A DNA stretch of 35,366 bases from Devosia psychrophila. GTDB lineage: Bacteria; Pseudomonadota; Alphaproteobacteria; Rhizobiales; Devosiaceae. Position 1 is the first letter of the stretch; every line of letters begins with the position of its first letter. The notes under the pieces were generated by a model that ran no database searches, had not been told where the DNA came from, and worked only from the letters and a program-made list of their open reading frames with translations. A program made the translations under genes and the position numbers. The stretch is taken from contig NZ_LAPV01000038.1 of the NCBI RefSeq assembly GCF_000971275.1, positions 1 to 35,366 on the forward strand. The letters run 5' to 3'. Shown here in pieces: positions 1-35,366 of the stretch.

Positions 1-39
1 TCTGATGATCTCGAGCTTTTCGGATGCGGGATATCTCAT
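1..39 (-). CDS. IS3-family transposase OrfB, N-terminal fragment (cut by window edge)
   Basis: Only 13 codons are visible. They read MRYPASEKLEIIR, a typical OrfB start for one IS3 subgroup. Its ATG overlaps the stop of orfA as ATGA, the usual IS3 arrangement for coupled or frameshifted expression. The integrase core with the DDE residues lies outside the window. Confidence 0.6.
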   Translation of the reverse strand, partial: MRYPASEKLEIIR

Positions 40-410
40 TCTGGCTCGTCCCCATCCGCGATCATGCTTTTTTTGAGCAGACGGTTTTCCAGGGTCAGAT
101 CAGCCACGCATTCCTTGAGCGCACCAGGCTCACGGCGCAGATCCTTGACTTCATCACTGGTAGCAGCGCGCGCCGTATCACCCGCCAGTCGGCGCTTGCC
201 GGCCTCCATGAACTCCTTGGACCAAGTGTAATACAGGCTCTGCGCGATGCCTTCCTTGCGGCACAGTTCGGCGATGCTGTCTTCGCCACGCAGGCCATCG
301 AGAACGATCCGGATCTTGTCTTCAGCTGAAAAGTGCCATCGGGTCGCCCGGCGAATGTCCTTCACCACCTGCTCGGCGGGCTTTTTGGTATTCGAGGATT
401 TGGCAGTCAT
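36..410 (-). CDS. IS3-family transposase OrfA (HTH)
   Basis: A 124-residue OrfA-type protein. The middle (KIRIVLDGLRGEDSIAELC, then LYYTWSKEFMEAGKRRL) is the helix-turn-helix that binds IS ends, and the C-terminal part is a heptad-rich stretch ending LENRLLKKS, the leucine-zipper region used for OrfA/OrfAB contacts. I start at the ATG at 410, preceded by AGGAACCAGG; the frame stays open to 440 but only with a weak start. The gene looks intact and overlaps orfB by 4 bases. A truncated relative lies at 14258. Confidence 0.75.
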   Translation of the reverse strand: MTAKSSNTKKPAEQVVKDIRRATRWHFSAEDKIRIVLDGLRGEDSIAELCRKEGIAQSLYYTWSKEFMEAGKRRLAGDTARAATSDEVKDLRREPGALKECVADLTLENRLLKKSMIADGDEPE

Positions 411-494
411 CCTGGTTCCTTCGTCATGCGACGAGACCAAAACACTCCTTAAAGCTCAACCCTGAATCTGTGCCATGGGTGCTGACGGCGGACA

Positions 495-600
495 GGCCAA
501 GGAAACCGGCGAAGGGCTTCCCCTTACCGCAGCGCGGGCAGCGGCAGAGCAGGCCTTTGAGGAAGAGTGAGCTTTCGGGTATGGGCACGTTGTTTCCCAT
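495..600 (-). pseudogene. DUF983 family protein, N-terminal fragment cut by IS3
   Basis: The first ~35 residues of a DUF983 protein are present, including the zinc-ribbon-like half-site CRCPRCGKGKPFAGFLGL that is typical of the family's start. The reading frame then runs into the IS3 end at 494, so the second CxxC and the membrane helices are missing. Its ATG shares the A of the stop of the upstream spermidine-synthase-like gene (TGATG), so the two were translationally coupled. DUF983 proteins are small membrane proteins of unknown function, often near respiratory genes. Confidence 0.65.
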
Positions 601-1373
601 CAGATGCTGGAGATCGCACAAAGACTGCGGTCGTCGCGATCGAGCAACCGCCACTTGCGGAAGCGCCACCGGTTGAGGTCATGCATGATTTCGGTGATCC
701 CTGCCATTGGCCGCAGGAGTAGTTTCGGCTCCTGCAGCGCCATCACGGTTCCCGCCATGACCAGGGCATTGCGGTGCTGCATCCCCCGGATATCAAGGAC
801 GCGTACGTCGTCCCATACTTCCGCCATCGCCGTGGCAGCGACATCCGGGGCTGCATCGAAATCATGCTCGGTGAAGACGTTGGCTATCAGCCGACCCTTG
901 TGTTCATCCAGCCGGGTTCGGGCCAGCCGGAAGAAGCTCATCGACCGGAGAGGCTGAGGTACGAACGCGCCAACATAAGCATCCATCACTATGGCATCGT
1001 AGCGGGCGGCATTGTCGCGCAGGAAATCCATGCCGTCTGCCACGTGGCACGCCACTTCGTCGGGCAGGTTGAAGTAACGACGGGCAATTTCGAAGGCGAG
1101 CGGGTTGACGTCCACGATGGTGACTTGGACACCCATGCTGGCCAGCATGGTTGCCAGACTTCCCCCGCCACATCCGATCATCAGGACGTTGCGCGGTGGC
1201 GATTGAGCCAGGAGACCGAATATGCCGTGGATGTAGGAGCAGAGGCTGACCCCATCGGCGTCGGCCTCGCTCTGGCAGCAACCGCCTTGCCGATAGACCA
1301 CCGAACGGTGGAGCTTGGTCTCAAGGATCTGTATGTCGCCAGCATCGCTGCGGATGCGCTCTAGAAGGATCAT
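600..1373 (-). CDS. Spermidine synthase-like methyltransferase-fold protein
   Basis: A 257-residue Rossmann-fold protein. The glycine-rich loop VLMIGCGGGSLATML and the following acidic strand end VTIVDVNPLAFEIARRYF form the nucleoside-binding site of the spermidine synthase/SAM-methyltransferase fold, and YDAIVMDAYVGAFVPQPL matches the post-motif of bacterial SpeE-like proteins. The usual aminopropyltransferase stretch (DSSDP-type) is absent, so polyamine synthesis is not shown; many such orphan proteins have no assigned substrate. The C-terminus (after residue ~235) may be atypical. It is coupled to the broken DUF983 gene downstream. Confidence 0.7.
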   Translation of the reverse strand: MILLERIRSDAGDIQILETKLHRSVVYRQGGCCQSEADADGVSLCSYIHGIFGLLAQSPPRNVLMIGCGGGSLATMLASMGVQVTIVDVNPLAFEIARRYFNLPDEVACHVADGMDFLRDNAARYDAIVMDAYVGAFVPQPLRSMSFFRLARTRLDEHKGRLIANVFTEHDFDAAPDVAATAMAEVWDDVRVLDIRGMQHRNALVMAGTVMALQEPKLLLRPMAGITEIMHDLNRWRFRKWRLLDRDDRSLCAISSI

Positions 1374-1385
1374 ATTGTCATGCCG

Positions 1386-1517
1386 CTATACAAATGTCCT
1401 AACGAGACCTGCGGCAATGAGCGCCAGTGCGATGGAGACCGGCGTCACACCCATGGTGACGATAAGCACGCCCCAAACGCACGGGATAAGGGCAGTGCTC
1501 AGCGCGCTCCGGGCCAA
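1386..1517 (-). CDS. Possible small hydrophobic protein
   Basis: A short minus-strand frame encodes a mostly hydrophobic peptide (core ALIPCVWGVLIVTMGVTPVS, then ALALIAAGLV), which could form two short membrane segments. It ends 13 bases before the spermidine-synthase-like gene. There is no ATG: the most plausible start is TTG at 1517, without a clear ribosome site. It could equally be the tail of a decayed membrane gene. Confidence 0.2.
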   Translation of the reverse strand: MARSALSTALIPCVWGVLIVTMGVTPVSIALALIAAGLVRTFV

Positions 1518-1555
1518 AAATCCGACCGAAGTCGCGCATGGAAATGTTCTCAAGC

Positions 1556-1954
1556 CTAAGACGCATGCAACGCTCCTTTTACTGAAGCCAGAAGAGCGGT
1601 TTGATTCGCCGGCTTTTTCAGGAAATCACCTGTATTAAGCAACGGGTGGGCCGGTTTGCCAACGGGCGTAACCGTTGAATACACCACGAAGGGCACGTGG
1701 TGGGCTTTCAGCCGCCGGGCCAGCTCGATGCAGTCACCATCCTGCACTTCCGCGTCGATGACGGCGACGTCGGGTTCATGGTCAACCAGCCAGCGCTTGG
1801 CATCGCCTGCCGTGCAGAAGGCGCCGCCAACAGTGAAGCCAAGCTCGATGAACATTTGCTCCAGGTAGTCGGCGTAGAGGCGCTCGTTCTGCAGGATCAG
1901 GATAATCGGCGTCAACCCAGGCCCCAGGATTTGCGGCGGACGTGCACGGTTCAC
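1556..1954 (-). CDS. Stand-alone receiver (CheY-like) protein, atypical acidic pocket
   Basis: A 132-residue single receiver domain without an output domain. Strand 1 is IILILQNERLYADYL, the phospho-acceptor Asp is in DVAVIDAEV (residue ~70), a Ser/Thr switch lies in VVYSTVTP, and the conserved Lys is in FLKKPAN near the C-terminus. The two acidic residues that normally follow strand 1 and hold magnesium are replaced by Gln-Asn, so phosphorylation chemistry may be weak or absent. Its GTG start at 1954 overlaps the stop of the PilZ gene by four bases, so the pair is one operon. Confidence 0.75.
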   Translation of the reverse strand: MNRARPPQILGPGLTPIILILQNERLYADYLEQMFIELGFTVGGAFCTAGDAKRWLVDHEPDVAVIDAEVQDGDCIELARRLKAHHVPFVVYSTVTPVGKPAHPLLNTGDFLKKPANQTALLASVKGALHAS

Positions 1955-2226
1955 GCCCCCATTGCCTCGGCAGCAGGTTGCCAGTCGGTGAAGGCGACCT
2001 TGATTTCTTTAGCCGCCTTCCTGACAACCCAGCAGGGGTGTTGTGTGGTGTCACTCAACGCCAGCCGGAACGTGCTAGGGATGCCTAAGACCGAATGCAC
2101 CTGCAAGGTGGCTCCGCTTTCGGTCAGCTGGTGCACCGAGCAGGACACAATGGTCTGGCCATCGTTGAAGACGATGCGGGCGTTGAGTGGGGTGCGATGC
2201 GTGTTTGAAATGCGCGCCTTGGACAT
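1951..2226 (-). CDS. PilZ domain protein
   Basis: A ~91-residue protein with a PilZ-type layout: an Arg-rich start (NTHRTPLNARIVFNDG, the c-di-GMP-binding RxxxR region) followed by a strand with SVHQLTESGATLQV, matching the D/NxSxxG element. PilZ proteins bind c-di-GMP and pass the signal to a partner. I prefer the ATG at 2226, preceded by CCGGAG; an ATG at 2253 would add nine residues. It is the first gene of a two-gene operon with the receiver gene. A membrane diguanylate cyclase lies at 6962. Confidence 0.65.
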   Translation of the reverse strand: MSKARISNTHRTPLNARIVFNDGQTIVSCSVHQLTESGATLQVHSVLGIPSTFRLALSDTTQHPCWVVRKAAKEIKVAFTDWQPAAEAMGA

Positions 2227-2328
2227 GGGGGCTCCGGATCTAGCTCCAATCATTCAGTAATGATGCTTGAAACATCAAATTAGCGCGCATATAACATGCT
2301 TTCTAGTGGTTTACGCAAGGAGAGATTC

Positions 2329-2601
2329 ATGATCACTGCCGCACAGCTCCGCTCTGCCCGCGCGCTTCTGGGCATCGATCAGAAGACGCTTGCGAGCCTC
2401 GCCGGTGTGTCACTGCCAACCATCCAGCGTATGGAAGCGAGCGACGGCAACGTGAGGGGTATTATTGACACCCTAATTAAGGTGGTGGATGCCCTCAACA
2501 CCGCTGGCATTGAGCTTATCGGGGAGCATGCGCGCAGTGACGGCGGCGGGCGCGGTGTGCGGTTGCGGCAAGACGGTACTTCAATGGGAAGATTACCCTG
2601 A
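2329..2601 (+). CDS. XRE-family HTH regulator, small
   Basis: A 90-residue protein. Residues ~1-65 form an XRE helix-turn-helix (ITAAQLRSARALLGIDQKTL, then LAGVSLPTIQRME). The ATG at 2329 is chosen over 2296 because AAGGAGAG sits at the right distance upstream. The C-terminal ~25 residues are low-complexity and not typical of the family. It diverges from the PilZ/receiver operon across a short AT-rich interval that may hold both promoters. Its target is not evident. Confidence 0.7.
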   Translation: MITAAQLRSARALLGIDQKTLASLAGVSLPTIQRMEASDGNVRGIIDTLIKVVDALNTAGIELIGEHARSDGGGRGVRLRQDGTSMGRLP

Positions 2602-2857
2602 CAGATATTCAGTGAAGTCCGGCATGGGTTTGTTCGCTTAGCGGATCAGCGAGTGGTGCGAGCCATTCGCATGTTCCGCGACGAACCCTACCTTCAGCCA
2701 GCTTACCCAGGGCCCCCTGCGCTCGACGTTTTTGCTTAGTGGTCAGCGCGGCGCCGACCGCCGACACGATCCGGCCCCGCTTTCATACGACGGCGACGAT
2801 TTGTTAACCTTGCTCGCCGACCCTGATGGGCCAAAACTAACTACACGGAGCGGTCCC

Positions 2858-3172
2858 ATGTCACACATCCTCAATCCCTTGGAACGTTCGGCGCTAACTG
2901 CCCTTCGAGACGGCTGGATTGCGACCAACGCGGTTTCCGGCCTGAGATTCAGCCGGCGGCCCCTCGAGAGCCTGCGGACGATGGGATTGGCCATTGTGAC
3001 GCCGTCCGGGCGCAATGATCGCCAGTTTGGCTATGCCATTGCCGCTGATGGCTGGCGCTGCATTTATGGTTTCACCCGGGAGCAGTTGGACAGCTTTCCC
3101 GATACCGCGCCCGCGCCATTCCGTGTCTGGCAGTGGCCCCTCGCCGAGCTACCCCGCGCGAGTGCTGCGTAG
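2858..3172 (+). CDS. Small protein of unknown function
   Basis: A 104-residue protein beginning MSHILNPLERSALTALRDGW, not recognised. The ATG at 2858 has an ACGGAG ribosome site; the frame stays open further upstream without supporting signals. The first half looks helical, with a winged-helix-like feel (RRPLESLRTMGLAIVTPSG). Its last ~45 codons lie in a 198-bp segment repeated at 10796. The hipB-like frame follows on the same strand, so this may be the leader gene of the decayed hip locus. Confidence 0.45.
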   Translation: MSHILNPLERSALTALRDGWIATNAVSGLRFSRRPLESLRTMGLAIVTPSGRNDRQFGYAIAADGWRCIYGFTREQLDSFPDTAPAPFRVWQWPLAELPRASAA

Positions 3173-3229
3173 GGCCCGTGCTGCGGACCCGGCGCTTGCG
3201 CCAGGTCCACAATGGGGCGATCGTTCCTA
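3032..3229 (+). repeat. 198-bp direct repeat, copy A
   Basis: This segment matches 10796-10993 over exactly 198 bases without gaps and with only a handful of substitutions (for example ATTGCCG against ATTACCG near the start). Copy A looks native: it carries the intact 3' end of the gene at 2858 and runs into the hipB frame. Copy B interrupts a CheB/CheR gene. Confidence 0.85.
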
Positions 3230-3452
3230 CCTATCCGTCTCCGGCATCGGTTCGCTCAAGTGAGGAGCTTGGCTGACCGTAGCCAACGCGCGTAAAGGCC
3301 GAGGCTATTCTCAGCAGGAGTTCGCGGATCTGGCCGGCGTCGGTCGCCGCTTCCTTTCCGAACTCGAGAACGGAAAGCCCACCGCAGAGATCGGCAAAGT
3401 GCTGCAGGTGCTGACGGCACTCGGCATCGACATGCAATTGAAGGTCCGTTGA
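3214..3452 (+). pseudogene. HipB-like antitoxin, frameshifted
   Basis: The frame ending at 3452 encodes an XRE domain very like HipB (ARKGRGYSQQEFADLAGVG, RRFLSELENGKPTAEIGKV, then LTALGIDMQLKVR). Its N-terminal part (PSPASVRSSEELG) lies in another frame. The two join if one C is restored near 3272 (GGC-CTG-ACC), so a 1-base deletion has broken the gene. HipB normally represses the operon and neutralises the HipA kinase toxin. The natural start cannot be fixed. Confidence 0.6.
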
Positions 3453-3634
3453 TGCAGCTCCATGTTCGCCTGGATGGCTTTGATGATCCCTTCGGCCAGC
3501 TCTCGTCTGACGATCGTGGCGCAGCGCGCTTTGCCTACTCAGAGCACTTAGATGTTGCGGGCGTCCAGCTTTGCCATGGCAGCATCAAAGGCAGCTGCCA
3601 CAGATCTGGGCATATACCAACTTGTGGCTTTTGA
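3452..3634 (+). pseudogene. HipA-like toxin, N-terminal fragment
   Basis: The ATG shares a base with the hipB stop (TGATG), the usual hipBA coupling. The first ~32 residues (MQLHVRLDGFDDPFGQLSSD, then RGAARFAYSEHL) match the HipA N-subdomain 1. Similarity ends near 3548, after which the frame runs through unrelated sequence to 3634. The kinase core is missing, so no toxin is made. Confidence 0.6.
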
Positions 3635-3645
3635 GCGCTGCTGAT

Positions 3646-3812
3646 CTATCGGATCTTTGATGGCGTGGATGAGGTATCAACCTCGACGCCATCCAGTTCG
3701 TCCTCTTCGCGGATGCCGCGCTTAAAGGCCTTAATTCCCGAGGCGGCCTCGCCCATCAAACCAGAAATCTTGCACGGCCAAACAAGAGAACGACCACGGC
3801 ACATGGCACATG
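3646..3812 (-). pseudogene. TatA-like twin-arginine translocase subunit, remnant
   Basis: The minus strand encodes an amphipathic helix KISGLMGEAASGIKAFKRGI followed by an acidic tail, the signature of TatA after its membrane helix. The preceding residues VVLLFGR lie in another frame. Restoring one G near 3780 would give FGRGKIS, the usual TatA hinge. The N-terminal half of the membrane helix is gone, replaced by the terminator of the symporter operon. It is a dead fragment. Downstream (~3546-3640, minus) another open tail ends AAFDAAMAKLDARNI, unrecognised. Confidence 0.5.
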
Positions 3813-3813
3813 C

Positions 3814-3841
3814 AAAAAGCCCCGGCGTTTCCACCGGGGCT
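3814..3841 (-). terminator. Rho-independent terminator of the symporter operon
   Basis: The stem AGCCCCGG/CCGGGGCT (3818-3825 with 3834-3841, 8-base loop) is followed on the minus strand by a run of five T. It sits 34 bases after the stop of the small membrane protein gene and ends that operon. Confidence 0.85.
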
Positions 3842-3874
3842 CCAAGTTCGTTGCTGTTCGCCTGCAGGGACCCG

Positions 3875-4006
3875 TCAGATCATTGAACGGTTTTCAGCCT
3901 TGGCTTGTAGCCAGTCGCCGTGAAAGGCGCGCACGAGGTAGACCAGCACGAAGGCAACGATGACGGGCCAGACCAGAACATAGGCAGTTAGCAAGATGGG
4001 AGTCAT
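3875..4006 (-). CDS. 43-residue membrane protein, putative symporter small subunit
   Basis: A short gene directly behind the SSS symporter, with ATG at 4006 and the ribosome site AAGGAAAT. The product has one hydrophobic helix (ILLTAYVLVWPVIVAFVLVY), a positive LVRAFHGDW and a polar tail ending AENRSMI. Positive charges after the helix predict the C-terminus in the cytoplasm. Small companion proteins of this size and pattern occur beside SSS-type transporters, so a role in stability or assembly is likely but inferred. The gap to the symporter stop is 16 bases. Confidence 0.75.
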   Translation of the reverse strand: MTPILLTAYVLVWPVIVAFVLVYLVRAFHGDWLQAKAENRSMI

Positions 4007-4022
4007 GATATTTCCTTTCAGA

Positions 4023-5678
4023 TTAGCGGTTGGACGAGGCCGCTACGGAGGTAGCGACATCAAAATGACCGGTCTTTTTGGCGATGGATGAAAAGTCGAA
4101 TTCCATGTCGCTGCGCCACGACATGGCGATGCACAGGATAGTGCTGACGGCATAGGCTAGCAGCGAGGCGGTGAGGATCGGGTAGGCGTGCAGCGCACCA
4201 ATCCCGAATGGCGCGACGCCGATGATGACAACGGCCGCCACGATGCGCGCCACCTTGCCGCCGAAGAAGCCGAAGGCCATCAACCCGGCCACTACGCCGA
4301 CCCCGATCACCGCCAGGATGTCCGAGACAATAGCGACAGGGCCGACCAGTTCGATGAAGCCGAAGCGCACCGGAAAGAACACGGCAAGCGCTACCAGCAC
4401 CGAGGTGGTGAAGGCAGGATTGGTGACCTTGTTCCAGTAGAAGCTGGCAATCACCGGGAACACCAGGGCGCCCCAGATCGCGCCGACCAGCACCAGCAGG
4501 TCCAAAATGTTGAACTGGTTGCTGGCGAAGTAGAGCGCGATGATCGTGGCCACGATCATCGTGATGCGGCCGATCAGCAGCATCCGCTTGGGATTGACGG
4601 CATCCTTGTCCGCCAGGTTACGCCCATAGATGTCGGCCATCATGATGGACGACAAAGCGGACAGATCGGAGTCGGCGGTCGACGCGAGCGAGCCTATGAT
4701 CATGATGAAAAAGATGCTGAGGAACCCGATATTCAGATAGCTCGAGGCGAGCTGCGGAATGAGGTTGTTGGTATCGCCATCCAGCGGTTCGATACCGAGA
4801 TAGAGCGCAAGCACGCCCAGAATGCCGACGCCGATCACAGTGGCGCCATAGCCAATGGTGGCAGTGACGAAGGTGCGCTTGATCATGTCCTCGCGCACCG
4901 CGAACAGCCGCTGGGCAATGGTCTGGTTGCCGATGGCATAGGCCAGCACGGCGGCGATATAGGGCGCGCCTTGGTTCATGAAGGCATCGGAGGAGAAGAA
5001 CGAGCTTTGCTGGGCCGTCAAATTCACCGCGCCGACCACGAAAATCTCCGTCCCGCCGGCGGCAAAGAACACAGCCGGCACAATGATCACCACAGCGCCA
5101 AGCATGGCCACGACCTGAATGAAGTCAGTCAGGACGGACGCGCGCAGGCCGGACCACAGGGTGTAGAGCAGCACGCCGCTGCCAACCATGAGAATGCCGG
5201 CGGTGAAGGACAAGGGGGAGAGCATGGCGATCAGCGCGCCGCCCGCGATGAAATTGGAGGTCAGGCTCAACAGGCTCCCCAGAATATTGGAGCCGGCCAG
5301 GATCAACTGGCTGGATTGGCCATGCCGCGCATGCAGGATTTCGGCGAGAGTATGGGCTTTGGGCGCCAGGCTGCGGATGCGTTTGCCGAAGGGGTAGATG
5401 AACAGGATCATCAGGGCGCCCCAGAGGCCGTAATGGATGGGGCCGGAGACGCCATAGGTGTAGCCGGAGGTGGCTGAGGCGTAGAGGGAGGAAGCCCAAA
5501 TCCAGGTGGCCGTCATCGACGCAGCCGAGATGCCAATGCCGACATTATTGCCGGCGGTCATGTAGTTATCGGCGTTTTCTTTTTTCTTGCCGATGGAAAC
5601 AGAGATAAAAAACGTAATGCCGAAGAAGAGCAGAAGCAGGAAAAGTGTTAGGGGTGTCCCTAATTGTTGGAGTTGCAT
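4023..5678 (-). CDS. Sodium:solute symporter (SSS family)
   Basis: A 551-residue inner-membrane protein with about 13 hydrophobic helices and the SSS family layout. YMTAGNNVGIGISAASMTATW near residue 40 and GLRASVLTDFIQ near residue 175 are typical family motifs, as is STADSDLSALSSIMMADIYG near residue 335, which carries the Ser/Asp-rich region close to the sodium site. Family members import small solutes (urea, carboxylates, amino acids or choline) with sodium. The substrate cannot be read from the sequence. Start at ATG 5678. It forms an operon with the small gene at 3875 and ends at the terminator at 3814. Confidence 0.85.
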   Translation of the reverse strand: MQLQQLGTPLTLFLLLLFFGITFFISVSIGKKKENADNYMTAGNNVGIGISAASMTATWIWASSLYASATSGYTYGVSGPIHYGLWGALMILFIYPFGKRIRSLAPKAHTLAEILHARHGQSSQLILAGSNILGSLLSLTSNFIAGGALIAMLSPLSFTAGILMVGSGVLLYTLWSGLRASVLTDFIQVVAMLGAVVIIVPAVFFAAGGTEIFVVGAVNLTAQQSSFFSSDAFMNQGAPYIAAVLAYAIGNQTIAQRLFAVREDMIKRTFVTATIGYGATVIGVGILGVLALYLGIEPLDGDTNNLIPQLASSYLNIGFLSIFFIMIIGSLASTADSDLSALSSIMMADIYGRNLADKDAVNPKRMLLIGRITMIVATIIALYFASNQFNILDLLVLVGAIWGALVFPVIASFYWNKVTNPAFTTSVLVALAVFFPVRFGFIELVGPVAIVSDILAVIGVGVVAGLMAFGFFGGKVARIVAAVVIIGVAPFGIGALHAYPILTASLLAYAVSTILCIAMSWRSDMEFDFSSIAKKTGHFDVATSVAASSNR

Positions 5679-5870
5679 TTGGCCTCTTGGTGGGTTTACT
5701 GTTTAATCCGATGCGCAAAGGGAATAGCGTTGCCTGCAACGAAAAGTTGCGACACATCGGGGCTCGGTTTGGGTGCCAGCAGACTGCCGACAACGGGGAC
5801 AGCAAAGCCATCCGAAAGGACAAACGAGAACAGGTCGCTCATCAGAGTTCGCTGCCACGCAGCACGGTTC

Positions 5871-6620
5871 CTAATATAGTAGTTCGTCAAAAAAGCTACC
5901 CTCGTCGCGGAAATGAGGCTGGGCCGCGGAGCGAATTGAGTTCGTTGAGGCAAGTGCCGCAGCCAGTGTATGGACAGCAAAACTGCTGTCGCCGACAAAG
6001 ATGATGTCGCGTCCTGGCAGCCAGCGGCAGAGCTGCAACACGCCCTGCCTTGCGCAATCCGTCAGCAGTTTATGCTTTCGTCCTCTCTTCTGATCGTAGC
6101 GCTCCGAGGGGCACAGAAGCGTCAGGACGGGCAGAGCCTTGACGCATTTTGCCCATGGAACCGGACAAAGGATTATGAAGCTTAACCAGCGCAAGCCGCT
6201 GGCTTTGACGAAGTGCCCGTGACTGGAGCGCACCGGATCCCGGTAGATGCCACGCGCGGCAATGCGTGGTCCCCATCGGCGCTCGATGGTATCGTCCATG
6301 CCGATGACCACCGGGCCATCAGGCACAAGGCTCGCGACGACGATCGACAGCAGGCGCGCCGCCAACGTGCGCGGGTTCCACCGGGCTCGATTGAGGAGCT
6401 GATGGTAGACGGAGAAATTGGCAGCTTCGGCGCGGCCGGTTATCCGCAAACAAGCCGTCACTGTGCGCTTGCCTGGAGATAGAATTGCACCCATCACCAG
6501 AACCAGCAGATGCTCCCAACTCGGTGCAGTAAACCAGAGGCGAAACGGTGACAGCCAGTGGCCAAGAATGTGTGGAACAGGACCGCCCGATCCGACGGCG
6601 TTCTTATGATGATCGGTCAT
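5871..6620 (-). pseudogene. IS701-like DDE transposase, C-terminally truncated
   Basis: Codes for about 228 residues of an IS701/IS4-type transposase, then unrelated residues to 5871. The first catalytic Asp region (VVIGMDDTIERRWGPRIAAR) and the second (FVGDSSFAVH) are present, but the C-terminal half with the catalytic Glu is missing. Full-length relatives have about 400-450 residues. It shares the block GIYRDPVRSSHGHFVKASGL with the copy at 18262, but the two differ enough to be separate acquisitions. Confidence 0.75.
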
Positions 6621-6798
6621 CCATCGGTTCGAATCCGATCATACGACGGACGTAAGGCAGGCGACTGCGGCGAATTGATTCACCCCGCTCAAATTTGCCC
6701 CAAAAATGAGATTACCGGGCGCATCCAACGGTGCCCTGACGCGGCAGATGGGCGCCCTAAAAGCTTCAAATTCCCGAAGGATTTTGTACAAAGTCGAG
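5935..6798 (-). mobile_element. IS701-like element, truncated copy
   Basis: The 5' side of the element is intact. The end at 6786-6798 reads GTACAAAGTCGAG, the same 13-base terminal repeat that bounds the complete copy at 17936-19315. The other end is lost, since transposase similarity stops near 5935. The flank CTAAG after 6798 resembles the CTGAG target of the other copy. Confidence 0.7.
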
Positions 6799-6961
6799 CT
6801 AAGGGTTATTCACTTTGTCCACACCGCTTACGGCTCATTTCCAATCTCGCTAGGCTCACCGATGAGAAAATAACCTAAAGAAAGATGCATTTTTAGGGAC
6901 AGGTAGCGGCTTTCAGTAATAATTCATCGGTAACGTCGGCAGATATACTTGGATATCTCAG

Positions 6962-8101
6962 ATGCCATCATTCGTTCCCTCGGCGTCTAATGGCCTGCAA
7001 GCCTCGCGCCGGAGGCTGTCGAGCTACCTTCTAGGCGGCAAGGGCGCAAACACGTTAGGCGCTGAGCAGGAAGTACAGAAGCTTGTCAGTCTGGTGGGCC
7101 TATCTGTCCTCATTGCCCCTTCGTTCGCGGCATATTATGCGGTCATGGGCCTTACTAACCTAGCGCTGGCACTGTCAATTTCTAGTCTGGTCATGTTGTC
7201 TGCCTTGGTCGTTTACCGGGTAACGGGCGTTTTATCTTACGCGCGAGATCATTTTCTTTTTGGGTTCTTTTGCTACCTGATTTACTGCGGGTGTTATTTC
7301 GGCAGTGTGGCATCACCTACCACGTTCTGGCTTGCTGCTATTCCGGTTGTTGGCGTTCTTCTCGGAAGCGCTCGGTCGGGAGCGGCATGGCTGGCTCTTG
7401 TCCTCACGTTTTTGGCGATACTTTCCGGTCTTACGGATGGTTCCACGCAGACAGGGTTGCCCGATCACCTATACAGTTTAAGCTTGGCAGGAATGATCGT
7501 TGCGATCTTCCTGTTTGTGCTGATGATAGACAGTGGACGCCGACACGCTATGCTAAGCCTTGAGGAGGCGAATGCGTCAGTTACCGAGCTAGCACGTCGG
7601 GACTCTCTCACTGGGCTCTACAACCGGCGCTATGTGTGGGAAGCGTTGGAACGCGAAGCAGCCCACGCCGCAGCGGAAGGCGGAAGCTTCTCGATCCTTC
7701 TGATTGACATTGATAGGTTCAAAGTCATCAACGACACCTTTGGCCACGTGACCGGAGACATCGTTCTCAAAGACGTCGCAAGTACCATCCAACCCCTGAT
7801 CGGCCAGCAAGACTTTTGCGGACGCTATGGGGGGGAGGAGTTTCTGGTCTTGCTTAGATGCCGACAAGGCTCCGCCGCGGCGAGCTGCGCCGAACGGATC
7901 CGCAGCAAAGTAGCAGGGCTTAGCTTTGCGCACGTGAATGGCCCAAACCGCGTTACTATTTCCATAGGCTTAGCCGAGTTTCACGTGGACGAAGGGTTCA
8001 CGGATACGTTCAAACGGGCCGATCGGGCGCTCTACTCCGCAAAGGGCGCGGGTCGCAACCGCCTTGCGCAAGCGCCCAAAGTGGTGGCGCTCGCAGGCTA
8101 G
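6962..8101 (+). CDS. Membrane-bound diguanylate cyclase (GGDEF)
   Basis: 379 residues. The first ~195 hold about six membrane helices with little loop sequence, and residues ~210-370 form a GGDEF domain (RRDSLTGLYNRRY, DIDRFKVINDTFGH, GRYGGEEFLVLL). GGEEF is an active variant, so the protein should make c-di-GMP from two GTP. The inhibitory I-site (RxxD five residues before GGDEF) reads GQQD, so the Arg is missing and product feedback is probably lost. The N-terminal membrane domain may sense a signal in or near the membrane. The PilZ gene at 1951 encodes a possible effector. Confidence 0.85.
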   Translation: MPSFVPSASNGLQASRRRLSSYLLGGKGANTLGAEQEVQKLVSLVGLSVLIAPSFAAYYAVMGLTNLALALSISSLVMLSALVVYRVTGVLSYARDHFLFGFFCYLIYCGCYFGSVASPTTFWLAAIPVVGVLLGSARSGAAWLALVLTFLAILSGLTDGSTQTGLPDHLYSLSLAGMIVAIFLFVLMIDSGRRHAMLSLEEANASVTELARRDSLTGLYNRRYVWEALEREAAHAAAEGGSFSILLIDIDRFKVINDTFGHVTGDIVLKDVASTIQPLIGQQDFCGRYGGEEFLVLLRCRQGSAAASCAERIRSKVAGLSFAHVNGPNRVTISIGLAEFHVDEGFTDTFKRADRALYSAKGAGRNRLAQAPKVVALAG

Positions 8102-8115
8102 CTTGGGCAAATTGC

Positions 8116-8441
8116 CGTGTGGAGTGGCCCCTCGGGTCGGACAGGATTAACTTTCGCAATTGAACGTGCAGTCGGACTTTCACAGGATGAAGGCCATGGC
8201 CAGGCACCGAACCCATAGTGTCGAGTTCAAAAGTCAGGTCTTGCAGGAGTACCTTGCCGGCGAAACGCTGCATGGTCTTTCTAACCGGCACGAAATCTCA
8301 CGCCAGCTGATCCGAGTCTGGGTTGAGAAATTCCAGGCAGGCGCGCTCGATGAGGATGCGGTGGCCGCCGATCTGCTCCAGACCTACAAGGCGCGGGTGT
8401 CCGTCGTCAGATCATTTGGCTCAGCTTGGGTCGCCGATTAG
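8116..8441 (+). pseudogene. IS3-family OrfA fragment with adjoining IS end
   Basis: From ATG 8196 the frame encodes ~67 residues of an IS3 OrfA (MARHRTHSVEFKSQVLQEYL, AGETLHGLSNRHEISRQLIR), including the helix-turn-helix. It then leaves the family pattern and stops at 8441, so the leucine-zipper part and orfB are absent. The bases before it (from ~8118, TGGAGTGGCCCCTC) look like the terminal repeat of the element. Confidence 0.65.
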
Positions 8442-8771
8442 CGGAGTGTCAGCCTGGTCTTTGGGTTGATGTTATGCGGCGAGCTTGCGGTGCTGCAAGC
8501 GCCGATTTTGGATGGTCTGTCGTTTGATCCTTTCGCGTTGTTTGATGATGACTGCAGCCCTGCCGAAGTAGGCGTCGGCTGGCGTTACGTTGGCCAAGCT
8601 CTCATGATAGCGTCGGTGGTTGTAATGCTCGACGAAGGCGCCGATCTGGGCCTCAAGATCGCCGGGCAGGAAGTAGTTTTCGAGCAGGATGCGGTTTTTG
8701 AGGGTCTGGTGCCAGCGCTCGATCTTGCCCTGGGTCTGGGGATGCACGCCAGCTACCTGGCGAACCCCGCG
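8442..8771 (-). pseudogene. IS3-family OrfB C-terminal fragment, opposite orientation
   Basis: The minus-strand frame ending at 8472 encodes the last ~100 residues of an IS3 OrfB (HPQTQGKIERWHQTLKNRIL, with the catalytic Glu in KIERWH, then FVEHYNHRRYHESL). The region with the two catalytic Asp residues is missing. OrfB tails of this type usually belong with the OrfA type found at 8196, yet the two fragments face each other. An IS-end-like stretch (GCGGAGTGTCAGCC) lies at their junction. This looks like the product of deletion and inversion between two copies. Confidence 0.7.
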
Positions 8772-9038
8772 CGTCACAGCGTGGGCCGTGGCACATCGAA
8801 GCCCGATAGACCTGACATTGTTCGTTGCGACCGGTAAGCAGGTATGCGACGCTCGTTTCGACGCGTCGAATGGGCGCCTCACGACTTGCAAGGCTTTTTT
8901 TGCGGGTTGCAGGTGCAGTCCGGGGAAAGCTTCGTGTCAAGAAATTCGGCGGTCAATGGCGCCTCTAAAGCTCATCGTTCAAGACGGAGCGAGGATCTAT
9001 CGACACATTCAACTGTGCCCGACGAATAAGCGAGAACG

Positions 9039-10976
9039 ATGTTGGCAGCGGGCGACGGTAACGATGTAATTGGTGAAAAAACTACCATTGTTGGCATCGG
9101 CGCTTCGGCCGGCGGCATAGAAGCGCTCAGCACGTTTTTCGACGCCATGCCCGCCGAAAGCGGCTGCGCCTTTGTGGTCGTGCTACACCTTGATCCCAAG
9201 CATGAAAGCGAGTTGGCGAATATCCTGGGCAAGCATACCGGCATGGCCGTGGCGCAGATCAATGACGGAATGCGCGTTGAGCCGAACCACGTTTACGTCA
9301 TTGCTCCTGACAGTTCGCTGACACTGCGGAGCGGTATCCTGCACATGTCCAAGCCCAGCGATCCACCAGCACGGCGCCACCCAGTGGACATCCTCTTCGC
9401 TTCGCTCGCCATCGAGCAGCGCGAGCGGGCCATCGCCGTCGTGCTTTCGGGAACGGGGCGCAATGGCACCGAGGGGTTGCGGCAGATCCGGGCCGAGGGT
9501 GGCATCAGTCTGATCCAAGATCCTGAAACAGCCAAGTTCGACGGAATGCCGCGAAGCGCCATTGATGCCGGTCTGGCCGACCATGTGCTGGCACCGGAGC
9601 AGATGCCAGCCGCCTTGCTCTCCTATTTGCACCATGGCTATGTGGCGACCGAAGCCGATATCGAGGTTGCCGAGACTGATGGTCACGCTACGATCGAGCA
9701 GGTGCTCGAAGCCGCTCAAGCTGGAGCGTCGCATGACTTCCGCAGCTACAAGCGCAGCACTTTGGGTCGGCGGATTTATCGCCGACTGGGGCTGCGCAAT
9801 ATCGAAACACTGGATGAATACATCGACGAACTCAGGACCAGCCCAGACGAAATCAAAGCCCTGGTCGGAGACCTGATGATCAGCGTGACCGGGTTTTTTC
9901 GTGATGCCGAGGCGTGGAAGGCGCTGGACGAACTCGTCGTAACCCCCCTGATAGGTGAGCGACAGTCTGGGGCCGAAGTCAGGGTCTGGGTGCCCGCGTG
10001 CTCCACCGGCGAGGAAGCCTACACTATCGCGATGCTGATCACCGAGCACGCCGAAGCGGCCGGAAAGCATATCGAGCTCAAAGTCTTTGCAACCGACGCG
10101 CAGGAAGAAAACCTGCGTCGGGCGCGGGATGGTGTCTATCCAGAAGCTGCCCTGACCGGATTTTCCGAGACCCGGCTGCGTCGGTTTTTTGACAAGCTCG
10201 ACGGCTCCTACCAGGTCAACAAAGAGTTGCGCGATATGCTGGTGTTCGCCCAGCAAAACCTGCTGCGCGATCCTCCGTTCTCGCGCCTCGACATTGTCTC
10301 GTGCCGCAATTTTCTAATCTATGTTGAGCCTGAAGCGCAGCAAAGGATCATCGCCCTTTGCCATTTCGCGTTGCGGCCGGGCGGACACCTGTTTCTGGGC
10401 AGTGCGGAGACCGTGGGCCGGCACGAGGAGCTCTTTGAAACCGCTTCGAAGAAATGGCGCATCTATCGCCGGCGGGGACCGACCCGGCACGATCTCGTCG
10501 CCTATCCCGAACCGCGCGCGGGCGCGGCCCCGCGTCGACCAGACTTGCGTTCGGCGTCCTCCGAAGCAGCGCCATTGGCCGACCTGGCGCGACGCGCTCT
10601 GCTGGAGCGATTTGCCCCGGCTTCGGTGCTGATCGATCAAAAGGGCTGGGTGCTGTATTTTCATGGCACGACCAGAGACTATCTCGAGCATCCGCCTGGG
10701 GAGCCAACCCGGGATCTGCTGACGATGGCCCGCGAGGGGCTGGCGCCAAAACTGCGCAGCGCCATGCGCAAAGCGTCGCGTGAAAAAGTGGAGGTTATGC
10801 CATTACCGCTGATGGATGGCGCTGCATTTATGGTTTCACCCGGGAGCAGTTGGACAGCTTTCCCGATACCGCGCCCGCGCCATTCCGTGTCTGGCAGTGG
10901 CCCCTCGCCGAGCTACCCCGCGCGAGTGCTGCGTAGGGCCCGTGCTGCGGACCCGGCGCTTGCGCCAGGTCCATAA
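9039..10976 (+). pseudogene. CheB/CheR fusion protein, 3' end replaced by repeat
   Basis: Residues ~15-200 form a CheB methylesterase domain (GIGASAGG with Ser23, HLDPKHES with His50). Residues ~225-500 form a CheR methyltransferase domain (VPACSTGEEAYTIAML, the SAM-binding motif), followed by a PAS-like start (FAPASVLIDQKGWVLYFHG). The third CheB triad residue, Asp in LSGTGxDG, is Asn142 here (AAT). From residue ~587 the sequence is copy B of a 198-bp repeat, so the coiled coil, further PAS and kinase parts usual in such fusions (often above 1000 residues) are lost. CheB and CheR parts could still fold. Start ATG 9039, weak ribosome site. Confidence 0.8.
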
Positions 10977-10993
10977 TGCGCCGATCGTTCCTA
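10796..10993 (+). repeat. 198-bp direct repeat, copy B
   Basis: This is the same segment as 3032-3229, gapless. Here it begins inside the CheB/CheR gene and ends at a sharp loss of similarity (after CGATCGTTCCTA), followed by a nuclease-like frame. It therefore marks a recombination or copy event that joined two unrelated genes. Confidence 0.85.
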
Positions 10994-10994
10994 G

Positions 10995-11598
10995 GGGACG
11001 CTAATTTCCTCCACGCGGACCCTCTGGTGGCTCTTCAAGATCGCATCACACCCTGCGTTCTCCGGTCGCGTGAGTGTTGTTGACGGCCGGACACTATTGT
11101 TCCCCGAGCATGGCCGCACCGTCCAGCTCATGAATATCAACACCTGCGAGCTTGACCAATGGGCAGTTGTGCAATCAGCCTCCGGCCCGTCGCCTGTCCC
11201 ATGCGGCGCAAAAGCCAAAGCATGGCTCACTCGCACCGTGAGAACGCAATCGGTCGATTGCCTTGGCGCTGCCTACAATCGGCGGGGCCAGATCCTCGCC
11301 TATTGCACCGTCAACGGCGAAGACGTCGCCCTTGAAATGCTGCGCCGGTCTAGCGGTTTGCGACACTCCGAACCCGCAGCACGCTGAATACTTCAGCGTT
11401 CAGGCCGGCGCCGTTGCAAAGCGATACGGCATCTGGGATACCTTCGTTCTGGACATGGGTGAGTGGCGCCGGCGCGCGGTCGATACAACCGTCACGCGCC
11501 AGCCAATCGCTGACTACAACCTCTTGGAAGATCGGCAGCACGACGTGACGCCGCCCATGATTCAGAGCCGCAGCCTCCCCAAAACCACGAGCAAGTGA
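10995..11598 (+). pseudogene. Thermonuclease (SNase)-like protein, frameshifted, start lost
   Basis: The first frame (from before 11070 to ~11350) reads FSGRVSVVDGRTLLF, VQLMNINTCELDQWAV, then GQILAYCTVNGEDVALEMLR, the strand order of an SNase domain. The continuation GLAVCDTPNPQHAEYFSVQA to the stop at 11598 is in another frame. Restoring one base near 11349 (CGC-CGx-GGT) joins them. The usual catalytic residues are only partly recognisable and no signal peptide or start codon is visible upstream, where copy B of the repeat begins. The gene is dead. Confidence 0.5.
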
Positions 11599-11610
11599 GG
11601 CGTGCCGATG

Positions 11611-11740
11611 CTACAAAAATCTGCAATTGAATAGGGCCGCGAAGTCCTGCTCGCACCATTTCAGTTCGAACGGCAGGTCGATCCCCAAAGCGCCGCTGCT
11701 CTTGGACGAACCAAGCGCGCGTCTCGGGTGCCGGCGGGCG
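11611..11740 (-). pseudogene. C-terminal remnant of an unrecognised gene
   Basis: A minus-strand frame ends GIDLPFELKWCEQDFAALFN before the stop at 11611. It reads like real protein but has no start and belongs to no family I can name. It lies between two other broken pieces. Confidence 0.2.
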
Positions 11741-11773
11741 CTTCTCGCCTAGCACCTGCATTGTTTTTACAAA

Positions 11774-11983
11774 GTGCCAGAGGGTGCCGAGGTATTGGCA
11801 ACTGGCCCAGACAACAGACGGCTCCTTTACATCGACGATGTGAGGACGAAGGGACGCATGATCGTCACCAGCTTTGATCCGTTCTCCCAACGACCGTCAC
11901 TTCGTGCCTTCGGCCACGCGGGTCCTAGATGGTCTATTGCCATGGATACACAACAATGGCGCCGTGTACCCAAGATGGCTTAG
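11774..11983 (+). other. Open frame of unknown status, probably a gene remnant
   Basis: The frame encodes PEGAEVLATGPDNRRLLYID, then DVRTKGRMIVTSFDPF, which looks like strand-rich protein sequence, followed by a less convincing tail to 11983. There is no good start codon or ribosome site. I do not recognise the family. Given the neighbouring wreckage it is most likely a fragment. Confidence 0.2.
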
Positions 11984-12416
11984 AACTTAAACTCACCAAA
12001 GTAAAAAAATCGCGTAAAGTTACTGCTTGGTACCTGCATTTCTGCCCCTAACACAAAGCAAGACACCAATGTCATTTGGTGGTCTGAAGCTGGCTACATT
12101 ATATCCACTGGCGTAATATTGCTTTTTGGTAATCCAAGCCCCTCGTACCATTAGTTCAGATGGCTGCTATTACCTTCTCGAGCGCCGGAAACGCTCGCCC
12201 CGCTTTCGGCCTCGGCTCCGCGATAGAAGCGAAGAGCGAGCGCTGCTGGCGGGATGACCGGCATGGGGTGGGACGGCGACGGTCGGCTTTCGGCGCGAAC
12301 ACCCGGTGAGCAGACATTGGATCTGCCCGATTCGGGAGACCAATCCGCAAGCGTTACGAGTGCATCTGACCGGAACCGCAAGGAACCCTTGTTTTTGGCG
12401 GTCGCCCAGATTGTGA
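11984..12416. other. Intergenic stretch without a recognised gene
   Basis: The first ~170 bases are clearly richer in A and T than the surroundings and contain a short dyad (ACCAATGTCATTTGGT near 12070). The rest is GC-rich, without coding signal that I trust on either strand. Nothing further is seen. Confidence 0.4.
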
Positions 12417-12437
12417 GAGGAGGCACGATGCCTCCTC
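12417..12437 (-). terminator. Hairpin downstream of terC
   Basis: A 9-bp perfect stem GAGGAGGCA/TGCCTCCTC with a 3-base loop lies ten bases after the terC stop. No T-run follows on the minus strand, so it is either a weak terminator or a 3'-end stabilising hairpin. Confidence 0.5.
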
Positions 12438-12446
12438 CCGATTGCG

Positions 12447-13415
12447 TTAATTGATCTTCGCGGTGCGCCACAAAGAGTACCCGATGCCGCTCGCGAGGAT
12501 CGCGAATGTAATGCCGAGCGACCATTCAGCCGGGAATTTCTCCCATCCCAGAAGGTCAGCGACGAATATCTTCGAGCCGATGAAGACCAGCAGCACCGCC
12601 AGCGCCTGTTTGAGATAGGCAAAACGGTGAAGGATCGCGGCAAGGGCGAAATAAAGCGCCCGCAAGCCCAGGATGGCGAAGATGTTGGACGTGTAGACGA
12701 TGTAGGGATCCGTGGTGATGGCAAAGATCGCTGGCACCGAGTCCACGGCAAAGATGACGTCCGCGATCTCGATCATAACGAGCGCCAGGAAGAGTGGTGT
12801 CATGAAGCGTACCAAACGCCCCGTCTTGGGATCGGCTTGCCGCACGAAGAACTTGTCGCCATGCAGCTGTTCGGTGACGCGGAAGCGCCGCTTCATGAAT
12901 ACGAGGACCGGATTTTTACTGAGATCGGTCTCGCCGTGTCCAGGCATCATCATCCGAATGCCGGTGAAGATGAGGAAGGCTGCAAACACGTAAAGCAACC
13001 AGCCAAATTCGGACACGAGGGTTGCGCCGAAGCCGATCATGATCGCCCGCAGGACTATAACGCCCAGGATGCCCCAGAACAGCACCCGGTGCTGCAAGTG
13101 ACGTGGAATCGCCAGGTAGCCGAAGATCATGGCAATGACGAAGACATTGTCCATCGCCAGGCTCTTTTCGACCACGAAGCCTGTCAGGTATTCAAAGCCC
13201 GATTGAGCCCCCAACTGCCACCAGACGAAGCCGCCAAAGGCCAGCCCAAGCGCGATATAGAAGCCAGAAAGCATCAGGCTCTCGCGCACCTCGATTTCAT
13301 GGCCATCGCGGTGCAGTACGCCGAGATCGAAAGCCAGAAGCAGGGCCACAAGGCCCAGAAAGCCAAGCCACATCCAGAGCGGCTGGCCCAGGAAAATGCT
13401 GGTCAGGATGTCCAT
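12447..13415 (-). CDS. TerC/Alx family membrane protein
   Basis: 322 residues with about nine membrane helices and the TerC/Alx layout: an early acidic helix (LLAFDLGVLHRD), the conserved VEKSLAMDNVFVIAMIF near residue 80, and the second repeat VMIEIADVIFAVDSVPAIFA near residue 215, both carrying the Asp/Asn pattern thought to handle metal ions. Family members affect manganese homeostasis, alkaline response or tellurite tolerance. ATG 13415 has GGAG upstream. It follows the TerB-like gene at 13456 by 40 bases. No yybP-ykoY-type riboswitch is evident in that gap. Confidence 0.85.
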   Translation of the reverse strand: MDILTSIFLGQPLWMWLGFLGLVALLLAFDLGVLHRDGHEIEVRESLMLSGFYIALGLAFGGFVWWQLGAQSGFEYLTGFVVEKSLAMDNVFVIAMIFGYLAIPRHLQHRVLFWGILGVIVLRAIMIGFGATLVSEFGWLLYVFAAFLIFTGIRMMMPGHGETDLSKNPVLVFMKRRFRVTEQLHGDKFFVRQADPKTGRLVRFMTPLFLALVMIEIADVIFAVDSVPAIFAITTDPYIVYTSNIFAILGLRALYFALAAILHRFAYLKQALAVLLVFIGSKIFVADLLGWEKFPAEWSLGITFAILASGIGYSLWRTAKIN

Positions 13416-13455
13416 TTACGAAACTCCGTCAGGCATTTACGCGTGTGGGTTTTAC

Positions 13456-13938
13456 TCACATCTGGCTCCCATAGATCCCTAGTGCGAGCTCGACGCGGTG
13501 CAGGGCGCCCAGTTCCACGGGGTGGACAAGGCCATCGGCGGTGATCACCTGGTGGCAGGCATCGCGGATGGATTGCCGGTCGGTCGAGCCTAGCGCACTG
13601 ATGCTGAGGGTGGTCAGTGCCTGCTTTTCAGCGAGGTCAGGGGCGTAGCCAAAGGCGCGTGCATGGTGAGCCAGTTCCTCGGCCAGGTCGGCGACCGAAA
13701 ACCCTTCCATGGCTGGGCTGGCGAGAAATGCTTCAACCAGCTTTCGTCTTTCAGCCAAGGCCAGTTGTCCATCGGCATGGGCGATCACGGCAACGGCTGC
13801 CACCAGCGCCTGGAAGAAATCCTCCGCGCCAGCCCGGCTGGGTTCGTTACGCAGGTCGCGTTGATCCGCCTTTTGGCGCGCCCGCAGGCGAGCGCCACGC
13901 AGAAACAGGTCGTCCTGGGTCAGTTTGTCTTTTGTCAT
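13456..13938 (-). CDS. TerB-like protein
   Basis: 160 residues. Residues ~40-155 are an all-helical TerB-like domain (AVAVIAHADGQLALAERRKL, then a second acidic element VITADGLVHPVELGALHRVE). The two Asp-Gly turns are the typical TerB metal-site-like positions. ATG 13938 follows GAGAGGAG at good spacing. With terC it forms a two-gene operon; TerB-like proteins are cytoplasmic partners of TerC membrane proteins. The N-terminal ~35 residues are charged and probably flexible. Confidence 0.75.
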   Translation of the reverse strand: MTKDKLTQDDLFLRGARLRARQKADQRDLRNEPSRAGAEDFFQALVAAVAVIAHADGQLALAERRKLVEAFLASPAMEGFSVADLAEELAHHARAFGYAPDLAEKQALTTLSISALGSTDRQSIRDACHQVITADGLVHPVELGALHRVELALGIYGSQM

Positions 13939-14173
13939 GAATAACTCCTCTCAAGGTGCCGCTCGGCGGGCTGAGGGGAGTGCGTTTGGCGACCATGACA
14001 GTAATCGGGCACCAACGCAGATGCCCACGGGCCCTGCCAAGGTGATCCGACATCGCGTCGCGGCAGGCGCCGCCGACGCCAGAGGGGCCCGGTCACGAAA
14101 GACAAGATTGGCGTGGGTCAACGAAGATGCAAGGGGCCATTTAGAATTTTCTAAGGCTGCCACTTCGCAGCAG

Positions 14174-14585
14174 TGTCCGGCGTCAGCATCCATGGCACAG
14201 ATTCAGGGTTGAGAATTAAGGCGTGATTTGGTCTCGTCGCACGACGAAGTAACCAAGATGACCACCAAATCCTCGAACACCAAAGAGCCTGCCGGGCAGG
14301 TGGTGAAGGACATTCGCCGGGCGACCCGACTGCACGTTACAGCCGGAGACAAAATCCGGATAGTGCTTCCCGGCTTGCGTGGAGAAGACAGCATAGCAGA
14401 GCTTTGCCGCAAGAAACGCATCCCCCAGAGCCTGTATTACACCTGGTTTAAGGAGTTCATGGGGGCGGGCAACCGCTCCCATCCACAGTCATATTGGCGG
14501 CGTCAGTCCCGAGGCGTTCGAAGCCGACGCGGTGTGAGGCTGGGAAATGTCTGCCAGACAGGGGGGCAGTCCAGTGATCAGGACA
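14174..14585 (+). mobile_element. IS3-family element, internally deleted
   Basis: The left end (TGTCCGGCGTCAGC at 14174) matches the end of the element at 1-494. The right end is placed at 14585, where the minus strand also begins TGTCC and the broken lysR' sequence starts. Inside, the first ~70 codons of orfA (ATG 14258) run directly into the last ~20 codons of orfB (HSHIGGVSPEAFEADAV, stop at 14537), with the junction near 14470. The element cannot transpose on its own. It cuts lysR'. Confidence 0.65.
14258..14537 (+). pseudogene. IS3 OrfA-OrfB deletion remnant
   Basis: The orfA part reads KIRIVLPGLRGEDSIAELC and LYYTWFKEFMGAG, close to the copy at 36-410, then ends. The orfB tail (SHIGGVSPEAFEADAV) follows in a different frame. 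All catalytic residues are gone. Confidence 0.6.
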
Positions 14586-14670
14586 TTTCCGCCGAATTAG
14601 TCCGTGTGAGACTGCCGTCATGCGCGGCAGCCTGGAAATAGTGAAGGTGGATAAGATTGGCGCCTCCCAA
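14586..14670 (-). pseudogene. LysR-type regulator, N-terminal remnant (lysR')
   Basis: The minus-strand frame from TTG 14670 reads NLIHLHYFQAAAHDGSLTRT, the first half of a LysR helix-turn-helix. It is a clear relative of the intact LysR at 26103 (NLNFNHLQYFWAVAHEGSLT). It is cut by the IS3 end at 14585. Position and orientation mirror the intact dab locus. Confidence 0.65.
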
Positions 14671-14687
14671 TCGTTCTATTTTAACGA
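14671..14687. promoter_or_regulatory. Putative LysR operator, TCGTT-N7-AACGA (remnant locus)
   Basis: A 17-base dyad, TCGTT-CTATTTT-AACGA, lies directly upstream of the lysR' start. The same dyad with the same spacing but a different centre lies at 26085 in the intact locus. LysR-type sites are often short interrupted dyads of this kind. Confidence 0.5.
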
Positions 14688-14775
14688 ATGATATCTCCAA
14701 AACAATGAATTTTCGCCACGCAATGCTCTCTTGTAGAAATGTAACCAAATAGAGTGCGCGCCGAAGGGAACAATT

Positions 14776-15147
14776 TTGCCAACCCATTTCTTTCGACTGC
14801 TGGCAATCGTTCCGCTGCTCGCCAGCGAAATCATCGGCTTCTCGAACACGGGGCTTAGGCTCCCCCGTGATCTGACACCGGAGATCGCCGGGCTACCCCG
14901 GTTCGCACATCCTGTGTCAAACGCCCCCGACAGTGCCATCACGCTCATCGCCTTCGTCGTTCATCGGCTGGGTTTTCGGGATGTGCCCTCGAGAACCTGC
15001 TTCCACCAGTTGCTCATGACTCTGAGCGGCTGGCGTTACGCTCGCGACCTCCGGTGGCCTGAGATGAACGATGCCGTCCTTGTCGAACCGCAGCTAAGGG
15101 TTGCGGTCAGAGGGCCAGTGCGCTCAGTCAACCAAGACGATCGGTAA
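14776..15147 (+). pseudogene. Chimeric dabB'-dabA' remnant
   Basis: The frame starts with TTG 14776 after GAAGGG, exactly as in the intact dabB. Residues 1-26 (PTHFFRLLAIVPLLASEIIG, then FSNTG) match the DabB N-terminus. After a junction near 14865, residues from [12 protein letters not shown] through DSAITLIAF to [15 protein letters not shown] match an internal part of DabA (about residues 190-260). A large deletion has thus joined dabB to dabA in frame. Only one membrane helix and no metal ligands remain, so no transport is possible. It runs into cysD on the same strand. Confidence 0.75.
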
Positions 15148-15160
15148 AAGGATCTCACCC

Positions 15161-16066
15161 ATGAAAGGCAGCGCGACCCATCTCTCAGCGTTGGAATCAG
15201 AAGCCATGTACATCATCCGCGAGGTCGTCGCGGAAGCGCGCAACCCCGTTATGCTGTTCTCGGCGGGCAAGGACTCTACCGTTATGGCGCACTTGGCCCT
15301 GCGCGCCTTCCACCCGAGCAAGCCGCCCTTCCCGCTCCTCCATGTCGATTCGACATGGGAATTCCGATCGCTTCTTGAGTTCCGCGATGCCTTCGCACGC
15401 GACCATGGGCTTGACCTGATCGTTTACGCCAACGAAGCGGGCCGCCAGCAGGGGATCAATCCATTTGACCATGGCGAGCACTACACCCGGATCATGCGAA
15501 CCGACGCACTCAAGTCGGCACTGGATGCAGGTGGCTATGATTTCATTCTTGGTGGAGCACGGCGCGATGAAGAAAAGTCTCGCGCCAAGGAACGCATCTT
15601 CTCGATCCGCAATGCAAACCACGTGTGGGACCCGCGACAGCAGCGGCCCGAACTTTGGAAACTTTTCAATACACGAATCTCTCCGGGGCAGACGGTTAGG
15701 GTCTTTCCGCTTTCGAATTGGACGGAGAACGATGTTCTGGCCTACGCGCTTTGGCGAAAGATCGAGCTGGCCCCACTTTACTTCGCCACGCCTCGTCCTG
15801 TCGTCGAGAGAGGGGGATCTCTCGTCGTCGTCGATGATGAGGCACGCATGCGGTTTCTCAAAGACGAGAAACCTGTTTTGCGATCCGTGCGGTTTCGCAC
15901 GCTCGGGTGCTGGCCCGTGACCGGCGCAATCCCCTCGAACGCTGTCGACATACGAGGTGTTGTTCTCGAGACCTCCGCGTCTATGACGTCTGAACGGCAA
16001 GGACGGATCAACGACGGCGAAGAAGGGGGATCGCTCGAGAAGAAGAAGCAGGAAGGGTACTTCTGA
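15161..16066 (+). CDS. cysD: Sulfate adenylyltransferase subunit 2 (CysD)
   Basis: 301 residues, close to the usual CysD length. Motifs in order: the PP-loop VMLFSAGKDSTVMAHLALRA near residue 30, GGARRDEEKSRAKER near residue 130, RVFPLSNWTENDV near residue 180, RFRTLGCWPVTGAI, and the C-terminal SERQGR ... EKKKQEGYF. CysD makes adenosine phosphosulfate from ATP and sulfate, driven by the GTPase CysN. No cysN is present here, where normally cysDN are adjacent. ATG 15161 has AAAGGAT upstream. The stop overlaps the DUF6671 start (TGATG), so the two are translationally coupled. CysN must come from elsewhere, or the protein has another role. Confidence 0.9.
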   Translation: MKGSATHLSALESEAMYIIREVVAEARNPVMLFSAGKDSTVMAHLALRAFHPSKPPFPLLHVDSTWEFRSLLEFRDAFARDHGLDLIVYANEAGRQQGINPFDHGEHYTRIMRTDALKSALDAGGYDFILGGARRDEEKSRAKERIFSIRNANHVWDPRQQRPELWKLFNTRISPGQTVRVFPLSNWTENDVLAYALWRKIELAPLYFATPRPVVERGGSLVVVDDEARMRFLKDEKPVLRSVRFRTLGCWPVTGAIPSNAVDIRGVVLETSASMTSERQGRINDGEEGGSLEKKKQEGYF

Positions 16067-16935
16067 TGCTTCGTCCCAACATGGGGCCCTATCAGAACAT
16101 TGCTGCGGTGCTGACCTCGATGCACGCCAAGGAGCGTGTCATCGGGCCGATCTTGCTAGACGAACTGGGATTGATCATCGGATTGGCGGAGGGCGTCAAC
16201 ACCGATCAATTCGGCACTTTCAGTCGTGAAGTTGAGCGGACGGGGTCTCAGCTAGATGCCGCCAGAGCCAAGATCGCCGTCGGCTTTCAACATGCGCCTT
16301 CCGCACGCGTCGGTTTGGCAAGCGAAGGCAGCTTCGGACCGCATCCTTACATCCCCTTCCTGGCGATCGGGCGCGAACTCGTTCTGATGGTCGATCGAGA
16401 GAGCGGCCTCGAACTGACCGGATACGATGCCAGCCCGGACACCAACTTTGGCCACGCTGTTGCGCGAGATCGCGAGGCGGCCCTCGCCTTTGCGCAGCGC
16501 GTTCGGTTTCCCGAGCACGGTCTGATCGTCATGGGCTGTCGGGACGAACAGCCTGCTCCTGACCTTCTGCTCATCAAGGACATTACCGACGTGACCGCAC
16601 TTGAAGCGGCAGTTCAGGAAGCCATTAGGCTTTGCGGCGCCGCCTTTGTCGAAACCGACATGCGGGCGCACCGCAACCCAACTCGCATGACCGCAATCGA
16701 GCGCGCGACACGTGATCTGGTGCGTCGGTTTCACAGTCAATGCCCGAATTGCGGCCATCGCGGCTTCGATGTGGTGGAGCGCATTCCCGGACTGCCTTGC
16801 GCGTGGTGCGGCGAGCCGACGAACGTGATCATGGCCGAAGCTCTCACCTGCCAATCATGCGGATACAGCGATGAACGATCAGTGGCAACTGCGCCCACAG
16901 CGGATCCCGGCCAGTGTTATGGGTGTAATCCCTAA
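16066..16935 (+). CDS. DUF6671 family protein with C-terminal zinc-ribbon motifs
   Basis: 289 residues. The N-terminal ~220 residues have the DUF6671 pattern: ASMHxKE-type start (TSMHAKERVIGPILLDELGL), GVNTDQFGTFSREVER, ASEGSFGPHPYIPF, and ETDMRAHRNPTRM near residue 205. The C-terminus carries four CxxC pairs (CPNCG, CAWCG, CQSCG, CYGC), enough for two zinc sites. The conserved Asp/Glu/His residues suggest an enzyme or metal-binding protein; the function is unknown. It is coupled to cysD by a 1-base overlap, so a role linked to the CysD product or to the same stress is plausible. Confidence 0.7.
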   Translation: MLRPNMGPYQNIAAVLTSMHAKERVIGPILLDELGLIIGLAEGVNTDQFGTFSREVERTGSQLDAARAKIAVGFQHAPSARVGLASEGSFGPHPYIPFLAIGRELVLMVDRESGLELTGYDASPDTNFGHAVARDREAALAFAQRVRFPEHGLIVMGCRDEQPAPDLLLIKDITDVTALEAAVQEAIRLCGAAFVETDMRAHRNPTRMTAIERATRDLVRRFHSQCPNCGHRGFDVVERIPGLPCAWCGEPTNVIMAEALTCQSCGYSDERSVATAPTADPGQCYGCNP

Positions 16936-16977
16936 AGCTCGAGCAAATGAACCCTCATACAGGATCAGAGATTTGAG

Positions 16978-17217
16978 ATGAACAACAGTTTTGAACCGAA
17001 AAAACCAGGAATCAAAACCGAATCCGCGATGGAGAGGCAAATTTCTTTTGTTCTGGCCCATCCCGGTATGAGCGCATGGTTGAAGACCGCTTTGAGCGAT
17101 GCGCTTCATCGCGATCCGATCTCAGTCCTGAACGACTTGGAGATTCTCAATCTCATTCTGCGCAATCGATCAGAGATGTTGATCGCCGAGAAATACAGTT
17201 CACATGATCCCCGCTAA
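16978..17217 (+). CDS. 79-residue protein of unknown function
   Basis: A small, mostly helical cytoplasmic protein (ERQISFVLAHPGMSAWLKTA, SVLNDLEILNLILRNRSEML) with a basic, unstructured N-terminus. Not recognised. It follows DUF6671 by 42 bases on the same strand, so it is probably the last gene of the cysD operon. It ends 33 bases before the end of the convergent pyrC gene. The start ATG at 16978 has only a weak ribosome site. Confidence 0.5.
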   Translation: MNNSFEPKKPGIKTESAMERQISFVLAHPGMSAWLKTALSDALHRDPISVLNDLEILNLILRNRSEMLIAEKYSSHDPR

Positions 17218-17226
17218 CGCTTGCTT

Positions 17227-17243
17227 TCTGCCTTTAGGGCAGA
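17227..17243. terminator. Small hairpin between convergent operons
   Basis: The stem TCTGCC/GGCAGA with the loop TTTAG lies in the 33-base gap between the 79-aa gene and pyrC, which face each other. It lacks a T-run on either strand. It may serve as a weak bidirectional terminator. Confidence 0.35.
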
Positions 17244-17930
17244 GAGGAATCTATAGGCTCCGGCCTAGGATAGACCATCGAAGGGCTTCACCAGCATGGA
17301 ATGGGACGAGATCCGATCCGTCCAACTCGATCTTTTCCGGGACGCGATTTTGGCGCCGCTCCAACGCTACGAAGGTTTCGTTAAGCGGAAGATCATAGAA
17401 GCGCGGGCCGTTCTCCGATGCGAAGGCTTCGAGATTATCGAACGCGCCTTCCTCATCAAATACCGTCGCATAACTTTCCAGCGCGAAGGGCGCGTTGAAG
17501 ATGCCAGCGCACCCGCAGGCGGATTCCTTGTCGCCGACGGCAAGGGGCGCCGAATCTGTACCAAGGAAGAATTTCGTCGAACCGGACGTCGCGGCCCTTC
17601 GCAAGGCGAGCCGATGCGGCTCTCGTTTGACGATCGGCAAGCAATAGAAATGGGGCCGGATACCGCCGTCGAACATAGCGTTACGATTGATCGTCATATG
17701 GTGCGGCGTGATGGTGGAAGCCAGATTCGGGCCGCTGGACTCCACGAATGCAACAGCGTCGGCGGTCGTGATGTGTTCAAAAACCACCTTGAGGGCCGGA
17801 AAGTCGGCAATCAGCTTTGCAAGTGTGCGTTCGATGAAGACGGCCTCCCGGTCAAAAATATCGACATCGCTGTCCGTGACCTCGCCATGCAGCAGCAGGG
17901 GCATGCCGATCCGCTGCATGACCTCAAGCA

Positions 17931-17935
17931 CTGAG
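17931..17935. repeat. Target-site duplication, left copy (CTGAG)
   Basis: CTGAG borders the left end of the IS701-like element. The identical CTGAG lies at 19316-19320 just outside the right end. Removing one copy with the element restores the pyrC frame. Confidence 0.8.
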
Positions 17936-17958
17936 CTCGACTTTGTACGATTTTCTGG

Positions 17959-18240
17959 TCATGTCCATGTCCAGAAGACGCCCTCATTTGCAATGAACTC
18001 GAGGGCATCGTCGAGAGGTATGACGACGCCGCCCATGTCATCGACGTCCTCCCATTTGCGCCGGTGTGACCAATATCCGAGCCGGACCTCCTCGCTTTGG
18101 CCTGTCGGCTTGAGCCGGGCAATCGGTGCCTCAGTTTCCAACAGATAGAGGTAGTAGGCGCCATTGTCCTTGTAGTAGCCCACGCCGCCGCCATTGGCGC
18201 GGTCGAAGGCTTCGATGCGGAGGGCGATATCGTCTTGCAT
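17959..18240 (-). CDS. 93-residue protein of unknown function carried inside the IS
   Basis: The frame from ATG 18240 encodes a compact, acidic protein (LRIEAFDRANGGGVGYYKDN, GAYYLYLLETEAPIARLKP, VVIPLDDALEFIANEG) that looks like a real alpha/beta domain rather than a shadow frame. I do not recognise the family. No good ribosome site is visible upstream. It lies between the left terminal repeat and the truncated transposase, opposite in strand, so it is either a passenger gene or a fragment picked up by recombination. Confidence 0.45.
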   Translation of the reverse strand: MQDDIALRIEAFDRANGGGVGYYKDNGAYYLYLLETEAPIARLKPTGQSEEVRLGYWSHRRKWEDVDDMGGVVIPLDDALEFIANEGVFWTWT

Positions 18241-18261
18241 GCGTCGATCATACACGGGAGC

Positions 18262-19315
18262 AAGTTGGGGACGCAGGATCACCGCGCGCGGTATCTATCG
18301 CGATCCCGTGCGTTCCAGTCATGGCCATTTCGTCAAGGCCAGCGGCTTGCGCTGGTTGAGCTTCATGGTGCTGACGCCGGTTCCGTGGGCGGGTGTCGTC
18401 AAGGCCCTGCCAGTGCTGACCCTGCTCGCTCCATCGGAGCGATCCGACCACCAGCGTGGCCTCAGGCACAAGCTGCTGACCGACTGGGCCCGCCAAGGTA
18501 TCCTGCAGCTCTGTCGCTGGTTGCCGGGGCGCGATATCGTCTTCGTGGGTGATAGCAGTTTTGCCGTCCACGAGTTGGCCCACGCCCCCCCGGGCCGGGC
18601 AACACTCATCAGTCGGCTTCGGCTCGACGCCAACTTCTTCGCACCCCCTGCCAGGCGGGACGCCCATACCATGGGGCGCCCGGCCCAGAAGGGACGCCCC
18701 TGCCCAAGCTGAAGACGCTACTCTCGAACCCGGCCACACCATGGCGCAAGATCACCGTGTCCGCATGGTATGGTCACAAGCAGGCAAAGACGCTCGAGAT
18801 CACGTCGGATACTGCCTTGTGGTACCGTCCTGGCATGCCCCCCAGGCCGGTCCGCTGGGTGTTGGTTAGGGACCCCGAAGGCAAGCGAGCCCCACGAGCC
18901 TTCTTCAGCACCGATATCGCTCTCGATCCCACAGACATCATGGCGCTGTTCGTTCGACGTTGGCAGGTCGAGGTTACCTTTGCAGAAACGCGGGCCCATC
19001 TGGGTGTCGAAACCCAGCGGCAATGGTCCGACAAAGCGATCGAACGGACTACCCCTGCCTTGCTCGGTCTCTATAGTTTCGTCTCGCTATGGGCTTGCGA
19101 TCGGCTAAGCACTGCCAGCACGCCCTATGCCGCGGCGTGGTATCGCAAGACCAACCTCACCTCCACCGACGCCATCGGCGCAGTCCGCCTCGCTCTGTGG
19201 GTCGGGGACATTTACCGACACTCTCCGCCAAACCGGGAACAACATAAAATCCCCCAGACCGTCTCGTCCGGATGGCCGAGGCCCTCTGCTTCGCCGCATA
19301 ATGTACAAAGTCGAG
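18262..19315 (+). pseudogene. IS701-like transposase, N-terminus lost and frameshifted
   Basis: Similarity begins at RITARGIYRDPVRSSHGHFV, so about 120 N-terminal residues with the first catalytic Asp are absent. FVGDSSFAVHELAHA carries the second Asp. Near 18700 one C is missing (CGCCCCTGCCCAAG should give RPLPKLKTLL), which shifts the frame; the rest follows from SAWYGHKQAKTLEI to the catalytic Glu region RRWQVEVTFAETRAHLG. The frame reads through the IS end into pyrC. No functional enzyme is made. Confidence 0.8.
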
Positions 19316-19320
19316 CTGAG
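19316..19320. repeat. Target-site duplication, right copy (CTGAG)
   Basis: Identical to 17931-17935 and directly outside the right terminal repeat of the IS701-like element. Confidence 0.8.
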
Positions 19321-19713
19321 TGGATGTTTCGGATGTCCGTGACGCCATGGGCCGAGTTTGTGGTGGCGTGCGCGGGATAAAGCTTGCAGGCTGTGAAGAC
19401 GCCTTCGGCAAAACCACGCTCGACTTCGCTGGCATCAATGGTGTCGGTGAGGTAGCAGGTCATCAAGGGGACAAAGACCAGGCCTGGCTCAAGAGCCGCC
19501 ACGATCCGTTCTCGATATGCCTTCGCGGCCGCGGCGGTCGTGATCGGCGGACTGAGACTGGGCATCACAATGGCCCGTGCAAACTGCCTGGCCGTGTAGT
19601 TGACGACGGATTTGAGCATCGCTCCATCACGAAGATGGACATGCCAGTCATCGGGGCGCCGAAGCCTCACGCTAGTCACAACTTTTTCGGCGCCGCCGGG
19701 AACGTCTGCGACG

Positions 19714-21477
19714 TCAGATGTCGGCATAGATGTGATCCTCGGCCGCAGCGCCAGGATGGGTCACGGCGCCATACCGGGCAGGGCCGACAGTCTGGGCATA
19801 CTTCCAGATTGTACCGGACTGAAAACCATGTCTGCGTGGCGCCCAGTTTGTGCGACGGGTCGCGAGCGTGGCATCGTCGAGCCGTATCGACAGGATGCCG
19901 GCGTCGGCGTCAATATCGATAATGTCGCCGTCTTCGATCAGCGCGATCGGGCCGCCAGTGGCGGCTTCCGGTCCGACATGGCCGATGCAGAGGCCCCTAG
20001 TCGCCCCCGAGAACCGGCCATCCGTGATCATCGCCACCTTCTCACCCATGCCTTGGCCATAGATGGCAGACGTGGTGGCGAGCATTTCCCGCATTCCAGG
20101 TCCGCCGCGTGGGCCTTCGTAGCGAATGACAATGACGTCGCCGGCCGCGTAACGGCGCGCCATAACGGCTGCAAAGGCGTCTTCCTCGCGCTCAAAGACA
20201 CGGGCGGGTCCGCTGAAGGTCAGCGTGTGAAGCCCGGCGACTTTAACAATCGCACCGTCGGGTGCGAGATTGCCCTTTAGCCCAGTCAGTCCGCCCGTGG
20301 GCGAAAGAGCGCGCGCAGTTGGAAACACAACATTCTGGTCGTTCGGCACGCAAACACCTGCAAGGTTTTCTGCAAGGCTCCGACCCGTCACAGTCAAACA
20401 TTCTCCGTGCAGGAAACCTCCATCGAGCAGCGCCTTCAGAACCACGGGTACGCCCCCGATATCGTAGACGTCCTTGGCAAGGTAGCGTCCGCCCGGCTTA
20501 AGATCTGCAATCAGCGGCGTTCTCTTGAAAATCTCTGCGACGTCGAAGAGATCGAATTCGATCCCTGCTTCGTGCGCCATTGCTGGGAGATGCAGCGCGG
20601 CGTTGGTTGACCCTCCCGTAGCGGCGACCACGGCGGCTGCGTTTTCGAGGGATTTTCTGGTGACGATGTCTCGTGGCCGGATGCCGCTTTTCAACAACTC
20701 CATGACCGCGCGGCCAGCAGCCTCGGCGTATCGGTCGCGGGATTCGTAAGGGGCAGGCGTTCCGGCCGAGCCCGGCAGGGCAAGACCTATCGCCTCGGAG
20801 ACGTAAGCCATGCTGTTGGCAGTATATTGACCGCCGCATGAGCCAGCCGATGGACAGGCGACAGTTTCCAACTCAGCAAGGTCCGCATCAGAGATTGTTC
20901 CAGCCGCATGGGCACCGACGGCCTCGAAGACGTCGAGCACCGTGACATCCTTTCCGCGAAACCGGCCCGGCAGGATCGATCCGCCGTAGAGGAAGACGGA
21001 CGGCACATTGAGGCGAAGCATTGCCATCATTAGGCCAGGCAGGGTCTTGTCGCAGCCCGCGAGCCCTACCAACGCATCGTAGCAGTGGCCACGGACGGTA
21101 ATTTCCACAGAATCTGCGATGACTTCCCGGCTGACCAGCGATGCTTTCATCCCGGCGTGGCCCATGGCGATGCCATCGGTAACAGTGATAGTTGTAAACT
21201 CGCGCGGCGTGCCACCTCCCGCAGTGACGCCACGCTTTGCGGCCTGAGCCTGACGCGAAAGCGTGATGTTGCAGGGAGCTGCCTCATTCCAGGTCGTCAC
21301 AACACCAACGAACGGCTGAGCGATCTCCTCGCTGGACAGCCCCATAGCGTAGAGGAACGACCGGTGTGGCGCGCGCTCTGGTCCAACTGTCGTATGGCGG
21401 CTTGGAAGTCGAGACTTGTCGAGCCGATTGGGTTGCTCTCCAATGGGTGGGACGGTGCCTTTGGGTCCGTTGGTCAT
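19714..21477 (-). CDS. ilvD: Dihydroxy-acid dehydratase (IlvD)
   Basis: 587 residues of the IlvD/Edd family. The Fe-S cysteines sit in [26 protein letters not shown] and [36 protein letters not shown] and [20 protein letters not shown] are typical of dihydroxy-acid dehydratase rather than phosphogluconate dehydratase. It converts dihydroxyvalerates to keto acids in valine/isoleucine synthesis in the cytoplasm. The start ATGA overlaps the stop of the HTH gene by four bases, and the 3' end overlaps pyrC by 14. Nothing in the active site looks degraded. Being outside an ilv cluster, it is probably a second copy. Confidence 0.9.
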
Positions 21478-21683
21478 GGCTGCGGCTCCGATTGTTGCGC
21501 CGCAGGTGCACGGTTAGCGTGGGCGTCGAGGAATTGTTCGAGGTCACGAACAGCGATCCGCCACTCACGACCGATCCGTATGGCTCTAACGTCGCCAGCC
21601 TTGATCAGTCCCCTCAACGTGGCCTCGCTCAACTTCAGAAGTTCGGCGGTCTCCTGCAGTGTCAGGAGTGGTTTGCGCAGCAT
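21474..21683 (-). CDS. Excisionase-family HTH protein
   Basis: 69 residues. Residues 6-55 form the MerR-like/excisionase helix-turn-helix ([39 protein letters not shown]), followed by a short Gln/Ala tail. Such proteins bind DNA, and some act as small regulators. It is the first gene of an operon with ilvD and pyrC (4-base overlap with ilvD), so it may control that operon rather than phage excision. No integrase is nearby. Start ATG 21683. Confidence 0.7.
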
Positions 21684-22018
21684 GACCAGAAGAGCCTCAT
21701 TCCCGTATGCTCAACTGCAGATTCGCCTGGGTGAGCGTTGTGCAACATAGTTTGGCATTAATAGACCGCACGATACAGCGAATTACGTCACCAGACACCA
21801 AAGCGTTGCAAAATTAGTCAAAACTGCTGGACGATCAGGCCCACATTGCGGACCGATTCAGTGAACGCCTTGGTTGACGCAGCCTTTCAGACCCGGGGCC
21901 TTCAAGCTGAAAGATTAGCAACCAATGCGGTCCTCAATGGCCAAGCAAGCGGGCAAAGCATGTGCCGGACGGTTTGTCCGTTTTATATTGCCCTTCATTT
22001 TTCAAACCGCTAGTCGAT
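21684..22018. other. Intergenic region between dabA and the HTH-ilvD-pyrC operon
   Basis: 335 bases without a convincing gene. It must hold the promoter of the HTH-ilvD-pyrC operon and the 3' end of the dab transcript, both on the minus strand. A short dyad GGACGGTTTGTCC at ~21968 is followed on the plus strand by TTTTAT, but no plus-strand gene leads to it. No TCGTT-N7-AACGA dyad is seen here. Confidence 0.4.
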
Positions 22019-24418
22019 CTACTGCTGGCTGTGAACGTTGCTCATCTCAGTCCATTCTAGATTGCCGGCGTACCGCCAAGCCATCCGCCCCGTTTCTTCA
22101 AGGGCAAACAGATGCAGCCAGCCGTTGTCAAACAGGGCCCGCACGTTGTCGTGGCGGCTCAGAACATCGCTCATCGCCTGGCACGGCGCCTCGATACACA
22201 CTGAAAGACGGAGCGGTTCGTGGGCATATTCTTCGCCGTCATGGACCGATTGCCACGGCAGCCCAGCCCTGAGCAGCCCCCCATTGCCCTCAACCACACC
22301 AATTCCGCCGGTGACATTGTGTAGGAGCTTGTTCCCACCACCGAAGACCTCGGGCGCGACCGTTGATCCGTAATACTGCAGGCTGATCCAGCTCGCGACC
22401 ACGACCGGCGCCGTGAGGATCAATTCCAGAACGCCGAAGCTTCCGTCTTGCTTCCAGTCGTAGTCATGCAAGAAAGCTTGTCCCTCCAAGTTCTTTCCCG
22501 CCGTGCGCTGTCTTGGTGCTGCGATGAACGCCTTGCATCCGGCGAGTGCCCATTCAGGCCGCGTCTCTGCCCAGTCGCGACTGCGCTTTGCAACATCTTT
22601 TTCGCCTGCTGCCCGCGGCAGCCGGAGGGCGCGCTCTCCCCGGGCGAGCTTGCCCGCCGCAGCGAGCCACGCACTGACGTGACCGATATCGGTGCGATGG
22701 GTGTCGGAGGCCTGATCTTGGGCGAAAAGGGTCACCTGATCGGTTGTTGTATCGTGCAGCGCCGCCAGGAAAAGCGTGTCCGAAGGAATGTCGATCCCGT
22801 TCGTCGCCAACCCCGTCCTCACAGCCGGATCGTTCAGCAGAGCAGCAAGCAGGCGGGCATTGACGTCTCCTGCATGGCCTCCGCAGGCGCCGCAATGGAG
22901 CCCGCTGGCGTGCGGGTTGTTGGCGACATTGGCGCCGTGCCCGGCCAGCAAGACGAGCCGCGCAAAGCCGGTGGTCAGCGACATTGCCCGAAGCACCGTC
23001 TCGGCAGCCGCGGTTCGGGTTTCAAGATCCAACGCTGGGTCGAGACGGGGCGCGGGATCGCTCGTCGCAGGCGCGCCGTTAAGGCCCAGGGCATCGCTCA
23101 AGAGCTCGCCGACATAGATCGGACCCGTTGCCTCGACAAAGGCGAAGGAGGAAACTGCGGCAAGCTTGAACCGTCCCCAGGCGCGCGTCGCCCGCGCCTT
23201 GATCCGCGCGGACTGATCAGCTGCCGCAAAGTCCGATGTCCCTGAGTGGGACTTGATTGCTGGCTTGAGCAGCACTGGCAACCGCAACTCCTCGACGTCG
23301 GACGCAAAGCGACGGTGCGCCGTGGTAAGTCCGAAAAAGCCAGCGAAGCCGATCGTCTGTATCCGTGGGTTCACGCTTTCGAGTGCACGGCGGAGAACCT
23401 CTGAGCGCACGTCGATGCAGAATGCGGCCTGCAGCAATGGACGAACTTGGTTTGTCTTTGGAGATGGTGTCGCCAGTATCTCTGCAAGCGCCCGCTGGGC
23501 CGAGCGCTCGGCTGCTTCTTGCAGTATCGCGTCGCTCACGAGGTCAGGAGTTGCTTCGACCACAGCGGCATGCTCTGCCCTAGCACTCGCCCACTTTTCG
23601 GCAATTTGCTGGCCATATCGAAGGAACAAAGTCTCTTCCCAGATCAGTCGGATTGCGATGAAATCTGTGATTGTTTGGTCCGATCCGCCGGCGAGTTCTG
23701 CTTGCCAGAGCTCGTAGCGGGCATACTGCGCCCAGCCGCCCAGTGTCATCAGCAACTGATGGAAGTAGGTTTCTGATGCCATAGTCTGAAGGCCCAGCCG
23801 AGGGGCGGCGCGGGCGATCAGTATGATGGCACTATCTGGGGCGTCTGCGACATGACGGGCAAATCCGGGCAGGCCGGCGATTTCTGGCGTTAGGTCGTGG
23901 GTGGCCACGGCCTGCCAGGCCGCATAGGCGCCCTTGCCATTCGGCGCAGCCCAAAGTGCCTGTCCCTTGTCGAAGTATCCTGCCGCCCAGGCACCAAACC
24001 GCTCGGCGATTAGGCCCGGCCAGTCGATACCGGAGACATCGGCGGCGAGATCTGCGATCGTTGGGATAGCCTTGGGCTTTGGCACATCCAAAGCTGCAGC
24101 AACCTTGAGGGCAGCCAGATCTGCTGGCCTCAAATGCGCCGGCGCCTTCGTCCAGGCCGCCAACAGGTCCTCGTCGGATATCGCGCCGCTTGCAATCTTC
24201 GCACTAAACCACCCCCTTGGCATGGTTACGGCGACACCCGCGACCCGGGCAAGTCGTGCGCCCGCTATTGCCAGACTCTCGCCGGTCTGCCCGAGGAAGG
24301 GGTTAACGGCGACGCTCGACGCCAGAGGCCAAAGAGGAGGAACGGCCCGAGCCGCACGATCCGCCGCGGTCTCGAAGAATTCCAGATCGGCCAGCACCGA
24401 AGGATCGGTTTGAGACAT
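22019..24418 (-). CDS. dabA: Inorganic carbon transporter subunit DabA
   Basis: 799 residues of the DabA (DUF2309/UPF0753) family, the cytoplasmic, carbonic-anhydrase-like zinc subunit of the DAB bicarbonate uptake system. The four metal ligands known in Halothiobacillus DabA are visible: Cys and Asp in FCIDVRSE, His in [11 protein letters not shown], and Cys in GLHCGACGG 15 residues later, the spacing found in the known protein. It is thought to hydrate CO2 vectorially, driven by ion flow through DabB. I start at ATG 24418, with GGAG upstream; a TTG at 24424 adds two residues. It follows dabB by 18 bases. Confidence 0.92.
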
Positions 24419-24436
24419 GTTCAAGCTCCAGATTGA

Positions 24437-25996
24437 TCAATGTGCGCTGCGGGTGGACCAGCCACCGACCAGGCGATCGAAGACCGCATTTGCGTAAAAG
24501 CCGTTGGAGAGGTGTACGCGAAGGCCGGCGGCGGCAGGGTGATAGGCCCACAGCGGGAACATCGCCTGGACGATGGCGACAAGGGCGAAGCTGATAACCG
24601 CTAGTACGATGAGCGCCCATTCCAGGGGCCCTGGAGCTGGTGTGAGCGGCAGAAGGCCCGTGGTGATTGAAGTCGCGGCTGCCTGCAGCGCGAAGTAACC
24701 GACCGAGGTCGCTACGGCGTAGACCGCAGTGCGTCGGGTAAGCGCTTTCGGCGCGGTGTCAGCGAACCCTTGCGCAAGCATATAAGCGACACCAAAGATC
24801 AATATTGCGCCGAGTGCGATGACCTGTGGCGTCTTGTGCGCAAGCCCGAAGCTGAGACCGACAACCAAGTATATAGCGAGCGCTGCAACAAAGGCACGCC
24901 CCACCGCAGCGGCGTTCGGGATCGCAACGGGCCCCGGTCTTCGGATCGCGGCGACCCTTTCCACGGCGCCGCCGGATGCGAGAAAAGAATGCGCCTTGTA
25001 CAGAGAGTGCGCCACGATATGCAGCAGCGCTATAGGGAACAACGCCAGTCCGCACTGCAAAATCATGAAACCCATCTGTGCAACAGTCGACCAGGCAAGT
25101 GAGGTTTTCACTGCCGGCTGAGTCAGCATGACAAGGCTGCCGAAGAGCGCTGTAAAACCGCCGATCATCACCAGTATTGCGAGGACGGCGGGGGCAAGAA
25201 GCATGACGTCAGCGAAGCGGATCAGCAGAAAACCGCCCCCATTGACCACGCCCGCATGCAGGAGCGCCGACACCGGCGTAGGTGTCTCCATGACTTCGGT
25301 CAGCCAGCCATGCGTTGGAAACTGGGCAGACTTGAGGACCGCAGCGAGTGCCAGCAGGCTTGCCGCCCCGATCGCCAGGCTGCCGCCTGCGCCCGCACGG
25401 GCGGCCTGCAGGATAGAGCCAATATCGGTCGTGCCATAGGCAGCCGCCATCAAAGCGGCGGCGCCAATGAGCGCACTATCTCCCAGGCGCGCGGTGACAA
25501 ACTTCTTGCGCGCAGCGCGTTGCCCAGCAGCTCGATCGGGATAAAACAGCAGTAGTCGGTGCAGAAACATACTGGTGGCAATCCATGCCAGAGCCAATTG
25601 GAAGAGATTGCCGGCGGTGACAAACAGCATCACTGAGGCGAGCGTCAGGCAGAGCCAGCCGGTGAAGGGACCTTGCCGGTCCTCGCCGTCAAGATAGGTT
25701 CCGGCATAGCGGACGACGATCCACCCAATAAAGGTCACAAGGACCATCATCACGGTGCTGACAGCGTCCAGCCGGACCGAAAAGCCGATATCGTAAATCC
25801 CAATCACAGGACTGACGCTAGGCCCAAAAGCGATGAGCCCCCCCGTTGAAACGATGGCTGCGACAAGCGCAAGGAGCGCGGTGGCTTCAGCCAGTTTGGG
25901 GATGCGTTTGGGCCGAGGCCCTGTGTTCGAGAAGCCGATCACCGAGCTGACAAGCAGAGGAACGGTTGCCAGCACTGGCAAGAAATGGATTGGCAA
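24437..25996 (-). CDS. dabB: Inorganic carbon transporter subunit DabB (NuoL-like)
   Basis: 519 residues with about 14 membrane helices, related to NADH dehydrogenase subunit 5 and Mrp antiporter subunits. KSAQFPTHGWLTEVMETPTP, then VSALLHAGVVNGGG, is the conserved proton-channel region. DabB couples a cation gradient to DabA. The start is TTG 25996 after AAGGGG; the decayed copy at 14776 keeps the same TTG and ribosome site, which supports it. Divergent from lysR, with the dyad at 26085 in between. Confidence 0.92.
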   Translation of the reverse strand: MPIHFLPVLATVPLLVSSVIGFSNTGPRPKRIPKLAEATALLALVAAIVSTGGLIAFGPSVSPVIGIYDIGFSVRLDAVSTVMMVLVTFIGWIVVRYAGTYLDGEDRQGPFTGWLCLTLASVMLFVTAGNLFQLALAWIATSMFLHRLLLFYPDRAAGQRAARKKFVTARLGDSALIGAAALMAAAYGTTDIGSILQAARAGAGGSLAIGAASLLALAAVLKSAQFPTHGWLTEVMETPTPVSALLHAGVVNGGGFLLIRFADVMLLAPAVLAILVMIGGFTALFGSLVMLTQPAVKTSLAWSTVAQMGFMILQCGLALFPIALLHIVAHSLYKAHSFLASGGAVERVAAIRRPGPVAIPNAAAVGRAFVAALAIYLVVGLSFGLAHKTPQVIALGAILIFGVAYMLAQGFADTAPKALTRRTAVYAVATSVGYFALQAAATSITTGLLPLTPAPGPLEWALIVLAVISFALVAIVQAMFPLWAYHPAAAGLRVHLSNGFYANAVFDRLVGGWSTRSAH

Positions 25997-26084
25997 GGTT
26001 GTCCCCTTCGACGCGCACTTCGATTTGGAGGCTTTTTAGGGCAGCGCATCGCGCGGCGAAAATTCATTGTTCTGTCGCTATCGT

Positions 26085-26101
26085 TCGTTTAAACAGAACG
26101 A
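26085..26101. promoter_or_regulatory. Putative LysR operator, TCGTT-N7-AACGA
   Basis: The dyad TCGTT-TAAACAG-AACGA lies between dabB and lysR, ending one base before the lysR start codon. It is kept with identical arms and spacing in the decayed locus at 14671 although the 7-base centre differs. It is a candidate binding site for the adjacent LysR protein, acting on both divergent promoters and on its own gene. Confidence 0.55.
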
Positions 26102-26102
26102 G

Positions 26103-27002
26103 ATGAGAAATTTGAACTTCAACCACCTCCAATACTTTTGGGCGGTCGCCCATGAAGGCAGTCTCACACGGGCCGCAGATCATATGAATCTGTCGCAGTC
26201 GACGCTGTCGGTTCAGATACAGAAACTCGAACATCAGATCGGCCACCCGCTCTTTGAGCGAGTGGGCAAGAAACTCATCCTGACCGAGGCCGGTCAGATC
26301 GCGCTCGACTATGCAGATACCGTTTTCAAGGCCGGCGATGAATTGCTAAGCACCCTGCAAGGTCGCCCTTTGGCAAACCGTCAGATCCTCAGCGTCGGGG
26401 CGCTCACGACGCTGTCTCGAAACTTTCAACTTGAGTTCCTTCGGCCGCTTGTCGGCCGTTCCGACGTGGAACTCATCGTTCGCTCCGGCAATATCCGCGA
26501 CCTTCTTGCCCAGTTGGAGGCTCACGCCGTCGACGTCGTCCTGGCTAACAGCGCTGCGCCGCGGGATGCTCGCACATCACTGCGTAACCACCTGCTCAAT
26601 GAGCAGCCGGTCAGCTTGGTCGGCCGGCCGAGAACGGACAAACCGAAGTTCCGCTTCCCGGACGACTTGCGAACTGAGCCCCTACTTTTGCCAAGTCTGG
26701 ACAGCGACATCCGCGTGGCGTTCGACCGAGTTCTCGAAATGGCTGGGATCAGGCCGATTATACACGCCGAGGTCGACGATATGGCCATGCTACGTCTACT
26801 GGCGCGTGAGCGCGAGGGTGTCACGTTGGTACCGCCGATCGTTGTGCGCGACGAACTGGAGGCCGGGATTCTTGTTGAGCACTGTCGCATACCGGATGTC
26901 ACTGAGCGCTTCTACGCAATTGTGAAGAAACGACGTTTTCCGAACCGCTTGCTTCTCGACGTGCTTGGAATCTACAATTCGGCGACACCGACCTCCATCT
27001 AG
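26103..27002 (+). CDS. LysR-type regulator of the dab operon
   Basis: 299 residues. Residues 1-60 are the LysR winged helix-turn-helix (NHLQYFWAVAHEGSLTRAAD, LSQSTLSVQIQKLEHQIGHP), followed by a linker helix and a ligand domain (RQILSVGALTTLSRNFQLEF onward) of the type-2 periplasmic fold. I choose ATG 26103 instead of 26067 because the conserved dyad ends directly before it and the first residues MRNLNFNHL match the family start. LysR genes divergent from dabBA are known to respond to inorganic carbon; here the ligand is inferred. Confidence 0.85.
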   Translation: MRNLNFNHLQYFWAVAHEGSLTRAADHMNLSQSTLSVQIQKLEHQIGHPLFERVGKKLILTEAGQIALDYADTVFKAGDELLSTLQGRPLANRQILSVGALTTLSRNFQLEFLRPLVGRSDVELIVRSGNIRDLLAQLEAHAVDVVLANSAAPRDARTSLRNHLLNEQPVSLVGRPRTDKPKFRFPDDLRTEPLLLPSLDSDIRVAFDRVLEMAGIRPIIHAEVDDMAMLRLLAREREGVTLVPPIVVRDELEAGILVEHCRIPDVTERFYAIVKKRRFPNRLLLDVLGIYNSATPTSI

Positions 27003-27436
27003 AGGTCCCTATTAGCCTGCCTTTGCACACTAAAGCAGCAGTTGCGACAGAAATGAGATCTTGAAGCAGAATCCAGTTCGAGCCGACCGGTCTTCTCCAT
27101 ATCAGGTTGTGAGAGCGACGCGAAGTGATGGGGAAACCGATCAGGCCGGAAATAGGGACAACCTGTCGAACGTTTGAGGCATCATAGCCTGCAAAGCAGA
27201 TTGGGACCTTGGTCGCCGATCCCATCAGGGCCAGCAGTCTCCAATGCCTGCATTAACAGGCCGGACAGGAGACTGCACCCGACCAACGAGCCAGAACGTC
27301 GAATGACCTCTTGCAACGCGGGGGCCATCCACATACGACTTTCGGCAATCCACCCGAAATGGCTGCTGCTGACTCCTTAAGCGGAACGACCGCTTTTGGG
27401 ACATCGCCGACGTGGAGCCAAAGTCTGAAATGGGGT
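27003..27436. other. Intergenic stretch without a recognised gene
   Basis: 434 bases between lysR and the IS1182 end. Several short open frames exist on both strands, but none has a start signal or a recognisable motif. It is probably non-coding or the worn remains of a gene. Confidence 0.4.
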
Positions 27437-28993
27437 CGAGGCTGTGTGAGAACTCGGCGCAGCTGATCGCTCACGTTGTTTGTGTGGCACGCGTCGGCTC
27501 CGTTCACCCCGTTATCGCTTTGAGGGTCGCGGCAACGCCGGCAACGGCGATGGCGCGCTTGAGATTGTAGGCAGGATCGTCAGGCTGGTTTCGGTGGCGA
27601 CGTTCTTTATCCCTTGTGTTCGGAAGTGGGTGGCGCCCATCCAGCCTTGGTGCCGAAGACGTGCTCGACAGTACAGCGGCGAACCGCCATCGCTTCAGGC
27701 ATCGCCTCGAGCCTACGCTCCATGGCATCAAGCACCGCTTCGTACTCCCATCGTCGGATGCGCTTCTCTTTGCCGGCCATACACAGAGGACGGGATGGGC
27801 AGCACCACAGGCCTTGTGGTTGAAGCAAACACCGATCAGCTTGCCGCCTTCTGCCCTGGCGAAACGCTTCTGCAGCTGCTGGCCAAGAGGGCAGCGGTAG
27901 GTGTCGGTCCCGGGCTCATGCACGAACATGGTTTTGCCCCAGAAGCCGCGGGCCTGAGCCGGTGAGATATTCGGCTCGGGCACCATCGCGATGATGCCAG
28001 CTTCGTCGCAGGAGCGGATCTGCTCGCCCTCATAGTAGCCACGATCGGCAAGGGCGATCATCTCAGCATCGACAGTCTCTGCCTGTGCAGCTTTTGCCAT
28101 CTCCAGCAGGTGCGAGCGGTCATGGCCTCGGTTGGTCACCGCATTGGCCACCACAATATGGTGCTCGGTATCGACAGCCGCCTGGACGTTGTAACCGACC
28201 ACGCCGCGATGGTCGCTTCCGGTCGCCATGGCGCGGGCATCCGGATCTGTCAGCGAGATCTGCTCATCGGGAGCCGCTTGCAGTTGCCGGCCAATCTCCT
28301 CGAGCTCGCCGAGCCGACCACGCAGAGACGCCAATCGTTCGGTCGGGTGCTCGATCCGCGGCGTGGCCGGTCCGTTCTCTGCACGGTCCGTTTCCTCAAG
28401 CTCGGCGAGATAGCGCGATGCTCTCTTCGACATGGGCCTTCCGGCGCAACAGCTTGCCCTTGGTATAGTTCTTCTCGTGCGTGCTTACCGCGCGCAAGCG
28501 TGACCCGTCGATGGCCACCATGCCGCCGCCGACCAGGCCAAGGGCACGGCAGATGGCAACGAAGCACCGGCATGCGATCTGAATGGCGCTGGCATGGTCA
28601 TGGCGGAAGTCGGCAATGGTCTTGAAGTCCGGTACCAGCTTGCCGATCAGCCACATCAACTCGATATTGCGACCGGCCTCGCGCTCCAGCTTCCGGCTCG
28701 ACGTCAGCTGATGCAGATATCCATAGACGTAGAGCTTGAGCATGGTCCCGGTGCGTAGCCGGGCCTGCCAGTAGATGCCGGTTGGACACGCGCGAAGCCG
28801 AGTTCGGCCAGATCGAGCTCCTCGACAAAGGCATCGATGATGCGAACCGGATTATCCGCATCCACATAGTCTTCGAGACAAGCCGGCGGAAAGCTCTCCT
28901 GCTGTCGGTCAGCAACTTCAACGAAACGTCCCATGGGGCACTTCCGAAGCGGTGACTGATCATATCATAATCAGGAGTTTTCACACAGCCTCG
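27437..28993 (-). mobile_element. IS1182-family element, both ends present
   Basis: The ends form an imperfect inverted repeat of 19 bases: CGAGGCTGTGTGAGAACTC at 27437-27455 and the complement of CGAGGCTGTGTGAAAACTC at 28975-28993. Between them lies one transposase gene on the minus strand, broken by frameshifts. No clear target duplication is seen in the flanks. Confidence 0.75.
27504..28934 (-). pseudogene. IS1182-family transposase, several frameshifts
   Basis: Order from the start: FVEVADRQQESFPP with GRPGYAP, then a shift near 28740 (one G missing before ACC-ATG), then LKLYVYGYLHQLTSSRKLER and VAIDGSRLRAVSTHEKNYTK with the first catalytic Asp. A second shift lies near 28418 (two bases missing in GCGC-TAT). 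Next come VVGYNVQAAVDTEHHIVVAN and LADRGYYEGEQI with the second Asp. After further shifts near 27820 and 27610, RRCTVEHVFGTKAGW carries the Glu, and the end reads YNLKRAIAVAG. At least four shifts make it inactive. Confidence 0.85.
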
Positions 28994-29230
28994 GGTGGGT
29001 AGCAGTCGGTCTGCTTTTGGACGAACGTAGTAGGAAACGGACATCTGGCGATGTGGTTGGCAGCTTATGTTCTTGTCGACAAATATACACAGCATGGCCT
29101 TGCGCGACTTGGGCGCGATAGCTGCCGTACTCTAGATTGTATATTTTGCGGGGCGGCCCTATAGGTCTTCATCCGATTTTTCCCGCTTAATTGCGGATTA
29201 GCCTTCGGTAGCAGGTCTTAGGGGATTCGC

Positions 29231-31105
29231 GTGCGAGCGATGGACCACTTCTTAGCGTTCCTGTCGGGTGGCGGGGAGATGGGTGAACGTATACGTGCCC
29301 ATGACTGGTCAAAAACAACAATTGGCACGCCGGAGACATGGCCCCAGACGCTCCAGACTGCCATCGGTTTATTGCTCGGCGCCAAGCAGCCAGTATATGT
29401 GGCCTGGGGTCACGACCTCATTTCATTTTATAACGATGGCTATCTGCCGATCATCGGCAACAAACATCCCGCCTTGGGTGAACCATTTTCCGTGCTATGG
29501 GCCGAAATTTGGAATGATTTCCGGCCGATTGTGGAAGCCACCCTTGGCGGTGAAGCACAGCACTTTGTGGATTTGCCAATTGCACTTGCCGGTCGGCCCG
29601 GCCTTCCGGTGGGCTATTTTACTTTCTCCTACACCGCGCTGCGTGATGAGCAAGGTCGGTCAGTTGGTTTCTATTGTGCGGCAACCGAAACCACCATGCA
29701 GGTCCTTCTAAAGCAAAGAACCTTGGCTGAGCACGAACAACTATCCCAGCTCCTTGCCGAGGCGCCGAGCTTCATGTGCCTTCTGCAGGGTCCGGACTTT
29801 AGATTTGTCTTAACCAACGATGCCTACCTCCAACTCGTCGGCCATCGCGACCTCATTGGTATGACGGTTCGAGAAGCACTGCCGGAGTTACAAAACCAAG
29901 GTTTCTTGGAGTTGTTGGCTCAAGTCTACACCACTGGCCAGCCCTTTGTCGGTCGAGGTTTGGAGATTGAGCTGCAGCGTATTCCGGGCGCTCCTCTCGA
30001 AAAAGCCTTTCTGAACTTTGTGTACCAGCCAATCATCAATCAGGCGGGGAAGGTCACCGGCATTTTTGTTGAAGGCAGCGACATTACCGACTTGAAACGG
30101 GCCGAGTTAGCGCTCCGCGACAGCCAAGTACAGGTGCAGTTAGCGCTTGCAGCAGCAGAAATGGGTGTATGGGAAAGCACGCTTGCCAATGGCACCTTTA
30201 GCAACCTCCGGGGAGATGACCGCGCTTTGACGCTGCTCGGCGGCCAACCCGGAGAGCAGTCATCCTTCGACTCTTTCGTGAGCCGGGTGCATCCGGAGGA
30301 CCGTGCCGTTTTGGTACCCGCCGCCCAACAGGCGCTTGATCCGGCAGGGACGGGCTTGTTGACCGTGGAATACCGCGTTTTGGCGCACGGCTCTCATCCA
30401 GAGCGTTGGGTGCAGGCCCTTGCCCAGGCAATCACAGAAGGTGATCAAGTTAGGCTGGTTGGCACAGTTCGGGACATTTCCGACCGTAAACAGGCTGAGG
30501 CCCGCCAGGGCATGCTCAGTGGCGAGCTTCAACATCGGATCAAGAACATTGTTGCGATGGTGAGCGCCATTGCCAGCCAGACCCTCAAAGGTGACGACAT
30601 TGCCGATCGCCGGGGCAAGTTCATGGCGCGCCTCGAAGCTTTGAGCCACGCGCACGACATGCTGGTCGCGACAGTTTGGACGGAGGCGTCTATCCGCAAT
30701 GTTGTTGAGGGAGCTTTGGTGGCGCATCGTGGCGAGGACAAGCGCTTTACGATCTCCGGCCCTGATTTGATCCTGTCACCCCGACAGGCTCTTTCACTGA
30801 CGCTGACTGTCCATGAGCTTGCTACTAATGCCACCAAGTACGGCGCGCTTTCCGTGGAGGCAGGTCGCGTTCAAATCGAGTGGTCAATCGACACGCCTGA
30901 CGGCATAGATCCGCAATTTCAATTTGTTTGGCAGGAGGTCGGTGGGCCGGCGGTGATGAAGCCCGATCGGACCGGCTTTGGATCGCGTCTGATTACTCGC
31001 GTCCTCGCCGCTGACTTCTCAGGAACGGTGAAAATTGACTATTCTGAAAGCGGGGTGACGTGCCGGCTCGAGGCGCCAGCTTCTCAAGTCAGCGACCTTA
31101 AATGA
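29231..31105 (+). CDS. HWE-family sensor histidine kinase with PAS domains
   Basis: 624 residues without membrane helices, so cytoplasmic. Three PAS-type regions lie at about 30-155, 175-290 and 300-420 (the first with HDLISFYNDGYLPIIGNKHP, the third with RVHPEDR and VRDISDRKQAEA). The HWE kinase core follows: phospho-acceptor His in GELQHRIKNIVAMVSAIASQ (~435), N-box HELATNATKYGALS (~530), then VWQEVGGP and the G-rich GFGSRLI. Such kinases act in light, stress and general stress-response signalling. GTG 29231 has GGGGA at good spacing; ATG 29240 is an alternative. The gene converges on the hybrid kinase. Confidence 0.85.
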   Translation: MRAMDHFLAFLSGGGEMGERIRAHDWSKTTIGTPETWPQTLQTAIGLLLGAKQPVYVAWGHDLISFYNDGYLPIIGNKHPALGEPFSVLWAEIWNDFRPIVEATLGGEAQHFVDLPIALAGRPGLPVGYFTFSYTALRDEQGRSVGFYCAATETTMQVLLKQRTLAEHEQLSQLLAEAPSFMCLLQGPDFRFVLTNDAYLQLVGHRDLIGMTVREALPELQNQGFLELLAQVYTTGQPFVGRGLEIELQRIPGAPLEKAFLNFVYQPIINQAGKVTGIFVEGSDITDLKRAELALRDSQVQVQLALAAAEMGVWESTLANGTFSNLRGDDRALTLLGGQPGEQSSFDSFVSRVHPEDRAVLVPAAQQALDPAGTGLLTVEYRVLAHGSHPERWVQALAQAITEGDQVRLVGTVRDISDRKQAEARQGMLSGELQHRIKNIVAMVSAIASQTLKGDDIADRRGKFMARLEALSHAHDMLVATVWTEASIRNVVEGALVAHRGEDKRFTISGPDLILSPRQALSLTLTVHELATNATKYGALSVEAGRVQIEWSIDTPDGIDPQFQFVWQEVGGPAVMKPDRTGFGSRLITRVLAADFSGTVKIDYSESGVTCRLEAPASQVSDLK

Positions 31106-31292
31106 AGTCGTTACAGATATAACGTGTATGGCACAGGGGTCGATGCTACATGTGAGTATCATGATATATGCTCAGGCGTAGAAGCGGACTGAGGGTCGCC
31201 TCATCGACCGCACTTGGTGTCCTCTGTGCCAGGCATGCTGCTAACACCACCGCTGCGCTTCCTCGATATCGATAAACTGGCGTTGGTTTACT

Positions 31293-33965
31293 TCAGGCTT
31301 TTACCTGCACGTCCAGACACAGCCGAATTGCGGCCTGGAGGTCAACCGCGCTGTAGGGCTTGCTCAAAACGGCAACGCCTTTACCCTGTTGCACCCCGGA
31401 CGTATCGCCGGTTGCAAACACCACCCCCATGGCGGGCTTCAACGCCTTGGCCCGCTCTGCAAGCTCCTTGCCAGACATGGTTGGAAGATTGACGTCCGTT
31501 ATCAGGATATCGATCGGCGCGGTCTCCAACGCCGCCATCGCCTCTTCGGCGCTGCCGGCATCGAGAACTATATGGCCAGCGTCCTCAAGCATGTCGACGG
31601 TGGCCATGCGGATTAGCGCATCGTCCTCAACGAACAGAACCGTCAATCTGCTGGACACCACTGGCGACCCGCCTTGCGGGTCAGTGGCGGGAGCGCCCGG
31701 TTTGGATACTGCCAGGGGAGCAGGGAGTTCGCGCTGGCCGCGGCCGGCCAGGACATTGCGGAATTTTCGCGCCAAGGCCTCACGCGTGTAGGGCTTGGAC
31801 AGCAGGTCCACGCCCGCGTCGAGTTTGCCACCGTGCACGATGGAATTTTCCGTGTAGCCCGACGTGAACAGTACAACCAGGTTCGGCAGGCGTGCCTTGG
31901 CCTTGCGCGCCAATTCGGGGCTCTTGAGCGTCCCGGGCATCACCACGTCGGTAAACAGCAGGTCGATCAGAATGCCGCTCTCGATTACGTTCAAGGCGCT
32001 GGCGGCGTCGACGGCCTTGAGTACGCGATAGCCCAGATCAGTGAGCAGTTCGACCACAGTCGCACGCACCTCGTCGTCATCCTCGACCACAAGCACAGTT
32101 TCCGTTCCGCCAGTCACTGGTCCCGTATCGACCAGCGCTTCGACGTCTTCGCTTTGCAAGGCGCGCGGCAGGTAGAGCTTAATGGTCGTGCCTTCGCCGA
32201 CTTCCGAGTAGATCTTGACGTGGCCGCCCGACTGCTTGACGAAGCCGTAGACCATCGAAAGCCCCAACCCGGATCCCTTGCTCTCGCCCTTGGTCGAAAA
32301 AAATGGCTCGAACACCTTGTCGACGATCTCGGGCGACATGCCGCAACCGGTGTCGGTCACGGCAAGCATGACATATTGACCCGCCGTGACCTCATCATGC
32401 GAGCGGGCATAATCGTCGTCGAGATGCGCATTTGACAGTTCGATGGTCAGCTTGCCCTGGTTGTCCATGGCGTCGCGCGCATTGATGGCGAGGTTAAGCA
32501 AGGCATTCTCGATCTGGGCAGGGTCGATGAAGGAGTTCCACAGCCCGCCGGTGACCACGGTTTCGATCTCGACACCCTCGCCAATGGCCCGGCGCATCAT
32601 GTCATCCATGCCGCGCACCAGGCGGCTGATGTTGATGATCTTGGGCTCCAGCGCCTGCTTGCGTCCGAATGCCAGCAGTTGCGATGCCAGCTTGGATCCG
32701 CGTGATACGCCGGCCATGGCGTTGGCGACGCGCTGTTCGGCCCGTTCGTTGCCGGCAATATCCTTGCTCAGCAGTTGCAGGTTTCCCGATACCACCTGCA
32801 GCAGATTGTTGAAGTCATGCGCCACCCCACCAGTGAGCTTGCCGATGGTTTCCAACTTCTGGGCCTGGGCCAGCTTCATCTCGGCCTGGCGGCGTTCGCC
32901 AATCTCGTTGATGACGCGCGTCTCGAGCTGTTCATTGAGTTGGCGCAGCGCATTTTCTGCCGCGCGCCGATGGGTGATATCGGTATGGACGCCGACCCAT
33001 TCCCGGATGTCTCCATGCTCATTCAGCACCGGCAGTCCGCGAATGGCAAAGGTGCGCCAGGAACCGTTTCGTTCTCGGACGCGGTGCTCATGCACGAACA
33101 TCGACTTCGCCTTTACCGCCGCATCCCAGCTGACGATCGAAGCGTCGCGGTCATCGGGATGCACTGCATCAACCCAGCCGTAGCCTTGGTATTCTGCCAT
33201 GCTCTGCCCGGTGAGCGCCGCCCAGCCAGGCTGCTCGCCCTGCATTTGCCCATCGGCCGTATTGGTCCAGAGCACGCCATGCACGGCATCCATGGCCGCG
33301 CGGAACCTGCCGACGCTGACCGCCAGATCGTGCTGGGTGGAGACGTGCGCGGTCTGATCGACCACCGTACACATCACCCCTTCGACCCGACCACCAAAGC
33401 CATAAACCGGCGTGTAATGCAGGTCGAAAATGAAATCCTGCGACTCTTCCGCATTGTTCAGCGTGATAGGTGCGCCTTTGTGGGAAGTCAGCTCGCCATT
33501 CAAGCCGGCCTGCAAAACCTGCTGATTGAATTCCCAGACCTCGGGCAGCTCAGTCGCAACCGGTTGCCCCATGGCCGTCGGGTGCCGATGGCCGATGATC
33601 GGGCTGTAGGCGTCGTTATAGAACATTAGATGGTCCGGCCCCCACATCAGCACCTTGGCGACCGGCGAGTTGACCACATTGGCGACCGTTGCACGAAGTT
33701 CCGGCGACCACTCGGAGGTCGGCCCCAGCGAACAGTTGGACCAGTCGCGGTTGCGGATCAGCGCACCGCAATCGCCGCCGCTATGGGGCCAGCCGATCGT
33801 ATTGACGGCGGCCGAAGCCACGCCGCCGTCACGCAATATCCGCAAACCGGAGCGGACGATTTCGCTGGCATTGGCATAGTCTCCCGACGCAAGGCGTTCA
33901 GCGATGAACGCATCGAATTCAGGAGTGAGAGAAACATTGCGGGTTTGACGTGTGACCATCGGCAT
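31293..33965 (-). CDS. ParD-like domain fused to a PAS hybrid histidine kinase with two receivers
   Basis: 890 residues. Residues ~3-47 (TRQTRNVSLTPEFDAFIAER, GDYANASEIVRSGLRILRD) match the ParD antitoxin ribbon-helix-helix. Next come a PAS region (~60-200, LMFYNDAYSPIIGHRHP), a second PAS/PAC (~215-335), a coiled coil, the phospho-acceptor His in GGVAHDFNNLLQVVSGN (~383), the ATPase domain (NLAINARDAMDN, DTGCGMSP, GSGLGLSMVYGFVKQSGGH), and receivers with Asp at ~672 (LLFTDVVMPG) and ~824 (ILITDVNLPTMSG). The frame is continuous from the ParD part into the kinase. Start ATG 33965 or 33959; neither has a strong ribosome site. No parE is adjacent. Confidence 0.85.
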   Translation of the reverse strand: MPMVTRQTRNVSLTPEFDAFIAERLASGDYANASEIVRSGLRILRDGGVASAAVNTIGWPHSGGDCGALIRNRDWSNCSLGPTSEWSPELRATVANVVNSPVAKVLMWGPDHLMFYNDAYSPIIGHRHPTAMGQPVATELPEVWEFNQQVLQAGLNGELTSHKGAPITLNNAEESQDFIFDLHYTPVYGFGGRVEGVMCTVVDQTAHVSTQHDLAVSVGRFRAAMDAVHGVLWTNTADGQMQGEQPGWAALTGQSMAEYQGYGWVDAVHPDDRDASIVSWDAAVKAKSMFVHEHRVRERNGSWRTFAIRGLPVLNEHGDIREWVGVHTDITHRRAAENALRQLNEQLETRVINEIGERRQAEMKLAQAQKLETIGKLTGGVAHDFNNLLQVVSGNLQLLSKDIAGNERAEQRVANAMAGVSRGSKLASQLLAFGRKQALEPKIINISRLVRGMDDMMRRAIGEGVEIETVVTGGLWNSFIDPAQIENALLNLAINARDAMDNQGKLTIELSNAHLDDDYARSHDEVTAGQYVMLAVTDTGCGMSPEIVDKVFEPFFSTKGESKGSGLGLSMVYGFVKQSGGHVKIYSEVGEGTTIKLYLPRALQSEDVEALVDTGPVTGGTETVLVVEDDDEVRATVVELLTDLGYRVLKAVDAASALNVIESGILIDLLFTDVVMPGTLKSPELARKAKARLPNLVVLFTSGYTENSIVHGGKLDAGVDLLSKPYTREALARKFRNVLAGRGQRELPAPLAVSKPGAPATDPQGGSPVVSSRLTVLFVEDDALIRMATVDMLEDAGHIVLDAGSAEEAMAALETAPIDILITDVNLPTMSGKELAERAKALKPAMGVVFATGDTSGVQQGKGVAVLSKPYSAVDLQAAIRLCLDVQVKA

Positions 33966-34140
33966 AAAATCGCAAACGCCGCGGCGTGTGTCAATAATTG
34001 GCATAGCCAAGTCGGCGAAAGGTGATCCGCGTGCATTTGCGCAGGCGCCCGTTGAAAGAGATGGCTCGGGAAATCTGGACATCGGGATAAGTGGATTTTG
34101 TGCCTGATGGCGGCCAGTATGGCCGCGAACAGGAGCGACC

Positions 34141-34452
34141 ATGACGAGACGACCCCGCCGCAACCACACACCGGTATTCAAGGCCAAAGTGGCGCTGGCC
34201 GCCATCAAGGGTGAGAAGACCCTGGCGGAACTGGCCCAGCAGTTTGACGCGCAAGCCAATCAGATCACGCAATGGCGCAGCCAGCTTCTGGAAGGCGCCG
34301 CCGATGTTTTTGGCGGCGAGGCTCGCTCTGATCCGTCAGTCCCGACAGTGGACGTCAAGACGCTACACGCCAAAATTGGCCAGTTGACGCTGTAGAACGA
34401 TTTTTTGGAAGGAGCGCTGAGCAAAGCCGGCCTGCTGAGCGCAAAGCGATAA
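34141..34452 (+). pseudogene. IS3-family OrfA with an in-frame amber stop
   Basis: The frame reads RRNHTPVFKAKVALAAIKGE, LAELAQQFDAQANQITQWRS (helix-turn-helix), and KTLHAKIGQLTL, then TAG at 34393. The same frame continues NDFLEGALSKAGLLSAKR to TAA at 34450, the normal end of this OrfA. A single base change (GAG to TAG) thus truncates it by about 19 residues within the leucine-zipper region. Confidence 0.75.
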
Positions 34453-34475
34453 TTGATCGGGAGCATGAACTATCG

Positions 34476-35220
34476 GTGACCCGGCAGGCGTTGGTGCTCG
34501 ATATCAGCCGGAGCAGCGTCTACTACCTGCCACGCCCGGTGTCGCCCGGCGATCTGGCACTGATGCGCCGGATCGATGAACTGCATCTGGATTACCCGTT
34601 CGCCGGCGCCCGCGCTGATGAAGCGGATGGGCATCGAGGCGATTTACCGCAAACCCAATACCAGCAAGCCCGCGCCAGGCCATAAGGTCTATCCCTACCT
34701 GCTGCGCAGGCTGGCGGTGACCCAGCCCAACCAGGTTTGGGCAATCGACATTACCTATATCCCCATGGCGCGCGGCTTCGTCTACTTGGCAGCCGTGGTG
34801 GACTGGTTCAGCAGGCGGATGCTGGCGTGGCGGGTCTCGATCAGCATGGACGTGAGCTTCTGCATCGAGGCGCTTGAGGAGGCTCTGGGTAAATACGGCG
34901 CCCCCGAAATCTTCAACAGCGACCAGGCCAGCCAATTTACCAGCATGGCCTTCACCGGCCTGCTGCGCGACAATGGCATCGCCATTAGCATGGACGGCAG
35001 AGGGGCATGGCGCGACAATGTCTTCGTCGAGCGGCTTTGGCGGTCCATCAAATACGAGGAGGTTTACCTGCGCGCCTATGACGCCGTCTCGGACGCGCGA
35101 ACCTTGATCGGCAAATACCTGGCCTTTTACAACAGTGGGCGCCCTCACTCGAACCTTGACCGCATGACCCCGGACGAAGCCTGCTTCAATGCGCTGATGC
35201 CAATTCCGGCAGCGGCATAA
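34476..35220 (+). pseudogene. IS3-family OrfB with internal deletion
   Basis: The first part (VTRQALVLDISRSSVYYLPR, LDYPFAGAR) stops making sense at ~34612, where roughly 60 bases are missing compared with the family pattern, and the frame shifts. It resumes at LMKRMGIEAIYRKPNTSKPA with the DDE core: Asp in WAIDITYIPMARGF, Asp in NSDQASQFTSMAF (usually DQGSQ), and Glu in AWRDNVFVERLW. It ends at 35220. The second half could be made alone but lacks the N-terminal part. Confidence 0.8.
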
Positions 35221-35252
35221 CCAAGGCCGAAATTCACTTATACCAACGGCGC

Positions 35253-35366
35253 TCACGATTGACCGGTGTGTGCCCATTCACGCATGCCGATCGATGTTAT
35301 GGTTGTCGGCTGGTCGACGAGATTTCGCCATGCCTGACAAGCGGCATCGATGATGGCGTCGTAGAC
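35253..35366 (-). pseudogene. IS630-family transposase, C-terminal end (cut by window edge)
   Basis: The last 37 residues are visible (VYDAIIDAACQAWRNLVDQP, then ITSIGMREWAHTGQS and stop), the standard tail of IS630 transposases. The catalytic part lies beyond the window, so it cannot be said whether the gene is whole. Confidence 0.7.

Follow-up and report, generated by a model that had tools for sequence, protein, structure and literature searches.

The region of the Devosia psychrophila genome described here appears, on balance, to be one instance, now partly decayed, of a recurring set of genes, in which a predicted importer, DabAB, is joined by second copies of predicted CO2-dependent enzymes. 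The set would likely sustain pyrimidine and branched-chain amino acid synthesis when CO2 is scarce. Unrelated bacteria and plasmids carry it as well, with its genes rearranged. A broader reading, which we consider plausible but advance with more reserve, is that heterotrophs trade a mobile "CO2-concentrating mechanism without Rubisco", composed of an importer (DabAB or SbtA), a nucleotide-binding DUF6671 protein, and a modular choice of extra CO2-dependent enzymes (IlvD, PyrC, FolC/Mur ligases, TsaC, FwdA, BioD, and carboxylases).

The window, which is the whole stretch of DNA analysed, comprises 35,366 nucleotides and corresponds to the entire contig NZ_LAPV01000038.1. The gene order of the original prediction for 14586..27002 is confirmed: cysD, DUF6671, and a 79-aa gene lie on the plus strand, pyrC, ilvD, an HTH gene, dabA, and dabB on the minus strand, and lysR on the plus strand. 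The cysD gene (15161..16066) encodes a sulfate adenylyltransferase small subunit (TIGR02039, 417.6 bits; cut-off 396.6) and starts with an ATG at 15161, giving a 301-aa frame. No cysN adjoins it; the next gene is DUF6671 (16066..16935; PF20376, 167.9 bits), followed by the 79-aa gene, designated p79 (16978..17217), which has no Pfam match. The ilvD gene (19714..21477) encodes a short [2Fe-2S]-type dihydroxyacid dehydratase (TIGR00110, 671.8 bits; NF002068, 846.4 bits). It is preceded by a gene for a 69-aa excisionase-type HTH protein (21474..21683; TIGR01764, 42.3 bits; cut-off 28.8), a 94% identical homologue of which precedes ilvD in Asticcacaulis. The tight overlaps within operons hold as well: cysD and DUF6671 share base 16066, ilvD and pyrC overlap by 14 bp, and the HTH gene and ilvD by 4 bp. 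The two strands converge, as described, at about 17220-17250. The bounds originally assigned to the set are too narrow, as terC (12447-13415; PF03741) and terB (13456-13938; PF05099), both on the minus strand and together spanning 12447-13938, recur as neighbours in the same kind of island elsewhere. Transposase ORFs or remnants are located at 14228-14641 and 27504-28934, as judged by ORF reading, with HTH_Tnp_1 below its cut-off. A megablast search with 14200-27002 returned no plasmid with the whole block and no record covering 80% of it; the partial matches among those listed are to the dab genes and to the transposase of an IS inside pyrC.

The dabA gene (22019..24424, minus strand; PF10070, 867 bits; cut-off 25) is the sole DabA detected in this genome. 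Its proton-channel-like partner dabB (24437..25996; NuoL-type models) lies just upstream on the same strand and is 47-83% identical to dabB of kin loci. The divergent lysR (26103..27002, plus strand) adjoins dabB, as in most dab loci whose contig extends far enough. DabAB is predicted to be a bicarbonate importer. A second dab locus had been proposed as a mirrored copy at the left end. The left remnant (14602..15067) is real, as found by BLASTP and BLASTN against the right-hand locus. It contains the 5' end of a lysR' on the minus strand, the lysR-dabB intergenic region and, on the plus strand, sequences for DabB 1-31, DabA 177-240, and DabA 783-796, and carries two internal deletions. Its DNA is 75.5% identical to the right-hand locus over 261 bp and 73.9% over 165 bp. 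The identity of 74-75% and the differing gene tail rule out a recent mirror duplication. Judged from its sequence, the remnant formed the front end, now collapsed, of a dabB-dabA-cysD-DUF6671-p79 operon of its own.

The pyrC gene, which encodes a class II dihydroorotase, is split, which corrects the original prediction. An IS (17929..19322; no strand assigned) separates an N-terminal half (19323..19727) from a C-terminal half (17251..17931), both on the minus strand, and the halves score as two separate TIGR00856 matches, covering model positions 2-113 and 120-340, respectively. The IS is 1394 bp long, with 20-bp inverted ends that match at 19/20 positions. It contains a DUF3024-like ORF (17959-18282, minus strand; 18.1 bits, under the model cut-off of 24.9) and a degenerate transposase that resembles an ORF at 5871-6620. 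By this reading of the DNA, pyrC is dead in this genome. With pyrC inactivated and one of the dab loci collapsed, dabBA, ilvD, and cysD-DUF6671-p79 are at best the only parts able to act here.

The original prediction regarded ilvD, pyrC, and cysD as second copies, and counterparts of all three are indeed present on other contigs of the host: a class-I dihydroorotase on C28, a long-type IlvD on C49, and LysR-cysD-cysNC on C52, where cysNC adjoins cysD. These copies rule out the island genes as the sole housekeeping copies. The accompanying enzymes scored are second copies in all genomes tested (this one, G011, G055, G104, G811, and G714).

Two of the island enzymes belong to families with an active-site lysine carboxylated by CO2. 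Such a lysine is described for the IlvD/EDD family (PMC9314677), for Lys102 of the E. coli (class II) dihydroorotase PyrC (PMC3880350), and for MurE of the Mur-ligase family (PMC3829189). The window ilvD keeps its cluster cysteine and the lysine of a CDK motif, and the N-terminal half of pyrC keeps the lysine of the motif CKLYPA, the counterpart of the lysine carboxylated in E. coli PyrC. Among the host's other copies, the long IlvD retains the lysine of the CDK motif, and a comparable stretch of the class-I dihydroorotase also includes a lysine. The housekeeping enzymes are thus probably CO2-dependent as well, and the island would act by dosage rather than by swapping a dependent for an independent enzyme.

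The gene set recurs in other genomes. Co-occurrence of its sub-operons is seen in G055, G104, Asticcacaulis sp. AC402, and the Methylocystis rosea plasmid pGW6_1. The operon dabB-dabA-cysD-DUF6671-p79 is found repeatedly, and pyrC-ilvD-cysD-cysNC-DUF6671 occurs in two genomes of the same genus; in one of them, G055, it lies with dabBA within about 14 kb. Further genomes join the parts in other orders: dabBA-DUF6671-ilvD in Fuscovulum; SbtA and DUF6671-ilvD, side by side, in two Arthrobacter plasmids; folC, ilvD, pyrC, and dabBA in the G104 island; and tsaC at the DUF6671 loci of Nocardia and two genomes. The Methylocystis plasmid carries two fwdA genes, ilvD, pyrC, DUF6671, an acyl-CoA carboxylase beta gene, ccrA, bioD, cysD, and dabA. 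A P. hygromyciniae plasmid has the order raiA-orf-terC-DUF6671-pyrC-ilvD-tsaC-murF-sbtA, with some parts partial. The co-occurrence of the parts is therefore supported, but their transfer as one fixed block is not, since the internal order differs between islands.

Of the 35 DUF6671 loci, 25 have an importer (DabA or SbtA) no more than 12 kb away, against one in a set of 20 random windows (Fisher p about 1e-6). Some of these loci are not independent of one another, as two plasmids come from one Arthrobacter strain and G011 and G055 from one genus, and flank lengths vary between loci. By replicon, the importer is near in 11 of 12 plasmids and in 14 of 23 genome loci. Two more importers lie just beyond the 12-kb limit (dabA at about 13 kb in Methylocystis and SbtA at about 12 kb in G011), and eight of the 35 loci have no importer near. 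The identity of SbtA was confirmed by PF05982 in four loci. Among 385 genomes, DabA is present in 8 of 14 with DUF6671 and in 40 of 371 without. The original prediction placed the use of these genes at a shortage of CO2 or another nutrient, or at inhibition of the housekeeping copies. Its CO2 part gains support from the linkage of DUF6671 to bicarbonate importers of two kinds that are unrelated to each other.

Enzymes were scored as CO2-linked if they use CO2 or bicarbonate or need a carboxylysine (IlvD, PyrC, FolC, MurF, TsaC, FwdA, BioD, and crotonyl-CoA carboxylase). FolC, MurF, and FwdA also bear a carboxylysine, TsaC uses bicarbonate, and BioD and crotonyl-CoA carboxylase use CO2. Such enzymes are found near DUF6671 at 12 of 35 loci, a higher share than in the importer loci that lack DUF6671 (2 of 41; p 0.002) or in the random windows (1 of 20; p 0.019). 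These p-values are optimistic because the list was partly drawn from the islands seen first: it grew while those were read, and of its members ilvD and pyrC alone had been chosen before the plasmids were examined; they lie near DUF6671 in 5/12 and 2/12 of the plasmids, respectively. The remaining 23 of the 35 loci have no scored CO2-linked enzyme. The scoring floor was 100 bits and 35% identity (lowered to 50 bits for RaiA and p79, which are small); below it fall weak CcrA matches in L007, L046, L205, and L222, a FolC fragment of 51 bits adjoining DUF6671 in Methylocystis, and matches to CysN. Weak DUF6671 hits in G228 (49 bits, internal stops) and G627 (20.8 bits, below cut-off) were left out. 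The importer controls include 27 of 45 dab loci, all without DUF6671; the loci of the DUF6671 set and short or cut loci were set aside. Among eight control plasmids with an importer and no DUF6671, one has an ilvD at a distance of 9 kb, and this gene is of the housekeeping type by the cysteine criterion given below. Pyruvate kinase was rejected as a constant member, since it is near DUF6671 only in G011 and G104; in the other five of the six genomes matching at E 1e-80 (385 searched, host included), neither an importer nor DUF6671 was found next to Pyk.

The predicted model of DUF6671 (AF2 pLDDT 94.9) suggests an ITPase/YjjX-like fold with an inserted ATP-grasp-like piece (127-200) and a cysteine-rich, zinc-ribbon-like C-terminus. 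PF20376 is the sole Pfam family above cut-off by sequence, and a viral fold library gave ITPase-type matches plus scattered weak ones. The family is large, with 4651 matches among 8000 candidates scored; no paper on DUF6671 was found in the literature searched. The p79 protein, which has 51 database matches, is modelled as all-helical, with three helices (AF2 pLDDT 86.1). Its gene recurs directly behind dabA, cysD, or DUF6671 and is present at 7 of the 35 DUF6671 loci.

In the proposed mechanism, low inorganic carbon would cause LysR to switch on dabBA, and the importer would raise bicarbonate and CO2 in the cell. The extra enzyme dosage would compensate for the uncarboxylated fraction of the enzymes. 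DUF6671, given its ITPase-like fold, may bind a nucleotide and act in support of the importer, possibly in sensing or regulation, which suggests a first role for this family, in inorganic-carbon uptake. Lysine carboxylation by free CO2 is usually regarded as spontaneous and non-limiting in cells. If the mechanism is correct, then in alkaline, CO2-poor, or oxygen-rich habitats the supply of CO2 would limit core anabolism (nucleotides, branched-chain amino acids, folate, cell wall, and tRNA t6A), and the weak points at low CO2 would be enzymes that need a carboxylysine or bicarbonate, beyond the classical carboxylases. This chemistry does not account for CysD, TerC, or pyruvate kinase; we know of no CO2 dependence for them or for RaiA, yet they are part of the set.

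A different explanation, unlikely in our estimate, is that the island gathers resistant variants of enzymes that are vulnerable to oxidants, oxygen, or toxic metals/oxyanions, with the importer as one more stress gene. An oxygen-stable [2Fe-2S] IlvD would back up the [4Fe-4S] housekeeping enzyme, CysD would make up for the competition of oxyanions with sulfate, and metals would be dealt with by TerB/TerC and ChrA. PMC9543379 gives a cysteine, as opposed to a glycine, as the mark of [2Fe-2S] rather than [4Fe-4S] dihydroxyacid dehydratases. By this criterion, all 10 island IlvDs compared, including the window copy, are of the [2Fe-2S] type, whereas glycine occupies this position in the two housekeeping IlvDs aligned and in that of control locus L214. 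TerC is also found within 12 kb of DUF6671 at 10 of 35 loci and near the importer in none of the 41 importer controls. A chromate transporter gene (PF02417) comes next in G011, and Methylocystis has a CusA/CzcA efflux gene at a distance of about 19 kb from DUF6671, but each is present in a single island. Moreover, the other ilvD of G104 is as short as its island copy, so the island does not always bring a change of type. The stress explanation also leaves unaccounted for the usual bicarbonate-importer partner and the presence of TsaC, FolC, MurF, BioD, and crotonyl-CoA carboxylase, none of which is, to our knowledge, an iron-sulfur enzyme.

The uniform type of the 10 IlvDs also argues against chance accretion, a somewhat less likely explanation in which dab and DUF6671 form the true operon, and ilvD, pyrC, folC, and the rest are decaying cargo of mobile, IS-rich regions. 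Such decay is evident in the broken pyrC and collapsed dab of the window, in the Pseudomonas plasmid, where murF is broken across two reading frames and only parts of tsaC and cysNC are present, and in several loci where the cysD adjoining dabA is a fragment; the variable gene order also agrees with it. However, members of the Alphaproteobacteria, Gammaproteobacteria, and Actinomycetota carry the same enzyme types, and the importers beside them are of two unrelated kinds. Whereas ilvD lies near DUF6671 in 5 of 12 plasmids, five control regions around plasmid-borne pyrC (Klebsiella, Variovorax, Serratia, Falsirhodobacter, and Novosphingobium; 5 of 124 records, 10-12 kb on each side) hold no importer, DUF6671, ilvD, tsaC, folC, or terC match, and plasmid-borne pyrC as such was rejected as an explanation. 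Least probable is a role of DabAB and DUF6671 in sulfate assimilation with CysD, to which the other genes would be loosely attached. The cysD gene is the commonest enzyme gene of the set (11 of 35 DUF6671 loci), it or a fragment of it stands directly behind dabA or DUF6671 in 12 of 45 dab loci, and a relative (48%) of the dab-type LysR precedes the host's own cysD-cysNC. Against this role, many dab-DUF6671 loci have no cysD, and DUF6671 pairs also with SbtA, of a bicarbonate transporter family, in cysD-free loci.

The closest known systems are the DAB/MpsAB operons, which have the same two adjacent genes (DabA, DUF2309, and the NuoL-like DabB); most kin loci also have a divergent LysR. Known DAB loci supply the Rubisco of autotrophs or general bicarbonate. 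Among the publications listed in the literature search, no DAB locus with cysD-DUF6671-p79 or extra ilvD, pyrC, or folC was found. CO2-concentrating clusters likewise group an inorganic-carbon importer with CO2-dependent enzymes, there the carboxysome and Rubisco, which needs a carbamylated lysine according to PMC8920986. The island enzymes differ in being anabolic and from heterotrophs, and the set occurs on plasmids; on reading through the island gene lists, no Rubisco or carboxysome gene was recognised. Zur-regulated zinc-sparing paralogues, such as PyrC2, form duplicated-enzyme stress islands that also gather second copies of housekeeping enzymes with an import system, but the trait shared here is predicted CO2 or bicarbonate dependence, not zinc. 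At the protein level, DUF6671 is distinguished from the ITPase/YjjX/Maf/HcgB fold by its insert and its C-terminus.

The SbtA-SbtB system pairs a sodium/bicarbonate symporter with a PII regulator, and PII proteins are of a nucleotide-sensing type. SbtA replaces DabAB next to DUF6671 in several islands, where DUF6671 is an added neighbour. In the actinobacterial loci scanned, PII (PF00543) adjoins SbtA in three Arthrobacter plasmids and, unlike in SbtA-SbtB, DabA in two other actinobacterial plasmids. The genes of about 100 aa labelled "transcriptional regulator" that adjoin actinobacterial importers encode these PII proteins.

The window is an entire contig (C172) of a draft genome of 4.52 Mb in 239 contigs. 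The genes named in the original prediction are present, although the description needs corrections. On the plus strand, cysD starts with the ATG at 15161 and encodes 301 residues; its last base, 16066, is also the first of the DUF6671 gene (16066–16935), which is followed by p79, a gene for a 79-residue protein (16978–17217). The opposite strand carries dabB-dabA (24437–25996 and 22019–24424) and then HTH-ilvD-pyrC, and lysR (26103–27002) is divergent. The pyrC gene is dead. It is split by an insertion sequence of 1394 bp (17929–19322) with 20-bp inverted ends that match at 19 of 20 positions. The N-terminal half (TIGR00856 positions 2–113) lies on one side and the C-terminal half (positions 120–340) on the other. 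The transposase lacks its N-terminal part and contains several broken frames. Its missing part is replaced in position by a DUF3024-like ORF (17959–18282; 18.1 bits, under the Pfam cut-off), and DUF3024 is also the annotation of a gene close to dabBA on a plasmid of Mycolicibacterium. The N-terminal part of a transposase of the same family is found at 5871–6620, with 83% identity over 107 residues to the pyrC copy; thus, the family is present on the contig at least twice. By ORF reading, transposase ORFs or remnants also occur on each side of the region, at 27504–28934 and 14228–14641.

To the left of cysD, dabB codons 1–31, dabA codons 177–240 and the dabA tail (783–796) are joined into a single short ORF; the lysR-dabB promoter region and the start of lysR come before it. 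The DNA matches the right-hand dab locus at 75.5% identity over 261 bp and at 73.9% over 165 bp. The remnant is best read as what two deletions left of a separate, older dab operon, with cysD-DUF6671-p79 as its probable tail genes, still in place.

The original prediction regarded these genes as second copies, and housekeeping counterparts are indeed found on other host contigs: a class-I dihydroorotase on C28 (NF006559, 768 bits), a long-type IlvD on C49 (NF009103, 1153 bits) and LysR-cysD-cysNC on C52. DabA is single copy in the host genome. Judged from sequence, the island PyrC and IlvD are of other types than the housekeeping enzymes. The island PyrC belongs to class II, which scores above the model cut-off in 6 of 41 genomes, host counted. 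The island IlvD shares 38% identity with the C49 copy; it has the cysteine that marks [2Fe-2S] enzymes, where the C49 copy has a glycine (criterion from PMC9543379). The LysR before the host cysD-cysNC (L146 on C52; 236–4483 of that locus) shares 48% identity with the dab LysR, suggesting that sulfate activation and dab have regulators of common lineage.

DUF6671 is a predicted marker of bicarbonate import. Among 385 genomes of the class, 14 contain DUF6671 and 48 contain DabA; DabA is present in 8 of the 14 genomes with DUF6671 versus 40 of the 371 without. All 12 plasmid records matching DUF6671 carry an importer on the stretch examined, DabA in eight and SbtA, which is unrelated to DabA, in four (unannotated in one). 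In four genome loci, PF05982 also confirmed SbtA. A table was then compiled of 35 DUF6671 loci that had been chosen independently of dabA, namely the 12 plasmids and 23 genome loci, with two weak matches dropped. At least 25 of these loci have an importer no more than 12 kb from DUF6671, as compared with 1 of 20 random windows from the same genome list; the importer counts are lower bounds because contig ends shorten certain loci. Two further loci have an importer slightly past 12 kb. The eight loci with no nearby importer (L117, L122, L123, L125, L160, L161, L205 and L206) include the six lowest family scores in the table. The sole positive random window (L234, G055:C89:60001–80000) is situated on the island contig of a congener of the host (G055), about 50 kb from the island. 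Within it, SbtA, LysR, TerB (66%) and TerC (89% identical to the window TerC) lie together at 6443–10088, and TerB-TerC apparently moves along with bicarbonate importers. At another locus (L118, 5455–8115), dabA, DUF6671 and a SulP(STAS) gene run in the same direction. The latter represents a third transporter family at DUF6671 and is possibly a BicA-like bicarbonate carrier.

DUF6671 loci are also enriched in enzymes linked to CO2. IlvD, PyrC, FolC/MurF, TsaC and FwdA/BioD/Ccr/acyl-CoA carboxylase were scored within 12 kb. In small, partly related samples, and with an enzyme list finished during reading of the islands, at least one such enzyme occurs at 12 of 35 DUF6671 loci, as against 2 of 41 loci where an importer stands without DUF6671 and 1 of 20 random windows. 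Of the two importer loci, L008 carries the HTH-ilvD-pyrC of the window and L214 a housekeeping-type IlvD; the random window (L225) holds the long-type ilvD of G714. The richest islands are on plasmids. Pseudomonas hygromyciniae pSDM007 carries raiA-orf-terC-DUF6671-pyrC-ilvD-tsaC-murF-sbtA all in one direction; cysD and an incomplete cysNC come ahead of LysR, the tsaC match is partial and murF is split between two frames. About 26 kb of Methylocystis rosea pGW6_1 contains two fwdA genes, ilvD, pyrC, DUF6671, acyl-CoA carboxylase beta, bioA, cysD, ccrA, bioD and dabA-dabB-lysR. Pyruvate dehydrogenase genes, acetate-CoA ligase and formate dehydrogenase delta lie beside or among them and play no part in the argument. 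Other arrangements are dabB-dabA-DUF6671-ilvD in Fuscovulum ytuae, dabBA with tsaC-HTH-DUF6671 in Nocardia cyriacigeorgica, and SbtA next to DUF6671-ilvD on two Arthrobacter plasmids. In two genomes (G811 and G714), a tsaC above the model cut-off adjoins LysR, DUF6671, cysD and dabA, and another tsaC is located elsewhere. Both Arthrobacter plasmids (L179 and L181; Arthrobacter sp. U41) originate from Lake Untersee, from its deep water. The lake is strongly alkaline and CO2-poor, for which the literature search gave no confirmation.

FolC, MurF and FwdA carry a carboxylated lysine; bicarbonate is a substrate of TsaC, and CO2 or bicarbonate is one of BioD, Ccr and acyl-CoA carboxylase. A carboxylated lysine also binds magnesium in IlvD/EDD enzymes (PMC9314677), bridges the zinc ions of E. 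coli dihydroorotase as Lys102, where the Aquifex enzyme has an aspartate (PMC3880350), and is present in MurE (PMC3829189); lysine carbamylation has been reviewed (PMC8920986). The respective lysine is present in all ten island IlvDs compared and in all five PyrC copies checked for the motif. Because these enzymes have a common need for CO2 or bicarbonate and an importer lies alongside, the gene neighbourhood suggests that the set serves growth at low CO2. The CDK lysine is also kept in the housekeeping IlvD, and a similar stretch of the class-I dihydroorotase contains a lysine, making a dosage effect more likely than replacement.

Not all members of the islands fit a low-CO2 function. CysD (11 of 35 DUF6671 loci versus 2 of the 41 importer loci that lack DUF6671) and TerC (10 of 35 versus 0 of 41) are tied to DUF6671 as strongly as the CO2-linked enzymes, and we know of no CO2 chemistry for either. 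Two islands contain pyruvate kinase and DUF533, and three contain RaiA; isocitrate dehydrogenase is found in one island and as remnants in another. The rival idea that the island enzymes are instead isozymes robust to oxidants or metals still carries real weight: by the cysteine criterion, all ten island IlvDs compared are of the [2Fe-2S] type, and TerC is a recurrent island gene.

The original prediction also implied that the sub-operons would be found together elsewhere. They co-occur in G055, in a genome of a different family (G104), in Asticcacaulis sp. AC402 and on plasmids. A DabA scan yielded 45 loci. In 12 of them (L007, L008, L009, L012–L015, L018, L032, L037, L038 and L042), cysD or its fragment lies directly behind dabA or DUF6671. 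DUF6671 is present in seven (L012, L015, L018, L024, L027, L039 and L042), leaving out a 48-residue match in L040, and p79 in five (L013, L015, L031, L042 and L045). HTH-ilvD-pyrC appears in one, L008 of Asticcacaulis sp. AC402, where it lies beyond lysR. Among near relatives, DUF6671 is found in 4 of 101 genomes, host counted. Two of these, G011 and G055 of the same genus, have LysR next to pyrC-ilvD-cysD-cysNC-DUF6671. In G055, dabB-dabA is about 2.6 kb from pyrC; in G011, SbtA, folC, icd and pyk share the island contig, and the other folC is on C20. In G104, one contig ends with dabA-cysD-DUF6671-p79, and dabBA-lysR-folC-DUF6671-pyrC-ilvD-terB-(pyrC piece)-pyk-DUF533-terC runs from the end of a second; other copies of folC and ilvD are on C7 and C12, respectively. 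The variable gene orders indicate that the set was assembled or shuffled repeatedly and is not one inherited block. A second, shorter CysD type (about 264–288 residues; 35% identity to the window CysD) is found beside dabA or DUF6671 in L004/L108, L018 and L037, indicating that CysD was recruited from two lineages.

The right-hand dab genes form an ordinary DAB pair, and the set as a whole is regarded as a variant of inorganic-carbon uptake clusters. In the open-licence papers searched, DUF6671 is absent, nothing relevant was found on DabA/DabB with cysD, and broader searches revealed no such island. As far as we have seen, there is no earlier description of dab grouped on mobile DNA with DUF6671, cysD, p79 and additional CO2-linked enzymes.

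PII proteins of about 100 residues (PF00543, 62–85 bits, cut-off 25), annotated as 'transcriptional regulator', lie beside importers on five plasmids. They adjoin SbtA on three Arthrobacter plasmids and DabA on Mycolicibacterium and Nocardia plasmids (L179, 10354–10656; L181, 10332–10634; L183, 10448–10750; L186, 7536–7856; L187, 4884–5183). Such neighbours are as expected for regulated bicarbonate importers. Their position beside DabA is less expected and raises the possibility of a PII partner for DAB.
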